NCBI RefSeq assembly: GCF_017571465.1
Contig: NZ_JAGETV010000007.1
Coordinates: forward strand, 1 to 64,000
Origin: Thiomicrorhabdus marina
GTDB taxonomy: Bacteria; Pseudomonadota; Gammaproteobacteria; Thiomicrospirales; Thiomicrospiraceae
Length of the DNA: 64,000 bases
Direction: 5' to 3'
Positions 1 through 64,000 of the stretch are shown here, one piece after another. Under the pieces are notes generated by a model, which ran no database searches, was not told the origin of the DNA, and worked only from the letters and a program-made list of their open reading frames with translations. The number at the start of each line of letters is the position of its first letter. Within the stretch, counting starts at the first letter, position 1. The position numbers and the translations under genes were made by a program.

Positions 1-198
1 ATTTTGCGTGACTTTTTGGATGAGGTCGCTGACGTTGCAGACAACGTTGGTCATCACCCAAACCTAAGCTTCGGTCGCGAACATGTCTCGGTGATTATCT
101 ATGCCCAAAACCAAGAGAGTGGTTTATCTGATACCGACTTCAACTTGGCACAAGGCATTGATGACGCTTTTAGTAAGACTCAGGAGACAGCAGAATGA
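1..198 (+). CDS. acRAF-like Rubisco assembly factor (degenerate pterin carbinolamine dehydratase), 5' end missing
   Basis: The open frame runs in from before the window, so only the last 65 or so residues are seen. They carry the pterin-4a-carbinolamine dehydratase fold signature: HHPNLSF followed by a GLSDTDFNLAQGID helix. In the true enzyme a catalytic histidine sits just before the GL(S/T) turn; here that stretch reads YAQNQESGL and has no histidine. Loss of catalytic residues is characteristic of acRAF, the PCD-like chaperone that promotes form I Rubisco assembly and is encoded in alpha-carboxysome loci. The stop overlaps the start of the next gene (ATGA), so the two are translationally coupled. 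The assignment rests on this degeneracy plus the neighbouring csoS1D; a plain PCD is the alternative. Confidence 0.72.
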   Translation: MLRDFLDEVADVADNVGHHPNLSFGREHVSVIIYAQNQESGLSDTDFNLAQGIDDAFSKTQETAE

Positions 199-434
199 GT
201 GAACAGACTAGCGGTGAAATTCCAGTAAATGTAATGGCTGATGCAAAACCAGCCGCGTCGAGCACTACAGCGCCTAAAGCCCCAGCGAAAGCAGCGGCTA
301 AGAAACCTGTAGCGAAGAAAGCCCCGGTGAAAAAGCCAGCAGCAAAACCTGCGGCGAAGGCAGCGGCAGTAAAAGAGACGCACATTGCGGACAAGATTAA
401 GGCGTTACCAAGACGTCGAGTCTGGCCAGACTAG
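195..434 (+). CDS. McdB-like carboxysome positioning protein candidate (Ala/Lys/Pro-rich)
   Basis: A 79-residue low-complexity protein. Residues 1-20 are mixed, residues about 25-58 are an Ala-Lys-Pro-rich basic tract (repeats of AKKP/AAKP type), and a short C-terminal segment ends in RRRVWPD. Alpha-carboxysome McdB proteins are small, disordered and poorly conserved, but are reported to keep a tryptophan within the last few residues; here Trp is third from the end. The gene overlaps the acRAF-like gene by 4 bases and is followed by a terminator, so it closes the carboxysome operon. A ParA/McdA gene would be expected just upstream, outside the window. A histone H1-like DNA-binding protein is the alternative reading of the basic tract. 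No catalytic domain is visible. Confidence 0.5.
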   Translation: MSEQTSGEIPVNVMADAKPAASSTTAPKAPAKAAAKKPVAKKAPVKKPAAKPAAKAAAVKETHIADKIKALPRRRVWPD

Positions 435-483
435 GTTTTACTTTTTAAGTAAAACGAAAGGATGCCTCGGGCATCCTTTTTCT
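435..483 (+). terminator. Tandem hairpins ending the carboxysome operon
   Basis: A perfect 9-bp hairpin (435-455, GTTTTACTT / AAGTAAAAC) is followed by a GC-rich hairpin GGATGCC / GGCATCC (460-476) and a T-run. The second is a standard Rho-independent terminator. It separates the acRAF-mcdB end of the operon from csoS1D, which must therefore have its own promoter in the AT-rich 484-654 stretch. Confidence 0.88.
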
Positions 484-654
484 TTCTTAGTCAGTTATTT
501 ATTTGCAGATTGTTGCAGTCTTTAAATAAATACTGTATTGATTACCTATTTATAATCATCTATATATCTAGCGTGAAATATCAATTTCTCTTACGGTAGT
601 TAAACCTTTAAGATTAGCTACCTTGTAACCCTTTTTATTGGAAACCGTTCCGGC

Positions 655-1296
655 ATGATTGAATTACGTACTTGGGTTTTTATCGACTCGCTACAACCAC
701 AGCTTGCGGCCTATATGGGTACCGCATCGATGGGGTTCTTGCCGGTTCCGGGTGATAGCTGTCTCTGGGTTGAGGTTGCACCGGGTATGGCCGTGCACCG
801 CCTGTCGGATATTGCACTTAAGGCTTCTAATGTTCACCTTGGTCAGCAGATTGTTGAACGTTCTTACGGTTCGATCTTCGTCCATCACCGCGTGCAATCT
901 GATGTATTGGAATCTGGTGATCACATGCTGCGTTATATGAACACGGAGCACAGTACGCGTCATCCTTGTCGTTTGATGTGGCATGAGATTATTCGTGCAA
1001 TTACGCCGGACCACGCTACTTTGATTAACCGTGACAACCGTAAAGGTTCAATGATTCTGCCGGGCGAGAGTATGTTGATTATGGAAACCGATCCAGCCGG
1101 TTACATTATCTATGCGACGAATGAGGCGGAAAAAGCAGCCAATATTAAGTTGATTGAAGCGCGTGCTGTGGGAGCTTACGGGCGTTTGATCATGTCTGGT
1201 AAGGAAGCAGATATAGAAGAAGCAGCACGTGCTGCTTCTGCGGCGCTGACTCGTTTAAGTGGGCCGAACGGACCGGGCTGTACTGACATTATGTAG
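655..1296 (+). CDS. csoS1D: CsoS1D, tandem-BMC (BMC-T) carboxysome shell protein
   Basis: The 213 residues contain two BMC folds in tandem: about 1-105 and 106-203, the second with [17 protein letters not shown]. This matches CsoS1D, the pseudohexameric shell trimer that stacks to form a gated pore in alpha-carboxysomes. Residues Glu68-Arg69 (QQIVERSYG) occupy the place of the conserved Glu-Arg pair described at the CsoS1D pore. It lacks the long N-terminal extension of the cyanobacterial forms. The start at 655 has only a weak ribosome site (GGAAACC about 10 bases upstream). No better in-frame start exists nearby. It lies outside the main operon, after a terminator and before the CbbR gene, as in other proteobacterial carboxysome loci where csoS1D is detached. 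Confidence 0.9.
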
Positions 1297-1395
1297 AATT
1301 GCAAATGCAAAAAGATTAAGGTCTATTTGCATTAGTCGGGATATTTACTACAATCTATACGTCAACGCTAGGATATCACCGATTAAGGAGCGACT

Positions 1396-2352
1396 ATGAG
1401 TCGACTGCCGAATGCCAGTACCAACAGCCATTTTTTACTGCGTCACGCTTCATTGCGCCAGATACAAATTTTCGATGCGGTTTCACGCCATTTAAGTTTT
1501 ACCCGCGCCGCTCAGGAATTATTTTTAACTCAGCCTACGGTATCCGCGCAGGTTAAGAGTTTTGCCGAAGCGATAGATATGCCGCTTTACGAACAGGTCG
1601 GGCGTAATATCTATCTGACGGAAGTGGGCGAAAAAGTTGCCAATAGCTGTCGTGATATTATCGACCGCTTATCCAACTTAGAAATTATGCTCGACGACTA
1701 CAAAGGTTTGAAGCGTGGTCGTTTACGGGTAGCGATAGTGACCACCGCAAAATACTTCACTCCGAAAGCATTGGGTGAGTTTTGTAAAAAACACACTGAC
1801 ATTGAGTTGAGTTTAAAGGTTACCAACCGAGAGAACCTGTTCAAGCGCATTGAGCAGAATTTGGACGATTTATATATTATCGGCCAGGTTCCGAAGAACA
1901 GTTCTGAGTTGGAAGTCGTGCCTTATATTCCCAATCCATTGGTGATTATTGCTCACCCGGAACATGAATTGGTTGGGCAGAAAGTCACGCTTAAACGTTT
2001 AGCCAACGAGCCGTTTATTATGCGCGAAGAAGGTTCCGGTATTCGTTCTGCGTTGGAATCGTTATTTTCGGCGCAAGGGCTGAAAATCAATGAACGTTTG
2101 ACCATGGAAACCTATGAGTCAATTAAGCACTGCGTTATGGCTGATTTAGGTGTCGCATGTGTTTCTATGCACGCTTTATCGCCGAACGAACACCTTAACG
2201 GCTCGGTGGCGGTATTGGATGTCGAAGGGTTTCCGTTACAGAAACAGTGGAATATTGTCTATCCGAAAGGTAAAGAACTTTCAGTGTTAGCACACGAATT
2301 TTTAGAGTTCTTGCAAGAGAATCGCAAGGACTATGTACAGTCAATTAATTAA
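1396..2352 (+). CDS. cbbR: LysR-type regulator, CbbR-like
   Basis: The 318-residue protein has an N-terminal winged HTH (about residues 18-77; SLRQIQIFDAVSRHLSFTRAA, QPTVSAQVK) and a C-terminal two-lobed effector domain. Full length matches the LysR family. The HTH sequence and the position next to carboxysome genes point to CbbR, the activator of Calvin-cycle and carboxysome operons; related Thiomicrospira-group genomes also carry a paralogue (CcmR) that controls inorganic carbon uptake, so which paralogue this is remains open. A strong ribosome site (TAAGGAG) precedes the ATG. A TGCAAAT / ATTTGCA inverted pair lies in the short gap upstream and could be a binding site, an inference only. 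Confidence 0.85.
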   Translation: MSRLPNASTNSHFLLRHASLRQIQIFDAVSRHLSFTRAAQELFLTQPTVSAQVKSFAEAIDMPLYEQVGRNIYLTEVGEKVANSCRDIIDRLSNLEIMLDDYKGLKRGRLRVAIVTTAKYFTPKALGEFCKKHTDIELSLKVTNRENLFKRIEQNLDDLYIIGQVPKNSSELEVVPYIPNPLVIIAHPEHELVGQKVTLKRLANEPFIMREEGSGIRSALESLFSAQGLKINERLTMETYESIKHCVMADLGVACVSMHALSPNEHLNGSVAVLDVEGFPLQKQWNIVYPKGKELSVLAHEFLEFLQENRKDYVQSIN

Positions 2353-2376
2353 CAAATTGTGTAAAGAGATTATTTT

Positions 2377-2931
2377 ATGAGCACTCGTCATGCAATCAGC
2401 GGTACGGTTGGTATCGAATGGGACATCAATCCTCGTGTCAGCGTCGGTAGCGTTCAAGGTAACCGTGGTTTACAAGACTCTCCAGTAACCACTCGTGACT
2501 TATATAGCCCGATTGATACCCCGACCGCAAACGAATCCTGTGTTTGTGCGCCGTCTTCTGAGCGTGTTGCGCAAGAATTGTTCGATCGTTGGAATGCTGC
2601 GTTACAGACTGGTGATGCGAAAGCGGTTGCACAGCTGTATTGGGAAGATGCGATTTTATTGCCAACGGTTTCAAATGTACCACGTGTTAATCACACTGAG
2701 ATTGAAGACTACTTCCACCATTTCCTAGAATCTAAGCCATATGGCACCATCAAGTCGCGTAATCTTAAGCAAGGTTGTAACAAGCTGACCGATGCTGGTG
2801 TGTATGAATTCAAAGTCGTTAAAGACGGCAAGTCGCAAGTGGTTCCGGCACGTTATACCTTCGTGTATGAATTCCGTAATAACGAATGGAAAATCAGCCA
2901 CCACCACTCATCAATGATGCCTGAGAAATAA
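2377..2931 (+). CDS. SnoaL-like / DUF4440 (SgcJ/EcaC, CaMKII-association type) protein with N-terminal extension
   Basis: Residues about 62-184 form an NTF2-like domain of the SgcJ/EcaC or CaMKII-association type: AQELFDRWNAALQTGDAKAV at its start and a C-terminal WKISHHHSSMMP strand. The first 60 residues are a Gly/Val/Ser/Thr-rich extension, probably disordered, with two adjacent cysteines (CVC). The gene starts 24 bases after cbbR and is closed by a terminator, so the two may be co-transcribed. The function is not known. The location beside csoS1D and cbbR, with the unstructured N-terminus, makes a carboxysome-associated role conceivable but unproven. Confidence 0.72.
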   Translation: MSTRHAISGTVGIEWDINPRVSVGSVQGNRGLQDSPVTTRDLYSPIDTPTANESCVCAPSSERVAQELFDRWNAALQTGDAKAVAQLYWEDAILLPTVSNVPRVNHTEIEDYFHHFLESKPYGTIKSRNLKQGCNKLTDAGVYEFKVVKDGKSQVVPARYTFVYEFRNNEWKISHHHSSMMPEK

Positions 2932-2956
2932 TTCGGCATTAGATGCAGAGAAAGAA

Positions 2957-2977
2957 ACCCGCTTCGGCGGGTTTTTT
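2957..2977 (+). terminator. Rho-independent terminator after the DUF4440 gene
   Basis: A 6-bp GC stem with a TTCG tetraloop (ACCCGC-TTCG-GCGGGT) is followed by a run of T. It ends the cbbR/DUF4440 transcript. Confidence 0.92.
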
Positions 2978-3010
2978 GGTTTTATAGTAGGGCAAAAATG
3001 GAGAAACAGT

Positions 3011-3232
3011 ATGTGTGTATTGATTGCATTATTAATGGCAGTTGTCTTTTATGCTTTGCTTGGCAAAATGGATTTCTGGGTTTTATCTGAACGTTTTGAT
3101 AGTCAGCAGGTTGTTGTCGCCGAGCAGTGGCAAATTGTGTACGAACTTTGGCCACTGTGGCTATTTGCTTTTCTAGGAGGCATTCTATTTGTGCTACTTA
3201 TGATGAAGCTGGTTCCGGCAAAAGAAGAATAA
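3011..3232 (+). CDS. Small two-helix membrane protein, unknown
   Basis: A 73-residue protein with two hydrophobic segments (about residues 2-18 and 50-66) separated by a polar, Gln/Val-rich loop of about 30 residues; a short charged tail (PAKEE) ends it. A GGAG ribosome site lies 8 bases before the ATG. I do not recognise a family. It sits alone between a terminator and the non-coding DnaA-box region, with no evident operon partner. Confidence 0.55.
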   Translation: MCVLIALLMAVVFYALLGKMDFWVLSERFDSQQVVVAEQWQIVYELWPLWLFAFLGGILFVLLMMKLVPAKEE

Positions 3233-3525
3233 AGTGGAACCACTTATTTGTGGATAAAAGCAGGTTTTACTAACCCGCTGACTTATCAGCTGTTTTAACC
3301 TTTTTACGCATTAATCAACAAAGTTATGCACAGTTTTATCCAGTCTTTATTACGGTTCATATTTTTTGGTGCAAAAGCTGAAAGCCTTGTCAATAGTGGG
3401 TTTTAGAAGCTTGGTGATTGAAGAGTGCTTCTTAATAACATAGTTTTGCTAGAATTTGGGGCAAGTTATCCACTTTTCTTATGGATGAATTAATAGGATA
3501 AAAATAGTGCCTCGTTTAAGAAGAC
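3233..3525. other. Non-coding stretch with a cluster of DnaA-box-like sites
   Basis: No gene is seen here. The stretch contains a perfect DnaA box on the minus strand (TGTGGATAA, 3249-3257), a plus-strand TTATGCACA (3324-3332, fitting TTATNCACA), a weaker TTATCCAGT four bases further on (3336-3344) and TTATCCACT (3466-3474). By my own rough count, about 0.06 sites within one mismatch of TTATCCACA would be expected by chance in this length on both strands; three are present. The region is AT-rich. It could be a DnaA-titrating or reactivating site, or an origin-like region. It is not next to dnaA, gyrB or mnmG in this window. Confidence 0.5.
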
Positions 3526-4569
3526 TTAGTGATTACCTTCAAATTTAATGAAAGCGAGATTTTCAATAAATTGTTTAGCCGCGCCTTGCCAAGTATATTG
3601 AGGAATCGAGTCGGCAATTTGTGTTCGTTCTAGTTGTTTGGCTTGTTCGATAGCAATTGCTAGATTGTTGTTTAATACACCATTCACACCCTGAGTGATA
3701 ATATCTTTAGGGCCGGTAACCGGATATGCCGCAACCGGTGTGCCGCAAGCAATGGCTTCGATATTAACTACGCCAAAGGTATCGGTTTTGGATGGAAAAA
3801 CCAGAACTGCTGCACTCGCATAATAGCTCGCCAGCTCTTCATCAAATTTACTGCCAACAAAGTTCACATCGGGATACTGTTGCTTTAATTGTTCTAGGCT
3901 TGGTCCGGATCCAACTACAATCTTGCTACCGGGTAAGTCTAAATCCAAAAAGGCTTCGAGATTCTTTTCTATTGCAACGCGTCCGACATACAAATGCATA
4001 GGCTGTGTAAATTTCATAGCCTTGGCACGGCTTGGATTAAATATGTCGGTGTCAACGCCGCGAGACATGAGCTTAATATCGGTAAAGCCGCGCGCTAATA
4101 AGTCTTCTTGTACCGATGCCGTCGGCACTAAGGTTCGGACTGCAGGACGGTGAAAATGGCGCATGATTTTATAGAGCCAGCTCTCCGGTAGCCATGGCAG
4201 GCGTTGATGAATGTATTCCGGAAACTTAGTGTGATAACTGGTGGTAAAAGGACAGTTGTACTTTTGCGCGATTCTGCGTGCGCGCCAGCCTAAAGGTCCT
4301 TCAGTTGCAATGTGCACGGCATCCGGTCGAAATTCAATGATGCGTTGCTCAAGGTTTTTGGTGTACCAAGCAATACGAATTTCCGGGTAGAAGGGCATAG
4401 CAAAAGTGGCGAAATCATGCGGATGAATAACATCAACTTCAATGCCCTGTAACCGAGCTTGTCTGACTAGGTTGTTGAGGGTAGTTACCACTCCATTGAC
4501 TTGCGGCTGCCAAGCATCGGTGATTAATGTTAGCTTGCGAGTTTGATTGCTTGTTTCTGTCTGCGTCAT
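3526..4569 (-). CDS. GT4-family glycosyltransferase, Agt-like candidate
   Basis: The 347 residues have the GT-B fold of family GT4: an N-terminal acceptor domain with TDAWQPQVNGVVTTLNNL, and a C-terminal nucleotide-sugar domain with LYVGRVAIEKNLEAFL, VVGSGP and FGVVNIEAIACGTPV. No signal peptide or membrane helix is seen, so it is probably a peripheral cytoplasmic enzyme. It is divergent from a PlcP-like metallophosphoesterase across a Pho box. In phosphate-starved bacteria such pairs remove phospholipid head groups (PlcP) and then glycosylate the diacylglycerol (Agt), replacing phospholipid by glycolipid. A general mannosyl- or glucosyltransferase for envelope sugars is the alternative. Confidence 0.72.
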   Translation of the reverse strand: MTQTETSNQTRKLTLITDAWQPQVNGVVTTLNNLVRQARLQGIEVDVIHPHDFATFAMPFYPEIRIAWYTKNLEQRIIEFRPDAVHIATEGPLGWRARRIAQKYNCPFTTSYHTKFPEYIHQRLPWLPESWLYKIMRHFHRPAVRTLVPTASVQEDLLARGFTDIKLMSRGVDTDIFNPSRAKAMKFTQPMHLYVGRVAIEKNLEAFLDLDLPGSKIVVGSGPSLEQLKQQYPDVNFVGSKFDEELASYYASAAVLVFPSKTDTFGVVNIEAIACGTPVAAYPVTGPKDIITQGVNGVLNNNLAIAIEQAKQLERTQIADSIPQYTWQGAAKQFIENLAFIKFEGNH

Positions 4570-4666
4570 TCGTTTCTTTTTTCTGTCGTTTAAACACTAA
4601 TCCTATAGTGCAAAGATGACGTTTATTTTAAAAACAGATGACTCCTTTGCGCATCCTATCAAGCAT

Positions 4667-4684
4667 CTGTCATCTAACCTTCAT
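4667..4684 (+). promoter_or_regulatory. Pho box (PhoB site)
   Basis: Two half-sites, CTGTCAT (4667-4673) and CCTTCAT (4678-4684), lie 11 bases apart start to start. This matches the PhoB direct-repeat geometry (CTGTCAT, 4-base spacer, second repeat). It lies about 55 bases before the metallophosphoesterase start, suited to activating that gene; whether it also serves the divergent glycosyltransferase is unclear. Confidence 0.72.
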
Positions 4685-4737
4685 CCACCAATCACGCGTT
4701 GAACCTAAACTGCCAAAATTAAAAACGGGCAGAAGCT

Positions 4738-5601
4738 ATGAATTTACCGCTGACTGATATACCAAATTGGATGCAAGCAATTGCGCAAGACGATGTGATT
4801 ATTGCCGATAATGACGGCGATATAGGCCAGTATCGGGCGATTTTCTTATCCGATATCCACCTCGGCTCTAGAGGTGCCAAAGCTGATTATTTAGCGCACT
4901 TTTTAAAGCATAATCATTGTGAGAAGCTCTATCTGGTTGGCGATATTATCGATGGCTGGCGTTTAAAGAAACGCATGTTCTGGCCACAAGCGCATACCAA
5001 TGTGATTCGTCGTATTTTGACCAAATCTAAACGTGGCACGGAAGTGGTTTATGTCACCGGTAATCACGATGACTTTCTGCGCCGCTATTCCGGTTTGGAC
5101 TTCGGTAATATCACTTTGTGTGATCAAACGACGTTTGAAACTAAGGATGGACAGAGGCTTTTGGTGATACACGGCGATAAGTACGATAGTGTTATCCAGA
5201 CGCAAAAATGGCTGGCGTACTTGGGCGATTGGAGTTACGAAACCTTAGTGGTGCTGAATCGTTATTACAACTGGGTGCGTAAAAAGCTAGGTAAAGAGTA
5301 TTGGTCGCTGTCCTCGTTCTTAAAACAGAAAGTCAAAGGCGCGGTGTCTTTTATTTCCGCCTATGAAGATGCGGTAGCAAAAGACTGTCGCAAAGAAGGT
5401 TTTAGCGGGGTGATTTGCGGACATATTCATCACCCTGAAATTCGTGAAATTGATGGTATTGATTACTACAATTGCGGCGACTGGGTTGAATCTTGCACTG
5501 CGATTGTCGAGACCATGGATGGCGAAATGAAGCTGCTTCGCTGGGTAGAAATCGATCACGAAACCGAATTGGATTCAGAATTAAGTGCGCAAACGGCTTA
5601 A
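4738..5601 (+). CDS. Metallophosphoesterase, PlcP-like phospholipase C candidate (LpxH superfamily)
   Basis: The 287-residue protein has the full calcineurin-like metal-binding set: D39-x-H41 (LSDIHLGS), G68-D69, GNHDD at 108-112, HGD at 145-147 and GHIHH at 228-232. It resembles the UDP-2,3-diacylglucosamine hydrolase branch. The same branch includes PlcP, which cleaves phosphatidylcholine and phosphatidylethanolamine under phosphate starvation. The Pho box upstream and the divergent GT4 gene favour PlcP over LpxH. It overlaps bioD by 4 bases tail to tail. Confidence 0.76.
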   Translation: MNLPLTDIPNWMQAIAQDDVIIADNDGDIGQYRAIFLSDIHLGSRGAKADYLAHFLKHNHCEKLYLVGDIIDGWRLKKRMFWPQAHTNVIRRILTKSKRGTEVVYVTGNHDDFLRRYSGLDFGNITLCDQTTFETKDGQRLLVIHGDKYDSVIQTQKWLAYLGDWSYETLVVLNRYYNWVRKKLGKEYWSLSSFLKQKVKGAVSFISAYEDAVAKDCRKEGFSGVICGHIHHPEIREIDGIDYYNCGDWVESCTAIVETMDGEMKLLRWVEIDHETELDSELSAQTA

Positions 5602-6278
5602 ATCTTAAAGTGCTCTAATGGACTCAATTCAGGTTGCCGGCAATAGTTTTGGTAGTATAGCGGGCAGCCTATCCATTGTTGCATCCCTTGGCTATAGTCT
5701 TGGCCGTTGCCGACGTTATTAATCACCACAGAGTGCAATCTTAATCCGGCCTGACGAATGGCTTGTGCGCTTAAGAGTGCTGAGTTTAAACAGCCAAGAC
5801 GGTTGGCAATCACCAAAATAACCGGTAGCTGTAATATGACTGCTAAATCTTGATTAAAGCCGTCCGATGCTAAAGGTGATAACCAGCCACCGGCTCCTTC
5901 GACAATCAGCATTTCATTGTCCTGTTGCGAAATTTGGCAGTGTTCAGCTAATTGTTGAATACTGACATGCAAATTTGCCTGTTGTAATGCTAAGTGCGGC
6001 GAGACCGGTGGCTCGAATTGGTAAGGACAGATTTCGGCTAGGCTTTCCGAAGTTTGCGCGCCCTGTTGTAATTGCAAGGCATCTTCACTCAGTAAAGTGC
6101 CGTCTGCTTGGTGGATACAGCCGGAGGCAATCGGTTTGCGTACTCGAACCGAATAACCTTGCGCGATTAGGCTTTGGCAGATTTTGGCGCTAATAAAGGT
6201 TTTGCCGACGTCGGTGTCGGTGCCGGTTACAAAAAAGCCGGCTGTTACACCGGCTTTTTGATTTTCGGAAACAGCCAT
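5598..6278 (-). CDS. bioD: Dethiobiotin synthetase
   Basis: The 226-residue ATP-dependent ligase makes dethiobiotin from diaminopelargonic acid and CO2, the penultimate biotin step. The P-loop GTDTDVGKT lies near residues 19-27, RVRKPIASG supplies the substrate-site lysine, and EGAGGWLSPL is the BioD family motif. Length is typical. It lies 2 bases after purC and is probably co-transcribed with it. Other bio genes are not in this window. Its stop overlaps that of the convergent phosphoesterase. Confidence 0.93.
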   Translation of the reverse strand: MAVSENQKAGVTAGFFVTGTDTDVGKTFISAKICQSLIAQGYSVRVRKPIASGCIHQADGTLLSEDALQLQQGAQTSESLAEICPYQFEPPVSPHLALQQANLHVSIQQLAEHCQISQQDNEMLIVEGAGGWLSPLASDGFNQDLAVILQLPVILVIANRLGCLNSALLSAQAIRQAGLRLHSVVINNVGNGQDYSQGMQQWIGCPLYYQNYCRQPELSPLEHFKI

Positions 6279-6280
6279 TA

Positions 6281-7171
6281 TTATGGATTTTCCGTTAGGC
6301 GCGCTTGCGCTTCTTGGTATTTTTCCAAAGTGCGTTTAACTACGTCATCCGGTAGTTCCGGGGCGGTTGCTTGCTCTTTTGCCCAATCCAAACTTTCCAA
6401 ATAATCGCGAATATACTGCTTGTCGAAGCTTGGCGGGTTGGAGCCTTCTGCATAGCTTGATGCCGGCCAGAAGCGAGAGCTGTCAGGAGTGAGTGCTTCA
6501 TCGATTAGATGGATGACGCCGTTTTCGTCTTCACCAAATTCAAACTTAGTATCGGCAATGATAATGCCGCGTTCTTTAGCGAAATCCGCTGCGAACTTAT
6601 ACAGTTCAAGTGCGATGTCGCGAACCTTGTTTGATTTCTCTTCACCCATGATTTCCACCAAGCGTTCAAAGCTGATGTTTTCGTCATGGTCACCGACTTC
6701 GGCTTTGGTTGACGGCGTAAATAGCGGTTCAGGAAGCTGTTGTGCTTGCGCTAAATCGGCAGGCAGTTTAATACCGCACACGCTTTGTGATTGCTGATAT
6801 TCTTTCCAGCCAGAGCCTACTAAGTAGCCACGAACAATCGCTTCAACCGGTAACGGTTTCAGTTTTTTAACAATCATTCCGCGACCATCTAGCTGAATCA
6901 GTTCTTCGGCTGTTAGGTAATCTGCTAATGCCATGTCGTCAGCAAGTTGGTTTGGGACGATAGAAGCGGTCTTTTTCATCCAAAACTGGGCGGTTTCCGT
7001 CAAGATGCGCCCTTTGCCCGGAATCGGCGTCGGTAAGATGACATCGAATGCTGAAATTCGGTCGGTGGTGACAATTAACATATGTTTATCGTCGATATCA
7101 TAAATGTCGCGAACCTTGCCTTTAGTTAATAATGGCAGGCTGGTCAGGTTTGATTCATGAAGAGGCTGCAT
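6281..7171 (-). CDS. purC: SAICAR synthetase
   Basis: The 296-residue enzyme condenses CAIR with aspartate in purine synthesis. Family motifs are clear: KGKVRDIYD at the start, LPVEAIVRGYLVGSGWKEY, IIADTKFEFG and DEALTPDSSRFWP. The length fits the longer SAICAR synthetase branch (about 300 residues) rather than the short E. coli form (about 237). It appears to lead a two-gene unit with bioD. Confidence 0.95.
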   Translation of the reverse strand: MQPLHESNLTSLPLLTKGKVRDIYDIDDKHMLIVTTDRISAFDVILPTPIPGKGRILTETAQFWMKKTASIVPNQLADDMALADYLTAEELIQLDGRGMIVKKLKPLPVEAIVRGYLVGSGWKEYQQSQSVCGIKLPADLAQAQQLPEPLFTPSTKAEVGDHDENISFERLVEIMGEEKSNKVRDIALELYKFAADFAKERGIIIADTKFEFGEDENGVIHLIDEALTPDSSRFWPASSYAEGSNPPSFDKQYIRDYLESLDWAKEQATAPELPDDVVKRTLEKYQEAQARLTENP

Positions 7172-7238
7172 ACTGGCTTCCTGATGAGTTGATTCTAAAT
7201 TCGGTACGATTCGGTTCGAGTTATGTCCCGAGTCGTTG

Positions 7239-7661
7239 TTAATTCTTGGAAAAATTGGCGCTCGTGTAGCGCAGTATCAATATTGATAGTGTAATTAACG
7301 TGATCGTTCCGGCTATGGCAATCATTTCCCATTCGCTGAGACTTTTCATATCCAAGATTAGGTATCGTGCCAATGCGACGATTGCGATGTACAAAGGCAT
7401 GCGGATCGGCAGTTTACCAGAGTCGAGGTAAATCGCCACCATTGCCAATACTTCCAAATAAAGGAAAAGCAGTAGCAAGTCGCCGAGCGTGACTGTTTGT
7501 GCCACCAGCATCTTAGCGACTTCTTCAATACCGGCGACAACCGTTGCCAGAGCGATAATCACTAAGCCGATAAACACCACGCCGCGAATGACGCGTTTCA
7601 ATAAACGCTCCGGGCGATTTAAGGTTCGCTGGGTATATGAATTAACTTGCTTTTCTTCCAT
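7239..7661 (-). CDS. PsiE-family membrane protein
   Basis: A 140-residue protein with four hydrophobic segments (about 23-46, 57-73, 88-104, 113-130) and the PsiE-type pattern DSGKLPIRMPLYIAIVALARYLIL. PsiE was named as phosphate-starvation-inducible in E. coli, but its function is unknown. The start region is rich in Arg and Lys (cytoplasmic). No convincing Pho box was found immediately upstream. It is divergent from rpe. Confidence 0.8.
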   Translation of the reverse strand: MEEKQVNSYTQRTLNRPERLLKRVIRGVVFIGLVIIALATVVAGIEEVAKMLVAQTVTLGDLLLLFLYLEVLAMVAIYLDSGKLPIRMPLYIAIVALARYLILDMKSLSEWEMIAIAGTITLITLSILILRYTSANFSKN

Positions 7662-7878
7662 GGCCGGTTATTCCTTGTAGCCCAAGTCATTTAGTCATCG
7701 TTTGCGCTTAATTCTACAGGCGAAAAGTGACAGTGATGTTGCAGTCTTGCAAAGCGCAAAGGCTTTGTTATGCGCTGGTACTTGCTTGGTAATCGCCCAT
7801 TTTTTTGCCCATTTTATAAGGATGCTGTTAAAATGCACGCATTATTTTTTTCTTGAATTTTTTAAAGGGTTTTACCTC

Positions 7879-8586
7879 ATGGCTAAAAAAGAAAATTGGA
7901 TTGCTCCTTCGATTCTTTCAGCAGATTTCGCAACGCTAGGTAACGACGTTAAAGACGTTATCGCTGCGGGCGCTGACGTGGTTCACTTTGACGTAATGGA
8001 TAACCACTATGTTCCTAACCTAACTATCGGGCCTCTAGTTTGTGAGTCGCTGAAAAATTTCATGGTTAAAGAAGATGTTAAAGCGCCAATTGATGTTCAT
8101 CTAATGGTTAAGCCTGTAGATCGTATCATTCCTGATTTCATTAATGCGGGTGCGGATTATGTGACTTTCCATCCGGAAGCTTCTGAGCACATCGACCGTT
8201 CACTAGCGATGATCAAAGACATGGGCGCGAAAGCCGGTCTAGTATTTAACCCGCATACTCCTCTGCATTACCTAGAGCACGTTATGGACAAAATCGATAT
8301 GATTTTGATTATGTCTGTTAACCCTGGTTTTGGTGGTCAGTCTTTCATTCCTCAAGCGCTAGAAAAGCTGAAAGCAGCTCGTCAATTAATCGATGCTTCT
8401 GGTCGTGATATTCGTCTAGAAATCGACGGTGGTGTAAAAGTTGAAAATATCGCTGAAGTTGCCGCGGCAGGTTGTGATACTTTTGTTTCGGGGTCCGGTA
8501 TTTTCGGTAACGCGAATGCAAACGACGCGAACCGTTACGACACGATCATCAAACAAATGCGCGATGAGCTAGCTAAGGTTTCTTAA
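7879..8586 (+). CDS. rpe: Ribulose-phosphate 3-epimerase
   Basis: The 235-residue TIM-barrel enzyme interconverts xylulose-5-P and ribulose-5-P, needed to regenerate ribulose bisphosphate in the Calvin cycle. Motifs seen: [22 protein letters not shown] (metal histidine and catalytic Asp), [19 protein letters not shown] and LEIDGGV. A longer frame opens at 7702, but the ATG at 7879 begins the conserved sequence and has an AAAGGG ribosome site, so it was chosen. It is the first gene of the rpe-gph-trp block. Confidence 0.95.
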
Positions 8587-8619
8587 GCAAGGCCAAAACG
8601 CAATTTGTTTTGTGATGTG

Positions 8620-8653
8620 AAACGCTGATGCGCTATTTGCCGCATCGGCGTTT
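8620..8653 (+). terminator. Strong hairpin between rpe and gph
   Basis: A 13-bp stem (left arm 8620-8632, right arm 8641-8653, one G-T pair) with an 8-base loop is followed by a mixed TAGTATTTT tail. The tail is less than ideal, so it may be a partial terminator or an mRNA-stabilising hairpin between rpe and gph. Confidence 0.6.
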
Positions 8654-8705
8654 TAGTATTTTAAGGACAGCGGTTTTCACGCTGCTCCAAACCAGAGAAT
8701 AAAGC

Positions 8706-9386
8706 ATGACTGCAAAATTAAAACCGAGCTTTGTACTGATTGATTTAGACGGTACTCTTATCGATTCAGTACCGGATTTAGCGTACTGCGTTGATGAAAT
8801 GATGAAACAACTGGATATGCCGGTTCGCGGCCAAGATGCGGTGCGTGATTGGGTCGGTAACGGCGTACAGCGCCTAACCGAACGTGCGCTAATTAATTCA
8901 GTAGATGGCATGCCGGAACAAGAATTGATGGATAAAGCCTATCCGATTTTTCTAGAGCTGTACAAAGATAACAACTCACAACGCAGTGTTGTTTATGAGG
9001 GTGTTGAAGACGGCCTAAAATGGATGCAAGCGCAGGGTTATCGCCTAGCGTGTGTAACGAATAAAGCCGAAGCATTTACTCTCCCGCTACTTAAAGCAAA
9101 AGGCTTGCATGATTACTTTGAAGTGATTGTCAGCGGTGATACTTGTGCGAAGAAAAAACCAGATCCAATGCCGTTGCTACACGCAGCAGATTTATTGGGT
9201 GAATCAGCAGAAAACGCGCTGATGTTGGGTGACTCGCAATCGGATGTGAAAGCGGCGCGCGCGGCTGGTTTCAATATTTTCTGTATGACATACGGTTACA
9301 ACCATGGCGAAGATATTCGCGATTACAACCCAGATGTTGTGATGGATTCTTTCGCTGAACTGCCTAATTACCTAGAGGCAAAATAA
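8706..9386 (+). CDS. gph: Phosphoglycolate phosphatase
   Basis: The 226-residue HAD hydrolase has motif I DLDGTLIDS (residues about 13-21), motif II VTNKAEA and motifs III/IV KKKPDPMP and MLGDSQSDVKAA. It hydrolyses 2-phosphoglycolate, the oxygenase by-product of Rubisco, fitting the carboxysome context. Placement between rpe and trpE is the conserved gammaproteobacterial arrangement. Its stop codon overlaps the ribosome site of the trp leader peptide. Confidence 0.93.
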   Translation: MTAKLKPSFVLIDLDGTLIDSVPDLAYCVDEMMKQLDMPVRGQDAVRDWVGNGVQRLTERALINSVDGMPEQELMDKAYPIFLELYKDNNSQRSVVYEGVEDGLKWMQAQGYRLACVTNKAEAFTLPLLKAKGLHDYFEVIVSGDTCAKKKPDPMPLLHAADLLGESAENALMLGDSQSDVKAARAAGFNIFCMTYGYNHGEDIRDYNPDVVMDSFAELPNYLEAK

Positions 9387-9398
9387 AGGACTCAAATT

Positions 9399-9521
9399 AT
9401 GCCGAATGGACTGCTTTTTTTGTGGCGACTTTTGCAACAGCTAACCAAACCGTTTTGGTGCTCGATACAAGGCATCTGGCGATGGTGGCAATTCCAGCTT
9501 TGGCAATGGCGCCAACGATAG
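9399..9521 (+). CDS. trpL: Trp-rich leader peptide upstream of trpE
   Basis: A 40-codon frame starts at ATG 9399 with an AAGGA site 8 bases upstream and ends at TAG 9519-9521, 42 bases before trpE. Seven of 40 residues are tryptophan (positions 9, 20, 27, 29, 30, 35, 37), including a WRWW block, far above chance. This is the hallmark of a ribosome-sensing leader in tryptophan operons. Unlike the enteric trpL, no terminator hairpin with a U-run follows. TTGGC (from 9500) can pair with GCCAA just before the stop, and an earlier TGGC competes for the same GCCA. Control may therefore act on translation of trpE or through Rho; the peptide itself is well supported, the mechanism is not. Confidence 0.82.
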   Translation: MPNGLLFLWRLLQQLTKPFWCSIQGIWRWWQFQLWQWRQR

Positions 9522-9563
9522 CAAATACCCGCATGTAAAACAGTTTTCAAAGGTTATAGAGTT

Positions 9564-11054
9564 ATGACAGAAACACAATTTAGCGAATATCAGCAACAAG
9601 GTTTTAACCGTGTACCGATTATGCGTACCGTCTTGGTTGATTACGACACTCCCTTAAGCGTTTACCATAAGTTGGCGCAAGGTTCTTATTCTTACCTCTT
9701 CGAATCGGTGCAAGGCGGCGAAAAGTGGGGCCGTTATTCAATTATTGGCTTGCCATGTTCGCGCCGCATCGAAGTTCATGGACAGCAAGTTCTCGAGTAT
9801 ATGAATGATGAACTGCTGCAACAGCAAACCGCTAAGGATCCACTAGCATGGATCGAGGCTTATCAAAAACAGTTCAAGGTGTTGGATAAGCCTGGTATGC
9901 CCGCATTTAGTGGTGGTTTAGTCGGCTACTTCGGTTATGACACGGTGCGTTACATTGAACCGCGTTTGGCGCTAACTGTACCGGAACGTGATGATATTGG
10001 TGCGCCGGATATTCAGCTATTAGTTTCTGAAGAGTTGGTGGTGTTCGATAACTTGAGTGGCCAAGTGCACGTTATCGTACATGCGGATTTGACCGATACA
10101 AACGGTTTGCAAGTCGCACAGAAACGTCTGAATGAGCTGGTTGATAAACTAAATCAGCCCATTTCTATGCCGAACGACTGCGCCAGTCATCAGCAGATTG
10201 ATGAGGCCGATTTTATCTCTAGTTTTGGTGAAGAGGCGTTTAAAGCTGCGGTCGAGAAAATACAGGAATATGTTTTGGCCGGTGATGCCATGCAGGTGGT
10301 GATTTCACAGCAGATGTCGGTTGAGTTTAGAGAAAGTCCAATGGATTTATACCGTGCACTGCGCCACTTGAACCCATCGCCATATATGTTTTATCTGGAT
10401 TTGGCGGATACCCATATCGTTGGTTCTTCGCCAGAGATTTTGGTGCGTTTGGAAGACGAAACTGTGACTGTCCGCCCGATTGCAGGCACCCGTCGTCGTG
10501 GCGAAACCGAAGAGCAAGATTTGGCGTTGGAACAAGACCTGCTGAATGATCCGAAAGAGTTGGCGGAGCATTTAATGCTTATCGATCTCGGACGTAACGA
10601 TGTCGGTCGTATCGCACAAGTCGGTAAGGTTGAGTTGACCGAGAAAATGGCCGTGGAGCGTTATTCGCACGTTATGCATATCGTGTCTAACGTCAATGGC
10701 AAAATCAAAGACGGTATGACTGCAATGGATGTGCTCCGTGCGACTTTCCCTGCGGGAACTTTGTCTGGTGCGCCAAAAATCCGCGCTATGGAAATTATCG
10801 ATGAACTAGAACCGGTAAAACGTGGTATCTATGGCGGCGCAGTGGGTTATCTAGGCTGGAACGGTAATATGGACACGGCAATTGCTATCCGTACCGCCGT
10901 TATTCAAGACAATAAATTATTTGTGCAAGCCGGTGCTGGCGTGGTGGCTGATTCTGTGCCGCAACTGGAATGGGACGAAACGATGAACAAAGGTCGCGCG
11001 ATTTTCCGTGCTGCGCAGTTCGTGACGCAAGGTCTTCAAGTCAACGCAGAATAA
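9564..11054 (+). CDS. trpE: Anthranilate synthase component I
   Basis: The 496-residue chorismate-using subunit makes anthranilate with TrpG. Motifs include RPIAGTRRRG, LIDLGRNDVGRIAQ, FPAGTLSGAPKIRAM and RGIYGGAVGYLG in the catalytic C-terminal domain, and an N-terminal tryptophan-feedback region around SYLFESVQGGEKWGRYSIIG. Length is normal. It is followed by trpG after 24 bases and preceded by the Trp-rich leader. Confidence 0.96.
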   Translation: MTETQFSEYQQQGFNRVPIMRTVLVDYDTPLSVYHKLAQGSYSYLFESVQGGEKWGRYSIIGLPCSRRIEVHGQQVLEYMNDELLQQQTAKDPLAWIEAYQKQFKVLDKPGMPAFSGGLVGYFGYDTVRYIEPRLALTVPERDDIGAPDIQLLVSEELVVFDNLSGQVHVIVHADLTDTNGLQVAQKRLNELVDKLNQPISMPNDCASHQQIDEADFISSFGEEAFKAAVEKIQEYVLAGDAMQVVISQQMSVEFRESPMDLYRALRHLNPSPYMFYLDLADTHIVGSSPEILVRLEDETVTVRPIAGTRRRGETEEQDLALEQDLLNDPKELAEHLMLIDLGRNDVGRIAQVGKVELTEKMAVERYSHVMHIVSNVNGKIKDGMTAMDVLRATFPAGTLSGAPKIRAMEIIDELEPVKRGIYGGAVGYLGWNGNMDTAIAIRTAVIQDNKLFVQAGAGVVADSVPQLEWDETMNKGRAIFRAAQFVTQGLQVNAE

Positions 11055-11078
11055 GCCCCAGCAAGAGAGATTAAAACT

Positions 11079-11666
11079 ATGTTATTAATGATTGATAATT
11101 ACGACTCTTTCACCTACAACTTGGTGCAGTATTTCGGCGAGTTGGGGCAAGAGGTCGAAGTTTACCGTAACGACCAAATTGATTTGGAAACCATCAAAAC
11201 CCTAAACCCAGAATATTTGGTGATTTCACCGGGGCCGTGTACCCCAACTGAAGCGGGTGTGTCGGTGGAAGCGATTAAACACTTTGCCGGCAAGATTCCG
11301 ATTATGGGTGTGTGTCTTGGACATCAGTCGATTGGTCAGGCCTTTGGCGGTAATATTATTCGTGCCAAACAAGTCATGCATGGCAAAACCTCGCCGGTCT
11401 ATCATCAAGATGTCAGCATGTTTGCTGGCCTACCAAATCCGGTGGAAGTAACGCGCTACCACTCATTGGTTATCGAGCAAGCAACCATGCCGGATTGCTT
11501 GGAAGTGACTTCTTGGACACAAGATGAAGACGGTAATTTGGATGAGATTATGGGCGTACGCCATAAAGAATATCCCATTGAAGGTGTGCAGTTCCATCCG
11601 GAGTCTATCCTGACCGAGCAAGGGCATCAAATGCTCCGTAATTTCTTGGAGCAGAATGCCCAATAG
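11079..11666 (+). CDS. trpG: Anthranilate synthase glutamine amidotransferase subunit
   Basis: The 195-residue class I glutamine amidotransferase supplies ammonia to TrpE. The nucleophile cysteine lies in [16 protein letters not shown] (about residue 79), and the His-Glu pair is in [10 protein letters not shown]. Start [18 protein letters not shown] is typical of TrpG/PabA. It may also serve PabB in folate synthesis, since no separate pabA is seen here. Confidence 0.94.
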
Positions 11667-11703
11667 GGACTGGAAAACGATTCCGAGAAGCAAATTCATT
11701 GTT

Positions 11704-11763
11704 AAAAATTTTCTCTGATTGCTCATTTACTCGAATGTAAACTGCACATCATAGAAAATTTTT
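11704..11763. repeat. Inverted repeat in the trpG-trpD gap
   Basis: A perfect 11-bp inverted pair, AAAAATTTTCT (11704-11714) and AGAAAATTTTT (11753-11763), flanks a 38-base loop in the 175-base gap between trpG and trpD. The long AT-rich loop makes a terminator unlikely; a small palindromic element or regulatory structure is possible. Confidence 0.45.
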
Positions 11764-11841
11764 GCCGCGACTTTGCTCCTCTCATTACGTTTGCCTGCTT
11801 TGTCTTTAAATACTTATTCTTCATAACGGAGCCAAGTCAAT

Positions 11842-12861
11842 ATGGAACTAAAAATCGCATTAGAAAAACTGTTAAACGGCCAAGACCTTTCGCATGAAGA
11901 GATGAAATGGGTGATGCAGCAGTTAATGACCGGTGCGGCAACCGATGCGCAAATCGGTGCGATTTTAGCGGCGTTACGCGCTAAGGGCGAAACCATTGAT
12001 GAGATTACTGCAGCGGTAGAAGTGATGCGTAGTTTGGCTTCGGCAGTGGATGTGCAAGATAAAACGCATTTGGTCGATACGTGTGGCACTGGTGGTGATG
12101 GCGCCAATACCTTTAATATCTCAACCGCTTCAGCGTTTGTGGTGTCTGCGGCGGGTGCGACGGTAGCTAAACACGGCAACCGTTCTATTTCCAGCAAATC
12201 CGGTAGTGCGGATGTTTTGGAAGCGGCGGGTGTTAATTTAGCGTTAGAAGTTGCCCATGTTGCCGACTGTGTCAATGATATGAATATCGGTTTTATGTTT
12301 GCGCCCGCGCATCACAGCGCTATGAAACACGTGATTGCTGCGCGTAAGGAGATGGGCGTGCGTACCATCTTTAATATGCTTGGGCCCTTAACCAATCCAG
12401 CCGGTGCGCCGGCACAGGTTATTGGGGTTTTCAATAAAGATTTGGCTCCGGTATTTGCTAAGGTATTAAAAAACCTTGGTTCTAAACACGTGATGATTGT
12501 CGCAGCCGATGATGGTTTAGATGAAATTTCCGTTGCTAGTAAGACCTTTGTTGCCGAGCTAAAAGACGGTGTAATCTCCGAATGGGAAATCGACCCGAGT
12601 GAATACGATATGGATCATGCTGACCTGTCGGACTTGTCAGTTGATTCAGCACAAGAGAGCTTAAATATTATTCGTGCGGCTTTCGCTAATACCGATGGTG
12701 CGGCGCGCGATATTATCTGTTTGAACGCCGGTGCGTCGATTTATGTTGCAGGTATTACCGAGAGCTATGCAGCAGGCGTTGAGCTGGCGCGTAAAGTCAT
12801 TGCCGATGGTTCTGCGACCCATAAAATGAACGCCTTTATTGAAAAGACGCAGTCATTTTAA
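11842..12861 (+). CDS. trpD: Anthranilate phosphoribosyltransferase
   Basis: The 339-residue enzyme joins anthranilate to PRPP. Key motifs: DTCGTGGDGANTFNIST (PRPP loop), KHGNRSISSKSGSADVLEA, and NMLGPLTNPAGAP. Length is normal. In most gammaproteobacteria with this gene order trpC follows within a few bases; here trpC starts about 2.26 kb away, beyond a repeat-bounded insert. Confidence 0.96.
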   Translation: MELKIALEKLLNGQDLSHEEMKWVMQQLMTGAATDAQIGAILAALRAKGETIDEITAAVEVMRSLASAVDVQDKTHLVDTCGTGGDGANTFNISTASAFVVSAAGATVAKHGNRSISSKSGSADVLEAAGVNLALEVAHVADCVNDMNIGFMFAPAHHSAMKHVIAARKEMGVRTIFNMLGPLTNPAGAPAQVIGVFNKDLAPVFAKVLKNLGSKHVMIVAADDGLDEISVASKTFVAELKDGVISEWEIDPSEYDMDHADLSDLSVDSAQESLNIIRAAFANTDGAARDIICLNAGASIYVAGITESYAAGVELARKVIADGSATHKMNAFIEKTQSF

Positions 12862-12883
12862 AGATTGTTGTCATTAAACCTTG

Positions 12884-12905
12884 TTCCTGCGCTGCTGCGC
12901 GGGAA
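12884..12905 (+). terminator. Terminator-like hairpin after trpD
   Basis: TTCC-t-GCGC-tgct-GCGC-g-GGAA forms a compact GC-rich hairpin 23 bases after the trpD stop. The tail has only a short T-run, so efficiency is doubtful. If it works, it would separate trpC from the rest of the operon. Confidence 0.35.
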
Positions 12906-12969
12906 TGCTTTCTGTAAAGACCTATGATCAAGCCACTCTGTTTTACTGCGGGTTCCATTGCTTTTACCT

Positions 12970-13238
12970 TAGGGTCTGTTGCAAATTCATAATGGACTCT
13001 GTTGTCGCTCAAAAATTCGATAATCAAGGCGCTCTGAGCGCAGTTTGGTTATTCCAAATAAGGGATGAGCAACGCAGCGTGTCGGATTTTTAAGCACAAC
13101 CCAAGGGGCCATTGCCATTTTCGCGCCAACTGTGTTGAAAATTCGATCAAATAGAATGACTATTTCTCACGATTTCCGCCTTGTTGGACGCAAAAATGGC
13201 AGTGGCAGAGCCTAATTATGAATTTGCAGCAGACCCTA
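12970..13238. mobile_element. MITE-like element with 24-bp terminal inverted repeats
   Basis: The ends 12970-12993 and 13215-13238 are inverted copies with one mismatch; they begin TAGGGTCTG(T/C)TGCAAATT. The TGTTGCAAA core recalls the ends of IS6-family elements, though I cannot assign a family. No transposase frame lies in the 269 bases between. No clear target duplication was found. The right end runs into the start of the next gene and supplies its first codons. A third copy lies at 14992-15012. Confidence 0.68.
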
Positions 13239-13565
13239 GGTTTTATCGGCATCTTCCTGCCACTACTGCCTACTACACCGTTTATGATTCTCGCGGCGGG
13301 CTGTTTTGCCAAAAGCTCACCTCGCTTTCATAAAGCACTCTTGAATAATCGTTTTATCGGCGATGATCTAAAGCGCTGGGAATCTGAGCGCACCATGCTA
13401 CGTGTCACTAAAATCCGTGCGACTTGGGTAATTGTTGTAACTTTCTCAATCTCTATCGCAATTCTTTATGATCGATATTTGCTGCAATTGATGCTAATTC
13501 TGATAGCGGCCATTCTGCTGTTCTTTTTATGGCGCGTGCCTGAGAAAAATTTTAATAATAAATGA
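13218..13565 (+). CDS. YbaN-like (DUF454) membrane protein with N-terminus replaced by a repeat end
   Basis: The core IGIFLPLLPTTPFMILAAGCFAKSSPRFH is the signature of DUF454 inner-membrane proteins (function unknown), with two further helices at about residues 66-80 and 83-103. Family members normally have 15 or more residues before this core; here only nine precede it, and codons 1-7 (MNLQQTL) are encoded by the right inverted repeat of the MITE. So the original 5' end was probably lost and the repeat provides the ATG. No good ribosome site is evident upstream. It may be a degrading gene. Confidence 0.68.
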   Translation: MNLQQTLGFIGIFLPLLPTTPFMILAAGCFAKSSPRFHKALLNNRFIGDDLKRWESERTMLRVTKIRATWVIVVTFSISIAILYDRYLLQLMLILIAAILLFFLWRVPEKNFNNK

Positions 13566-13651
13566 TTCAATATTGTCGGTTAATTGATTTAAATAAGCGC
13601 ATATTTTTATATGCAACTTGTTGTTTTTTATAATTTAATTGACTTAATTTT

Positions 13652-13694
13652 ATGATTCATTAAACTATTCACTAAATGATTCATTTTTTGATTC
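13652..13694. repeat. ATGATTCATT direct repeats before the HipA-like gene
   Basis: ATGATTCATT occurs at 13652-13661 and 13676-13685, exactly 24 bases apart, with a partial third copy TGATTC at 13689-13694. They lie 12-54 bases before the HipA-like start and are placed like an operator for its own HTH domain. Confidence 0.45.
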
Positions 13695-13705
13695 GGCAGT
13701 GATAA

Positions 13706-14956
13706 GTGGCAGATAATAAACAGTTAATACTTGATGCGTTGCGTTATGAAATGCTGAGCTCGCGCGATATCGCTAAGCGAACCGGCATTAGCCAACCAAC
13801 GGTTAGTCGAGTTCTCAAAACCTTACCGGTATTGAAATTGGGAGGCGGGCGCTCAACCGTTTTTGCCCTGCTGACCCAACCTGAGGCTCTGCCTCTCTAT
13901 CAAGTTGACGAAGGCGGCAAGCTACTTTTGCTCGGCAGCCTTTATCGGCGACTTGATGGTGCGAGCGTGCTCGTTTATGCCGATGGTTATCAGGCTTATG
14001 ACAGTCTGCCTTTCTACCTCTACGATGTGCTTCCTGCTGGCTTTCTGGGGGCGATTACGCTTAAGAAAATTATCCAGATAGACTCATCGTTAAATACTCG
14101 CAGTGATAGCTGGAGTCATGCACAGGTTGTCCATTATTTAACGCATTACGGTGCAGACCTGACAGGCAACTTGGTTCTGGGTAATCAAATGGCGGAGCGG
14201 GTCTCTGAGCTGAACTTTGCCCAAATAAGTCGAATCGATTACTCGCAGATAACTGCGCAAATCAAAGCATCACCTCAGGTGTTTGGTTCTTCCATCGCGG
14301 GCGAGCAACCGAAATTTACCGTCTATAACGACGCCCATCATCTGATTGTGAAATACTCGCCATTATTAAGTGAGAAAAATCCTGTCGCGCAACGCCACCG
14401 TGATCTATTGATTTGCGAGCATTTGGCGTTAGAGAGCTTGCGCGAAGCTGGAATTCCAGCAGCGAAATCGAGTCTGTTTATGGATGACCGAGTGTATTTG
14501 GAAATTGCACGCTTTGACCGTATCGGCGAGTTCGGTCGTAAAGGCATGGTTTCACTGCGGGCTTTAGATGCTGAGTACGTCGGTAAAAACAGTAATTGGG
14601 TGGAAATAGCGCAATCGCTGTTAAGCCAAAAAATAATTAGCCAGCAGAGTTTTGAACAGGTCGAAATCGCTTATGCTTTTGGGCAATTGATCGCCAATAC
14701 CGATATGCACCTCGGCAATTTTTCTTTCTATATGGATGGAATCAATATCGGTGAAGCAACGCCAATTTACGACATGTTGCCAATGGCCTATATGCCAAGA
14801 CAAGGCGAGCTAATGAATCCCGAATGGCAAACTCCGCGATTTATTCCTGTATCTGAAAATGCCAGAAATATTGCACAGGAAATTGCAGAGCGGTTTTGGG
14901 AAAGTGTTGGTAAACAATCTGACATTTCTGATGAATTTAAAGAACTGGTTTGTTAA
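13706..14956 (+). CDS. HipA-like kinase with fused HTH (YjjJ type)
   Basis: The 416-residue protein starts with a winged-HTH (residues about 8-45, RDIAKRTGISQPTVSRVLKTL) and continues into a HipA-type Ser/Thr kinase: glycine-rich loop SSIAGEQPKF (195-204), catalytic D333 in NTDMHLGN, metal-binding D356 in IYDMLP. The key kinase residues are present. HipA toxins usually need a separate HipB; YjjJ-like proteins carry their own HTH, as here, and no hipB lies nearby. The GTG start at 13706 follows direct repeats that may be its operator. The gene lies inside an inverted-repeat-bounded insert between trpD and trpC, a sign of transfer. Whether it is toxic is unknown. Confidence 0.82.
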   Translation: MADNKQLILDALRYEMLSSRDIAKRTGISQPTVSRVLKTLPVLKLGGGRSTVFALLTQPEALPLYQVDEGGKLLLLGSLYRRLDGASVLVYADGYQAYDSLPFYLYDVLPAGFLGAITLKKIIQIDSSLNTRSDSWSHAQVVHYLTHYGADLTGNLVLGNQMAERVSELNFAQISRIDYSQITAQIKASPQVFGSSIAGEQPKFTVYNDAHHLIVKYSPLLSEKNPVAQRHRDLLICEHLALESLREAGIPAAKSSLFMDDRVYLEIARFDRIGEFGRKGMVSLRALDAEYVGKNSNWVEIAQSLLSQKIISQQSFEQVEIAYAFGQLIANTDMHLGNFSFYMDGINIGEATPIYDMLPMAYMPRQGELMNPEWQTPRFIPVSENARNIAQEIAERFWESVGKQSDISDEFKELVC

Positions 14957-14991
14957 TTTCAGATTTAGGCAAGTTAATACGAGAGATGCTC

Positions 14992-15012
14992 TTGAATTTT
15001 CAGCAGACCCTA
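14992..15012. repeat. Third copy of the MITE end
   Basis: This 21-base stretch matches 20 of 21 bases of the right end of the MITE at 13218-13238 and has the same orientation. With the opposite-facing end at 12970, it bounds the ybaN-hipA module on the right, immediately before the trpC leader. Confidence 0.65.
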
Positions 15013-15125
15013 GCCGCTTTAGTTTATTCTCTTTTGCTATCAACTGTTTTCTGCTATTCCACCTGCCTGTGGTATAAAGCAAAAAAATGCTAAACTACGC
15101 GCAAATTTAAGAAAAGGTTTTGCAG

Positions 15126-15929
15126 ATGGTTAATACACCGACGATTTTGAAGAAAATTATTTTGCGCAAGCTGGAGGAAATCCAAGAAGGTTGCGATAAG
15201 ATTCCACTGCGTGAGATGAAGCAAAAAGCGCTGATGATGAGCACCACGCCAACCAAAGGCTTTGCCGATGCGTTGCAGGCTAAGTTGGATGCGGGTCAGT
15301 CTGGTGTGATTGCGGAAATCAAAAAAGCATCGCCATCTAAAGGTGTATTGCGCGAAAATTTTGATCCCGTCGAAATAGCCAAAAGTTACCAAGAACATGG
15401 TGCGGCGTGTTTGTCAGTGTTGACCGATAAAGATTTCTTCCAAGGTTCAAATGAGTATCTAACCGCGGTGCGTGCAGCGGTGGATCTGCCGATTATTCGT
15501 AAAGACTTTATTGTTGATGATTACCAAGTGTATGAAGCGCGCGTGATTGGTGCCGACTGTATTTTGTTGATTGCCGCGGCGATTGGCGATGCGCAGATGT
15601 ATGAGCTAACGCAAACGGCCATGCAACTGGGCATGGATGTGCTGGTTGAAGTGCACAATGAAGAAGAATTGGATCGTGCCTTACGTTTACCATTACCGCT
15701 AATCGGTATCAATAACCGAGATTTGCATACTTTTGATTTGTCGCTGGAAACCACGTTGAAGATGTTGGATAAGATTCCTGATGACCGTATCGTGGTCACG
15801 GAATCAGGCATCCATTCACCGGAAGATGTCGCGTTAATGCGTGAACATCATGTCAACACTTTCTTGGTTGGCGAAGCCTTTATGCGAGCCGATAATCCCG
15901 GTGAAAAGTTAGCGGAACTATTCCGCTAA
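15126..15929 (+). CDS. trpC: Indole-3-glycerol phosphate synthase
   Basis: The 267-residue TIM-barrel enzyme catalyses ring closure before TrpA/TrpB. Motifs: [59 protein letters not shown] and [16 protein letters not shown] start two codons upstream (15120) is possible, but ATG 15126 with an AAAAGG site is preferred. Now separated from trpD, it must depend on read-through or on a promoter within the short AT-rich stretch after the repeat at 15012. Confidence 0.95.
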
Positions 15930-16192
15930 TTTACTCGATAGGCTGTGCCGAAGACGATCTGATTTCGGCGCAGGCTACACTTCTTTGCTTGTATCAACCC
16001 AAGCGTCTAATCGCGTTATTCTCAAATAATTCTGATAGTTTTTTGTCTAATGACAACTAGCCTAGCTGCTGTTAGTGCTATATTTATCTTCTATCTATGT
16101 AAGCGCAGAATAAGTCCTGAGTGTTTGAACTTGTTGGATTCAGTTTTGCGTTTTTTAGCCAAGGACGACCGGCGGATATTTCGAGATTAGTT

Positions 16193-17059
16193 ATGAGTTT
16201 GACGATACAACAGAAAATTCAAAATGCCCATCACCTCTTGCAGGATAAAAAGCTTCCGGCCATACCGGAAGAGGTTTTATTGCTTAGAGAAGAGCTGACT
16301 AAGAAATATCCCAATAGCGTTAATATCGCTAACTTAATTGCGAAAAATCCGGAAAATCTCAGTCTATTTTTGAAGATTGCCAATACCAATGTGGTTAAAC
16401 AGGATGAACCGATTAACGATGTCAAGGCTGCGGTTAATCTGATCGGTCTGGGCGACTTGTTCAATTTATATGTTTCTTCCGTCTTGAGCCGAACTTTGAT
16501 TGCTAATCCGGCCGAAGCGGAGGTTATGAACGAGGGAATGCAGGTCGGTATTGTCGCTGCCGAGCTTTCTTATTGGGTTTACGATGTTTCTCGTTCTGAG
16601 GCTTTTATGCTTGGTTTATTACAAAATATCGGTTATCTGTTTATGCTCGAAAAATTTGCTGACTATGAGACGCAGATAAACAGACTAAAGGTTAGCCCAT
16701 TGCGCCAGTTTGAGGCTGAGGAAGCGCGTTATCAGACTGATCATGCAGTGTTGAGTTCTATATTGGGCAAGAAATGGGGGATTCCGGAAAAGGTTGTCAA
16801 GGCGGTTTTGTTTCATCACGATGCGGAGTTTCATTGCAAGTTGCATAACCATCCGACGATTGCTAATTTGGTCGCTTTGGTTATGGTTTCATCTTATATC
16901 GTATACAGTAGTGATGAGCGCTACTTGACTCAAGAGCTGAAAGATTACGGAAAATTAGGCAGTCGCCACCTTAAACTGCCGGATGAAGCGATGAAGGCCG
17001 GTCGCGCGGCTCTGCAAAAGTGGGGTAAGTCCGGCACTTTGATGACCGGCAGTCACTGA
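16193..17059 (+). CDS. HDOD-domain protein
   Basis: The 288 residues are almost entirely one HDOD domain, a degenerate HD hydrolase fold used in signalling and regulatory proteins: LPAIPEEVLLLREEL, LAKKPENLSLFLKIA-like region, GLGDLFNLYVSS, LGLLQNIGYLF. It lacks a recognisable output domain. The frame extends upstream to a GTG at 16121, but the ATG at 16193 begins the family-like sequence. It is convergent with the aspartoacylase-like gene. The 260 bases before it contain no gene; the specific partner pathway is unknown. Confidence 0.75.
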   Translation: MSLTIQQKIQNAHHLLQDKKLPAIPEEVLLLREELTKKYPNSVNIANLIAKNPENLSLFLKIANTNVVKQDEPINDVKAAVNLIGLGDLFNLYVSSVLSRTLIANPAEAEVMNEGMQVGIVAAELSYWVYDVSRSEAFMLGLLQNIGYLFMLEKFADYETQINRLKVSPLRQFEAEEARYQTDHAVLSSILGKKWGIPEKVVKAVLFHHDAEFHCKLHNHPTIANLVALVMVSSYIVYSSDERYLTQELKDYGKLGSRHLKLPDEAMKAGRAALQKWGKSGTLMTGSH

Positions 17060-17109
17060 TAGCGTTGGGGTTTAAGGTTTCTGATTTTACGGGAATAATC
17101 GTTGGTTAT

Positions 17110-18174
17110 TCAAAGCGATGGAATATCTTCCACCGGATAAAGCAGTTTCGATTCGTCCATAATTTCTTCTTGGAATTCATCTACTTTTTCTTCGACCACA
17201 TCGCTACGCGCAAAGCGCGCTATATGAAATAAGGCTTCCCCTTCGTTCACTAGCGGCATGCGCATTTGCCCGATAATGATACCGCTATTTGGTGAGTAGA
17301 CTTCTACCTCGCTTTCGCCAAAGGGATCGGAAATCACTCCTATCAGGGTCTTCTTCGCCTCCACTCGCATTCCATCTTCGGTTAACGAGCGGAAGATACC
17401 GCTATGCGGGGCTCGAATCCAGAAACTGCCACGGGCAATAACCGGTTTACGCGGATTTTTCCGGCGAGAGGCCGGTAGCATCTTCAGGTGGCGCATGACA
17501 TTAATAATACCGTTGACACCGGCACGAATCGAAACTTCGTCAAAACGCAAAGCTTCCCCCGCTTCATAAAGCAAGATTGGAATGCCGCGTTTTACTGCTG
17601 CCGCCCGCAGCGAACCGTCACGAAGATTGGAATTTAGCATTACCGGTGCGCCGAATGACTCGGCCATTGCTTTGACGTCAACAGAGTCTAGGTCGGCACG
17701 GATTTGTGGAAGGTTGGTGCGGTTGATGGCGCCGGTATGTAAGTCGATTCCATGAGTCGATTTTTTAACAATCTCATTAAGGAAAGTGTGTGCCAAACGT
17801 CCGGCAATTGAACCGGATTTGGAGCCAGGGAAACTACGGTTTAAATCGCGGCGATCAGGCAAGTAGCGGCTATGGTTAATAAAACCGTGCAGGTTAACAA
17901 TCGGCACGGTAATCAAGGTGCCTTTCAAGCGTTTTAGCGACTTTACTTTCAAGAGGCGGCGGATAATTTCTACACCGTTTAGTTCATCCCCATGAATTGC
18001 GGCGCTGATAAAAAGTATCGGCCCGGCTTGGCGGCCGCACCATACCTGCACTGGCATGGTTAAAGCACTATGTGTATACAGTTTGCCGATTTGCACATTA
18101 ATGGTTTTTTGCTCGCCGGGATGAACGGTTTCTCCGGCGATAGTAATTGGCTGGTTTTTAATGACCCTAGCCAT
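17110..18174 (-). CDS. Succinylglutamate desuccinylase / aspartoacylase-family zinc hydrolase paired with RimK
   Basis: The 354-residue protein has the M14-like zinc site: H61-x-x-E64 in AAIHGDELNGVEI and H146 in GIDLHTG; the arginine motif DRRDLNRSFPG follows, and YEAGE (203-207) supplies the likely general base. It belongs to the AstE/AspA superfamily but is not in an arginine-degradation operon. It starts 3 bases after rimK and is surely co-transcribed with it. A role in removing or editing glutamate residues added by RimK is a reasonable inference, not shown. Confidence 0.82.
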   Translation of the reverse strand: MARVIKNQPITIAGETVHPGEQKTINVQIGKLYTHSALTMPVQVWCGRQAGPILFISAAIHGDELNGVEIIRRLLKVKSLKRLKGTLITVPIVNLHGFINHSRYLPDRRDLNRSFPGSKSGSIAGRLAHTFLNEIVKKSTHGIDLHTGAINRTNLPQIRADLDSVDVKAMAESFGAPVMLNSNLRDGSLRAAAVKRGIPILLYEAGEALRFDEVSIRAGVNGIINVMRHLKMLPASRRKNPRKPVIARGSFWIRAPHSGIFRSLTEDGMRVEAKKTLIGVISDPFGESEVEVYSPNSGIIIGQMRMPLVNEGEALFHIARFARSDVVEEKVDEFQEEIMDESKLLYPVEDIPSL

Positions 18175-18177
18175 GCT

Positions 18178-19089
18178 TTAGCCTTTGCCGCGAGTGCGCG
18201 ATTGATTTTGTTTTTTTCCAATATTTTTTTCGATAAATTCGATAATCATACCGGCGATGTCCTTCGCGGTAGCGCCTTCAATTCCCTCCAAGCCCGGTGA
18301 AGAGTTAACTTCCATTACCACTGGGCCGTGATTCGAACGCAACAAATCCACGCCGCATACATTTAGGCCCATTGCTTTGGCTGCATTGACTGCCGTGGCG
18401 CGTTCGGCTGCCGAAATTTTCACCAAAGAAGCAGAACCGCCTTGATGTAAGTTTGAACGGAATTCGCCTTCTTGACCTTGGCGCTTAATCGCTGCGATCA
18501 CTTTACCGCCGATTACAAAACAGCGGATGTCGGCGCCTTTGGCTTCTTCGATAAACTCTTGCACCAGAATGTCGGCTTTCAAACCGTTAAAGGCTTGGAT
18601 AACCGAAGTAGCCGCGGATTTTGTTTCAGCCAATACGACGCCAACGCCTTGGGTACCTTCCAGCAATTTAATGACTACCGGAGCGCCGCCAACGGTTTTT
18701 AATAAGTCTTCGATATCGTCCGGCGAGTGCGCAAAGCCGGTTACCGGCAGGCCGATGCCTTTGCGGGATAGCAATTGCATGCTGCGCAATTTGTCACGCG
18801 AACGGCTAATCGCGACCGATTCGTTCAGAGGGAAGACATTCATCATCTCAAATTGGCGTAAAACTGCGGTGCCGTAAAAGGTTACTGAAGCGCCGATACG
18901 CGGAATCACGGCATCAATGTCTTTAAGGATTTTACCTTTGTAGTGGATTTCCGGATTGACTGAATTGATATTCATATAACATCGTAGCGCATCGATAACG
19001 AGAACTTCATGACCGCGGGTTTCGGCGGCTTCAACAAGGCGTTGAGTTGAGTAAAGTTCTGGGCCTCGCGAGAGGATAGCGATTCTCAT
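18178..19089 (-). CDS. rimK: RimK, glutamate ligase acting on ribosomal protein S6
   Basis: The ATP-grasp ligase of 303 residues matches E. coli RimK along its whole length: MRIAILSRG at the start, [48 protein letters not shown] and [14 protein letters not shown]. It adds glutamates to the C-terminus of ribosomal protein S6. The frame opens 11 codons earlier, but the ATG at 19089 has a GGAG site and fits the family. The Pseudomonas partner genes rimA and rimB are absent; an aspartoacylase-like hydrolase takes the place beside it. Confidence 0.93.
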
Positions 19090-19184
19090 AGTAGTTTCTC
19101 CGTAAAAATCGATGGCGTGCAAAATTTTTAAGTATTCAATAAAGTATCAGAAATTCCGCATCGGCGGAAATGAATCACTGTTTG

Positions 19185-19823
19185 TTAATGCGCAGGATTA
19201 ACAATTTGCGCAGTTGAACTATTGCAACGGAACCAACCGGCAATACTGGCGCGCGCTAATTTGGTTGGTAAGACTTCATGCGGTATTTCTTCGCTGAGAA
19301 AAACCGCCAATTTTCCGATAGACGGAATAATGGTTGCTTCCACGCTTGTGCCGTCTTTAGCATAAATGACCAACTCGCCGCCGTTCTCTTTTTGCCAATC
19401 CGGGTTTAAATACAGGACAGTGCTAACCATGCGGTTGGCTTGTCCTTTAAAACTGTCCAGATGTTGTTTATAGAAATCGCCTTCTTGATAGAGTGCGTAG
19501 TGGGCTTCGTACTCGAAAAGTCCCATAAACAGAGCACGGTTGATTTCTTGTTGCAAAAGCGCCATGGTGGCAAGGAATTGCGCTTGTGCTTCGGTCTCAC
19601 CTGTTAACCAACGGATTTGATCGCGACGTACCTCGGTATTGAGTTGTTGCTCATCGCCACGACCGATACCGGCTTTCTTCAACTGACCTTTTTCATCGGC
19701 GTTAATAACTTCGTTGAGCAGAGCAAGACATAGACTCGCAGAGATTGCTTCCGGCCATTCATACCAACCTTTCTCAACTAAATTATCCAATAGATGTTCA
19801 ATAGCGATAGGGTCTAAGCTCAT
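19185..19823 (-). CDS. 2-oxoglutarate/Fe(II) oxygenase, prolyl-4-hydroxylase type
   Basis: The 212-residue protein carries the iron triad HxD (FYKQHLDSF) and distal His (IPHEVLP), and the 2OG-binding arginine (ARASIAGWF). The stretch RMVSTVLYLNPDW...GGELVIY is typical of bacterial P4H-like enzymes, one of which (PPHD) hydroxylates EF-Tu in Pseudomonas. Substrate here is unknown. A frame to 19949 exists, but residues before M at 19823 are unlike the family. It is transcribed toward rimK and may relate to modification of the translation apparatus, an inference from neighbourhood. Confidence 0.8.
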   Translation of the reverse strand: MSLDPIAIEHLLDNLVEKGWYEWPEAISASLCLALLNEVINADEKGQLKKAGIGRGDEQQLNTEVRRDQIRWLTGETEAQAQFLATMALLQQEINRALFMGLFEYEAHYALYQEGDFYKQHLDSFKGQANRMVSTVLYLNPDWQKENGGELVIYAKDGTSVEATIIPSIGKLAVFLSEEIPHEVLPTKLARASIAGWFRCNSSTAQIVNPAH

Positions 19824-20027
19824 TTGGGTAATCTCAAAATAGGGGGGATTTTTGCAAGGCGAAAAAAGTTCGCGGATTATCCTACCGAATCGTGCTTTTG
19901 GCAATAAAAAAATGCCATTTTGAAATAATAATTTTGCCAGTAATATCAAAGGGATAGGGGGCGTTAAATTTTTCTTGCGTTTTGCAAAAAAAAGCTAATA
20001 ATACTTGCTTCCTTTTTCACACAGAAA

Positions 20028-20196
20028 CCTTTCGAATTTCGCTTTAAATTGCGAAAGGCAACAGAAAGAAAAATGGTTAACACCTCATGCTTTTCGTATT
20101 TTCGCAAAGTCATTGAAGAGCACAGCTAATACCGCTGTGGCTTTAATTAAGAAGCGAAAAGTATGGCTGGGGTTTGTGCAACTAGCCTTTGTTGCA
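20028..20196 (+). ncRNA. Candidate structured RNA (chain of hairpins)
   Basis: Three stable hairpins follow one another in gene-free sequence: 20028-20058 (CCTTTCG-AATTT paired to AAATT-G-CGAAAGG), CACAGC-N7-GCTGTG at 20121-20139 inside a wider CTTTTCG / CGAAAAG pair, and TGCAAC-N8-GTTGCA at 20177-20196. A promoter-like TTGCGT, 17 bases, ATAATA lies just upstream, ending near 20001. A 64-codon frame through this region looks non-coding. The orientation is a guess; I recognise no known RNA family. Confidence 0.35.
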
Positions 20197-20371
20197 TGAA
20201 CTAATAATTAATCATTCATCCATATCTAAATTACTTTTCCCCAAGTAATTGGGTCTGTAGCATGGCGACAAGCGAGAGAATCCCATGAGCATAGAAAGAC
20301 TATGTGATTGGTGTGAGCGAGTGCGGTCAACAAAGCTAGCAGGGACAATTTCGCAGGGAAATGGGTGTTTT

Positions 20372-20635
20372 GGAAGTGCAAATTAAGCTCTAATTGTTTC
20401 AGGCACAGAAAAAACTAGTTATAGCAAGGCGCAAGTTGGAAATCATGTCTAGACCTGATGACAACTTGCAACGCTGATAGAACGGTTTTTTCAAAGCCCC
20501 TTTGGGCGAGGTTTTCAATGGTAATTTCTGTGTTACGTTTCCCATCCATAGCTATGGCTATGAATTGGGAATCAGGCCTTGAAATTCCGCATTGAAAGAC
20601 TCGCTGAAACGGATTAGGGCTTAATCTGCACTTCC
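20372..20635. repeat. Long inverted-repeat element upstream of speD
   Basis: The arms 20372-20402 and 20604-20635 are inverted copies, differing only at a few positions (both begin GGAAGTGCA on opposite strands and end in GTTTCAG). Inside lie a second hairpin pair (GCAAGTTG / CAACTTGC, about 20431-20468) and a nested pair GCGAG..TTTCAATG / CATTGAAA..CTCGC (20506-20604). The whole can fold into one large branched structure ending 22 bases before speD. It could be a MITE or a structured 5' leader of the polyamine operon. The inner part shares sequence with 52255-52305. Confidence 0.55.
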
Positions 20636-20656
20636 GTTAATAAAGGTAATCCTAAT

Positions 20657-21154
20657 ATGTCACATGCTGAAAACGTACTGGTCACCAGTAATGATCACTT
20701 TGAAGTCATCGAAAAAACCACCGTCATTGATGATACTTGGCCAACCCATGACCAAGCGGTTGAAGATCAAACTCTAGATCACTTTATTTGTCGCGACGGG
20801 CAGGTTTTTGCCGGCACACATCTGATTATCGATCTATGGGGTGCAAGCAATCTGGATAATTTACAGGTTATGGAAACGGCGTTACGCGAAGCGGTCGAAA
20901 AAGCCAAAGCGACGCTACTGCATATCCATTTGCATCACTTTACTCCGAACGGCGGAATTTCTGGCGTAGCGGTATTGGCTGAATCGCATATTTCCGTGCA
21001 TTCTTGGCCTGAGCGCAACTATGCGGCGTTTGACGTGTTTATGTGTGGCGACTCTGAGCCTGAAAAAGCGATTGAAGTACTGCAGGCAGCTTTTACACCG
21101 AGTGATGTTAAGGTGGATACCATTCTGCGTGGAAAAGTTGAAGGGGAGCAGTAA
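20657..21154 (+). CDS. speD: S-adenosylmethionine decarboxylase proenzyme
   Basis: The 165-residue pyruvoyl enzyme supplies aminopropyl groups for spermidine. The self-cleavage serine is S110 in [13 protein letters not shown], with the downstream cysteine in FMCGD. It is of the short bacterial/archaeal (class 1B) type, with an N-terminal extension of about 35 residues. A TAAAGG site lies before the ATG. Its last base overlaps the speE start (TAATG), so the pair is coupled. A long structured leader lies upstream. Confidence 0.93.
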
Positions 21155-22008
21155 TGTCTGACAAACCAAATTATTTGGAGACGCTTTATCCGACTTGGGG
21201 ACAGAACTTTGTGATGGACGAAGTGCTGTTTGAAGTGAATACCGGGCATCAGCATCTGGTCATTTTTAATAATGCACAGTGGGGAACTGTGATGGCGTTG
21301 GACGGCGTTATCCAGACCACTGAAAAGGATGAGTTCGTTTATCACGAAATGATGACGCACGTGCCGATGTTGGCGCACGGTAATGCCAAGAAAGTGCTAA
21401 TCATCGGCGGCGGCGACGGCGGTATTTTGCGTGAAGTTTTAAAACATCAAAATGTTGAGTCTGTGACGCAAGTCGAGATTGACCAGCAAGTTATCGATAT
21501 GTGTGTTCAGTATCTGCCGAACCATTCAGCCGGTGCTTACGATAATCCAAAAGCGAATATTGTGATTGCCGACGGTGTGGATTTTGTTAACGAATGCACG
21601 GAAAAATTCGACGTGATTATTTCCGATTCAACCGACCCGATGGGGCCGGGTGAAGTGCTGTTTACGTCACGTTTTTACCAAGGTATTAAAAACTGCCTGA
21701 ACGACGACGGTGTGTTTGTGGCGCAAAACGGTGTTAGCTTCATGCAGACCGATGAAGTAACGACAACCTATAAAAGACTTTCGCCTTTGTTTACGCAAGC
21801 GAGTTTTTATTCCGGTGCTGTGCCGACCTATGTTGGCGGCATTATGACCTTTGCTTGGGCGACCGATAATCTTCAGTTAAAAGAAGTGTCTTTGGAAACC
21901 TTGCAACAGCGTTTTAGCCAGTCTGGAATCAAAACGCGCTTCTATACTCCAGAAGTGCACAAGGGCGCATTTGCGTTACCGCAATATGTGTTAGATGCAA
22001 TCGCATAG
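21154..22008 (+). CDS. speE: Spermidine synthase
   Basis: The 284-residue aminopropyltransferase has the family motifs [25 protein letters not shown] (decarboxylated SAM site), [11 protein letters not shown] and [15 protein letters not shown]. Length is normal. It transfers aminopropyl from SpeD product to putrescine. Confidence 0.95.
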
Positions 22009-22071
22009 GCAGTTGCGTGGAGCCGAAAATACAGGAATGGCTCCAATGAAAGCCTTGTTTGAGGTTTAAAA

Positions 22072-23271
22072 ATGGACACTCAAGACATTATTCAGCACTT
22101 TGCTGAACAGACTCACCCAGATGAATTACAGCAGTTCGACCGTGCCAGCTTGCAAGAGCTGGTTGCCAAGCACGAAACACCGTTTATGGTGCTCGACTTA
22201 GAAGAGGTTGACTATCAATACAAATCGCTACAAGCGGCTTTGCCGACGGCGAAATTGTTTTATGCACTGAAATCTTTATCGCATCCTGAATTAATCAAAC
22301 GCCTAAAAAGCCTAGGTTCTTATTTTGATTTGGCGACCATTGGCGAAGTGGAATTGGTCGAGTCTTTAGGGATTTCCGGCGAGCGTTGTATTCACACGCA
22401 CCCGATTAAAAAAGACAAAGAGATTAAACGCGCTTTGGAATTCGGCTGTAGCCGTTTTGTGGTCGATAACTTTTCGGAAATGCAGAAGTTTTATCCGTAC
22501 GCCGGTCAAGTTGAACTGATTATTCGCGTTAGTTTCCGCAGCCCGCAAGCGGTAGTCGATCTGTCGCGTAAATTCGGTTGTACTTTGGAAGAGTTACCGT
22601 TACTGGTAAATGATGCTACCGAGCACGGTATTAGCGTGGTGGGTTTATCGTTCCATGTCGGTTCGCAATCCATGTCGCCGATGACGCATGTTAACGCCGT
22701 GCGTTCCAGTGTCGCTGCAATGAAAGTGATGAGCCATGTCGACTGGAAATTCCTCGATATTGGCGGCGGTTTCCCGATTATTTACCAAGAATCGGTTTCG
22801 CCGATTGCCGATTTCTGCGTGCCGATTAACGAAGCATTGTCAGAATTGCCGGAAGGGATTGACGTCTTTGCCGAACCCGGGCGTTTTATTTCCGGCCCGG
22901 CAATGATTGAAGTGGTCTCTGTGGTCGGTAAAGCCAAACGCGGCGCACGTATGTGGTACTACTTGGACGATGGTGTTTATGGAGGTTTCAGCGGTCAGAT
23001 GTTTGACCATGCAGCTTATCCGATTGCGCCATTGAAGCCGTTTGATCCGACCGGTGAATTCTTCCCGAGCGTCTTGGCCGGGCCGACTTGCGACTCGATT
23101 GATGTGGTCGCTGAAGACATCGAACTACCGGAGCTACAGGTTGGCGATATTTTGATCGGTAAGCAAATGGGGGCATACACCATTGCATCGGCTACCGAGT
23201 TCAACTACTATCCTAAGCCTAAAGTAGTGGTGGTCGAGGATATCTTTGACCCAGAGAGCGAATCCCTTTAA
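22072..23271 (+). CDS. Fold-III PLP ornithine/lysine-type decarboxylase
   Basis: The 399-residue alanine-racemase-fold decarboxylase has the PLP lysine in LFYALKSLSHPE, the HVGSQ strand, the GGGFP phosphate loop, EPGRF, and the catalytic cysteine in GPTCDSIDVV. With speD and speE in one operon, ornithine decarboxylation to putrescine is the natural assignment, though enzymes of this type may also use lysine. The operon thus encodes the entire route from ornithine to spermidine. Confidence 0.9.
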   Translation: MDTQDIIQHFAEQTHPDELQQFDRASLQELVAKHETPFMVLDLEEVDYQYKSLQAALPTAKLFYALKSLSHPELIKRLKSLGSYFDLATIGEVELVESLGISGERCIHTHPIKKDKEIKRALEFGCSRFVVDNFSEMQKFYPYAGQVELIIRVSFRSPQAVVDLSRKFGCTLEELPLLVNDATEHGISVVGLSFHVGSQSMSPMTHVNAVRSSVAAMKVMSHVDWKFLDIGGGFPIIYQESVSPIADFCVPINEALSELPEGIDVFAEPGRFISGPAMIEVVSVVGKAKRGARMWYYLDDGVYGGFSGQMFDHAAYPIAPLKPFDPTGEFFPSVLAGPTCDSIDVVAEDIELPELQVGDILIGKQMGAYTIASATEFNYYPKPKVVVVEDIFDPESESL

Positions 23272-23280
23272 GGAGCGAAA

Positions 23281-23700
23281 ATGACAACAGTTGTGAAATG
23301 GCAAGGTTCGGGCATGGCATTTGATGCTACAGCCAGCACCGGACATCAAGTACGCATGGATGCGGCACCGGAAGTGGGTGGAGAAAACACCGGACCGCGT
23401 CCAATGGAAATGGTATTAATGGGGTTAGGTGGTTGTACCGGTATCGACGTAGTGATGATGCTACAGAAGATGGGACAAGACATCAAAGACGTGCAGATTG
23501 AAATCGAATCGGAGCGCGCCGATGAAATTCCTAAAGTGTTCACCAAAATTCACGTGCATTTCAAAGTCATCGGCAATGACTTGAACGAGAAAAAAGTGCA
23601 ACGCGCTGTTGATCTATCTGCCGAGAAATACTGCTCGGTTTCCAAAATGCTAGAAGCAACGGTTGAAATGTCACACGGCTTCGAGATTATTGAAGCCTGA
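23281..23700 (+). CDS. OsmC-family peroxide reductase-like protein
   Basis: The 139-residue protein has the OsmC/Ohr redox cysteines C52 (GLGGCTGIDVVMML) and C118 (EKYCSVSKML). It belongs to the YhfA-like branch rather than Ohr. It begins 9 bases after the decarboxylase and is probably the last gene of the polyamine operon; the operon ends in a terminator. Confidence 0.85.
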   Translation: MTTVVKWQGSGMAFDATASTGHQVRMDAAPEVGGENTGPRPMEMVLMGLGGCTGIDVVMMLQKMGQDIKDVQIEIESERADEIPKVFTKIHVHFKVIGNDLNEKKVQRAVDLSAEKYCSVSKMLEATVEMSHGFEIIEA

Positions 23701-23726
23701 TCGAATCGAATTTAGTTAACAATGAA

Positions 23727-23757
23727 AAGCCACCTAAGAATTTCTTGGGTGGCTTTT
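23727..23757 (+). terminator. Terminator of the polyamine operon
   Basis: A stem AAGCCACC / GGGTGGCTT with an AT-rich extension and loop is followed by TTTTT. Its A-rich left side could make it work on the opposite strand for the convergent toxin-antitoxin genes too. Confidence 0.85.
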
Positions 23758-23782
23758 TGCTTTTTAATATATTTGATACGGT

Positions 23783-24166
23783 TCAAGTGTGAACGCGATA
23801 TCCTGTATTCAACCCAAATGCGACCTCAAAATCCGTTGCCATAACAACGGGCTTCTTTTTTCTGCCCTCTGATTGCTCAAGCTTAACGATGCCATAACGC
23901 TCAAAAATTTTAAGCGTTCTTGAGAGGTTTGACTTTTTACGATTGCTTAATATTTCCAATTCAGAGAGCGAATCTGGATGATTTTCTTCAATAATGCGAA
24001 GTAACTGCTGATTTTCAGAGCTGAGTATCTGCGCCATTGACTGCATCGACTCAAACCAAATTTTTGGTTCGTCTTCTTCAGGTTTATATTCGCCTTTGGC
24101 GATAGCGATTGTGCGCTTCACATAGTCTTTCTTGGGCATGATGCCGATTTTAGTCACTTTTTTCAT
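23783..24166 (-). CDS. TumA-like antitoxin (HTH, HVO_A0114-type)
   Basis: The 127-residue protein has a winged HTH in its second half (SLSELEILSNRKKSNLSRTLKIFERYGIVKLEQ) and a basic GRKKKP wing. It matches the HTH antitoxin family found with TumE-type toxins. It begins 1 base after the upstream toxin gene, so the toxin is translated first. Confidence 0.75.
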   Translation of the reverse strand: MKKVTKIGIMPKKDYVKRTIAIAKGEYKPEEDEPKIWFESMQSMAQILSSENQQLLRIIEENHPDSLSELEILSNRKKSNLSRTLKIFERYGIVKLEQSEGRKKKPVVMATDFEVAFGLNTGYRVHT

Positions 24167-24167
24167 G

Positions 24168-24518
24168 CTAGTTGTCTCCTAAAATCTTATCGACCTCTAA
24201 CCAGAAGTCTTCCATTAGTTGTGCCGCCGACTCAAATTCATAATCCATAACGATATTTTCCAAATGCTTATGATCCCAAGTAATCTTTTTAGCGGCATAT
24301 CGGCTTTTCTTAAGCTTTACTCCATGTGCGTTATCAAATCCTAAGACACGCTGATTTTGACGGTTATGAAGTGTCAGGGAGTATTTGACCCCATGAGGAA
24401 TCTCCTTAGATGGATTGACCTTGTGAACATCAAACTTCGTCCAATAGCCGTTATCCATTGGGAATACTTCCCCATCGAGTTCTAAAAGGGTTTCTAACCC
24501 AGAATCAAATTCTGTCAT
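24168..24518 (-). CDS. TumE-like toxin
   Basis: The 116-residue protein (from ATG 24518) has the TumE-family pattern LETLLELDGEVFPMDNGYWTKFDVHKV and HGVKYSLTLH...LGFDNAHGVK. An earlier ATG at 24548 would read through a palindrome and is less likely. The family is defined as the toxin of type II pairs; its molecular target is not settled as far as I know. The TumA-like gene follows directly. Confidence 0.75.
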   Translation of the reverse strand: MTEFDSGLETLLELDGEVFPMDNGYWTKFDVHKVNPSKEIPHGVKYSLTLHNRQNQRVLGFDNAHGVKLKKSRYAAKKITWDHKHLENIVMDYEFESAAQLMEDFWLEVDKILGDN

Positions 24519-24527
24519 GCTTACTAT

Positions 24528-24546
24528 GTTATCACCAAAAGATAAC
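24528..24546. promoter_or_regulatory. Palindromic operator candidate of the TA pair
   Basis: GTTATC and GATAAC, separated by 7 bases, form a perfect palindrome 9 bases upstream of the toxin start. This is the usual place for an antitoxin-bound autoregulatory operator. Confidence 0.5.
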
Positions 24547-24610
24547 AATAAACAGGTAAAACAACCGCTTAATAAAAAGTGATAGGCGGTTTTAAATTGG
24601 TTTAAGCGAT

Positions 24611-25063
24611 TTAATGCCCGCTCAGCTGTAACAACTTCTGATACTGTTCTAGGGTGAGGATTTGGCGAATCTGAGCAAGCGCATTAATCAATTTTTGGGT
24701 ATTGTTCCATTTCTGCTGTTGTAATTTCAGTAAGCCTTTTTCTAAATCCGTAGCGGTTTTTTGATCCTGAAGAATCTCTTGTGCTAACTGTTGTTCTAAT
24801 TGCTTAGCTTGTTGTAATCCTTGATGGATTTGCGGTGCCATCTCTTGACGCAATTTTTTCAGCGCTTGCTGTTGCTCGTTGGTGAGTTGCAGCTGTTCTT
24901 TAAAGCGCATCAGCGGTTTCATCAGGTGCGGTAAATTTTGCCCTTGAATGAGTGCATAATTGGGTAGGGTCTTTATTTCCGGTTTATTGTGCTCCATATC
25001 GGCAAGAGCGATAGCCGAGTGCAAACTTAGCCAAAGGATGAATAGGGTGGTCAGTTTTTTCAT
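24611..25063 (-). CDS. Spy/CpxP-like periplasmic protein (LTxxQ type)
   Basis: A 150-residue protein with a signal peptide (about residues 1-22, ending SAIALA) and a Gln/Leu-rich all-helical body with two LTxxQ-like elements (LQLTNEQQQAL, ILTLEQYQKLL). This is the pattern of Spy/CpxP-type periplasmic chaperones or metal-responsive proteins. It lies 17 bases after the TonB receptor gene and is probably co-transcribed with it. Confidence 0.65.
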   Translation of the reverse strand: MKKLTTLFILWLSLHSAIALADMEHNKPEIKTLPNYALIQGQNLPHLMKPLMRFKEQLQLTNEQQQALKKLRQEMAPQIHQGLQQAKQLEQQLAQEILQDQKTATDLEKGLLKLQQQKWNNTQKLINALAQIRQILTLEQYQKLLQLSGH

Positions 25064-25080
25064 TGTGAGTACTCAATCAA

Positions 25081-27300
25081 TTAATGGATATACCAGCGAA
25101 TACCGGCATAGAAGTAACGGCCGATATCATTACCCAACGCTGGGTCGATATCGGTTTTCAATAGATTGTCGATGCCGGCAAAGAGATCAACTTCAGCCAG
25201 TGCGTAGTTGAATTTTAGATCCACTGGCGTATAAGCATCGGCTTGCGTAACCACAGTTTGTCCTTGTACGGTTTCGCTGTAATTTTGTTGCCCGACATAG
25301 CGCGCGCGTAGTTGCGTGCTGAAATCCGGCGTGACTTGGTATTTGAGACCCAAACCGATTTGAATATCCGGCGTATAGTCGAGTTTACGTTGGCTATCTT
25401 TGTCATAAGAATCAAGTAGGTTAAAGGCTAAATCCCAGCTTAGCTTCTTATTTAAGTGCTGCATTGCGCTGAAATCCAAGCCTTTTAAAGTCACCTTGCT
25501 GGCATTACGGAAGCTGATGTAATTGGCGGTCTGCTCACGCAGAATATTGTTTTCGATTTCGGTATAAAACAGTGCTAGGTCATATTGCCAATTACTGCCG
25601 AAACCGCGGATACCGACTTCGATGTTTTCGCTCTGTTCCGCTTCAAGATCAAACGCCTGTTTGCCGATAGAAGAATCTACCACTTGCGCGCCGACAAAAC
25701 GTTTGCCTTGCGGATTATAGCGATTGATAAAGTTCTCCTGACTGTCCGGTGCGCGGAAGCCTTGTGCATAGCGGGCGCGTAATGTCAGTGCCGGCATAAA
25801 TTGATAACTGCTACCGACATGCGCAGTGGTTGCTTCACCGGCGGCAGAAGTGTCGTCGTAACGTAACCCGTAAATCAAGTTTGCTTGCGGGGTAATTTGC
25901 CACTCGTGTTGTGCAAAAATGCCGGAGCTATCTTGTTCGATGGTTGACATACTGCCGTCTTCGGCAAAAAAGGCCGCGTCGCGTCGGTCAGCAAAGTATT
26001 CGGCTCCCATCAAGATTCGGTGCTCTGTATTGGCTTGCCAAGTGGCGTTTAAACTGTGTTGCACAGCCTGTACTGTGCCGTCGCCGCTTAAACTGGCGGA
26101 AGCGGCTTGCGAGGCGTAGCCCATCTCTTGCCATAGTAAGCTGGTAATCTGATCTTGCTTATCGTAATGCGATAGGCTCGATTGCCACTGCAGTTGTAAA
26201 TCGTCTCGGACTTGCCATTTTGCACCGATTCCCAAATCCACGCGCTGATTGGTCAAGGCTTGCGCATAGGGAATATTGGCAAAGTTTAGCGCACCGTTTT
26301 GGCCACTGATATAGTTAGAGGCATAAACGTTAGAAATGCCTTGAGTATTTCTCTGCTCATGCATATAAGCCAACGAAAAATTCAGTGCTAAGTCGGCATT
26401 CAGTTGATGGTTGATTTCGCCGCCGATATTAATGATTTCGCTCGGATCGCGGTAATAGACCGGCAGTGCATAGCTGTCATTAATCAAATCGCCAATAGGT
26501 TGGCTGAAAGCGGCGGCGCAGTTATCACCTTGCCCGCACGCCATATTATTATTTGGATTGATGCGCAAATTTGATTCGCTCGGTTTACTTTGCACGCCTT
26601 GCTGATTGCCAATTGGCACTCGAACTTGCGCCGTTTCGGTTTCGCTATAATCGCCGGTTTTTAGAGCACTAAACCACGCGCTGTAACCGGTCGCTTTTTG
26701 CTGACCGCGAACACTGGTTTCAAATTGTGTTTTTTCACCGTTGCCATGCTGATTGGCTCCATGGCTAAGGCTTAAACTTGACTCAAAACCATCAACCGGC
26801 TTTTTGGTAATAATATTAATCACCCCGCCTAATGCATCCGAACCATACAGCGCCGCCATAGGCCCTTTAATAATTTCAATCCGTTCAATTGCGGCAGCCG
26901 GAATGCGATTGGCATCATAGGCTTTGGTAAATTCAGTGCCGATTCGGCGGCCATTCATCAATAAAAGTGAACCCTTGGAAGAGACGCCACGAATGGAAAA
27001 TTGGCCATTATCGCTACTGACGTTGCCTGCCGATGGATTAAAGAAAACGCCACTGTATTGCAGAATGTCACGCAAGGTAACGGCAGCCTGCTGTTCAATC
27101 TGAGCAGCCGTAATCACTTCAACTGAAACCGGCAGCTGGTCTAGACTGCTTTCAGTCTGGGTAGCAGCGGTGACGGCAACCGTGTCGAGTTGTTGGTAGT
27201 CTGCATGCGCAATTTGACTGAAAGCCGAGCACATCAAAGCACTATGTAAACTAAGGCTCAGCAGCTTTCGTGTAAAACGAGGTGTGGTGTTAGAAGTCAT
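25081..27300 (-). CDS. TonB-dependent outer-membrane receptor (siderophore/colicin-receptor type)
   Basis: The 739-residue protein has a signal peptide (to about residue 33), a TonB box-like LDTVAVTAA, a plug domain with LPVSVEVITAAQIEQQAAVTL-type start, RGVSSKGSLLLMNGRRIG and IEIIKGPMAALYGSDALGGVINIIT, and a 22-strand-type barrel ending GIRWYIH (terminal aromatic-rich strand). It resembles FepA/CirA-type receptors. A Fur-like box 32-46 bases upstream supports iron control. The ligand is unknown. Confidence 0.88.
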   Translation of the reverse strand: MTSNTTPRFTRKLLSLSLHSALMCSAFSQIAHADYQQLDTVAVTAATQTESSLDQLPVSVEVITAAQIEQQAAVTLRDILQYSGVFFNPSAGNVSSDNGQFSIRGVSSKGSLLLMNGRRIGTEFTKAYDANRIPAAAIERIEIIKGPMAALYGSDALGGVINIITKKPVDGFESSLSLSHGANQHGNGEKTQFETSVRGQQKATGYSAWFSALKTGDYSETETAQVRVPIGNQQGVQSKPSESNLRINPNNNMACGQGDNCAAAFSQPIGDLINDSYALPVYYRDPSEIINIGGEINHQLNADLALNFSLAYMHEQRNTQGISNVYASNYISGQNGALNFANIPYAQALTNQRVDLGIGAKWQVRDDLQLQWQSSLSHYDKQDQITSLLWQEMGYASQAASASLSGDGTVQAVQHSLNATWQANTEHRILMGAEYFADRRDAAFFAEDGSMSTIEQDSSGIFAQHEWQITPQANLIYGLRYDDTSAAGEATTAHVGSSYQFMPALTLRARYAQGFRAPDSQENFINRYNPQGKRFVGAQVVDSSIGKQAFDLEAEQSENIEVGIRGFGSNWQYDLALFYTEIENNILREQTANYISFRNASKVTLKGLDFSAMQHLNKKLSWDLAFNLLDSYDKDSQRKLDYTPDIQIGLGLKYQVTPDFSTQLRARYVGQQNYSETVQGQTVVTQADAYTPVDLKFNYALAEVDLFAGIDNLLKTDIDPALGNDIGRYFYAGIRWYIH

Positions 27301-27331
27301 ATTATTTAAAACAGGTGAAAGTAAATGTAAA

Positions 27332-27346
27332 TGATAACGGTTATTA
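27332..27346 (-). promoter_or_regulatory. Fur box upstream of the TonB receptor
   Basis: TGATAACGGTTATTA matches the 7-1-7 Fur consensus (TGATAAT-N-ATTATCA) at 11 of 14 positions and lies just upstream of the receptor start. Confidence 0.65.
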
Positions 27347-27545
27347 TTAATATTTTTTTGCGTAAATCAATAGATGTTCTAATTTTTTTATAGTTTTTTT
27401 GATTTATAGATAAAAATTATTTGGTCTGGGCTATTGGCTAAGCTGTATGTCGTGGTGGAGAGAAGGGTGGATTTAATCGCACCTGACCTTCGACTTAAGC
27501 AATTCGTTTGATCAGGTATTTGGTGACGGTTAGATTCAATAGATG

Positions 27546-27596
27546 CAGAACAAGTACAAATGCTATGCTGAAAACAATGAGCGAGGACTTGTTCTG
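27546..27596. repeat. 10-bp inverted repeat after the Deg-like gene
   Basis: CAGAACAAGT (27546-27555) and ACTTGTTCTG (27587-27596) are perfect inverted copies with a 31-base gap, beginning 8 bases past the protease stop. The long loop argues against a simple terminator. The rest of 27347-27545 shows nothing coding. Confidence 0.45.
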
Positions 27597-27603
27597 TATT
27601 TCT

Positions 27604-29004
27604 CTATATACCGTATTGCTGACGAATTAAAGCATCGCCGTTTTTGGCTTGCTGAGGATCTAAAACAATCGTGCGATCATCGTGCGTTTTTAGCACAATG
27701 GGCTGCGTGGTGCTAGCTTGCAAGGCTTGCACTATTTGCTCAAAGGATGAAACCTTTTGCTTGTTTAGACTTTCGATGACACTGTAAGCCGCTCTGTATC
27801 CGGCGTTTTGTGCATTCGGCAAAATCTGCTGTAGTACGACAATCTCTTTCTGCTGAGGGTGCTGGTTTGCGTAACTTTGCAGATTGGCGGCAGTGATAAT
27901 GTTTTTACGATTATTGCTTTGGATTAGCGCTTCTAGAATATTCTGGCTCAGCGGAACTAGCATTAGGCCGCCAAATAGGTGAAATTGCGGTTTATCGCTA
28001 AAAAGTCTAGGCAAATTGTTCTGTTCGCCTGCCAAATTCCAGTCCATTGTCATCATTTGGCCCTGACGCAGTACTTTGATGGAGATGCTCTCGCCAATCT
28101 GTTTTTGATGCAGTAATTCTTTAAAAGAGAGTTTACCTTCAGGTAAAAACACCATGCCGTCATTTTCGATTTTCTGCCCCGAAACTTCAATTAATACATC
28201 GTTTTCCTGCAAGGGAGAATCACTTGAATTTACCTCTTCGATTAGTATGCCTGAAGCCGTTTCAGGCAGTTGGAAATAGCGCTGTAAAGTTGGGTTTTCC
28301 ATCTGAGTAAAGAGGAAGTTTTCGTGCGGCATACCTTGGTATTCACCATCGGCAATATCCTTGAAGAAATGCCGAATGACGCGAGAAGGAACTAGGTAGC
28401 TAATGTTATTGGCTTTGGTAATTCCTTGCATGGCAATACCGACGATTTTCTGTTGTTGATTAATAATTGGCCCGCCGCTGTTTCCCGGATTAATTGGGGT
28501 ATCGATTTGAATGGTTAGAAACGGTTGTTTGGAATAGCTATAGTGACGATGTTCCAAACGTGAGACCACGCCTTTTGTGGTTGAAAGCTCGTCGCCGCCC
28601 ATTGGAAAGCCTAGCGCAGTAACCTGCTCACCCATTTTCGGTAAATCGCCTAATTCCAGCGGTTCGATGTCGTCAAAGAAACCACGGTTATCGATTTCCA
28701 GCAATGCTAAATCCGTTGCATTCGAGACCCATTTGACCTTTGCCGAGAACTTGCGGATATTGTGGTTTTTTCGGACTTCAATAAAGGTGGCATGACCGAT
28801 GACATGTGCCGACGTCAAAATATAGTTTTGCTGCTCTATCTGCACAAAAACGCCTGAACCGGACGAACGACTGATTTTCTTGGTTTGCCAAGGCAGCTCA
28901 TAATCGGGCAAGCTTTTGCTGACAAAGACCTTAACGGTGCTGTTTTCAGCGGAAGCGCAAGCCAGTTGTATCGGTAAAAGCAGTAGTAGGAGAAATTTTT
29001 TCAT
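27604..29004 (-). CDS. Deg/HtrA-like periplasmic serine protease
   Basis: The 466-residue protein has a signal peptide (about 1-19), then a trypsin-like domain with an intact triad: H67 (TSAHVIG), D98 (NATDLALLEI), S176 (INPGNSGGP). A PDZ-like segment follows (about 225-320, GILIEEVNSSDSPLQENDVLIEVSGQ). The C-terminal 140 residues have a second PDZ-like region, as in the DEG9 type. It starts 35 bases after the TonB receptor gene (29039) on the same strand and probably belongs to the same transcript. Its substrate may be linked to that receptor, an inference from context. Confidence 0.82.
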   Translation of the reverse strand: MKKFLLLLLLPIQLACASAENSTVKVFVSKSLPDYELPWQTKKISRSSGSGVFVQIEQQNYILTSAHVIGHATFIEVRKNHNIRKFSAKVKWVSNATDLALLEIDNRGFFDDIEPLELGDLPKMGEQVTALGFPMGGDELSTTKGVVSRLEHRHYSYSKQPFLTIQIDTPINPGNSGGPIINQQQKIVGIAMQGITKANNISYLVPSRVIRHFFKDIADGEYQGMPHENFLFTQMENPTLQRYFQLPETASGILIEEVNSSDSPLQENDVLIEVSGQKIENDGMVFLPEGKLSFKELLHQKQIGESISIKVLRQGQMMTMDWNLAGEQNNLPRLFSDKPQFHLFGGLMLVPLSQNILEALIQSNNRKNIITAANLQSYANQHPQQKEIVVLQQILPNAQNAGYRAAYSVIESLNKQKVSSFEQIVQALQASTTQPIVLKTHDDRTIVLDPQQAKNGDALIRQQYGI

Positions 29005-29038
29005 CAGAGTGACTCTTATTTTTCAGGAGTGTATGGGG

Positions 29039-31516
29039 TTAAAAATCAATACTTGCGCCAAGCCAGAATTGGCGGCCTAAAGTGTAATTGTTGGTACCGT
29101 CATCGACCTTCTGGACTTGATCAAGCAGGTTTTTGGCATCTACGGTAAAAGTCATCGTCTGGCCGAGCCAACGATATTTATAGCTCAGCGATAAATCCAA
29201 CTTAAATAAGGGATCGTAATCGACATAGCGATAAATTTGGATCTTGCGCACCGCATTGGCGTCATCGTCATCTTGCACTGAATCCAATACAAATGAATTC
29301 GACTCAAAGTTTTGGTATTTGCCGGTATAGGTGGCAAACAGACCGATATTTAGCCCTTTGCTGGCTTGGTAACCGTAAAACAGTTTTAAGGTTGCCGGAG
29401 AGTTATCTTCAATGGTGCCGAAATCGGACATGGAGTAGAGTTGTCCCTGATAAATAATGGCGGAGTTGTCAATGTCGTCGGCTTCATCGTTATAGCCTTC
29501 GACGTAGTTTTTTGACCCCTTGCCTTTAAAGAAACTGGCCAAAATGCTGTGTTTGGCCCAAGATTTCTGCCATTTAATCCGGAACGATTGGTGTTTACTC
29601 CAGCCGTTATTGGTTAGCGTGGTGTAGGTGTGACCATCATCGGCCACCGCACTGGTTTCGCTGGTAAATTGATCATGACCATCGCGAAACACTTGCTCCA
29701 TCGACAAGATTCCGCCCAATAGTTTGGCTTCCAATCCAATGCTGTGCTCATCGCTGTATGGCGTTTTTAGTTTTGAGTACTCGGTAATATCGGTGTGGTA
29801 ATCATCGCCTAAAGACCACTGGTCGGGGGTCACGATTTTCTGACCGTTTTCATCATAACCGCCGAGTAGGCCGCGAGTGTATTCCTGATAGTTTTTACCG
29901 GATTGGCGCAATTTGTGGGACAAAAAGGTATTGGCGTAATAGCGATTCAGTCCGGCGGTTAAGAAAATATCTTTATTGCCGAAAAGGTCGAATTTCCCCA
30001 AACTGCGGTAGGCGATATCGTGATTTTCCATAAAGTCGTTATAGTCATAACGTGCGCCTAGGCGCAGCATCAAACGCTGCCACTGCATGGAATCTTCCAA
30101 ATAGAAACCGGTGTTGACGATTTCCGCCTCGCGGGTGCCAGCGAGATAAACCGTCTTGTTAGCGGCATACTGTTCACCTTCAACACAAGCGTCTGCGCTG
30201 CCGCAATTAAGGTTGGCGATACCGGCTTCAGCTTCGCCGTCTCTGTGGCTGACGGTATAACGATTAGCGTCTTGTGTACGGGTTTTCGTGGCGGCAACAC
30301 GATTCAATTCTGCACCGAGTTTGACGGCGTGTTCAGTTTCGCCGGATTGCATGCGTTTGAAGGCAAAATCGCTTTTTAAGTACATACGGTTCTGTTCGCT
30401 TTCCAAATCGCCGTAGCCTCCCTGACGAGAGTAATTGCCGTCATAGACTCTACCCCAGGGAAAGGTATCGGTGTGCGCCCAGTAATAATAATTTTGCGGC
30501 GCTTCGCGGCTATTGACGCTTTGGTTAATCGAAAAGCTGCTGTCCATGCTGCCGAGAGCAAAATGACTTTCCAGTTCAAGATTGAGTTTGCTACCGCCGC
30601 CGTTGACCGTATATTCACTGTCTTCGACATTCTGTAGCAGACGGTTTTCCGAATAGGGGGCGGTACTGAAAGTGATATCCAAAATATGGTCGTCGTTAAA
30701 AAAGTGCGTCCATTTGGTCAACAGATTATCCAGCGTGCGCTGCTCGTTTTCGGTGCGGTCTAAATGCAGAACCGGAATGTCCGATGTTGCGCGATTGTAA
30801 TTGATGTAAAAAGCGTTACTGTCATTGACTGGGACGTTAACAAATAGATTGTAGTTGAGCTTTTCGAATTTAGGTTGATCGTCGGCCGCACTGCGCGACA
30901 ATTCGAAATCGGTTTGGTCTTCGACGTGAAATTTGGTTAGGCTATCGGCAGTATAGCGCACCCCAAAATGTGCACGGAACTCGCCTTCGGCACGTTTGGT
31001 TTTGGCCTCGACTACACCGCTACTAAATTGACCGAATTGCGCTGAGACGTTGCTGCTGTAAACATTGATCGATTCAATCAAGTTGAGATTGAGGTACATC
31101 TCCTGCGGATGGCCTTCCAATTGGCCTACATTGCTGGTGGTCGAGCCGGGGTCAAGAATTGAATTATTCGGCGAGCCATCGACAATAAAATTGTTTTGGT
31201 AATAAGCCCCGCCTAAAATCGAGACCTTACCGGGTTTGAGTTCACCCGCTTGGTTGGAGGTGTTAGCTGTGTCAATGACTTCGACCTCGGGCAGAATCAT
31301 CAAAGCTTCATTCATGTCGCCGTTGCTTTTCGGTAGGGTTTGTAAGATTTCTTTGGAAAGGGTGGTCTTTCCTGCTTCGCTGCTGTCGGCTTTAATTTCC
31401 GCTTCCGGTTCGGCATTGACGACTACGGTCGATAGCTGTGCTTCGGCATAAGCGAATTTAGGTACCATTAATAACAGGCAACTAAGTGTTAAATAAAATG
31501 CGTTGGTTTTGCGCAT
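29039..31516 (-). CDS. TonB-dependent receptor of the MauG/lipoprotein locus
   Basis: From ATG 31516 (GGAG site; the frame extends 19 codons further up) the protein is 825 residues. Signal peptide ends AYA. A TonB-box-like STVVVNAE precedes a plug domain (QTLPKSNGDMNEALMILPEVEV, VSILGGAYYQNNFIVDG, GQFSSGVVEAKTK). The barrel ends in YTLGRQFWLGASIDF. It is not of the FepA class; the plug differs, lacking the usual RG-x-x motif set. Gene order suggests it works with the lipoprotein and di-heme enzyme upstream and the protease downstream. The substrate is unknown. Confidence 0.84.
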   Translation of the reverse strand: MRKTNAFYLTLSCLLLMVPKFAYAEAQLSTVVVNAEPEAEIKADSSEAGKTTLSKEILQTLPKSNGDMNEALMILPEVEVIDTANTSNQAGELKPGKVSILGGAYYQNNFIVDGSPNNSILDPGSTTSNVGQLEGHPQEMYLNLNLIESINVYSSNVSAQFGQFSSGVVEAKTKRAEGEFRAHFGVRYTADSLTKFHVEDQTDFELSRSAADDQPKFEKLNYNLFVNVPVNDSNAFYINYNRATSDIPVLHLDRTENEQRTLDNLLTKWTHFFNDDHILDITFSTAPYSENRLLQNVEDSEYTVNGGGSKLNLELESHFALGSMDSSFSINQSVNSREAPQNYYYWAHTDTFPWGRVYDGNYSRQGGYGDLESEQNRMYLKSDFAFKRMQSGETEHAVKLGAELNRVAATKTRTQDANRYTVSHRDGEAEAGIANLNCGSADACVEGEQYAANKTVYLAGTREAEIVNTGFYLEDSMQWQRLMLRLGARYDYNDFMENHDIAYRSLGKFDLFGNKDIFLTAGLNRYYANTFLSHKLRQSGKNYQEYTRGLLGGYDENGQKIVTPDQWSLGDDYHTDITEYSKLKTPYSDEHSIGLEAKLLGGILSMEQVFRDGHDQFTSETSAVADDGHTYTTLTNNGWSKHQSFRIKWQKSWAKHSILASFFKGKGSKNYVEGYNDEADDIDNSAIIYQGQLYSMSDFGTIEDNSPATLKLFYGYQASKGLNIGLFATYTGKYQNFESNSFVLDSVQDDDDANAVRKIQIYRYVDYDPLFKLDLSLSYKYRWLGQTMTFTVDAKNLLDQVQKVDDGTNNYTLGRQFWLGASIDF

Positions 31517-31535
31517 GGATTGCTCCAGAAAACAG

Positions 31536-31565
31536 AAAGACAGGTGTTTTGAAACACCTGTCTTT
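31536..31565 (-). terminator. 14-bp hairpin between lipoprotein and TonB genes
   Basis: A perfect 14-bp stem (31536-31549 with 31552-31565, 2-base loop) lies between the two genes. In the direction of transcription (minus) it is followed by CTGTTTTC; on the plus strand by TTTTT-like sequence. It is likely a partial terminator or processing hairpin that sets unequal levels of lipoprotein and receptor. Confidence 0.7.
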
Positions 31566-31584
31566 TTGAACAACAGAGTCGGTT

Positions 31585-34500
31585 TTATTCTGCTGTCGAG
31601 TTAAAGAAAGGGGTTAAGTCGCTGCTGTCGGGAATGCCGTCATTATCTACGTCGCTATCCAGTGTCAGTCCACAAGCTGCTATCTGTTCGGCGGTCGCGC
31701 CTTGGTCATAGAAATCAGGCAGGCCGTCACGATCGTTGTCCACCGTGGCAACATCACAACTTTCAAAAGCATCGTGCTGATAAAGTGAGTAGGAGATTTG
31801 GCGCAGGCTTTGCAGGTAGTTGGCTTTTAACGGCAGATATTGATTAGCCAATTGCAGCGCCGAATTGATTTGATTGATGGTCGCGTAACCCCAGATCGCA
31901 CCCTGATAGGCTTTTAATTGATTCGAGGTGTCGGCAATTTGCGCAGCGGTCTCTAGCAATAAATCGGCAGACTTTTGAACACCTTCCGGCTGATTGTTTT
32001 CTAAGTAGAAACCTTGCAGGCCGCCGCTGAAATAAAGGGTAGAGTCGTTGCTTGGAGCTGTGCCGTACAGCGCCACTGCCCGAGCTTGATAATCTTCTTG
32101 AGCGGAGTCGCTATCCAACATTTCGCTGCCGGCGATAATGTCATAAATATCTTCAAGAATGGTGGAGATCATGCTCATCGCGACACTGCCGTTATCGTTG
32201 ATGATGGTGGCAAGGGTTGCTAAACGAGAGCGGCGTTCGCCGGCATCGGTAATGGTTAGTGCAAATTGACGTGCTTGTTCGGCGTATTCAAAGGCTTGCT
32301 CATTCATGCCCATTTCAAAGTAGTGGCGGGCAATGTAGGTCAAACCGTAGGCTTGCTGGTAAGGGTCGAAAACCACGGCATTGGCCGGAGCCGATTCATC
32401 GCCGGTGATAATGTCGATCGCCTGCTGCATCATTTGTGCCGACAATTCGCTTTCGCCAGCAAAGTGATACAGATTGGCCAGTTTGGCATAACCGTAGAGC
32501 ACATAGTTCGTGGTTTTTAAGGCATCGGTGGTCTCTACCGCATCGGTAATCGCCTGATCCAAAAGGGTTCGTGCCGTATCGATAGCCAATTTAGCATCGG
32601 CCAGTTGACCGTTGTTGATTAAGTTAAGCGCCAAGTACGGTGTTGATTTACTTACGCCGCTATAGGTAAGCGATTTAACGGCATTGCGGTATTCGGTGGA
32701 AGCGGTACCCGGCATAAGGTTTTCTTGAATCAATTCAATCGCATCGCCGGTGCTTAACGTTGGGTTATAAACGGCGTAGTTTGCCCAAGCATTGGCGATA
32801 TAAGTATCGCGTACCATGCTATTGATAACCGTTGTGACCTCTTCCAATGAGGTTCCGGCGTCGGCTAGGATCGGCATCATGAAATTGGAGAGATAGATGT
32901 CGGTGCGATAAGTCGTATCGTTGTTGCCTGTATTGCCCTCAATACCGTCATCGGCACGCAAAGCGTAAATATCATTAAAAATTTGCAAAGCGCGTGCTTT
33001 GTCTTCTGCGGAACCGAGATTCTGGTAGTAGGCTTCGGCAACACCGAACATCGCGAAGACGCGCATCAGGTAATACCAACGCGACGGTGTATCCGGGTAG
33101 TTGCTTTTCCGATTAGGCGGTGTTTGTTGAGCAATAGTGTAAGCGTCTTCCAAGGTCTGTCTGGCTGTGGTCAAATCGCCGTCTTGTGCATACAAAATCG
33201 CTGCGTTGGTCAAGCCGCCTGCATAGGCGCCAAATGGCGTTGAATTGTCGCCGAATTCGCTGACTAGCGATTGCATATAAGCGGTGAGGGCTTGTGCCTT
33301 ATCGTTCAGACCAAGTTGGCTGAAGGCATAAACCATCTGATTCACATCAACCACATCTGCCGATTTAATCGAAGCCGCGCCTTTGGATTGCAGGTAACTT
33401 TTGAACAGCACGAGGCTCTTGTCCAACATTGCTTCGGCATCTTCCGCGCTCAGGTCGTTATCGATATAGTATTCGGCAATGTCCAGCAAAATCTGGTATT
33501 CCGATTCGGGGGTGAAGATATTGCGGTTGGCGTATTGCAGCGCCAATGCAGGGTTGTCGTTGCTTAAATAGCCTTTAGCCAGATTGAGGTATACCGACTC
33601 CATGGTGGCGATATCGGTTACGCCGCTGATGATGTCTGCCGATTGCGCCAGATGCGAAGCGGTCGATTGATAGTAGTATTCGCGTTTGGCTTCGCTGCTG
33701 TCTTCCAGAGCTTGCGCCAACTCTTGACGATGGTTAAGCAGGTTTTCGTTTTCTACTTGGTTCAATGCAATCTCTGCCACTTCGCTACTGATGTCGGGGA
33801 CTTGCATTTCGGCATCGGTCACATCTAAGGTTGCTACGTTTTGCAGCAAGCCAAGCAGCAGCGCGATTTGAGTGCGGTTGACTTGACCAACCGATTGGCC
33901 TGATAAATAGACCAAGATCGCATCGGTCAGTTTGTCGGCATTGGCGATGACCGTTGCATCGGCAAAATCGTGCCCGGCAAATAAGTCGCTTTGCAACAGG
34001 GTGTGTTGGCTGATGAAACGGTTAATGGTGTCTTGCGTGTTACTGGCACTTCCGAGGTTGGCACTCAGTGCCAAAAGTTGATTGATCAACTCGTTGCTGA
34101 GGCCGCTGTTTTCGATAACGGCATTAATTCCGGTCTGATCGTCGGTTTCATTTAAGGTTAGGTCGGCAAAGCCGTTGTCCAGATTTTTGGCAATTAAGGT
34201 CAGTAGCATGGCTTTGTGTAATAAAGCGGCACTGCTTTCTGTTGATTGGGTCAGATCGCTCGGATCGATATTTAATTCCGCGCTAATTGCGGTTTGCGCC
34301 TGTTGTAAGCTGTCGCCGGCGTTCATGCGCTGGGTGACTAAAGACGTTAGCGGAGTGACAAAATAGCGATTGTTGGCCGTATCTTGCAAACCGGCAGGAA
34401 CCGAAAACTGTACACCGGTTAGATCCTCGCCGGTTGCTGAATCGCTACCGCCGGTAGCGTAAATAGCGTACTCGCTTAAGTCAATTTGCCCGGATAGGGT

Positions 34501-34764
34501 TAAGCTGAAAGCGCCGAGCGCATTGGTTAAGGTTTTTTCCGCTAGGCATTCGCTTGCCAGATCAATACGGCAAATCTTCACTACCGAACTTTCTACTGCC
34601 GGATCGACAACAAAACCGTTGATGGTACTGCTGGTGCTCGTATCCGGTGCGCTTGATTCCGAATCCGCGCCGGTCGAACTGCCGCCGCCTCCGCAAGCAC
34701 TAAGCGCGATAGCGCCGCTGGCAATGAGAAGACTTTGTAGGAGAGGTTTCAGTTGAGTTTTCAT
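31585..34764 (-). CDS. Giant lipoprotein with TPR-like helical repeats and C-terminal calcium repeats
   Basis: A 1059-residue protein with a lipoprotein signal (LSAC, Cys24) and a Gly/Ser/Thr linker. Residues 45-110 resemble an Ig-like/carboxypeptidase-regulatory fold (INGFVVDPAVESSVVKICRI). A long helical body of TPR-like repeats follows (for example ALQYANRNIFTPESEYQILL, ARQTLEDAYTIAQ, AFEYAEQARQFALTI). The tail has thrombospondin type-3-like aspartate repeats (DNDRDGLPDFYD, DVDNDGIPDSSD) that bind calcium in other proteins. It is probably anchored in the outer membrane. It lies between the MauG-like gene and the TonB gene. I do not recognise a specific family. Confidence 0.75.
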   Translation of the reverse strand: MKTQLKPLLQSLLIASGAIALSACGGGGSSTGADSESSAPDTSTSSTINGFVVDPAVESSVVKICRIDLASECLAEKTLTNALGAFSLTLSGQIDLSEYAIYATGGSDSATGEDLTGVQFSVPAGLQDTANNRYFVTPLTSLVTQRMNAGDSLQQAQTAISAELNIDPSDLTQSTESSAALLHKAMLLTLIAKNLDNGFADLTLNETDDQTGINAVIENSGLSNELINQLLALSANLGSASNTQDTINRFISQHTLLQSDLFAGHDFADATVIANADKLTDAILVYLSGQSVGQVNRTQIALLLGLLQNVATLDVTDAEMQVPDISSEVAEIALNQVENENLLNHRQELAQALEDSSEAKREYYYQSTASHLAQSADIISGVTDIATMESVYLNLAKGYLSNDNPALALQYANRNIFTPESEYQILLDIAEYYIDNDLSAEDAEAMLDKSLVLFKSYLQSKGAASIKSADVVDVNQMVYAFSQLGLNDKAQALTAYMQSLVSEFGDNSTPFGAYAGGLTNAAILYAQDGDLTTARQTLEDAYTIAQQTPPNRKSNYPDTPSRWYYLMRVFAMFGVAEAYYQNLGSAEDKARALQIFNDIYALRADDGIEGNTGNNDTTYRTDIYLSNFMMPILADAGTSLEEVTTVINSMVRDTYIANAWANYAVYNPTLSTGDAIELIQENLMPGTASTEYRNAVKSLTYSGVSKSTPYLALNLINNGQLADAKLAIDTARTLLDQAITDAVETTDALKTTNYVLYGYAKLANLYHFAGESELSAQMMQQAIDIITGDESAPANAVVFDPYQQAYGLTYIARHYFEMGMNEQAFEYAEQARQFALTITDAGERRSRLATLATIINDNGSVAMSMISTILEDIYDIIAGSEMLDSDSAQEDYQARAVALYGTAPSNDSTLYFSGGLQGFYLENNQPEGVQKSADLLLETAAQIADTSNQLKAYQGAIWGYATINQINSALQLANQYLPLKANYLQSLRQISYSLYQHDAFESCDVATVDNDRDGLPDFYDQGATAEQIAACGLTLDSDVDNDGIPDSSDLTPFFNSTAE

Positions 34765-34788
34765 AATGTGTCCTTAAGCGTTTTAGCG

Positions 34789-35967
34789 TTAGTTGGGAAG
34801 TGTCGGAGTGGCGACATAGCGACTGTTCTCTGATGAAAGAGTCAGTAGAAACAGCTCTAAGTCCTGCAATTCGTTTTTTGTTAGATTGAGTGGTTGAATC
34901 AGCGGGGATAATGCGGGTTCCCCGGGTTTGAGTTTTTTTCTAAAGGTCATGCCCGCGTTGTACATGTTCAATACTCCGCGAATTGATGGGAACAGACCGT
35001 TGTGCATATAAGGGCCGGTGTGTTTAATACCCCGCAAACCGGGCGTGCGAAACAAACCTTTATCTTCTTCTTGAGCGGTGCTGTTGAAGCGGCCTAAATC
35101 TTCAAATTTACGACCGTAGTAGCTCAGGCCGGTGTGATGAAATTTATTGTCGGTAAGGAAAGTACCTTGATGGCAGACAATACAGCGGGCTTTGGTGCGA
35201 AATAGATGCAAGCCGTTTATCTCCCGGTCATTCAGTTGCTGGTAATCGCCTTCGACAAAACGGTCAAAGCGGCTAGGACGAGAAACCAAGGTTTTCTGAA
35301 AGCTGGCTAGGGCATCGGCTAATTGCTCAGCGCTAATAGTAGTATTCACTTGTTGCGGTTGATAAATTGCCGCGAACTGTTGGCGATAGCCGGTGATTTG
35401 ATTTAGCTTGCTCAAGGCTTCAGGTAGCGTAGAGTGCATCTCTAGCGAGTCTTGAATCGGCATTAAAGCTTGATGTTGTAAGCTCTGCGCCCGCCCGTCC
35501 CAGAAAAGTGGTTGAAAAGCCGAGACATTGAGCAAGCTCATGCTGTTGCGCAGACCTTGTTGGCGGTTATGTCCGAGAGCTTTGCGTTTGCCATCCGCCC
35601 AACCCAGCTGAGCATCATGACAAGAAGCGCAGGCAATTTGGTTGGAACGCGATAGACGCGGATCAAAAAACAGCTGTTTTCCTAGTCTTACCTTGTCTGC
35701 ATTGTTTTCTTTAAACTCTTTGATTTGTGCAATATAGGCGTTGATTGAACCCAGTTCAGTTATCTTTAGGTTCTCTACTTGAATAGCGGGCGGCCAAGCA
35801 TCCAATGGCTTACGGTAAGCAGAAGTAAGGGCATTAGGGCTTTCGGTGAACTCTTCCTTTGCATTGACCGATTTGCTTTGTGCGTTAAAGCTAGCAGCAA
35901 CCAAACTGCATATCAGCAAGGATAGGATGCTTGGTTTGCAAAATGAAATGTTCATTTTTTCAGACAT
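34789..35967 (-). CDS. Di-heme cytochrome c peroxidase / MauG-like enzyme
   Basis: The 392-residue periplasmic protein has a signal sequence and two c-heme motifs, C113-x-x-C116-H117 and C262-x-x-C265-H266. Bacterial cytochrome c peroxidases place a methionine ligand about 17 residues after PYxH; aligned by eye on PYMHNG (319-324), the residue here is tyrosine (Y336 in NMYNAG), as in MauG. This points to a MauG-type oxidase that modifies a protein partner rather than a peroxidase. Two possible starts (35967 and 4 codons later) both lack a clear ribosome site. It is the first gene of a set with the giant lipoprotein, TonB receptor and protease; a Fur-like box lies upstream. Confidence 0.85.
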   Translation of the reverse strand: MSEKMNISFCKPSILSLLICSLVAASFNAQSKSVNAKEEFTESPNALTSAYRKPLDAWPPAIQVENLKITELGSINAYIAQIKEFKENNADKVRLGKQLFFDPRLSRSNQIACASCHDAQLGWADGKRKALGHNRQQGLRNSMSLLNVSAFQPLFWDGRAQSLQHQALMPIQDSLEMHSTLPEALSKLNQITGYRQQFAAIYQPQQVNTTISAEQLADALASFQKTLVSRPSRFDRFVEGDYQQLNDREINGLHLFRTKARCIVCHQGTFLTDNKFHHTGLSYYGRKFEDLGRFNSTAQEEDKGLFRTPGLRGIKHTGPYMHNGLFPSIRGVLNMYNAGMTFRKKLKPGEPALSPLIQPLNLTKNELQDLELFLLTLSSENSRYVATPTLPN

Positions 35968-36013
35968 AGACTATTTTCGTAATTAGTATTTATATTGCAA
36001 TAGTTAATGTAAA

Positions 36014-36028
36014 TTGTACTAATTCTCA
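36014..36028 (-). promoter_or_regulatory. Fur box upstream of the MauG-like gene
   Basis: Read on the minus strand, TGAGAATTAGTACAA fits the 7-1-7 Fur consensus at 11 of 14 positions, 47-61 bases before the di-heme gene. The rest of the 295-base gap (35968-36262) between this gene and hmuV holds no convincing gene. Confidence 0.5.
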
Positions 36029-36262
36029 TTTAGATTAAAAGAGAGTGTCCTTGGTATTTATATTGTGCATGTCTTTTTTGCTGTGAAATCTATTCGCTTA
36101 TTAAATGGAGTGACAACGCAGGAAGAGCTCCTAAAGCCTGTCGTTAAAGACTATTTGACAAATTTGTGGTTAAAAATGCATTTTATTAAAAATGGTTGTT
36201 TTAAGAGATTCGTTAAATCTTGCTTTTCTTCGTTTGAAGGTAGAACTCTTTGCTGTTTGCAT

Positions 36263-37036
36263 TTAGCTAGGCAAAATATAAGGCCAGCCTTTAGGGTGTG
36301 GCATAACTTTGATTGGTAAGCCGTACACGTTGGATAGTAAGTTAGCTTGGTATACTCGCTTGACTTCGCCAAGAGCTTGAATCTTTCCATCTTTTAGGAT
36401 TAGGCTTCTATCCGAGTACTGCGCGGCAAGATTTAGGTCATGTAGTACCGCAATGACTCCAACATTGTGTGTTTTTGCAAATTGTCTGGCGGCCTGAAAA
36501 ACTTGATGTTGATGCGCAAGATCCAGATTAGATGTACATTCATCAAGCAGTAGGTAGCGGTCTGAAAGTGTAGAGCTACTCTGATGCTCTAGCTGTGCGA
36601 AGACTCTTGCCAATTGAACTCGCTGTTGTTCGCCTCCTGATAAGGTTAAGTAGTTACGAGCCTGTAAATGGGCAACTTCAAAGCGTTCTAGTGCTTTTAT
36701 TGCTGTCGGTAATAGTTGCGCTTTGGGAATTGGTTGAAGCGCCATTTGTACAACCTCGCGTACTAGAAAAGGGAAGTCTAGTCGAATGAACTGTGGCATA
36801 ACTGCTCTTAGTTCAGCAAGTTTTTCATCGGTTAGCTGATTGATTGACTGTTGGTTAATTTCTATTTTGCCCGAGAAGTGCTGGAAATCCCCGCTTAAGC
36901 ACTTTAGTAGCGTTGATTTTCCCGCGCCATTTGGCCCTAAAATAGTAAAAATTTCCCCCGGTGCGATGCTGACCGAAATGTTTTCTAGGATACGTTTATT
37001 TGCGGTTTCAAAAGAGAGGTTTTTAGCAACTAACAT
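36263..37036 (-). CDS. hmuV: Heme ABC transporter ATP-binding protein
   Basis: The 257-residue ATPase has Walker A (GPNGAGKST), signature LSGGEQQRVQLARV and Walker B (LLLDECTSNLD). It pairs with HmuU and HmuT to move heme across the inner membrane. It starts 1 base after hmuU and ends the heme operon. Confidence 0.93.
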   Translation of the reverse strand: MLVAKNLSFETANKRILENISVSIAPGEIFTILGPNGAGKSTLLKCLSGDFQHFSGKIEINQQSINQLTDEKLAELRAVMPQFIRLDFPFLVREVVQMALQPIPKAQLLPTAIKALERFEVAHLQARNYLTLSGGEQQRVQLARVFAQLEHQSSSTLSDRYLLLDECTSNLDLAHQHQVFQAARQFAKTHNVGVIAVLHDLNLAAQYSDRSLILKDGKIQALGEVKRVYQANLLSNVYGLPIKVMPHPKGWPYILPS

Positions 37037-37037
37037 T

Positions 37038-38075
37038 TTACCATCCTATTTTGTTACGTCTCTGTAGCAGTAGCCACAGAAAAAAAGGGCCGCCAAAAGC
37101 AGCTATGACGAGTCCGATGGGAAGTTCTGCGGGGGCGAGTAAGGTTCGAGCAAGCATGTCCGACAAGGTAACCAGTATCGCACCGATGATTGCACTACCG
37201 GGAAGTAGCCAACGATGATCAGGTCCAAGTAATATTCTGACTAGGTGAGGTGCGGCTAGTCCGATAAAACCGATCATGCCGCTCACGGCAACCGCAGCGC
37301 CTACGGACAGTGAGCTAAATATTATGACGCCGGTTTTAAGCTGCTTGAGTTTGTACCCCATATGGCGACAAGCCGATTCCCCCATTAAAAAAGCATTCAA
37401 GCTTTTAGCGTAGTAAGGCAAGGCGATAAGGGCGAATAGTATTGGCAAAACAGCAATGGATAAATCTTCTTTAGATGCACTGGCAATGGATCCCATGCTC
37501 CAGAAGGTAAGGTTACGTAGCTCTTCGTCGGTGGCGTAATAAGTCAGTATTCCGGTCAGGGCAACGGCAATCGCATTAATTGCAATGCCGGCAAGTAGCA
37601 TTAGGCTTACGTCAGTTCGACCGTTGCGAGTAGCAATCTGATAAATGATTAGAGTGACGGCTAAGCCCCCAAAAAAAGCAGCCGTCGGTAAAGCTAAATC
37701 TCCAGCCCAGCCAACATAGTCTGAAAGAGCACTACCGCCGAGAACAATCACGGTGACTGCTGCTAAAGCTGCCCCGCTTGAGACTCCTACTAAGCCAGGG
37801 TCTGCCAAAGGATTTCGGAATAATCCTTGTAGAGCGGCGCCGGCAATACCGAGCGCTGCACCGACTAAGATTGCTAATAGAATACGCGGCAGGCGAATAT
37901 CGATTACTACTTTTTCAGTCATAGGATCAACTTCGGTTATTAAGGCCGCACTGGCTTGACTCCAACCGGTTTGGATTGCTCCGACAGAAAGTGAGTAGAC
38001 TGCGATGATTAGCATCAGAAAAATCATCGCAGCTAGACCATAATAAGGGTGGTCGAACAGACGAGTGTTAGTCAT
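37038..38075 (-). CDS. hmuU: Heme ABC transporter permease
   Basis: The 345-residue FecCD-family permease has about ten membrane segments. Motifs include IRLPRILLAILVGAALGIAGAALQGLFRNPLADP and GFIGLAAPHLVRILLGPDHR, typical of heme/siderophore/B12 permeases. It overlaps hmuT by 4 bases. Confidence 0.93.
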   Translation of the reverse strand: MTNTRLFDHPYYGLAAMIFLMLIIAVYSLSVGAIQTGWSQASAALITEVDPMTEKVVIDIRLPRILLAILVGAALGIAGAALQGLFRNPLADPGLVGVSSGAALAAVTVIVLGGSALSDYVGWAGDLALPTAAFFGGLAVTLIIYQIATRNGRTDVSLMLLAGIAINAIAVALTGILTYYATDEELRNLTFWSMGSIASASKEDLSIAVLPILFALIALPYYAKSLNAFLMGESACRHMGYKLKQLKTGVIIFSSLSVGAAVAVSGMIGFIGLAAPHLVRILLGPDHRWLLPGSAIIGAILVTLSDMLARTLLAPAELPIGLVIAAFGGPFFLWLLLQRRNKIGW

Positions 38076-38989
38076 GGTGTATCCTGTAGATCGCGAAAAG
38101 AAAGTTGGTTATTTCTGTCATAAATATGATTTGCGAGTTTGAGAATTTCCTCGCCGATACGCGGACCAAAGTTTAAAAAGCTATTATTCATGACGATTAA
38201 GTTTTTTTGTTTGCCTGCTTCGGTCATGCTGATTGCCGTAGAATTAAGCATGCTTTCACGTCCACCTGAAGATTGTAGTCCTTGCTGCATGGTGATAAGA
38301 AAGCTTGGGTTGTAAAGAATGGCGGACTCAGCTGTTAGTGGCTTGTAGCCTGTAATCAAGTCAGCCGGTGCATTATGAACACCAGCAAGGCGTAGCATTT
38401 CATCAGCGCGCGTGTTTTTGCCGGCAACCATCATATTGCCGTTACGCATTCCCATGGTAAAAATAGCGTGTTTCACTTTATTACCGGTGAGGCTTTTAAT
38501 TTTGCTCTGCGTTTCGGCAAGTTGCACTTGGATTTTTCTAATCATGGCTTCGGCTTCAACATCTTTATCTAACACTTTGCCCATTTCGCGAATCTTGTGA
38601 TAGACGCCACCAACAGTAAAATTGTTTTTTATTTGAACAACTTTGACTCCCGCTTCTTTTAATTGAGTAAACACTTTCTGCGGTTTGGCGTCGGTGGTGG
38701 TAATCACTAGGCTTGGGTTGAGCGAAAGAATCCCTTCGGCACTGAGTTGGCGCATATAGCCAACATTAGGAAGTTTGGCTGCTTCAGCAGGGTAGATACT
38801 CGTGACGTCACGGCCAACAATTAGGTCTTTGCTGTCCAGTGCATAAGCTATTTCAGTAAGTGAGCCGTCAATTGTAATGATGCGTTCAGCATGCGCTTTA
38901 TGCGAAAAGCCAAGGATAAGCACGATAAAAGCCAGTCCGGAAAGTAAATATCGGGCATTTTTGATCTCGCAAGATATACAAAGTTTCAT
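38072..38989 (-). CDS. hmuT: Heme-binding periplasmic protein
   Basis: The 305-residue substrate-binding protein has a signal peptide (ending AHA) and the TroA/BtuF-type fold (ITIDGSLTEIAYAL, LSAEGILSLNPSLVITT). It delivers heme to HmuUV. A strong AAAGGAG site precedes the ATG. Gene order fits the Hmu/Hem systems. Confidence 0.92.
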   Translation of the reverse strand: MKLCISCEIKNARYLLSGLAFIVLILGFSHKAHAERIITIDGSLTEIAYALDSKDLIVGRDVTSIYPAEAAKLPNVGYMRQLSAEGILSLNPSLVITTTDAKPQKVFTQLKEAGVKVVQIKNNFTVGGVYHKIREMGKVLDKDVEAEAMIRKIQVQLAETQSKIKSLTGNKVKHAIFTMGMRNGNMMVAGKNTRADEMLRLAGVHNAPADLITGYKPLTAESAILYNPSFLITMQQGLQSSGGRESMLNSTAISMTEAGKQKNLIVMNNSFLNFGPRIGEEILKLANHIYDRNNQLSFRDLQDTP

Positions 38990-39013
38990 AAGTCTTTCTC
39001 CTTTTAACGGTGC

Positions 39014-40051
39014 CTAATGTTTATTGAGTAATTTGCAAATCGAGGTGAGAAGGCCTTGCCATTTTGCTGTCATTGTCGGATCCTTTCGTGCTTTGGGATG
39101 TAGGTAGAGCATTGCGATGGGTTGATTTGCATGATCAAACCATTCAATCGATTCGATGATTTCCTGGTCACTTGGTTTATAAACTTTCCAAGCTTGTGAA
39201 ACGGAAGGTAAATTCAGATGCATATGAAAAGTTTTGTCTAAAACGTTCAGCCACGGCCCAGTTTCCATAAGCTTGTCAATCGTGCCGTTATGGATTTGTG
39301 TGCATACGCCGTTTGGCGCAAAAATCAGAACCGGCACTTGCAGAAGGGCGAGCTGCTCCAAGGTAAATTTAACGGAATCTGGATTTATCTGTGTGGCTAC
39401 ATCGACGAGTTGTTGGTATGCCTGTGGACGGCTAATGCCGTAGCTTTTTAGTAGCGGGTTAAGTTGATGTGAATTAGTCATTTGTTCCCATCGTTTTTTG
39501 AATTCAAGCCATTCTTGTTCTGAAGGCTGCGCTTTTAATTCGCCTTTGTGATCGGAAGATTTGGGGCTGGGCATGACAAACTTGGTGCAATACTTTTGAA
39601 TTAAGTAATGATAAGCGTGATGGTCACTTTTCTCTGTCAGGTAAATTTTGTGAATGGCTCGTCCCTCAGTATCGAAGAATTGCAAACTAAGACGTTCATT
39701 TTCATTTACTGAAAAGCCCCAGGAAACGTCATTAAGACGTAATCGGATGTCAATGGGTGGGTTTTCTAAAATCATATGATTGTGGCGGAAACGAGGGTTG
39801 TAATAGCTTCCGTGATGTTCGAAAACCATGCTGTCATTGCGAGTTAAAGCCATGACTTCGCCAAGATTTTGCACAGCAATCAATAAGTCCTGTAAGCGGT
39901 CAATATCCAAAGGTTGAGCTTGAGATGGGTAAGACAAGGCAACATATTCAGCCTCGCTGATTCCTAGTGTCTTTGCTGCTTCGCGTGCTCTTGGACGAAA
40001 TTCGGAATTTTGCAACTGATGCTTGTGTTCGGCTAGAGTATTAATTTCCAT
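39014..40051 (-). CDS. hmuS: HmuS/HemS-like cytoplasmic heme-handling protein
   Basis: The 345-residue protein has the two tandem halves typical of HemS/HmuS (repeated WGF-type and LSLQFFDTEGRAIHKIYL / WFDHANQPIAMLYLHP). These bind heme and are reported to degrade or pass it on. It lacks a signal peptide, so it acts in the cytoplasm. Its start overlaps the end of the HmuY-like gene by one base. Confidence 0.9.
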   Translation of the reverse strand: MEINTLAEHKHQLQNSEFRPRAREAAKTLGISEAEYVALSYPSQAQPLDIDRLQDLLIAVQNLGEVMALTRNDSMVFEHHGSYYNPRFRHNHMILENPPIDIRLRLNDVSWGFSVNENERLSLQFFDTEGRAIHKIYLTEKSDHHAYHYLIQKYCTKFVMPSPKSSDHKGELKAQPSEQEWLEFKKRWEQMTNSHQLNPLLKSYGISRPQAYQQLVDVATQINPDSVKFTLEQLALLQVPVLIFAPNGVCTQIHNGTIDKLMETGPWLNVLDKTFHMHLNLPSVSQAWKVYKPSDQEIIESIEWFDHANQPIAMLYLHPKARKDPTMTAKWQGLLTSICKLLNKH

Positions 40052-41178
40052 TACTGTGCATCCTCATCCCAATTTTCAACTTCAAACACTAAAGTACCGT
40101 TTTCCCAAGATTTCACTCGGATGCGAGCATATTGATAATCTCCATTGGTATCTGCGGTTGCGGAACGTAAAATCCAGCCGTTGGATGCATCGTCGTGAAT
40201 CGTTATAGTGTGAGTGCTCATGTCGTAGGTATACCAGTCTGTAAACTGGCTGGTGGCTGTATCTTCTAACCATTCTGTGCAGGAAGCTGAACTGACCGAG
40301 TTGAATTCGGTTAAGGTGTTCTCTGCGGTTTTAGATTCAAACTCGCTTTGAACTGGCGCCCCGTTTTCATCGTAAAGATTCGAGTAGCTGTGCGCTAAAC
40401 AGCCGCTTACATTGCCTTCACCAGAAATGCCGCCGTTGGTTTTGAAGCCGACATATTTTTGATAAGCCATTTGCCATAATTGATCGGAACTAACGGTGTT
40501 TCCATTTGCTAAATCAAGGTATGCCGCTTGTGTTGAATCGGTTGCTGCATCTAGTGTGGTAACTGAACTGGGTTCGTTTTCCGCGGCAGCGGCATATCGA
40601 ATCCTTAACGTTGCACTAGGCGAAGTACCGTCTTCGCCGTAATTACTAATGACTTGGGCTTTGTAATAGATTCCGTTTTGTTCAAAAACGTAGGTGGCGA
40701 AGTTTGGCCACATTTTATGGCTGCCTGCGACGTTGTACTCAAGAGGCCCGTAGCCGCCAGGCGTTGAAAGTACTCCGCTAGCACTGTCTTCGAAGTATTT
40801 ATAAACTTGGCTTAAATCGGTCGGGTCGGTAATCTCGAATGGACTGTCAGTCAAGATTGCGCCGATACCTGCTGAACCTGTACCGGAGACTCCGCCATTG
40901 ACTTGGATAGTGTGGCCGTATCCGTCGGAACTGATTTTTAATTCCCAGTCAGCGCTTTCGTCAACGATGCTATTGGTTTCTAAGTCCCAATAAACCGTTG
41001 TGCCGCTGTAGTTCAGCGCTGGGGTATCAACGCTGCTTTGAAAGCTACGAGTTTCTGCCGGTGTTCCGCTCGCGTTATCTGAAGGGAGGGCCGTATTGTC
41101 TGATGATCCGCCGCCACCGCAAGCGCCTAGACCCAAGGCTAAAAAAAAGATGCTACTCGATTTTAATAAGGTTTTCAT
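40051..41178 (-). CDS. HmuY-family heme-binding lipoprotein with two HmuY-like domains
   Basis: The 375-residue protein has a lipoprotein signal (GLGAC, Cys20) and two consecutive HmuY-like units. Each opens with a strand of the type YWDLETNSIVDESADWELKI or YLDLANGNTVSSDQLWQMAY, and continues with an NGG-x-SG-x-G turn (VNGGVSGTGSAG; TNGGISGEGNVSG). HmuY strips heme and hands it to the receptor HmuR. The tandem layout is seen directly; whether both halves bind heme is unknown. Confidence 0.8.
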   Translation of the reverse strand: MKTLLKSSSIFFLALGLGACGGGGSSDNTALPSDNASGTPAETRSFQSSVDTPALNYSGTTVYWDLETNSIVDESADWELKISSDGYGHTIQVNGGVSGTGSAGIGAILTDSPFEITDPTDLSQVYKYFEDSASGVLSTPGGYGPLEYNVAGSHKMWPNFATYVFEQNGIYYKAQVISNYGEDGTSPSATLRIRYAAAAENEPSSVTTLDAATDSTQAAYLDLANGNTVSSDQLWQMAYQKYVGFKTNGGISGEGNVSGCLAHSYSNLYDENGAPVQSEFESKTAENTLTEFNSVSSASCTEWLEDTATSQFTDWYTYDMSTHTITIHDDASNGWILRSATADTNGDYQYARIRVKSWENGTLVFEVENWDEDAQ

Positions 41179-41213
41179 AATGATACTGCTCCTTTAGTTA
41201 GAGTGTTGCTTGT

Positions 41214-43226
41214 TTAATTGGCACTGTATTGCCACTTCAGTCCGGCATAGAGATAGCGACCTTCTTCAGGACGATAGTCCGTTCCGTCGAAGCGGCGCTG
41301 GATGTCGGTTAGGTTATTAATGCCCGCATACCATGACCATTGATCGTTAAGATGATGGTTGAGCTTTACATCAAGAACTGAGTAATCTGGTGAAATCTGC
41401 TGGTTATCTGCGTCGATGAACTGTTCAGATTCGTAGCGCCAGTAAGTGGCAATATTTAGCTGTTTGCTTAAGTCGGCGGTGATGCCGAATTTGGCTTCAT
41501 GTTGCGGACGTTTGACAAGATAATTTCCGGTTGTTTCATCGATAGCTTTAAGCCATGTATAACTGGCATTCAGCTTCAACCATGGGCGTAGCTGGCGTTG
41601 CAGTTGCAGCTCTAAACCTCTGGTTGTGACTTTTTCAAAGTTTTGATAGCGATAGACTGCAAGATTTTGAGTCGTTGAGTCTGCTGCTGAATAGGCGGTT
41701 TCAATTAGATCGCGAGCATTGTTATAGAAAAGGTGTAATTGCAAAGAGCCTTGATCCGCAAAATACCAATCTGTTCCTAGCTGATAACTGATTGAGCTTT
41801 CGGGTTGCAAGTCTGGATTGCCTAGTACCATATAGCCAAGATGACTGTGGTCGAAGATGTAGTAACGTTCTTTAAGGTTTGGCACTCGATAACCATTGCC
41901 AACGGATGCGCGAATATTGAAACGCCCCAGTTCGGAATGTTCGATCGCCCATAAAGCACTGACCATTGGAGAAATGTGTGTTCCAAAGTCTGCATCATGG
42001 TGTAGACGCACCCCTGGTAAAACCTCTAAATTTGCGGTTGCAAACCAGCTATCTTGGATAAACCATTCCTGCGATTGTGCGCTTTGATTGTCTACTTCGG
42101 TTATCCAGCCATCTGCTTCTTTATATTGACGAACATTTAGGCTTTGCTGGTTCACTTCAACCCCCATGGTGAGGTGGTGATTGTTAAGATCAAGTTGATA
42201 ATCAAAGGCAGCTAAATATTGGTTAATATCCGTTAAACGCTTTTGGTCGATATAATTCGAAATTTGTACATCTTGGCGCGACTCATTATTGAATTCCTCC
42301 GCGTTAAGTCGCAGTTTCCAATTTTGCTCGCTTTGTATAACAGCTCCGACCTGATAGGAATCGGTTAGTTCGACTTTATCAAGAGGCTGATTGCCTACTC
42401 CAGGAACAAAATTATCGGTGACGTTCAATAAGTCTTCTTGGTAATATCGTGGTAAAAGTGACAGCTTGATGCCGTTGTCGAATTGATAACCTAGGTTGCC
42501 TGAAAAAGTGTTTCGAGAGCCGATTTCTCCCTGATTTGCCTCTGTTTGAGGATTAACTTTCCAGCCGTTTGAATCATCTAGTTGAGCATTGAATTGTAGT
42601 TCCCATGCCGATTTTTTGGCGGCTGCGTTAAAGCGTGCTATTTGGCGGGCAAATGGATTTGCGTCCAGATTTTGATTTTGCCAAGTGCCGCCTTGAACTT
42701 CGGCGGAAAGGTGGGTGCCGTCTTTCGGAGCGGTAGTGATGACATTGATCACGCCACCCATTGCAGATGTTCCGTACAATGCGGAAGCAGCGCCTTTAAT
42801 AATCTCTATGCGTTCAATATCCGCGGTCATAATTTGAGTTACGTCAATGCTTGATCCAGTTGAAGCTGGGAGAGGATTTCCATCAATCAATACCAGAACT
42901 CGATTGGAGTCGAAGCCCTGCATCCATACTCCAATACCTTCCTTTCCATGCAGTTCTTTAAGCATTACTCCAGGAATATTACGTAAAGCATCCGCTAGAT
43001 TTGTTGTGTGCTGTTGTTCTAGGGTTTCTCTGGTAATGACTTCTGTTCGAACAGGTGTTTCCTTTAAGTATCTAGGTTCTTTGCTTGAAGTAACAATAAT
43101 GTCCTCCAAGGAGGAGCTCTGTTCTCTCATCGATTCTTGAGTTTGTAACTCTGTTGCGGAAGCTGAATTTGCACATCCCAATGCAGAGATTGCTGCTATT
43201 AGCGCTAACTTTTTTATATTAATCAT
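41214..43226 (-). CDS. hmuR: TonB-dependent heme receptor
   Basis: From ATG 43226 the protein is 670 residues with signal peptide MINIKKLALIAAISALG...ASA, a plug (IPGVMLKELHGKEGIGVWMQGFDSNRVLVLIDG) and barrel. The heme-receptor signature is visible: YRVPNLKE (FRAP-box) followed by FDHSHLGYMVLGNPDLQ (NPNL-box with the heme histidine region). An ATG 10 codons upstream was rejected because a Fur box overlaps those codons. It leads the operon hmuR-hmuY-like-hmuS-hmuT-hmuU-hmuV. Confidence 0.9.
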   Translation of the reverse strand: MINIKKLALIAAISALGCANSASATELQTQESMREQSSSLEDIIVTSSKEPRYLKETPVRTEVITRETLEQQHTTNLADALRNIPGVMLKELHGKEGIGVWMQGFDSNRVLVLIDGNPLPASTGSSIDVTQIMTADIERIEIIKGAASALYGTSAMGGVINVITTAPKDGTHLSAEVQGGTWQNQNLDANPFARQIARFNAAAKKSAWELQFNAQLDDSNGWKVNPQTEANQGEIGSRNTFSGNLGYQFDNGIKLSLLPRYYQEDLLNVTDNFVPGVGNQPLDKVELTDSYQVGAVIQSEQNWKLRLNAEEFNNESRQDVQISNYIDQKRLTDINQYLAAFDYQLDLNNHHLTMGVEVNQQSLNVRQYKEADGWITEVDNQSAQSQEWFIQDSWFATANLEVLPGVRLHHDADFGTHISPMVSALWAIEHSELGRFNIRASVGNGYRVPNLKERYYIFDHSHLGYMVLGNPDLQPESSISYQLGTDWYFADQGSLQLHLFYNNARDLIETAYSAADSTTQNLAVYRYQNFEKVTTRGLELQLQRQLRPWLKLNASYTWLKAIDETTGNYLVKRPQHEAKFGITADLSKQLNIATYWRYESEQFIDADNQQISPDYSVLDVKLNHHLNDQWSWYAGINNLTDIQRRFDGTDYRPEEGRYLYAGLKWQYSAN

Positions 43227-43240
43227 AATGTAATTTGTAT

Positions 43241-43255
43241 TGATAACTGTTCTCA
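43241..43255. promoter_or_regulatory. Fur box in the hmuR / HutZ-like divergent promoter
   Basis: TGATAACTGTTCTCA (plus strand) fits the Fur 7-1-7 consensus at 11 of 14 positions. It lies between the divergent heme receptor and HutZ-like genes and can control both. Confidence 0.65.
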
Positions 43256-43303
43256 TTATTATTAATATATGATTTTTATTGTCAATAAGAATAGGAGAAA
43301 AAA

Positions 43304-43819
43304 GTGGGTTCTAATCTTTCTATGGATGAAGTTTTATTGGAATTTCATGAGTTTACCGGTTCTAAGAAGAGCGTGGTATTGGGTACGGTTGGGGGTGATG
43401 GAAGTCCAGAAGCAAGCTATGCACCGGTGTTGAAATTAAATAATCGGTTTTATATTTATGTTTCCGAGCTGTCTAAACACACTGAGAATTTACTGAATCA
43501 CTTACAAGCGAGTTTGCTGTTTATTGAAGATGAAATGAAAAGCAAACAAATTTTTGCTCGTCAAAGGGCGACAATAAAAACTCATGTGAAAGAAATCCAG
43601 CGAGGTAAAGAAGCATGGGAAAAGATACTGGATGCTATGCAAGGTAAGCATGGTGGCTTGATAGAAATGCTTAAACCTCTGGATGACTTTCACCTGTTTG
43701 AAATAACGCCCATTGAGGCTAGTTATGTGAGAGGTTTCGCTCAAGCTTATAAGGTAACGGGTACAAACTTATCTGAAATTACTCATAAAAACGATAGAGG
43801 TCATGGGAGCAAACAATAA
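43304..43819 (+). CDS. HugZ/HutZ-like heme-utilisation protein
   Basis: A 171-residue split-barrel flavin/pyridoxamine-oxidase-fold protein (SKKSVVLGTVGGDGSPEASYAPVLKLNNRFYIYVSELSKHTENLL), the fold of HugZ/HutZ heme oxygenases. Placement divergent from the heme operon, with a shared Fur box, supports heme breakdown. GTG start with AGGAG is chosen; an in-frame ATG at 43322 is possible. Confidence 0.82.
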   Translation: MGSNLSMDEVLLEFHEFTGSKKSVVLGTVGGDGSPEASYAPVLKLNNRFYIYVSELSKHTENLLNHLQASLLFIEDEMKSKQIFARQRATIKTHVKEIQRGKEAWEKILDAMQGKHGGLIEMLKPLDDFHLFEITPIEASYVRGFAQAYKVTGTNLSEITHKNDRGHGSKQ

Positions 43820-43930
43820 CTTTGATTGAACGAAATTGTAATAAAGCTCATGATTTTAGAGCGAGAATCATCCATAAAACCGTGGTTTAATACGGGATGT
43901 CGGTCAGATTGATGGATTTACGAGTAGCTT

Positions 43931-44899
43931 ATGGATAATGGTTTGATTTTTGCCTTGTTATTAGATGGACAGGGGGGCGCTAAGCCGCTTAATTGGCAGC
44001 AGGTAAATGCTTGGAAGCTGGAGCAGGGAGAGCTGTGGTTGCATTTGGATTACAGTGTCTACCAGACTAAGGAGTGGTTATTTAATGACGCCGACCTTGA
44101 TTTAGCGGTTGCGGAAACTTTATTAAGCAGTGAGTCTCGTCCGCGTTTTAGTCAGCTAGATAGTGGTAGCTTAATGGCGTGGCGCGGGGTCAACCTGAAC
44201 CCAAATGAAGAGCCGGATGATATGGTCGCTTTGCGTTTATGGCGCGATGAACACCGCTTGATTACAACGTTGAAGCGCGATCTGTCTTCGGTCAATGAGC
44301 TGGTCACTCTGTTAGAGCGGAAACGCGGTGCTTTGAATTTGAGCGAGTTAATGGTTGAACTGGCGGATAAATTGGTCGGACATATCAGTGAAATTGTCAA
44401 TAACTATGAAGAGCAGATGGCAAGTCTTGAAGAACAGGTCATCGAAGATAGTAGTGCTAAGTTGCGTTCAGAATTGAGTCAATTGCGTCGCCAAGTAATT
44501 AGCTTGCGTCGTTATATGACGCCGCAAAAAGAGGCATTGATGCGTTTTTCCATGGAAAAGTTGGCATGGATGAATCAGCATGAACGTATTGAGCTACGTG
44601 AAGTTGTAGATCGGATTACTAAAGAGTTGGAAGATTTGGAAGCTTTGCGTGAGAGGGCAGTCGTGGCTCAAGAGGAATTGCAGAACCGTTTGGGCGAACA
44701 GCTCAATAATCGTATGTATATGTTGTCGATTATCACCGCAATATTCTTACCGCTAGGTTTTTTAACAGGGATGTTTGGAATCAATATCGGGGGGATGCCC
44801 GGCGTGGAAAATCCGAATGCTTTCCGCTATTTTGCGTGGATGATTGTGATTTTGGTAGCGATACAGCTAGTGATTTTTAAATGGAAGAAGTGGTTCTAG
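43931..44899 (+). CDS. zntB: ZntB-type zinc/metal transporter (CorA superfamily)
   Basis: The 322-residue protein has a large cytoplasmic N-terminal region with a long coiled-coil (residues about 140-250) and two C-terminal membrane helices. The pore loop reads GMFGINIGGMPG, the ZntB form of the CorA GMN signature. It probably carries zinc; direction is debated in the family. Confidence 0.85.
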   Translation: MDNGLIFALLLDGQGGAKPLNWQQVNAWKLEQGELWLHLDYSVYQTKEWLFNDADLDLAVAETLLSSESRPRFSQLDSGSLMAWRGVNLNPNEEPDDMVALRLWRDEHRLITTLKRDLSSVNELVTLLERKRGALNLSELMVELADKLVGHISEIVNNYEEQMASLEEQVIEDSSAKLRSELSQLRRQVISLRRYMTPQKEALMRFSMEKLAWMNQHERIELREVVDRITKELEDLEALRERAVVAQEELQNRLGEQLNNRMYMLSIITAIFLPLGFLTGMFGINIGGMPGVENPNAFRYFAWMIVILVAIQLVIFKWKKWF

Positions 44900-44931
44900 T
44901 TACTTTGCCAAGCCGGTAATAAAAAGCCTCA

Positions 44932-45089
44932 ATAATTCGCCAATGCTGTTCACTTAAGGAATGTATTTATTAAAAATGGAGATTGTCACGGCTCCTAAAA
45001 GAATGGCATCGCAATGATCAAAACTTGTCATTGCGAACGCAGTGAAGCAATCTTTATTGCTTAAGTGGACAGCATTGTCGATAATTCGC
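44932..45089. mobile_element. Small MITE with 18-bp terminal repeats and 9-bp target duplication
   Basis: CAATGCTGT(T)CACTTAAG (44941-44958) is repeated in inverted form at 45060-45077 with one mismatch. The element is flanked by direct copies of ATAATTCGC (44932-44940 and 45081-45089), a plausible 9-bp target duplication. It lies in the convergent zntB/helicase gap. The interior has an imperfect palindrome of CATTGCGAACGCAGTGAAGCAAT type, a short motif shared with repeats in many unrelated bacteria. No coding frame is seen. Confidence 0.68.
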
Positions 45090-45109
45090 GGCCTTCTGTT
45101 TTAAGCGAA

Positions 45110-46324
45110 CTACTTTTTCTTTTTCGCTTTTTTCTTCGGTTTCTTTTTCGCGGCCTTGGCCTGCGCTTTGATTGCTGATTTAATGGTGAAATTTGGTTCC
45201 AGACCGGTAATTTTGGATTGTGGAATTTGCTGTTGTAGATGGTATTCGATACGTTCGAGCGCTTTCAAATCGTGGCGTTCAACTAGGTTAATTGCAATGC
45301 CGACTTGTTGCGCGCGGCCGGTACGACCGATACGGTGAATATAGATATCGCCGCGGTATGGCAGATCGTAGTTGATAACGTGGGTGATATTGAGCATATC
45401 CAAACCGCGAGCGGCAACATCGGTTGCGACCAAGACTTTGATTTTACCGCTTTTGAATTTATGCATTTTTTCCATGCGTACGGCTTGGATAAAGTCACCG
45501 TGTAGCACTTGAGCACTGACGTTTTGCGATTGCAGGTAATCAGTGACGGCAATCGCTCGGTCTTTTTTATTGCAGAACACAATTGCGCTTTTACAGCTGG
45601 CGTCATTCAGAATATTGGTCAGCAGAGCGTGTTTATGGTCTTTATCATTTGCCAGATAAGAGACCTGTTGGATTTGCTCAGATTTTTGGTTCGGCGCATC
45701 AATTTGTACCTCTTCCGGCTCGTCTAGAATCTCTTCCGCGAACTTACGTACACCGGCACCAGAAAGGGTGGCTGAGAATAGCGCGGCTTGGAAATCGCCC
45801 GGAATGGCTTCCAGCAGTGTGCGCACTGTTGGCCCTTGTCCCATGTCTAACATGCGGTCGGCTTCATCTAATATCAATAGCTCGACATAAGAAAGGTTGA
45901 CCTGATCTTCTTCCATCATCTTCGCCAAACGTCCCGGTGTCGCGACCAAAATATCGGTCGGCTCTTTTAGGGTTTGTGCTTGTCTGGCTTGGTTAAAACC
46001 ACCGGTAATGACCGCGGCTGGAAAATCACAGGCGGTGCCGAGCTGTTTAACGGTTTTATGAATTTGAAATGCCAGTTCGCGGGTCGGTGCTAGAATCAAA
46101 ACACGAGGGTTGCGTGCCGGCTTTGGTTCGTCTAGAAGGTATTGCAGAGCCGGTAATACAAACGCTGCGGTTTTTCCGGTTCCGGTTGCCGCCCCGACTA
46201 ACACATCGGCACGATCCAACATCAGAGGAATCGCTTCCTGTTGTACCGGAGTGGGCTTGTGGTAACCCATTTTTTCAATCCCTTCAAAAAGGGCCGAGTC
46301 TAAATCAAATTCATCAAATGTCAT
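45110..46324 (-). CDS. DEAD-box RNA helicase (SrmB-like)
   Basis: The 404-residue helicase has all motifs: GAATGTGKTAA, APTRELA, TPGRL, DEAD (LILDEADRMLDMG), SAT, ARGLD and HRIGRTGR. The Lys/Ala-rich tail (KKKPKKKAKKKK) binds RNA nonspecifically. It most resembles SrmB, a ribosome assembly helicase; RhlE is an alternative. Confidence 0.88.
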   Translation of the reverse strand: MTFDEFDLDSALFEGIEKMGYHKPTPVQQEAIPLMLDRADVLVGAATGTGKTAAFVLPALQYLLDEPKPARNPRVLILAPTRELAFQIHKTVKQLGTACDFPAAVITGGFNQARQAQTLKEPTDILVATPGRLAKMMEEDQVNLSYVELLILDEADRMLDMGQGPTVRTLLEAIPGDFQAALFSATLSGAGVRKFAEEILDEPEEVQIDAPNQKSEQIQQVSYLANDKDHKHALLTNILNDASCKSAIVFCNKKDRAIAVTDYLQSQNVSAQVLHGDFIQAVRMEKMHKFKSGKIKVLVATDVAARGLDMLNITHVINYDLPYRGDIYIHRIGRTGRAQQVGIAINLVERHDLKALERIEYHLQQQIPQSKITGLEPNFTIKSAIKAQAKAAKKKPKKKAKKKK

Positions 46325-46362
46325 CTGGCGGCAATCCGGTTAAGCGTTATCGAGTGCTTTTA

Positions 46363-47748
46363 TTATAGGTGATCTTCAGGGTGCTCTATTGTATAGCAAG
46401 GGTTGTAGTCGCTGGCATCTAGTTTCATGCGTTTTTGGTCAACGAATTTCTGTAGCAGTCTATCCATTGCTTTCATAATCACCGGATCGCCAACGATTTT
46501 AAATGGACCGTGTTTTTCGATCTCTCGGATTCCGTCAGCTTTGACATTACCGGCAACGATCCCTGAGAAGGCTTTGCGTAATTGACTCGCTAGATGGTGA
46601 ATCGGTTGGTTTTTGTGCAAGTTCAGATTGTGCATACTCTCGTGAGTTGGAATAAACGGTTGCTGTTGATCCAGCTCTAACTTAAGACGCCAGTTGAAAT
46701 AGTAGGCATCGCTAGAGGCTTTGCGATCTTGGCGTACGGTTTCCATGGCGGTTTTCATTTTGGTAGCAACATCACGAGGGTGGTCGATAATCACTTCCAA
46801 CAGTTCGCAGGCTTCCGGCCCAAGCGTGTCGCTGATGAAGTCGATAATGGCGTCGAAATAGCCGCGGCTGGCTTCGTTACCGCTTAATACCACTGGGAGC
46901 GGAATATTACGGTTTTCAGGATGCAGCAGAATACTGAGCAAATACAACAGTTCTTCCATCGTGCCGGCACCGCCCGGGAAAATAACAATGCCATGTCCAA
47001 GACGGACGAAGGCTTCCAGACGTTTTTCGATATCCGGCATAATGCACAGTTCGGTAACAAATGCATTCGGTGCTTCCGCAGCGATAATCCCCGGTTCGGT
47101 AATGCCGATATAACGCCCTTCTTGATAACGCTGCTTACCGTGTCCGAGTAAAGCTCCTTTCATCGGTGCTTTCATTACGCCCGGGCCACAGCCGGTACAG
47201 ATATCGATATTGCGTAAACCGAGTTCATAACCGAGATGTTTGCTGTATTGGTACTCATCTTCGCTAATCGAGTGTCCGCCCCAGCAGACCACGATATTTG
47301 GCAGAACATTCGGTTTAACAAGACCTGCGTTACGAGCAATATGGAAAATTGCATTGGTAATGCCGTGACTGCGGGTGATGTCGAAATGACCGCTTTCTAA
47401 GACGTCATTACGCGCATATAGCAAATCCCGAATGACTGCGAACAGATGTTCTTTCAGGCCGATAATCAATTCATTGTCGACAAATGCATGACGTGGGGCA
47501 TTTTTGATAATCAGCTGCACGCCACGACCTTTTACGCTGACTTTGATATCGAAATCTGAATATTTATTCAGTAGTGTGAGCATATTGTCTTCATTAGAAC
47601 CGGTATTCAATACTGCCAACGCACACTGACGAAGGAGCTCGTTCAAACCGGATTGACTGACGTCACAGAGTTGGCTGGCTTCTTGATAAGACAGAATCTG
47701 TAGCGAGCCTTGCGGGCGGATAATCACTTCATCGATATCGGTGTTCAT
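46363..47748 (-). CDS. ppnN: Nucleosidase PpnN (YgdH)
   Basis: The 461-residue protein has a LOG/Rossmann core with PGGAGTMEELLYLL and GCGPGVMKAPMKGA and the long N- and C-terminal domains of PpnN. PpnN cleaves nucleoside monophosphates at the glycosidic bond and is stimulated by (p)ppGpp in E. coli. Length is typical. Confidence 0.92.
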   Translation of the reverse strand: MNTDIDEVIIRPQGSLQILSYQEASQLCDVSQSGLNELLRQCALAVLNTGSNEDNMLTLLNKYSDFDIKVSVKGRGVQLIIKNAPRHAFVDNELIIGLKEHLFAVIRDLLYARNDVLESGHFDITRSHGITNAIFHIARNAGLVKPNVLPNIVVCWGGHSISEDEYQYSKHLGYELGLRNIDICTGCGPGVMKAPMKGALLGHGKQRYQEGRYIGITEPGIIAAEAPNAFVTELCIMPDIEKRLEAFVRLGHGIVIFPGGAGTMEELLYLLSILLHPENRNIPLPVVLSGNEASRGYFDAIIDFISDTLGPEACELLEVIIDHPRDVATKMKTAMETVRQDRKASSDAYYFNWRLKLELDQQQPFIPTHESMHNLNLHKNQPIHHLASQLRKAFSGIVAGNVKADGIREIEKHGPFKIVGDPVIMKAMDRLLQKFVDQKRMKLDASDYNPCYTIEHPEDHL

Positions 47749-47967
47749 ACAAACCTTTTTTATATTGGATTTATATTGGGAAGAACAAGTCAGTCATAAT
47801 CCGTTTCTGCGAGACCTTTAGTGAGCAAGGTCGTGGCCTGATAAGAACTTGCGCCTTGTTGTGTCTAAATTTTTCTATGTCAGAAATAATTAGGACTGGT
47901 TATGTACTTCCCTATGCTTTTTGCGTAATCTTGAGGGCAATAGTTTAGCGTAGTTTTGAGGTAAAAA

Positions 47968-49071
47968 ATGCTTGATAGAAGTCCTTATGAAGAAGGTTTT
48001 TTAATCATCTTATTGTTGTTGGCGATTGTCGGCCTGATTTGGCTGTTCAATCCGTTTTTAGAGGCGCTGTTTTTCGCGATGATTGTCGCGACCGCCAGTT
48101 ACCCGTATTTTCAAAGACTGCAAGCAAAATTTGAATATTCCGCAACCACCGCTTCAGGGGTAATGAGCGCTTTGGTTTTCCTCGGCGTGATTGCTCCGGT
48201 GACCTATTTATTGGTCGAAATCAGTTTACAAGTTGGGCAGGTCTATAGTTCTGCGCAAGCTTGGGTGACTCAGCAAGATGCTGAATCCTTAGCGCGTCTG
48301 AATAGCTCTTTGGTGTCGTATCTGCCGATTGGCGAAGCGACGCAAATGCAGCTGCTGGAACAGCTTCGCGAGCATTCGCAGAAGATTCTGGGCTTCGTGC
48401 AAAAGACCACGGTGTTCTTACTGGAAGGTGTGTTGGGAACAACCTCATCTTTTATCACTTTCTTGGGCTTGTCGGTGTTTGCACTGTTTTTTTTCTATCG
48501 TGACGGCCATGCAATTGCTTGTCATATCAAAATTCTCTCGCCGCTGGAAAATCGTTTTGACAGCATGATTATGAACCGTTTCTCCAGTCTATCGAGTGTG
48601 CTGACTTTAAGTGTTCTAGGGATTGCCGTGTTACAAGGTTTGAGTTTCGCCATTCTGGCTTGGATTCTGGGGTTGCCGGGTATGTTCATCGGTATGGCAG
48701 TGGCGGTGACCTCGTTTATTCCAATCGTTGGTGCAGCGTTGGTATGGATTCCACTGGTGATCTATACCCTGGTTCAAGGGGAATACATCAGTGCCGGGAT
48801 TATTGTTTTCTGGGGTGTGGTCATCACCGGTTTTGTGATTGATAACATTGTGCGTCCGGTGCTAATCAATCGTCTGACCAAAATGATGGGTGGCGGGCAA
48901 GAGCAGTTAGCCGTCGCTAATCATACTTTGATAACCGTGTTGTCGACCTTTGCCGGACTGATTCACTTTGGGGTTATTGGCCTATTCTTCGGGCCGGTTA
49001 TCGCGGCAATGGCGATTACCATTTTTGATGTATACGAAGAGATGCATCGTGATCGCTTAGATAGAAGCTGA
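47968..49071 (+). CDS. AI-2E-family transporter (PerM/YdiK-like)
   Basis: The 367-residue membrane protein has about seven or eight helices and the family motif region GLPGMFIGMAVAVTSFIPIVGAALVWIPLVIY and IDNIVRPVLI. Family members export diverse small molecules or ions; the AI-2 role is not general. Confidence 0.88.
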   Translation: MLDRSPYEEGFLIILLLLAIVGLIWLFNPFLEALFFAMIVATASYPYFQRLQAKFEYSATTASGVMSALVFLGVIAPVTYLLVEISLQVGQVYSSAQAWVTQQDAESLARLNSSLVSYLPIGEATQMQLLEQLREHSQKILGFVQKTTVFLLEGVLGTTSSFITFLGLSVFALFFFYRDGHAIACHIKILSPLENRFDSMIMNRFSSLSSVLTLSVLGIAVLQGLSFAILAWILGLPGMFIGMAVAVTSFIPIVGAALVWIPLVIYTLVQGEYISAGIIVFWGVVITGFVIDNIVRPVLINRLTKMMGGGQEQLAVANHTLITVLSTFAGLIHFGVIGLFFGPVIAAMAITIFDVYEEMHRDRLDRS

Positions 49072-49210
49072 ATTTATAGAAGGGGCATTAGGCAATTGAT
49101 TTGCAATGAGGGGTCGGTCTTCGTACTTTAATCATTTTCTCTTAATCATGTTTTTATCATATCGATTGGAACGCTTAGCAGAATTTTTTAACGCTTAAAA
49201 GGGAATAAAA

Positions 49211-50254
49211 ATGCAGTATTCAACACTTGGTCACACTGATATTAACGTCAGTCGGATTTGTTTGGGCACGATGACCTGGGGCGAACAGAACACTCAACAA
49301 CAAGCTTTTGAGCAGATGGATTATGCACTTGAGCAAGGCGTTAATTTTTGGGATACCGCGGAGTTATACTCGGTTCCGCCGAAAGCGGAAACCTACGGTT
49401 CTACCGAGACTATTATCGGTAACTGGTTTGCCAAAAACGGGCGTCGAGACAAAGTCGTCTTGGCTTCAAAAATTGCTGGCCCCGCTGAGTTTGTCGAGCA
49501 TATTCGACATGGTAAAACCCGCTTTAATAAAGCGACAATAGAAACGGCGTTGAATGCTTCTTTACAGCGTCTGCAAACCGATTATCTGGATTTGTATCAG
49601 CTACATTGGCCGGAGCGTTCCACTAACTTTTTCGGCCAATTAGGGTTTGATTATCCGCTACGGAAAGAAGAGGATTTAACGCCGATGGCGGAAACTTTAG
49701 AAGCGCTTTCGGAGCTGGTTAAAGCTGGAAAAATTCGCTCGATAGGTTTATCTAACGAGACGGCTTGGGGAACAATGAATTTCCTGCATCTCGCTAAAAG
49801 TATGGGCTTGGAAAAAATTGTCTCGGTGCAGAATCCATACAATCTATTGAACCGAAGTTATGAAGTTGGTTTGGCGGAAATTGCGCATCAGGAAAATGTC
49901 GGTCTGTTGGCTTACTCGCCGTTGGCGTTTGGGGTCTTGAGTGGAAAATATTTGCAGGGCATGCCAGAGAATGCGCGCATTACTTTGTTCCCGCGTTTTG
50001 ATCGTTATTTCAATCCGCAGGCGGATGCGGCGACGCAAGCTTATGTCGACTTGGCTAAAGAGCATGGCCTTTCAGCGGCGCAAATGGCTTTGGCGTATGT
50101 CAATTCGCGCCCGTTTGTGACGGCGAATATTATTGGCGCGACTAATCTGTTGCAGCTCAAAGAGAATATCGAATCGATCAATCTACAACTCGGTGATGAA
50201 ATTTTGCAAGGCATTGAAGCGATTCATCGCCGTTATACTTACCCGTCCCCGTAA
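49211..50254 (+). CDS. Tas-like NADP(H)-dependent aldo/keto reductase
   Basis: The 347-residue TIM-barrel oxidoreductase has the active-site D-x4-Y pattern (FWDTAELYSVPPKAETYG) and the NADPH motif ATNLLQLKENI. Long N-terminal TLGHTDINVSRICLGTMTWGEQNT matches Tas. Substrate is unknown. Its position between the permease and the DUF4395 gene does not indicate a pathway. Confidence 0.88.
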   Translation: MQYSTLGHTDINVSRICLGTMTWGEQNTQQQAFEQMDYALEQGVNFWDTAELYSVPPKAETYGSTETIIGNWFAKNGRRDKVVLASKIAGPAEFVEHIRHGKTRFNKATIETALNASLQRLQTDYLDLYQLHWPERSTNFFGQLGFDYPLRKEEDLTPMAETLEALSELVKAGKIRSIGLSNETAWGTMNFLHLAKSMGLEKIVSVQNPYNLLNRSYEVGLAEIAHQENVGLLAYSPLAFGVLSGKYLQGMPENARITLFPRFDRYFNPQADAATQAYVDLAKEHGLSAAQMALAYVNSRPFVTANIIGATNLLQLKENIESINLQLGDEILQGIEAIHRRYTYPSP

Positions 50255-50439
50255 AAATGAGATAAATAAATCAAAGGGGAAGTAAAATTATTTCTTATAG
50301 AAAATAAGTGTTTAATAATACTTTTTTATAAGCATAAAATAATTTCAGTGCTAGAAAGATTGATAATTGTGACTACAGTTCTTATCCTAGGTGTCGAAAA
50401 ATATAACAATATGACAATCTAGTTTAAGGGTGGAACATA

Positions 50440-51186
50440 ATGTTGCGATATCATTTTAAAAACCTTTGGTTTCGAGATAAAACCGAGGATGTCGTTTTTA
50501 TCAATAAATATGCGGTGCAGATGCGTGCCGGTTTGATGTTGTTGATTCCCATTTATATGGTCGTGGTGTTGTTCACTACTGTTCTTGCTCCAACTTGGAC
50601 AGTGGTGCCAAACACTTTTGTCGAAGAAACGTTTGATATGACGCAAGACTGGCGCCCGATTTTCAATGTGCAAGCCTCGCGTACTGTGTTTGATTACACC
50701 GTTCCAAGTCTGATTTTGCTTTATGGTTTATTCGAAATGATTGCCGGCTTATTTGTGCGCACTTGTTATCTTTCGCCGACCATTCATATTGCTACGTTCC
50801 TAACGCGCAATACGCGTCCGAAGTGGGAACCGCATAAACCGAAGAAATTTGCATGGTTAATCGGCGCAACCTTAATCAGTATGTGTCTGATTTTCTTTAA
50901 TCCGGATATGCTTGCTCGATTTGTGAATGATTTGTTCTCTAGCACGGTTTTGCCAACGGATACCAATTACATGCCGGACTTTATTCCATTATTAGTTGGT
51001 ATCTGTTTCTTCTTGATGTGGTTAGAAGCGATTTTTGGTTTTTGTCTTGGTTGTAAATTGCACTGGATAATGGCGAAAATTGGTGTTTTCAAAGAGCATT
51101 GCTATGACTGTATGAATGTGGATTTCGACCAGAAAGCTTGGATTGAAGAACGTAAGAAAATGGAACAAGAGCTGAAGAACAAATAA
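50440..51186 (+). CDS. DUF4395-like membrane protein
   Basis: A 248-residue protein with four or five membrane helices and two CxxC-like motifs: GFCLGCKLHWIM (about 206-217) and HCYDCMNVDF (about 226-235). The first fits the C-terminus of DUF4395 proteins (N-terminal DUF4395 with conserved INKYAVQMRAGL). The cysteines suggest redox or metal chemistry. Function unknown. A terminator follows. Confidence 0.68.
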   Translation: MLRYHFKNLWFRDKTEDVVFINKYAVQMRAGLMLLIPIYMVVVLFTTVLAPTWTVVPNTFVEETFDMTQDWRPIFNVQASRTVFDYTVPSLILLYGLFEMIAGLFVRTCYLSPTIHIATFLTRNTRPKWEPHKPKKFAWLIGATLISMCLIFFNPDMLARFVNDLFSSTVLPTDTNYMPDFIPLLVGICFFLMWLEAIFGFCLGCKLHWIMAKIGVFKEHCYDCMNVDFDQKAWIEERKKMEQELKNK

Positions 51187-51208
51187 TTGTTTCAGGTTTC
51201 TGTTTTGC

Positions 51209-51242
51209 AAACGCCGTTTAAATTTTTAAGCGGCGTTTTTGG
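51209..51242 (+). terminator. Terminator after the DUF4395 gene
   Basis: AAACGCCG pairs with CGGCGTTT across an AT-rich interior (the inner TTTAAA/TTTAAG can extend it). T-run follows. The region is symmetrical and may also end the convergent DUF2157 transcript. Confidence 0.85.
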
Positions 51243-51267
51243 TTAATAAGCGTCTATTTTTGGAAAA

Positions 51268-52185
51268 CTACATATCGCTACTTTTCAGTTTTTCGTTCAT
51301 GGTCTTCAAAATATAAGCGAACAGCAGGGCAAGAGTGCCGCCAATCAAAACGGTTTCCGGCGTGGCATCTAGATATTCAAACCACTGGGTGTAAAAGTGA
51401 ATGCCGCCAAAAACGGCCACTGTATTCACGACCCAGCGTCGATTACGTTTCCATGCCCAAATTCCGGTTGCCAGTAGTGCTAAGGCCCACATAATGGCGA
51501 AGGCTTCTGAGGGAATGACTACTTTGTATTCTAGGTTTCGTACCCCCCATAATGAGCCAACCCAAAAGCCCATATTCGCTATAAAGACACTGGTTCTCGC
51601 AGCGATTAAAGCAATGCGCTCATCATCCGGTTTAAGGATTTTGGATAGTTGATAGAGGCCAACCGCCAGCGCACTAAATAGGACGACGGTTATTGCGGGT
51701 TCTTTAATAACGATCACATAGCTTGCATGGAAATATCCGGTTTGAGCGCCAATGCTTGAGGATAAAGTTAAGACGGCTAGTACCGCAAGCAAGGCACTTT
51801 TGGATAGATAACTGGCAAGGGTAAAAAATGCGGCTACCGCTAAAATCACATACGCAGAACCTTCGAAGTGGGCAATGGCACCAGAGCCAGCCATTAAGGC
51901 ACCGATCAGAGTACAGATATTGGCTAAAACGAGCCATTGTTGGGAGTGTTTGTGGAGAACAATCAGTCCGCCTAATAGGATGACCGAGCCGATTACCATT
52001 GCGGTTGCGGCAGTTGGAATCAGTGCTAAAGAGGCTCCGCTGACGGCAATCACGCCGAAGCCGATGAGAATGTTAAACGCCAAGCTGCCGAGTGTTTGGG
52101 CGGAAAGCTCACTGAATTTTGCATATTCGGAGTCAGTAATTTTGCCTTCATGCAGTAGCTTATCCAAATCTAACGTGACTTTCAT
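51268..52185 (-). CDS. DUF2157-type multi-spanning membrane protein
   Basis: The 305-residue protein has an N-terminal polar segment (LDLDKLLHEGKITDSEYAKF) as in DUF2157, then about nine hydrophobic helices. Function unknown. It is preceded by the HAD-type phosphatase gene on the same strand. Confidence 0.72.
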   Translation of the reverse strand: MKVTLDLDKLLHEGKITDSEYAKFSELSAQTLGSLAFNILIGFGVIAVSGASLALIPTAATAMVIGSVILLGGLIVLHKHSQQWLVLANICTLIGALMAGSGAIAHFEGSAYVILAVAAFFTLASYLSKSALLAVLAVLTLSSSIGAQTGYFHASYVIVIKEPAITVVLFSALAVGLYQLSKILKPDDERIALIAARTSVFIANMGFWVGSLWGVRNLEYKVVIPSEAFAIMWALALLATGIWAWKRNRRWVVNTVAVFGGIHFYTQWFEYLDATPETVLIGGTLALLFAYILKTMNEKLKSSDM

Positions 52186-52239
52186 ATGCTTGCTCCAAAC
52201 GTGGATTCTTATTCACTATAAAGCAAGGGAAAACATTGT

Positions 52240-52926
52240 TTAGAAAATTTTTTGCAAAGCCCCTACGGGCGAGGTTTGGATTTGGTTTAAATGAGACTCG
52301 CTGAAGTCTGACAACCGTCTAAGCTTTAAATCGGCGATTTCATATTTTTTATCAGTAAACTCGGATGCTGGAGGAACAGCGACAGTTTTAAGTTGGGCGT
52401 TATTGGCAGAGACAATACCGGTTAAGGAATCTTCAAATGCTAGGCATTTTGAAGGAGCGACATTGAGTTTTTTTAGTGTCGATAAGTAAACTGCAGGATG
52501 CGGTTTACCATGCTCTTCATGTTCTGATGAGTAGATGCCATGAAAATAGTCGGCGATGCCTAATTTGTTTAATACGATAGGGATTAGACGATAAGGCGCA
52601 TTGGTTGATAAGCCAATTTTGAAGTTCTTCTGATAGAAGAACTGTAGAATTTCATTGACTCCTTCCATTGGTTCACCGTTTTCAAAAATCAATGTCGCAA
52701 CATGATCAACGACTTCATTTTCGACGTGTTCCAAGCTTTTCCCTGTCCATGGGAAATTACGGTACCAGAACTCGGTTACTTGACGCGTCGTCATGGTGGC
52801 TGTCTGGGCGCAGAGTTCATCCGAAACTTGCACGCCTAGCGAGGTAAAAACGTGTCTTTCAGCTTCTTTCCACATGGGTTCAGAATCAATTAGAGTTCCA
52901 TCCATGTCAAAAATTACGCCTTGCAT
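52240..52926 (-). CDS. HAD-IA phosphatase, HxpB (YniC)-like
   Basis: The 228-residue protein has motif I FDMDGTLIDSE, motif II STNAP, motif III GKPHPAVYL and motif IV FEDSLTGIVSANNA. It resembles sugar-phosphate phosphatases of the YniC type. Its last residues (about from DFSESHLNQ onward) are encoded by a repeat element, extending the C-terminus relative to the family. Confidence 0.83.
   Translation of the reverse strand: MQGVIFDMDGTLIDSEPMWKEAERHVFTSLGVQVSDELCAQTATMTTRQVTEFWYRNFPWTGKSLEHVENEVVDHVATLIFENGEPMEGVNEILQFFYQKNFKIGLSTNAPYRLIPIVLNKLGIADYFHGIYSSEHEEHGKPHPAVYLSTLKKLNVAPSKCLAFEDSLTGIVSANNAQLKTVAVPPASEFTDKKYEIADLKLRRLSDFSESHLNQIQTSPVGALQKIF
52255..52305. repeat. Palindromic repeat shared with the speD leader
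   Basis: CAAAGCCCCT-NN-GGGCGAGGTTT (52255-52276) and ACTCGCTGAA (52296-52305) also occur at 20492-20514 and 20599-20608, in the same order. GGGCGAG / CTCGC can pair in both places. It is one short and one long form of the same repeat. Here it overlaps the 3' end of the HAD gene. Confidence 0.5.
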
Positions 52927-53219
52927 TCGTTAACTCCTATTGGCAGTGAAATCACTAATAATTGCCTGTTTGCCATGTCGCTAATGGCTAGCCGCAGTTA
53001 TTTTACACTCTTATATTATTAAAATTTGTCTTGTCGATAGCTTGGGAAATATTAATGAGAACGCCTGATTATTCGGTTCTTAAATAGAAGGCTGACTAAA
53101 GAGATGCGTTAACGGATGGAAAAAAGCAGATGATTCTGCTAGGTGGAAGTATCAAGCGTGGCTCTGATTGATTACGAAGGCATGTGTGAAAACAGATGGC
53201 GGCTTCGCTTTAGATTTAG

Positions 53220-53253
53220 AAAACTCGCCTAGAGAGTTCTTAAGGCGAGTTTT
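53220..53253. terminator. Bidirectional hairpin after folE2
   Basis: AAAACTCGCC pairs with GGCGAGTTTT (53244-53253) around a 14-base loop. It lies 12 bases past the folE2 stop, and the A/T-flanked stem can act on either strand. The other part of the 339-base gap 52927-53265 shows no gene; I see nothing else in it. Confidence 0.8.
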
Positions 53254-53265
53254 GCAGGCCGGAAG

Positions 53266-54219
53266 TTACTTCATCGGATCCATTAGATTTGGTTCGTCTG
53301 AGTAACCGCCTTCGACACCTTTGGTAACGATAGCGACGGCATCATGCGGATGTAGGCTTTCTAGATGGTTGACACGTACCCAGAAGTCCTGGTAATGGTC
53401 ATTGGCGCTCAGTGCTGTTTGTAGACGGCGGCTAGCGTCTTCACAGAACATCAGGTTAGAAGCGTTTAGACGTGCGAATTCTTGTTCGTCTTCACGTTTA
53501 ACGGCTGCTTGTACCGGAGTTTGTAGTGCTTGTTCGATGTCATTTATCAAGTTTGAGATAACCAGTGCATCGTTTTCCAAAACCTTCACTTTCACTTGTG
53601 CATAAGAACGCTGGCTGTGCGGAGTCGCACAGATGCCTTCCGGCGTTCCAAGCCATGACATAACGTCGTCGTAGCTAATGTTTTTACCATCGAAGTCACG
53701 TTCAAAAGCTTCTTGAATCAATTGACGAGATAGCGCTGCTGAACATGGACAGGTTGATGAGTAAGGCACTTCAATTGAGATTTCGCAGTCGAAGTTGCCG
53801 CTACGGACTTCACCACGCACCGTACAAGGGTAGTGTTTCCAGCCGCTGTTATCACTTTTTAGTGATGAACGACGTTCGTAGTAATCGAATTTGAATTCAA
53901 CGAAAGCATTCGAGCTTAGGCCAACGTGTGAATCGATGAATTTATCTAGAATCGCTTTAATCTGATTTGGCGAAATCGGCTTTTCAGTCGACATCTGATC
54001 CAGAGTCAGATATAGGCGTGACATATGAATCCCTTTGCTTAAAGGGTCTTCTAGATTGACGTATGCTTGGGCTAGTGAGGACATAATAACGCTGTCATTA
54101 GCGTCTGTTCCTTGTTGAACCAAAACAGGCAGTTCAATGCCGCTCATTCCTACCCAGTTAAGAGTACCTTGTGGTGTTTGGTGCGGCTGACACGCGATAT
54201 CGGGCATGTGCTTAGTCAT
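53266..54219 (-). CDS. folE2: GTP cyclohydrolase FolE2 (type IB)
   Basis: The 317-residue protein catalyses the first step of tetrahydrofolate synthesis using non-zinc metals. Motifs: YSSTCPCSAALSRQL (catalytic Cys), CATPHSQRSYAQV, LMFCEDASRRLQ and ESLHPHDAVAIV. ATG 54219 is chosen (AAGGAAA site; the frame extends 15 codons further). FolE2 replaces zinc-dependent FolE in low zinc and is often beside COG0523 GTPases, as here. Confidence 0.93.
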   Translation of the reverse strand: MTKHMPDIACQPHQTPQGTLNWVGMSGIELPVLVQQGTDANDSVIMSSLAQAYVNLEDPLSKGIHMSRLYLTLDQMSTEKPISPNQIKAILDKFIDSHVGLSSNAFVEFKFDYYERRSSLKSDNSGWKHYPCTVRGEVRSGNFDCEISIEVPYSSTCPCSAALSRQLIQEAFERDFDGKNISYDDVMSWLGTPEGICATPHSQRSYAQVKVKVLENDALVISNLINDIEQALQTPVQAAVKREDEQEFARLNASNLMFCEDASRRLQTALSANDHYQDFWVRVNHLESLHPHDAVAIVTKGVEGGYSDEPNLMDPMK

Positions 54220-54354
54220 GCAATTTCCTTCGGCTGTATTGGACGTTCCAGTTGCAAAAGCCAATCAAGAGCAATTGGTGACACGTCTCGTGTTTAAAAA
54301 ATGACCTGCGATTTTAACAAAAATTTAAAAAAATGGCGCTCTATTTCCCATCTA

Positions 54355-55383
54355 TTAGCGAAGGCTAATAACGCTAAGTAGTTGAGTTTCCATGAGTTTG
54401 ATAAGGTCTTTATCGATTTTTTCGTTTTCTTTGAATAGACATTCTAAGCGGTTGTCCTGACGCCACGCAATATCAGATAAGACTAATTGCTCATCGCTGA
54501 AGTTCAGCAATTGCCACTCATTGCCGGTTCGCAGCAAACCTTTGGCACGCAGCAGGAAGGGGGAGAACTCTAGAAAGAAGTTTTTTAATACAGTGCGGTT
54601 GCACATCACCTGTTTATCGAATTGCCAGCCGATTGCCAGAATTTGGTCATTTCGCGGGTCAATTTGCAGCGCTGAGCGCATCACCTTTGGCAATTGGCTC
54701 TGCCAGTCTTGATATTGGCTGGCATGAGCGCCGGATGGTTTTAGTGAAAAACCAGAATCATCCTGCAAAACAAAAACGGCTGCCTGCGGAACCGTCTCTT
54801 TTTTTGCGGTGATCGTTGCTAATTCGATCTGCGCCATTTGCGTTTTTAGCACCGACTTTGGCGGATAAAGCCCATCGAGAATTTGTTCGCTGGCAGCGAT
54901 TTGTGGTGGCTCGCTTAAGTCAGTTTTATTTAATAGTACTAAGTCGGCAAGCGTAATCAAATCGCGCATTACTTGCGATTTTTGCCAACGTTCGGCTGTG
55001 AGTTGTTGCGGGGTAACCACGCAAACGGTTTTCGCTAATTGTAATTGTGGAAACTGTTTTAAGGTGTCGATGATTCTCGCCGGATGACCGAGGCCGGTCG
55101 GCTCAATAAACAGTGCGTCTAAATCAGGGTTTTGGATTAATTGGTTAAGTGCTTGGCTAAGATTGAATTGTGCCGAACAGCAGATACAGCCGCCGCTAAC
55201 CGTTTCGGTAATTAGATTAGGATAACTTGCGCTGAGCGCTGCACCGTCAATATCGATTTCGCCAAATTCATTAATTAACAGAGCCCAGTTTTGCTCGGTC
55301 GGTTTTTGTTGAATGAGGTGTTGCAGGCAGGTGCTTTTGCCACTGCCGAGTAATCCTGTAATCAGATAGACCGGCAGTGACAT
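54355..55383 (-). CDS. COG0523 metal-chaperone GTPase (CobW/ZigA/YjiA type)
   Basis: The 342-residue protein has the P-loop GLLGSGKST (about 9-17), the metal-binding CxCC (GGCICC), FIEPTGLGHP and the G4 NKTDL motifs; the C-terminal CobW_C domain follows. Neighbouring folE2 and upstream malate:quinone oxidoreductase gene (6 bases) suggest an operon. A zinc-transfer function is the most natural family inference. Confidence 0.86.
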   Translation of the reverse strand: MSLPVYLITGLLGSGKSTCLQHLIQQKPTEQNWALLINEFGEIDIDGAALSASYPNLITETVSGGCICCSAQFNLSQALNQLIQNPDLDALFIEPTGLGHPARIIDTLKQFPQLQLAKTVCVVTPQQLTAERWQKSQVMRDLITLADLVLLNKTDLSEPPQIAASEQILDGLYPPKSVLKTQMAQIELATITAKKETVPQAAVFVLQDDSGFSLKPSGAHASQYQDWQSQLPKVMRSALQIDPRNDQILAIGWQFDKQVMCNRTVLKNFFLEFSPFLLRAKGLLRTGNEWQLLNFSDEQLVLSDIAWRQDNRLECLFKENEKIDKDLIKLMETQLLSVISLR

Positions 55384-55389
55384 CGCAGA

Positions 55390-56739
55390 TTATTTTTCCG
55401 GTACGTCTTCGCCGCCTAGTAATTCATCGACAATCTTGTCGCGATGAATATTGATACCTAGACGTTCACAAACGATTTTCGCATCACGGTAGGCGTTACC
55501 CAAGCAAGTGGTCGCGCCCGGCGATGGTGTCATATTGAAAATAAGGTTTTCGTTTTCAGGAACAATACTGGCTTCGCCAAGCTTAAGCTGCATGCTGGTT
55601 TTATCAATAACCTGTGGACGCAGACCGCCAATTTCTTTGGCGTATTCCAAATCTTGCGGTTTGATATCTGGAATGATTTTCTGGGCGTCTTTGGCGAACA
55701 GGCGTTTACGCAACCAAGGCACTTCAAACATGAAATTTCTCAGGATGTAGTTGCGGATAGTGCTGTCTTTCATTAAATCCCAGAATACGCGGATAACTTT
55801 GCGGTCTAGTTTCAATGATTTCCAGAAATCGATATAAGTACCGCCGGTGTAGCGTTCCAGTTTAGGCAGAACCAGAGCGGTTGGTCCAAGACGGGTTTTG
55901 CTTAGCTCGACCAAATCCGGATCACCATGCAGTGCGGCAAATGGTAGCTTGTCGTTCTGCATGGTATACACCTTGCCGTTAAGGATTTTCGGCACATAGT
56001 AGAAGCTTCCGGCCATCGGCAGAATCGACATGTCCAAACCGTGACCGACTTGGTTCGCGAGTAACAAGCTGTGCGCACCGGCTGAAACCACAACAAAGTT
56101 GGCGAAGAAGGTGCCTTGCGATGTATTCACTTCATACCCATCGTCAAGCTTGCGGATTTTCTCGACTTCGGTGCTCAGTGAGACATGAATGTCGGTATTG
56201 CTTTTACGTGCTTCGACAATAAGGGCTTTCGACATATTGCCGTAGTTGACCGCTGAGTATTCATCGGTACAGCCAGATGCCATAATTTTTTCTGGGCGGC
56301 GTTTGCCGTCCTTCATGGTTACGGCCGGTTCCACTTCAGCAATTTTGTCGGCGTCCCAAAGTTCCATGTAAGGGAAAGCCTCTGCGAATTCCGCATGACG
56401 TTTTTCCAAACGTTCACATTCTTCGTCGCCGACTGCCATAATCATTTTCGGGAACTTATATAGGAAGTCGTTTTTATCGGCTTGATCGGCGAAATGCACA
56501 ATCATATTGGCTTGCTGTTTAACCAGCTTGGCTTTTTCCAGAGTATAGTTGGTTTCAATATCGCCGCAATGCAGGGTCTGACTATTCGCTCGCGCACTGG
56601 AATTAAGCGGCGCAAGGCTACCGTACTTTTCTAACATCGCTACCGATTTTACGTCGGTGTAGCGCGACAGCATATAAGTTAACGCGCAGCCGGAAATCCC
56701 GCCACCTACGATAACAACGTCATAAGCCCGATTCTTCAT
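55390..56739 (-). CDS. mqo: Malate:quinone oxidoreductase
   Basis: The 449-residue FAD protein opens with VVIVGGGISGCALTYMLSRY and continues with MQO-like SSARANSQTLHCGDIETNYT and LRPQVIDKTSMQLKLGEASI. It oxidises malate to oxaloacetate and passes electrons to quinone, replacing the NAD enzyme, as reported in Thiomicrospira-group autotrophs. It leads the mqo-COG0523-folE2 block. A general FAD-dependent DAO enzyme is the alternative. Confidence 0.85.
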   Translation of the reverse strand: MKNRAYDVVIVGGGISGCALTYMLSRYTDVKSVAMLEKYGSLAPLNSSARANSQTLHCGDIETNYTLEKAKLVKQQANMIVHFADQADKNDFLYKFPKMIMAVGDEECERLEKRHAEFAEAFPYMELWDADKIAEVEPAVTMKDGKRRPEKIMASGCTDEYSAVNYGNMSKALIVEARKSNTDIHVSLSTEVEKIRKLDDGYEVNTSQGTFFANFVVVSAGAHSLLLANQVGHGLDMSILPMAGSFYYVPKILNGKVYTMQNDKLPFAALHGDPDLVELSKTRLGPTALVLPKLERYTGGTYIDFWKSLKLDRKVIRVFWDLMKDSTIRNYILRNFMFEVPWLRKRLFAKDAQKIIPDIKPQDLEYAKEIGGLRPQVIDKTSMQLKLGEASIVPENENLIFNMTPSPGATTCLGNAYRDAKIVCERLGINIHRDKIVDELLGGEDVPEK

Positions 56740-57075
56740 CTTGGTATCTGAAACTCTTTTGTAAAAACTCTGTAAAAATCTAAGCCGGTAATTATAGCCT
56801 ATTTATTGTTAATAATGAGTGCTTAACTGCTTATTCTTGCAAGGGAATTTGCATAATAGGTCAAACATTCGGTGCGGCGTGTTTTGTCACGCTCGTGTCA
56901 TCTATTACCGTTAGTATGTGCCCATATCCAAACTGTCTTAAGAAGAACGATGACTGCTATGGCATGCTCCGACTCAATACAATCGCCAGAAGTCTTAAAT
57001 ACCTCGGCCGATAATTCGTTGCAACAAAATTGTGCGAATGCATCTTGGCAAACGGTGCAACATGGTCAACATGAG
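56740..57075. other. Gap between mqo and the TIGR01777 gene, with a doubtful small frame
   Basis: About 340 bases carry the divergent mqo promoter region. A 66-codon frame from ATG 56950 (AAGAAG site) to 57150 overlaps the convergent epimerase gene by 75 bases. Its composition (Gln/Ser/Ala-rich, no domain) gives no support for a real gene. I see nothing else. Confidence 0.3.
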
Positions 57076-57942
57076 CTACTGCAAATCGATAAGCAGGTGC
57101 CTCAAACTACTTTCGGCATCGGCAAAGCGGAACTCAAATCCAAGTTCTAATAACCTCTGCGGATAAACACTGGAACTATGCGTTAATACCTGCGCGCCTT
57201 CTCCAAACATTAACTTTAACTGCCATAGCGGTAAAGGCATAAAGGTCGGGCGGTTTAGGGTTTTACCTAAGAGGTTAGCAAACTGTTTCTGCGGCAATGG
57301 ATTTGGCGCGCTTAGATTAAAAATTCCCCGTAGTTCTGGGCGTTCAATAATAAACTGCATTGCATGGGATAAATCGTCGATATCAATCCAACTAAAACAT
57401 TGCTGACCACCGGCTACCGGACCGCCTAAACCGAATTTAAAAGCCGGCAGCATTTTCGCTAAGGCTCCGCCTTGTTTTGATAAAACCACACCAAAACGAG
57501 TAATGACCAACTTTTCATCATCGACCAGATTTTGAGCTTCGGCTTCCCAAGCAACAGAGAGTTTAGCGAGAAAATCGTCGCCGGCTTGAGTGTGATCTTC
57601 GCTGTAATGCCGAGAGCAGTCATCTGCTTGCGGATAAAAGCCTATAGCCGAGGCGCAGATAATACGCGGCGTTTTGTCTAGCTTTTGTAGTGCCTGCCCG
57701 AGCATTTTTGTGCTTTCGATGCGGCTGTCCCAAATTTCCTGTTTATAGATTGCGTTCCAGCGCGCTCCGATATTGGCACCGGCCAATTGAATGACCAGTT
57801 CCGCATCGGCTATCGCCTCCATTACCGTTTTTGGACTGCGAAACACTTGGCGACCGAAAACGGTGACGCGATGTTGGGTGCTGAGCTGCTGTTGTAAGGC
57901 GGAGCCGACCAGCCCCGTGCCGCCGAGGATAGTAATATTCAT
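57076..57942 (-). CDS. TIGR01777-family SDR epimerase (YfcH-like)
   Basis: The 288-residue protein has the NAD-binding GGTGLVGSALQQQL, the QLAGANIGARWNAIYKQEIWDSRI motif specific to TIGR01777 and a C-terminal DUF1731 domain (GEGAQVLTHSSSVYPQRLLELGFEFRF). Substrate unknown. Divergent from folM across 175 bases. Confidence 0.88.
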   Translation of the reverse strand: MNITILGGTGLVGSALQQQLSTQHRVTVFGRQVFRSPKTVMEAIADAELVIQLAGANIGARWNAIYKQEIWDSRIESTKMLGQALQKLDKTPRIICASAIGFYPQADDCSRHYSEDHTQAGDDFLAKLSVAWEAEAQNLVDDEKLVITRFGVVLSKQGGALAKMLPAFKFGLGGPVAGGQQCFSWIDIDDLSHAMQFIIERPELRGIFNLSAPNPLPQKQFANLLGKTLNRPTFMPLPLWQLKLMFGEGAQVLTHSSSVYPQRLLELGFEFRFADAESSLRHLLIDLQ

Positions 57943-58117
57943 TAGAGACCTCCAAACTATTGGTTCAATGAGCTGAAATTCTTTTTTGAATAATAAAATT
58001 GTACAGTTGTATTAAAAAGTTATACAAATATCTTTTTTATTGCTAGCTGTCACTTTACAATAGAGGCGATAGGGATTTAAATCTATTCCATCAATAACTT
58101 ATTTTTAAAGGTTTGGC

Positions 58118-58852
58118 GTGGAGCAACTTGAACAAGCGGTATTAATCACTGGTGCAGGGCAGCGTGTCGGTTTGCATTTGGCACAACAGTTTCTGGAGCA
58201 GGGGGAATTTCCGGTATTGATAACCTATCGTAAACCGCGCCCGGAAATCGATGCGTTGATTGCACAAGGGGCGCGTGCTTTTCAGGTCGATTTCAATGAC
58301 AGCGAACAAGTACAGGGTTTTATCGAGCAGTTGAAAGCTGAGGTGAAGAGTCTGCGAGCTTTGATTCACAATGCGTCGATTTGGATTACCGACCAACAGA
58401 TTGCCGAGCAAACGGATTTATATCAGCAGCTTTTTAATGTGCATGTGCGAGCGCCGTATCAGTTAACTCTTGGTTTGCAGGTTTTACTGGCAAACTGTGC
58501 CGGTGGCAGCGATGTCATCAGTTTTTCCGATGCCAGCGTGCAGTTGAATCGCAGTGAGTACATCGCTTATCTGAGTTCAAAAGCGGCATTGCAAACTCAG
58601 ATGCGTGTCTTTGCCAGTAAGTTGGCTCCGGCGATTAAGGTGAATGATATTGCTCCCGGCCTGCTGATGTTCCATGCACATGACAGTGAAGAAGAGCGCC
58701 AAAGCCGACTGTCACGTCAAGCTTTGCCGTTTGAACCGGGTCCGCAAGTGATTTGGCAGAGCGTGCAGTATTTAATGAATAATCCGTACGTGACTGGCAT
58801 TAGTTTGCCGGTGGACGGCGGTGTGTGTTTAGGCCAAGCTGAGCGCCAATAA
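58118..58852 (+). CDS. folM: Dihydromonapterin reductase FolM
   Basis: The 244-residue short-chain reductase has TGAGQRVG (TGxxxRxG in place of the SDR TGxxxGxG), catalytic YIAYLSSKAAL (YxxxK) and C-terminal PVDGGVCLG. FolM reduces dihydromonapterin and can serve as dihydrofolate reductase. A GTG start with AAAGG at 8 bases fits. Presence with folE2 suggests pterin metabolism. TudS-like gene follows by 16 bases. Confidence 0.88.
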   Translation: MEQLEQAVLITGAGQRVGLHLAQQFLEQGEFPVLITYRKPRPEIDALIAQGARAFQVDFNDSEQVQGFIEQLKAEVKSLRALIHNASIWITDQQIAEQTDLYQQLFNVHVRAPYQLTLGLQVLLANCAGGSDVISFSDASVQLNRSEYIAYLSSKAALQTQMRVFASKLAPAIKVNDIAPGLLMFHAHDSEEERQSRLSRQALPFEPGPQVIWQSVQYLMNNPYVTGISLPVDGGVCLGQAERQ

Positions 58853-58868
58853 AAAGCGAGAGAGTTTT

Positions 58869-59897
58869 ATGCAAGCCGTGGTACATCAACAATTAAATCA
58901 GCCTGAATTTCCGAAACCGCGAATTGCGATTTCCGATTGCCTGCTAGGTACCGAGTGTCGTTATAACGGCGGTCATGCGCAGTATGATTTTGTGCGTTAT
59001 AAATTGGCAGATTACGTTGAATTTAAGCGTTTCTGTCCTGAAGCGGCAGTCATCGGTACGCCGCGCGAAACGGTGCGTTTGGTTGGGGTTGAAGGACAGA
59101 TTCGCGTGATTGGTCCAAAATCCGGTAATGATTATACCGACGGCTTGCAAGACTATACCGATAAGAAAATGAATTTCCTGATTAGGCAGAATATTGACGG
59201 AGCGGTGGTTAAATCGCGATCACCAAGCTGCGGTTTGGAACGGATCAAAGTGTATCGTCCAAGCGGTGAATGGTTTGGTTCGCAAGACCCGATGGATATG
59301 GGACTGTTCACCAAAAACTTACGCGAGAGTTTTCCGAAGATTGCCATTGAAGAAGAAGGGCGTTTGCAAGATGCTTGGTTGCGCGAAAACTTTATGATGC
59401 ATATTTTCTCGGCGGCTCGCTGGCGTGAATTTGTCGAAAATGAGCCGACCGTTGCCGGTTTTCAAGCATTCCATCGCGATTATAAATATCTGCTACTTTC
59501 GAAAAATGAAGCACTATATCGTCAAATGGGACCGATTGTTGCCAAGGCCAATAAAAACCATCTTGAGGAGAGCCTGCAAGCATACGGAGAACTGTTTATA
59601 GAGGCAGTGGGAACAAAGACTTCACGCGGCAAAATGATGAATACCATCGAACATATGTATGCTTATTTTAAAGAGGATTTAAGCGATGCTGAGAAAGCGT
59701 TTTACCAGCAGACATTGGGCGAGTTTAAATTAGGAATTGTGCCGCTGGTTAGTTTGATGAAATTAATTGAGGGTTGGATTCATCATTATGGTTGTGAGTA
59801 TCTGGCCACTCAGAAAATCATCCATCCTTATCCTGCCGAATTAGCGCTGCGTTCAAATGTGAGTGCGTTCCGTGAGGCTAAGAAAGAGCGTAAATAA
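58869..59897 (+). CDS. DUF523-DUF1722 fusion protein (TudS-like plus YbgA)
   Basis: The 342-residue protein has an N-terminal DUF523 domain (about residues 17-160) with cysteines C24, C30, C56 and C121 (DCLLGTEC, FCPEAA, SPSCG), of which the conserved three of TudS bind a [4Fe-4S] cluster for thiouracil desulfuration. A C-terminal DUF1722/YbgA domain (about 190-330) follows. It is coupled to folM. The activity is inferred from TudS. Confidence 0.82.
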   Translation: MQAVVHQQLNQPEFPKPRIAISDCLLGTECRYNGGHAQYDFVRYKLADYVEFKRFCPEAAVIGTPRETVRLVGVEGQIRVIGPKSGNDYTDGLQDYTDKKMNFLIRQNIDGAVVKSRSPSCGLERIKVYRPSGEWFGSQDPMDMGLFTKNLRESFPKIAIEEEGRLQDAWLRENFMMHIFSAARWREFVENEPTVAGFQAFHRDYKYLLLSKNEALYRQMGPIVAKANKNHLEESLQAYGELFIEAVGTKTSRGKMMNTIEHMYAYFKEDLSDAEKAFYQQTLGEFKLGIVPLVSLMKLIEGWIHHYGCEYLATQKIIHPYPAELALRSNVSAFREAKKERK

Positions 59898-59899
59898 TA

Positions 59900-61048
59900 T
59901 TATGGATGCCAGATGCCGCCCATTACCGCATCGCGGCTTGCGCCGGTAACGGCGCTCAAGGCGACCGGTTGATTATGCAGGCGTTTATAGGCAAGCCACG
60001 CAAATAACATCGCTTCAATGCTATCTGGATTATGGCCGGCCACTTGGCTAGATTGCACTGAACAATTTGGTAAATGTGTGGCAAGGCGCTCAATTAAATA
60101 CTCATTAAAAGCGCCGCCTCCGCAAATCCATACCGGTACTTTGTTATCGGTATCGGTATCGGTATCGGTTGCCAGCTTATTAATTTCATGAGCGATGGTA
60201 ATAGCGGTCAGTTCAGTCAAGGTTGCCAGCAAGTCGGCAATGGATATGCTGTCGAAGGTTTGCTTACCTAAAGCGCTCTCCAACCATTGCCAATTAAAAT
60301 AATCGCGTCCGGAACTCTTCGGCGGCGTTTTGGCAAAGTAATCATCCGCCAATAAGTTTTCCAGCAGACTCTCTTTTATTTGTCCCGTTCTGGCAGTTGC
60401 GCCATTTTTATCGTAAGCGTATTGCAGGTATTTCTGGCAGGCTTCGTCAATCAAGCCATTTCCTGGACCGCAATCCCAACCGGTAATCGGTGTATTCGTA
60501 TTCAGTGCCGACAGCACGCTGATATTGGCAATACCGCCGATATTGACGGCAATCGCGGTATTGTCGGTTTCGGCAAATAGTGCTTGATGAAATACCGGTG
60601 CAAAAGGTGCGCCTTGTCCGTCAAGCGCCATATCATCAATGCGGAAGTCGGCAATGGTGGTAATACCGGTCTGTTTGGCAATCATCGCCGGATGACCGAT
60701 TTGCAAACTCATCTGTACGTCCGGCGCATGGAAAATAGTTTGACCGTGACTGCCGATGGCGCGAATTTGGTTTGCCGAGGCATTGCTAGCTGAAAGAAGG
60801 TTTTGCACGCTGTTGGCAAAAGCTTGCCCGAGTTCACTTTGCAGACGACACAATTCATGTAAGCGGATTTGCTGTTGTTGGTTACAGGCTAATAAGGCTT
60901 GCTTTAAAGAGTCGTCAAGAGGGGTGCTGATGAAATGTTCGAGTCTAAGATCATTTTCGTTAATAGCGACCAGTGCCGCATCAATCGCATCGACACTTGT
61001 GCCGGACATTAAACCGATATAGAGCTCGGTTTGAGTTGTTTTACTCAA
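59900..61048 (-). CDS. anmK: Anhydro-N-acetylmuramic acid kinase
   Basis: The 382-residue kinase recycles cell-wall anhydroMurNAc. Motifs: GLMSGTSVDAIDAALV, AIGSHGQTIFHAP, VNIGGIANIS and GWDCGPGNGLIDEAC. A tandem hexamer TATCGG x4 (60145-60168) encodes an Asp-Thr repeat in a loop. It overlaps the M23 gene by 8 bases. Confidence 0.94.
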   Translation of the reverse strand: MSKTTQTELYIGLMSGTSVDAIDAALVAINENDLRLEHFISTPLDDSLKQALLACNQQQQIRLHELCRLQSELGQAFANSVQNLLSASNASANQIRAIGSHGQTIFHAPDVQMSLQIGHPAMIAKQTGITTIADFRIDDMALDGQGAPFAPVFHQALFAETDNTAIAVNIGGIANISVLSALNTNTPITGWDCGPGNGLIDEACQKYLQYAYDKNGATARTGQIKESLLENLLADDYFAKTPPKSSGRDYFNWQWLESALGKQTFDSISIADLLATLTELTAITIAHEINKLATDTDTDTDNKVPVWICGGGAFNEYLIERLATHLPNCSVQSSQVAGHNPDSIEAMLFAWLAYKRLHNQPVALSAVTGASRDAVMGGIWHP

Positions 61049-62363
61049 AGTTATAGGCCAGCTGCGTGCTCTGGTCCAAGCGGTTCAACTGCCCCAGTAG
61101 GAAGTTACTGCGCTGGGTAAATTCTTTGCGATATTTACTGGCAATTGGACCGGCGGCCGGAAATTTGATTTTCAGCGGGTCTACGTGTTTGCCGCGAATA
61201 CGGAACTCATAGTGTAAGTGCGCACCGGTAGAAGCACCTGTGCTGCCGACATAACCGACAATTTGTCCCTGTTTGATCATTTGCCCTTGTTTGAATTTAC
61301 CGAAACGTGACATGTGTGCATAGAGGGTTTCATAGCCGTTGTTATGACGAATTTTCACATAGTATCCGTAGCCGCGTGTTTTGTTGCCGCCGCGGAAGGT
61401 AATTTGGCCATTGCCGGTGGCGCGAATCGGCGTACCGACCGGCGCACCGTAATCAACGCCACGGTGCGGACGCTTGTAGCCGTATATTGGGTGCATCCGT
61501 TTTGGATTAAAGCGAGAGGTGATGCGAACTGTGTCCATCGGAGCTTTCAAAAAGGCTTTCTTCAGGTTTTTACCGTTTTCGTCGTAGAAGCCGATGACTT
61601 CTTCACCGTCACGCATAATAAAACCGTTATGAATCTGTTTGCCGCCGTCAGTCGTTATTTGGGCAGCAAGAATGTCACCGTCGCCGATGTATTCGCCATC
61701 CAGATAGCGAGTTTCATATATGACTTTAAAGTAGTCGCCACCGCGCAATTCACGCGCGAAATCGACATCCCAAGCAAGCATATCAGCTAATTGCATAATG
61801 CTTTTCGGACTTAAACCAGCACGTTCAGCAGCAGGATAAAAAGCCCCTTTAATTTCGCCGTAGGCCGTACGAGTACGGATTTCGACCGGTTTTTCATGTT
61901 GGCTAATATGAAAGCCGGTGTCGGTGCGTACTAACTCGTGGCTGACGGTTAAGGATTTCGGGTAGATGATTTTCTGAAGAGCGCCATCAGAGTCAACGAA
62001 TACTTTTAGTTCGTCACCGACTTTCAGCTGCGTCAACATTTTGCTGTTTTTGGTTTGGCTGATGCGATAAACCGTGCTCGCACCGATACCGATTCGATCT
62101 AGTGCCGTGCTTAGAGAGTCATTGCGCTTGATTTTGACGGTTTTTTCAATCAGTTTTTTGGACACTGCAGTTTGCGTTTCAGCTCTGGCTACAGTGGAAA
62201 CATTCGCGTTGGCGACACTAATCGATTCTGGAAGCGGAAGTGGCTGTGGTTCAGCAGTCAAGTTTGCGTCTGAAGCTGTTGGGATGGCGGTAAGTGTCAG
62301 CATTAAAGCGCCGCCTAGCATGGCTAGACCTGCGACAGGTAATGTAATAGGCCAGTTTTTCAT
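61041..62363 (-). CDS. M23 murein endopeptidase (MepM-like)
   Basis: The 440-residue protein has an N-terminal membrane/signal segment, an OapA/LysM-like N-domain (VKIKRNDSLSTALDRIGIGASTVYRI) and a C-terminal M23 domain with HRGVDYGAPVGTP and HLHYEFRI metal histidines. It cuts peptidoglycan crosslinks during growth. Coupling to anmK makes functional sense (wall turnover and recycling). Confidence 0.9.
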   Translation of the reverse strand: MKNWPITLPVAGLAMLGGALMLTLTAIPTASDANLTAEPQPLPLPESISVANANVSTVARAETQTAVSKKLIEKTVKIKRNDSLSTALDRIGIGASTVYRISQTKNSKMLTQLKVGDELKVFVDSDGALQKIIYPKSLTVSHELVRTDTGFHISQHEKPVEIRTRTAYGEIKGAFYPAAERAGLSPKSIMQLADMLAWDVDFARELRGGDYFKVIYETRYLDGEYIGDGDILAAQITTDGGKQIHNGFIMRDGEEVIGFYDENGKNLKKAFLKAPMDTVRITSRFNPKRMHPIYGYKRPHRGVDYGAPVGTPIRATGNGQITFRGGNKTRGYGYYVKIRHNNGYETLYAHMSRFGKFKQGQMIKQGQIVGYVGSTGASTGAHLHYEFRIRGKHVDPLKIKFPAAGPIASKYRKEFTQRSNFLLGQLNRLDQSTQLAYNFE

Positions 62364-62570
62364 AATCTTCCACTTTGGAAGAGCCTTTTCGGCTCTACCG
62401 GTTACTCCAATTTATTGTTTGCGAGGTACGTTTCGAGAGTAAGAATTAACTTTATCCAAGTACCCTAATTTACTCTTCGATTATAGTCAAATTCGTTGGG
62501 CTAAAAAAGTCTTGTACATTTACTGCGTAAAATGGAGTAATTGGGAGAAAATGAATCAGAATTAATCTGT

Positions 62571-62813
62571 TTAAGATTCTAATCCGTTCACTTTAATAGT
62601 GATCAGCAAACCATAATCCATATTCTCTACAGAGAGTAAGTGATGCTTATTAACGCGAGACCAGCTGCCGATATCTTTTTCCGCACCTTTATCCGTGCAG
62701 GCAATGCTGATTTCCGTCCCAGTTTCGGCTTTCCGTACCGCTTGTTGTAATTTAATGACTGGCATTGGACATTTCAGCCCCTTCGCATCAATTTGCAGTC
62801 TATCTTTGCTCAT
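62571..62813 (-). CDS. TusA-like sulfur carrier
   Basis: An 80-residue protein with the TusA CPMP motif (C15 in LKCPMPVIKLQ). Members carry sulfane sulfur for tRNA thiolation, molybdenum cofactor or sulfur oxidation. It stands alone; in a sulfur oxidiser a trafficking role is possible, but no Dsr/Hdr genes are nearby. Confidence 0.85.
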   Translation of the reverse strand: MSKDRLQIDAKGLKCPMPVIKLQQAVRKAETGTEISIACTDKGAEKDIGSWSRVNKHHLLSVENMDYGLLITIKVNGLES

Positions 62814-62834
62814 ATGTTTCTCTCATCTATAAGG

Positions 62835-62863
62835 TTAAACCTAGGATGATTATGCGCTATAAT
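62835..62863 (+). promoter_or_regulatory. Promoter of glyQS
   Basis: TTAAAC, 17 bases, TATAAT gives a good sigma-70-like promoter ahead of a leader of roughly 146 bases before glyQ. Confidence 0.5.
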
Positions 62864-62906
62864 CAGCCAATTTTCTAAAATTCAGACCCTTCGCCAATCT
62901 TTTAGG

Positions 62907-62946
62907 GAAACGCAGAATAAGTCCCCATTGAGTTGTTCTGCGTTTC
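62907..62946 (+). promoter_or_regulatory. 11-bp hairpin in the glyQS leader
   Basis: GAAACGCAGAA (62907-62917) and TTCTGCGTTTC (62936-62946) pair perfectly around an 18-base loop, followed by a TTTAGTTTG tail. It could be an attenuator in the leader. No T-box is present, as expected in this group. Confidence 0.55.
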
Positions 62947-63015
62947 TTTAGTTTGATAAGTTCATGTTGGCGGTAGGTTTTAATATGTATAAAGTTTTTT
63001 AAAGAGGTTTTCCCT

Positions 63016-63942
63016 GTGTCGGCAAATGCAGAAACAGATATCAACACCTTTCAAGGTTTGATTCAGACCCTTCAGGCCTTCTGGGCCGAGCAAGGTTGTG
63101 TGGTTATGCAACCTTACGATAATGAGATGGGAGCTGGGACTTTCCACCCATCGACGTTCCTGCGTTCAATCGGGCCTGAGCCATGGCGTGCTGCTTACGT
63201 TCAGCCTTGCCGTCGTCCAACTGACGGCCGTTACGGAGAAAACCCGAACCGCCTGCAACATTACTACCAATTCCAAGTAATGTTAAAGCCGTCGCCGGAC
63301 AATATCCAAGAGCTATATCTGGAATCGCTAAAGCGTATGGGCATCGACCCGCTTGAGCACGATATCCGTTTTGTTGAAGATAACTGGGAGTCGCCAACGT
63401 TAGGTGCGTGGGGGCTTGGTTGGGAAGTTTGGATGAACGGAATGGAAGTTACCCAGTTCACTTACTTCCAACAAGTCGGTGGCCTAGAGTGCCGTCCGGT
63501 TACCGGTGAAATCACGTACGGCCTTGAGCGTATTGCCATGTACCTACAAGGAGTGAACTCGGTGTATGACTTGACTTGGGTTGATGGGCCGGGCGGTAAA
63601 GTGACTTACGGTGATGTGTTCCACCAAAACGAAGTGGAAATGTCGACCTATAACTTTGAAAAAGCCGACACGGAAATTCTGTTCCGTACTTTTGACGAGT
63701 GTGAACAGATTTTTGCCAAGCTGGTTGAAGATAAATTACCGCTGCCGGCTTATGAGCAAGTGCTAAAAGCGTCGCACGCATTCAATATGCTGGATGCACG
63801 TCACGCGATTTCGGTAACGGAGCGTGCACGTTTTATCGGGCGTGTGCGTACTATGGCTCGCCAAATTGCCGAAGCCTATTATGAAGGACGTGAAGCACTG
63901 GGCTTCCCTTTGGTTAAAGATTCAAAAGGGGAGGCAAAATAA
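63016..63942 (+). CDS. glyQ: Glycyl-tRNA synthetase alpha subunit
   Basis: The 308-residue subunit of the bacterial alpha2-beta2 enzyme holds the catalytic class II core: [62 protein letters not shown] and [10 protein letters not shown]. The GTG start has AAAGAGG 8 bases upstream. Its stop overlaps the glyS start. Confidence 0.96.
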
Positions 63943-64000
63943 TGACTCAGACTGTCGATTTTCTAGTAGAAATTGGTACCGAAGAACTACCGCCTAAGGC
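63942..64000 (+). CDS. glyS: Glycyl-tRNA synthetase beta subunit, 5' end only
   Basis: The first 19 codons ([19 protein letters not shown]) match the GlyS N-terminus. It overlaps glyQ by one base (TAATG) and is cut by the window edge. Confidence 0.93.
   Translation, partial: MTQTVDFLVEIGTEELPPK

Follow-up and report, generated by a model that had tools for sequence, protein, structure and literature searches.

The stretch of DNA analysed here (the window) covers 64,000 nucleotides of Thiomicrorhabdus marina. Within it, four genes follow each other on the minus strand (27604-35967), separated by gaps of 24, 68, and 34 bases. They encode a MauG-like di-heme enzyme, a large lipoprotein, a TonB-dependent receptor, and a trypsin-like protease (Table 1), and both the coordinates and the order given in an earlier note on this DNA were verified. 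The receptor gene is taken to start at an ATG codon, whereas a mechanical list of open reading frames starts it at a TTG codon (31573). The four-gene set of the earlier note proved to be part of a bigger unit, as a second TonB-dependent receptor gene and a gene for a small LTXXQ-family protein follow in three of three genomes; in the other two (G013 and G031), the LTXXQ-like reading frames at this position were judged by eye. Among the six scanned genes of the block, there is no gene for a TonB (FusB-like) or an ABC transporter (FusD-like) protein. Haem-uptake genes adjoin the block in the window, and the ABC genes upstream belong to this haem locus. The short gaps favour one transcript, but the strong hairpin between the lipoprotein and receptor genes points the other way; the two orthologous gaps have folding z values of -3.62 and -2.64.

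Table 1. Features of the di-heme/receptor block, with window positions
Feature	Position	Strand	Remarks
MauG-like di-heme enzyme	34789..35967	-	392 aa; CCP_MauG
First CXXCH haem motif, residues 113-117	35617..35631	-	C113, C116, H117 invariant in 21/21
Second CXXCH haem motif, residues 262-266	35170..35184	-	C262, C265, H266 invariant in 21/21
Tyr336, position of the Met axial ligand in classical CCPs	34960..34962	-	alignment
Lipoprotein	31585..34764	-	1059 aa; lipobox Cys24; no Pfam/NCBIfam match
Lipoprotein Tyr363-365 aromatic motif	33670..33678	-	15 homologues aligned
Lipoprotein C-terminal DxDxDG...DxDxDxDG tail, residues 998-1053	31606..31773	-	alignment
13-bp hairpin between lipoprotein and receptor genes	31536..31565	-	folding z -4.36
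FusA/YddB-type TonB-dependent receptor	29039..31516	-	825 aa from ATG; 4zgv, 6ofr matches
Trypsin-like protease with PDZ_3 domain	27604..29004	-	466 aa; Trypsin_2 and PDZ_3
Second TonB-dependent receptor (haem/siderophore-like)	25081..27300	-	same place in G013, G031
LTXXQ-family small protein, last gene of the block	24611..25063	-	PF07813, 2.2e-5
Weak Fur-like match upstream of di-heme gene	36009..36027	.	12/19 consensus bases
Fur-like match upstream of second TonB receptor	27333..27351	.	14/19; 14/500 resampled as good

The receptor matches the FusA structure 4zgv over residues 45-822 (E = 4.9e-82) and 6ofr over its full length (7.4e-54). These values improve to 1.5e-165 and 4.5e-131 with a profile of the receptor family, and a TonB plug is found in the family scan (2.9e-5). 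By homology, the receptor is a member of the FusA/YddB family, which places the block among the Fus-type protein-import clusters. A plasmid search with the receptor yielded 12 records, all below 60% identity, including five from Escherichia, two of which are annotated as yddB. In Pectobacterium, FusA imports whole ferredoxin, which is cleaved by FusC (PMC7593965, PMC6793856), and FusC accompanies FusA in only 12 of 24 sequence clusters (PMC6793856). The FusC-type M16 protease gene is absent from the present block, and a Deg-type protease gene is present instead (Trypsin_2, 2.1e-25; PDZ_3, 1.5e-22). This protease retains H67, D98, and S176 in all three sequences and scores below the Do/DegP cutoff TIGR02037 (145.8 vs 416.2 bits). 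The homology to FusA and YddB thus supports, and makes more specific, the earlier proposal that the genes serve metal (iron) acquisition at the outer membrane and include a protease for processing. It is highly probable that the block encodes a Fus-type importer of proteins or peptides, import itself being a prediction.

The distribution of the genes was followed in a sample of 397 genomes of the phylum, with up to two candidates per genome scored for the FusA profile and up to four for the di-heme profile, so that the counts are lower bounds. The FusA profile matches at least 15 of these genomes, and at least eight score 400 bits or higher with the di-heme profile, the next best score being 318 bits. 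All eight di-heme genes of this sample, five of which were not seeds, adjoin a FusA homologue. The other seven of the 15 FusA homologues adjoin an M16 (FusC-type) gene, and each of the 15 has a processing enzyme of either the di-heme or the M16 type beside it. A profile search of the reading frames in the seven M16 loci revealed neither the lipoprotein nor the di-heme gene. The receptor tree shows more than one swap between a di-heme and an M16 partner, as is expected of alternative processing partners. They are not strict substitutes, since two loci (L086 and L103) have both. The lipoprotein profile, with up to two candidates scored per genome, matches 116 of the 397 genomes at E <= 1e-6, and only full-length matches were counted; these occur in at least three genomes (783-970 bits), always in a di-heme/FusA cluster. 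The best of the remaining matches has 107 bits, and nearly all of those listed cover only the Ig-like N-terminal part of the profile (within about positions 1-220), while those of G447 and G440 (45 and 35.6 bits) cover only the Asp-rich C-terminal part. Within the genus, the whole block, including the second TonB receptor and the LTXXQ protein, is found in the same three of 32 genomes, as is the Deg protease at E <= 1e-40, which was not found in the other 29. The genus-wide lipoprotein search matched eight of 58 genomes at E <= 0.001, five short N-terminal matches being left uncounted. In G056, a protein distantly related to the Deg protease (35%) is encoded in a stretch devoid of receptor, di-heme, and lipoprotein matches. 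Co-occurrence, which the earlier note had proposed to check in other genomes, extends far past one strain. Judged from sequence, the gene set is present in several proteobacterial families, and its genes travel together.

The di-heme enzyme belongs to the CCP_MauG family (E = 4.8e-52 in the family scan), and its AlphaFold2 model (pLDDT 85.4) has the fold of bacterial CCPs, with Z scores of 33.8 to 1iqc (rmsd 1.8 over 292 residues), 31.0 to MbnH (6e1c), and 29.2 to MauG (3l4m). An alignment of 45 family members was prepared, 28 of 73 matches being left out as duplicates, short sequences, or sequences with fewer than two CXXCH motifs. Position 336 is Tyr in all the 20 receptor-linked enzymes and in 21 of 21 members of the subfamily, whereas Met occupies it in the 20 aligned peroxidases of the classical type (cytochrome c peroxidases), which include 14 from the same genus. 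The Met ligand of classical cytochrome c peroxidase (CcpA) is therefore absent and replaced by Tyr, and the MauG-like replacement read earlier from the window holds in a proper alignment. By sequence, the enzyme accordingly belongs to the CCP/MauG family as a Tyr-ligand member, and the alignment predicts Tyr336 as the distal ligand of the second haem. An HMM built from the linked members sets the subfamily apart from classical CCPs. MauG of methylamine dehydrogenase maturation shares the two CXXCH haems, the Tyr at the axial position, and the fold; unlike MauG, the present enzyme is linked to an importer and falls below the curated MauG cutoff TIGR03791 (213.3 vs 443.85 bits). Tyr336 was not accepted as proof of a MauG-type protein-modifying enzyme, since Tyr also occurs in other MauG-like enzymes, including an aligned one of G057 (L014). 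For BthA, which PDB titles call a peroxidase, a deposited Y463M variant likewise points to Tyr.

The CCP fold, together with Trp156 and Glu176 of the family core, which are kept in 20 of 20 linked enzymes, would also suit a guard role, in which the enzyme removes peroxide and thereby prevents Fenton chemistry with released iron, leaving cargo and lipoprotein untouched. Such a role is considered unlikely, as the linked enzymes, with their Tyr ligand, make up a subfamily of their own that goes with the receptor (8/8 in the 397-genome sample). Moreover, the 14 aligned classical peroxidases of the genus have Met, and the receptor was not found in their genomes.

No Pfam or NCBIfam model matches the lipoprotein at E <= 0.001, and hence neither MbnP nor TbpB models do. 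Its AlphaFold2 model (pLDDT 74.9, pTM 0.63) suggests an N-terminal beta domain, a TPR-like alpha-solenoid at about residues 350-1000, and an ill-defined Asp-rich tail that resembles calcium repeats. Foldseek and VIA-align returned only generic alpha-solenoids (TPR, PPR, HEAT, VPS35, etc.) matching parts of the chain, and a single specific fold was rejected. The chain was folded as a whole; the absence of SusD and TbpB among the matches listed does not count against them. The lipobox Cys24, conserved in 15 of 15 lipoproteins, is followed by a Gly/Ser tether, and this Gly-rich tether and analogy suggest a surface-exposed protein. Although the window lipoprotein is otherwise only 15-22% identical to distant members, its aromatic motif (Y363 15/15, Y364 13/15, Y365 14/15, S367 14/15, S370 15/15) and its tail (nine motif Asp, G1014, F1018, and P1052, all 15/15) are conserved.

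MauG oxidises preMADH, and a similar action has been inferred for CorB/CorA and SACCP/MopE. The earlier note had the di-heme enzyme modify the lipoprotein or an imported cargo; in the same manner as MauG, it would oxidise the lipoprotein, making a metal-binding or cross-linked residue for metal capture. No Trp is conserved among the 15 aligned lipoproteins, and that of G787 has none at all, which rules out the kynurenine/copper model (MopE, CorA, MbnP type) for this family. The Trp-to-kynurenine precedent is inapplicable because of this Trp-free member, and any oxidation of the lipoprotein would target the Tyr363-365 motif and not Trp. The conservation of this motif at such low overall identity speaks for the proposal, as does the presence of a di-heme gene in the cluster of 14 of 15 lipoprotein loci. 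The 15th genome (G156) has a subfamily di-heme gene (442 bits) on another contig, and its lipoprotein, the sole one without a linked di-heme gene, reads Tyr-Phe-Phe at the motif. On the other side, a lipoprotein gene is missing from the loci of six of the 20 linked di-heme genes, even with a profile search of the reading frames, and Tyr-ligand di-heme enzymes such as BthA (PDB titles) are not all protein-modifying. Modification of the lipoprotein is thus the weaker reading, and a rather improbable one. An elaboration of it, which is very improbable, would have the di-heme enzyme modify Tyr363-365 to a cross-link, a quinone, or a stable radical while the lipoprotein transits the periplasm; at the surface, the matured lipoprotein would then use this site to remove or reduce an iron protein's cofactor before FusA-type import. 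If true, protein-iron piracy would here include a redox step at the cell surface, and the maturation behind it would be of the MauG type and directed at Tyr.

Iron is probably the goal of the system. The Fur-like box that had been read upstream of the set does not stand, being at chance level (249 of 500 resampled sequences are as good), and the match at the neighbouring haem receptor gene (12/19; 163/500) is at chance level too. The di-heme-block promoters of two orthologues have Fur-like matches of 14/19, equalled by 20 and 5 of 500 resampled sequences. These sites, together with the adjoining haem-uptake genes, argue against a non-iron ligand, such as a peptide imported for nutrient scavenging and oxidised by the di-heme enzyme. 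That alternative draws on Grinter et al., who argued in their 2019 survey that ferredoxin is unlikely as a universal substrate and described E. coli without YddB or PqqL as unimpaired in growth under iron limitation (PMC6793856). Because this loss gave no defect, some family members may have a cargo other than iron; for the present block, a non-iron ligand seems quite unlikely.

The whole is best read, with a probability of roughly 0.5, as a di-heme variant of the Fus-type protein-import system. A surface lipoprotein would act as co-receptor, capturing a small iron protein and passing it to the receptor, a role with about even odds. A surface lipoprotein with a FusA-family receptor has precedent, since Slam, TbpB-like lipoprotein, FusA, and M16 genes are consecutive in G687. 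Import of the cargo through the FusA-type receptor would be powered by TonB. Once in the periplasm, the cargo would meet the di-heme enzyme, which would attack its redox cofactor, an iron-sulfur cluster or haem, either at the expense of peroxide or through electron transfer; action on the cargo is rated slightly below an even chance. The Deg-type protease would then digest the apoprotein in the role of FusC, which is equally open to being right or wrong. The second receptor and the LTXXQ protein probably belong to the same iron response.

Among known systems, Fus (FusA, FusB, FusC, and FusD of Pectobacterium) and YddB/PqqL resemble the block in full-length receptor homology, a protease gene after the receptor, and the Fur-like sites of orthologues. 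The block differs in lacking M16 protease, FusB, and FusD genes and in having an extra di-heme enzyme and a 1059-aa lipoprotein. MbnH/MbnP, CorB/CorA, and SACCP/MopE likewise have a MauG-like di-heme gene beside that of a secreted or surface partner, and in the Mbn operons described, these genes often lie near a TonB-dependent transporter gene. However, the present enzyme is far below the MbnH cutoff TIGR04039 (196.5 vs 362.85 bits), and its partner is a predicted alpha-solenoid without conserved Trp, unlike CorA, described as a beta-strand copper protein. Slam-dependent TbpB-type pairs also have a lipoprotein gene next to that of a TonB receptor whose family imports protein-borne iron, but the present lipoprotein, with its predicted solenoid and Asp-rich tail, lacks a Pfam TbpB match. 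The earlier view that no system of this composition had been described holds in part. The 2019 survey reported cytochrome c peroxidase-family genes adjoining FusA homologues without FusC, as well as other proteases near FusA homologues, and proposed that the peroxidase-family enzymes reduce the imported protein, freeing its cofactor (PMC6793856). The receptor/di-heme link is thus already known from that survey, whose main text does not contain the word lipoprotein (PMC6793856). In the portions of the literature searched, neither the lipoprotein nor the Tyr-ligand (MauG) nature of the di-heme enzyme was found.

To our knowledge, Fus-type importers are among the few means known for a whole protein to get into a Gram-negative cell, and the present set shows a di-heme/lipoprotein version of the importer. 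It occurs here in the genus of a free-living sulfur oxidiser, to which plant ferredoxin is not on offer. The set also raises the question of whether the di-heme enzyme targets the cargo, the lipoprotein, or peroxide only. For the cargo, the lipoprotein offers a handle with which it may be fished out.

Judged from sequence, the window cluster is a member of the Fus-type import systems, as its receptor matches the FusA and YddB structures. Among solved structures, the window receptor has two matches at E <= 0.01, namely the ferredoxin receptor FusA (4zgv; E=4.9e-82, residues 45-822 of the window receptor) and YddB (6ofr; E=7.4e-54 with the window receptor as query). A seven-member receptor profile gave 1.5e-165 and 4.5e-131 respectively, with other receptors far weaker. 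The genes for the di-heme enzyme, lipoprotein, receptor and Deg protease lie where the earlier note had placed them, on the minus strand with short gaps (24, 68 and 34 bases). Pfam confirms the identity of the enzyme, receptor and protease; the lipoprotein has no match in Pfam or NCBIfam.

Coordinates of the features in the window and at other loci
Feature	Sequence or locus	Coordinates	Strand
Di-heme enzyme	window	34789-35967	-
Lipoprotein (1059 aa)	window	31585-34764	-
Hairpin	window	31536-31565	
TonB receptor	window	29039-31516	-
Deg-type protease	window	27604-29004	-
Second TonB receptor	window	25081-27300	
LTXXQ protein	window	24611-25063	
Haem-uptake locus	window	36263-43256	
ORF, 375 aa	window	40051-41178	
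MauG-like enzyme	L058 (G057)	9690-11077	
Slam and TbpB-like lipoprotein	L142 (G687)	2933-5644	
DUF4920 protein	L086	7139-8162	
DUF4920 protein	L103	16221-17244	
DUF4920 protein	L088	6270-6695	
DUF4920 protein	L089	13741-14142	

Among the 32 genus genomes (own plus 31), three encode the receptor, and these same three are also the ones with the Deg protease (counted at E <= 1e-40) and with the lipoprotein at full length: G000, which is the window's own, and its relatives G013 and G031. At or above 60% identity, the di-heme enzyme too is limited to these three. Gene order from the di-heme enzyme through lipoprotein, receptor, Deg protease and second TonB receptor to the LTXXQ protein is identical in all three, and the second receptor has counterparts at 49-50% in two additional genomes. 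The block adjoins haem-uptake genes in the window, and in G013 and G031 it is flanked on its two sides by genes whose proteins read as lon and pheT; thus, it stays together in two different surroundings. The haem-uptake locus comprises an ABC transporter, a periplasmic binding protein, HemS and a TonB receptor, together with an ORF that has no Pfam or NCBIfam match. A strong hairpin separates the lipoprotein and receptor genes in all three genomes (z -4.36 in the window, -3.62 and -2.64 in the two orthologous gaps), and may let the lipoprotein be produced in excess of the receptor.

The Fur-like box claimed upstream of the window di-heme gene did not hold up. Scanned with a 19-position Fur consensus against 500 draws of Markov-resampled sequence, it scores 12/19, no better than the background (249/500 as good), and the window haem receptor promoter, also 12/19, is at chance level (163/500). 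The two orthologous di-heme promoters reach 14/19 (20 and 5 of 500 resampled as good), as do the second-receptor promoters of the window and G031 (14 and 4 of 500).

The association of these genes extends beyond one strain, being present as a block in the three genus genomes and, for the di-heme gene, within the cluster at 20 of 28 receptor loci examined (three from the genus, four from a class-wide search, 21 from the phylum and G174-family searches). Across the phylum, the receptor profile matched at least 15 of the 397 genomes searched, and in the family of genome G174 it matched 11 of 118, the two sets overlapping; the class-wide search, made earlier with a profile of three members, gave 5/369. 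The linked di-heme gene mostly adjoins the receptor, with the lipoprotein gene lying between them in the genus and two small genes at L086; at L099 it is about 1.9 kb away and on the opposite strand. At 14 of these 20 loci the lipoprotein is present as well; 11 follow the order lipoprotein, receptor, di-heme, and the three of the genus the order di-heme, lipoprotein, receptor. The G156 locus holds lipoprotein and receptor only, a di-heme gene of the subfamily sitting on a different contig. At seven of the 28 loci an M16 protease gene adjoins the receptor, with neither lipoprotein nor di-heme gene in the stretch examined. Lipoprotein and linked di-heme gene go together (Fisher's exact test, n=28, p=0.011), in a test that ignores kinship, 11 loci being from one family. 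On the receptor tree, which has long branches and some unsure placements, 3 changes suffice for the lipoprotein plus di-heme label, whereas shuffling gave a mean of 9.7 (0/500 as low); di-heme and M16 partners interchange more than once, and the M16-only label by itself lacks clear clustering (57/500 as low).

Other arrangements were also encountered. In the G687 locus, Slam (SlipAM 1.5e-93) and a TbpB-like lipoprotein immediately precede a FusA homologue and an M16 protease, giving a form of the Fus system with a surface lipoprotein. DUF4920 proteins lie in or near four lipoprotein/FusA/di-heme clusters, the L089 match falling just below the Pfam cutoff, and a PepSY_TM_like_2 protein accompanies them in two.

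Within the same 397 genomes, the receptor was found in at least 15, the di-heme subfamily in at least 8 and the full-length lipoprotein in at least 3, as lower bounds with two to four candidates scored per genome. The subfamily line of 400 bits was drawn after the scores were seen (next best 318). All eight di-heme matches adjoin a receptor match, all three lipoproteins lie in a receptor/di-heme cluster, and the remaining seven receptors adjoin M16. Since the linked set was collected via the receptor, independent support for the link comes from these eight, three of whose genomes supplied seed-alignment sequences and five did not.

Distant lipoprotein homologues share 15-22% identity with the window protein. 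The lipobox Cys is present in 15/15, as are 9 Asp of a common Asp-rich tail. Outside the tail, the strongest aromatic conservation is at Tyr363 (15/15), Tyr364 (13/15) and Tyr365 (14/15), with conserved Ser367 and Ser370 after them. None of the Trp residues is conserved among the 15, and the G787 protein lacks Trp altogether. In one case only, the lipoprotein of L054 (the G156 locus, alone in lacking a linked di-heme gene), Tyr-Phe-Phe replaces Tyr-Tyr-Tyr. The window protein is predicted to form a TPR-like solenoid (pLDDT 74.9, pTM 0.63). The conserved Tyr motif speaks for the less likely alternative that the di-heme enzyme acts on the lipoprotein instead of the cargo; the earlier note had proposed both as targets. 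However, the enzyme is tied more closely to the receptor (20/20 linked) than to the lipoprotein (14/20), which points to the cargo as its target.

The earlier reading of Tyr336 in the di-heme enzyme, where cytochrome c peroxidases (CCPs) place Met, is upheld when 45 CCP/MauG proteins of the loci examined are aligned, these being what was left of 73 matches after duplicates, short sequences and those with fewer than two CXXCH were dropped. Tyr occupies this position in 20/20 receptor-linked enzymes and three other members, and Met in 20 classical peroxidases; two very divergent members are not safely readable. The window enzyme scores under the MauG and MbnH cutoffs, and its model best matches a CCP (1iqc; Z 33.8, rmsd 1.8, 292 residues), followed by MbnH (6e1c; Z 31.0, 3.2, 306), MauG (3l4m; Z 29.2, 2.1, 282) and BthA (6nx0; Z 27.4, 3.0, 297). 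With Tyr also in other members, these scores and the closeness to CCPs argue that the residue marks a branch, not a reaction. Two further MauG-like loci carry Tyr at the ligand position. In G057, a small cupredoxin-like protein 14 bases downstream of the enzyme makes a separate enzyme/partner pair possible; in G038 (L037), the genes are in tandem, with His aligned to the family core Trp156.

Grinter et al. 2019 (PMC6793856), who name YddB, found FusA homologues across Proteobacteria, with CCP-family genes in multiple cases without FusC, and noted other proteases too. They proposed that CCP-family enzymes reduce the imported protein, freeing its iron cofactor. The core link was therefore already known, and the earlier statement that no such system had been described is half right, the lipoprotein being absent from the main text of that paper. 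The present analysis adds the lipoprotein, the Tyr-ligand identity of the di-heme enzyme, the variant with a Deg protease and the counts of linked loci. In the favoured mechanism, the lipoprotein would capture the cargo, the receptor would import it, the di-heme enzyme would attack its cofactor, and the protease would digest it.
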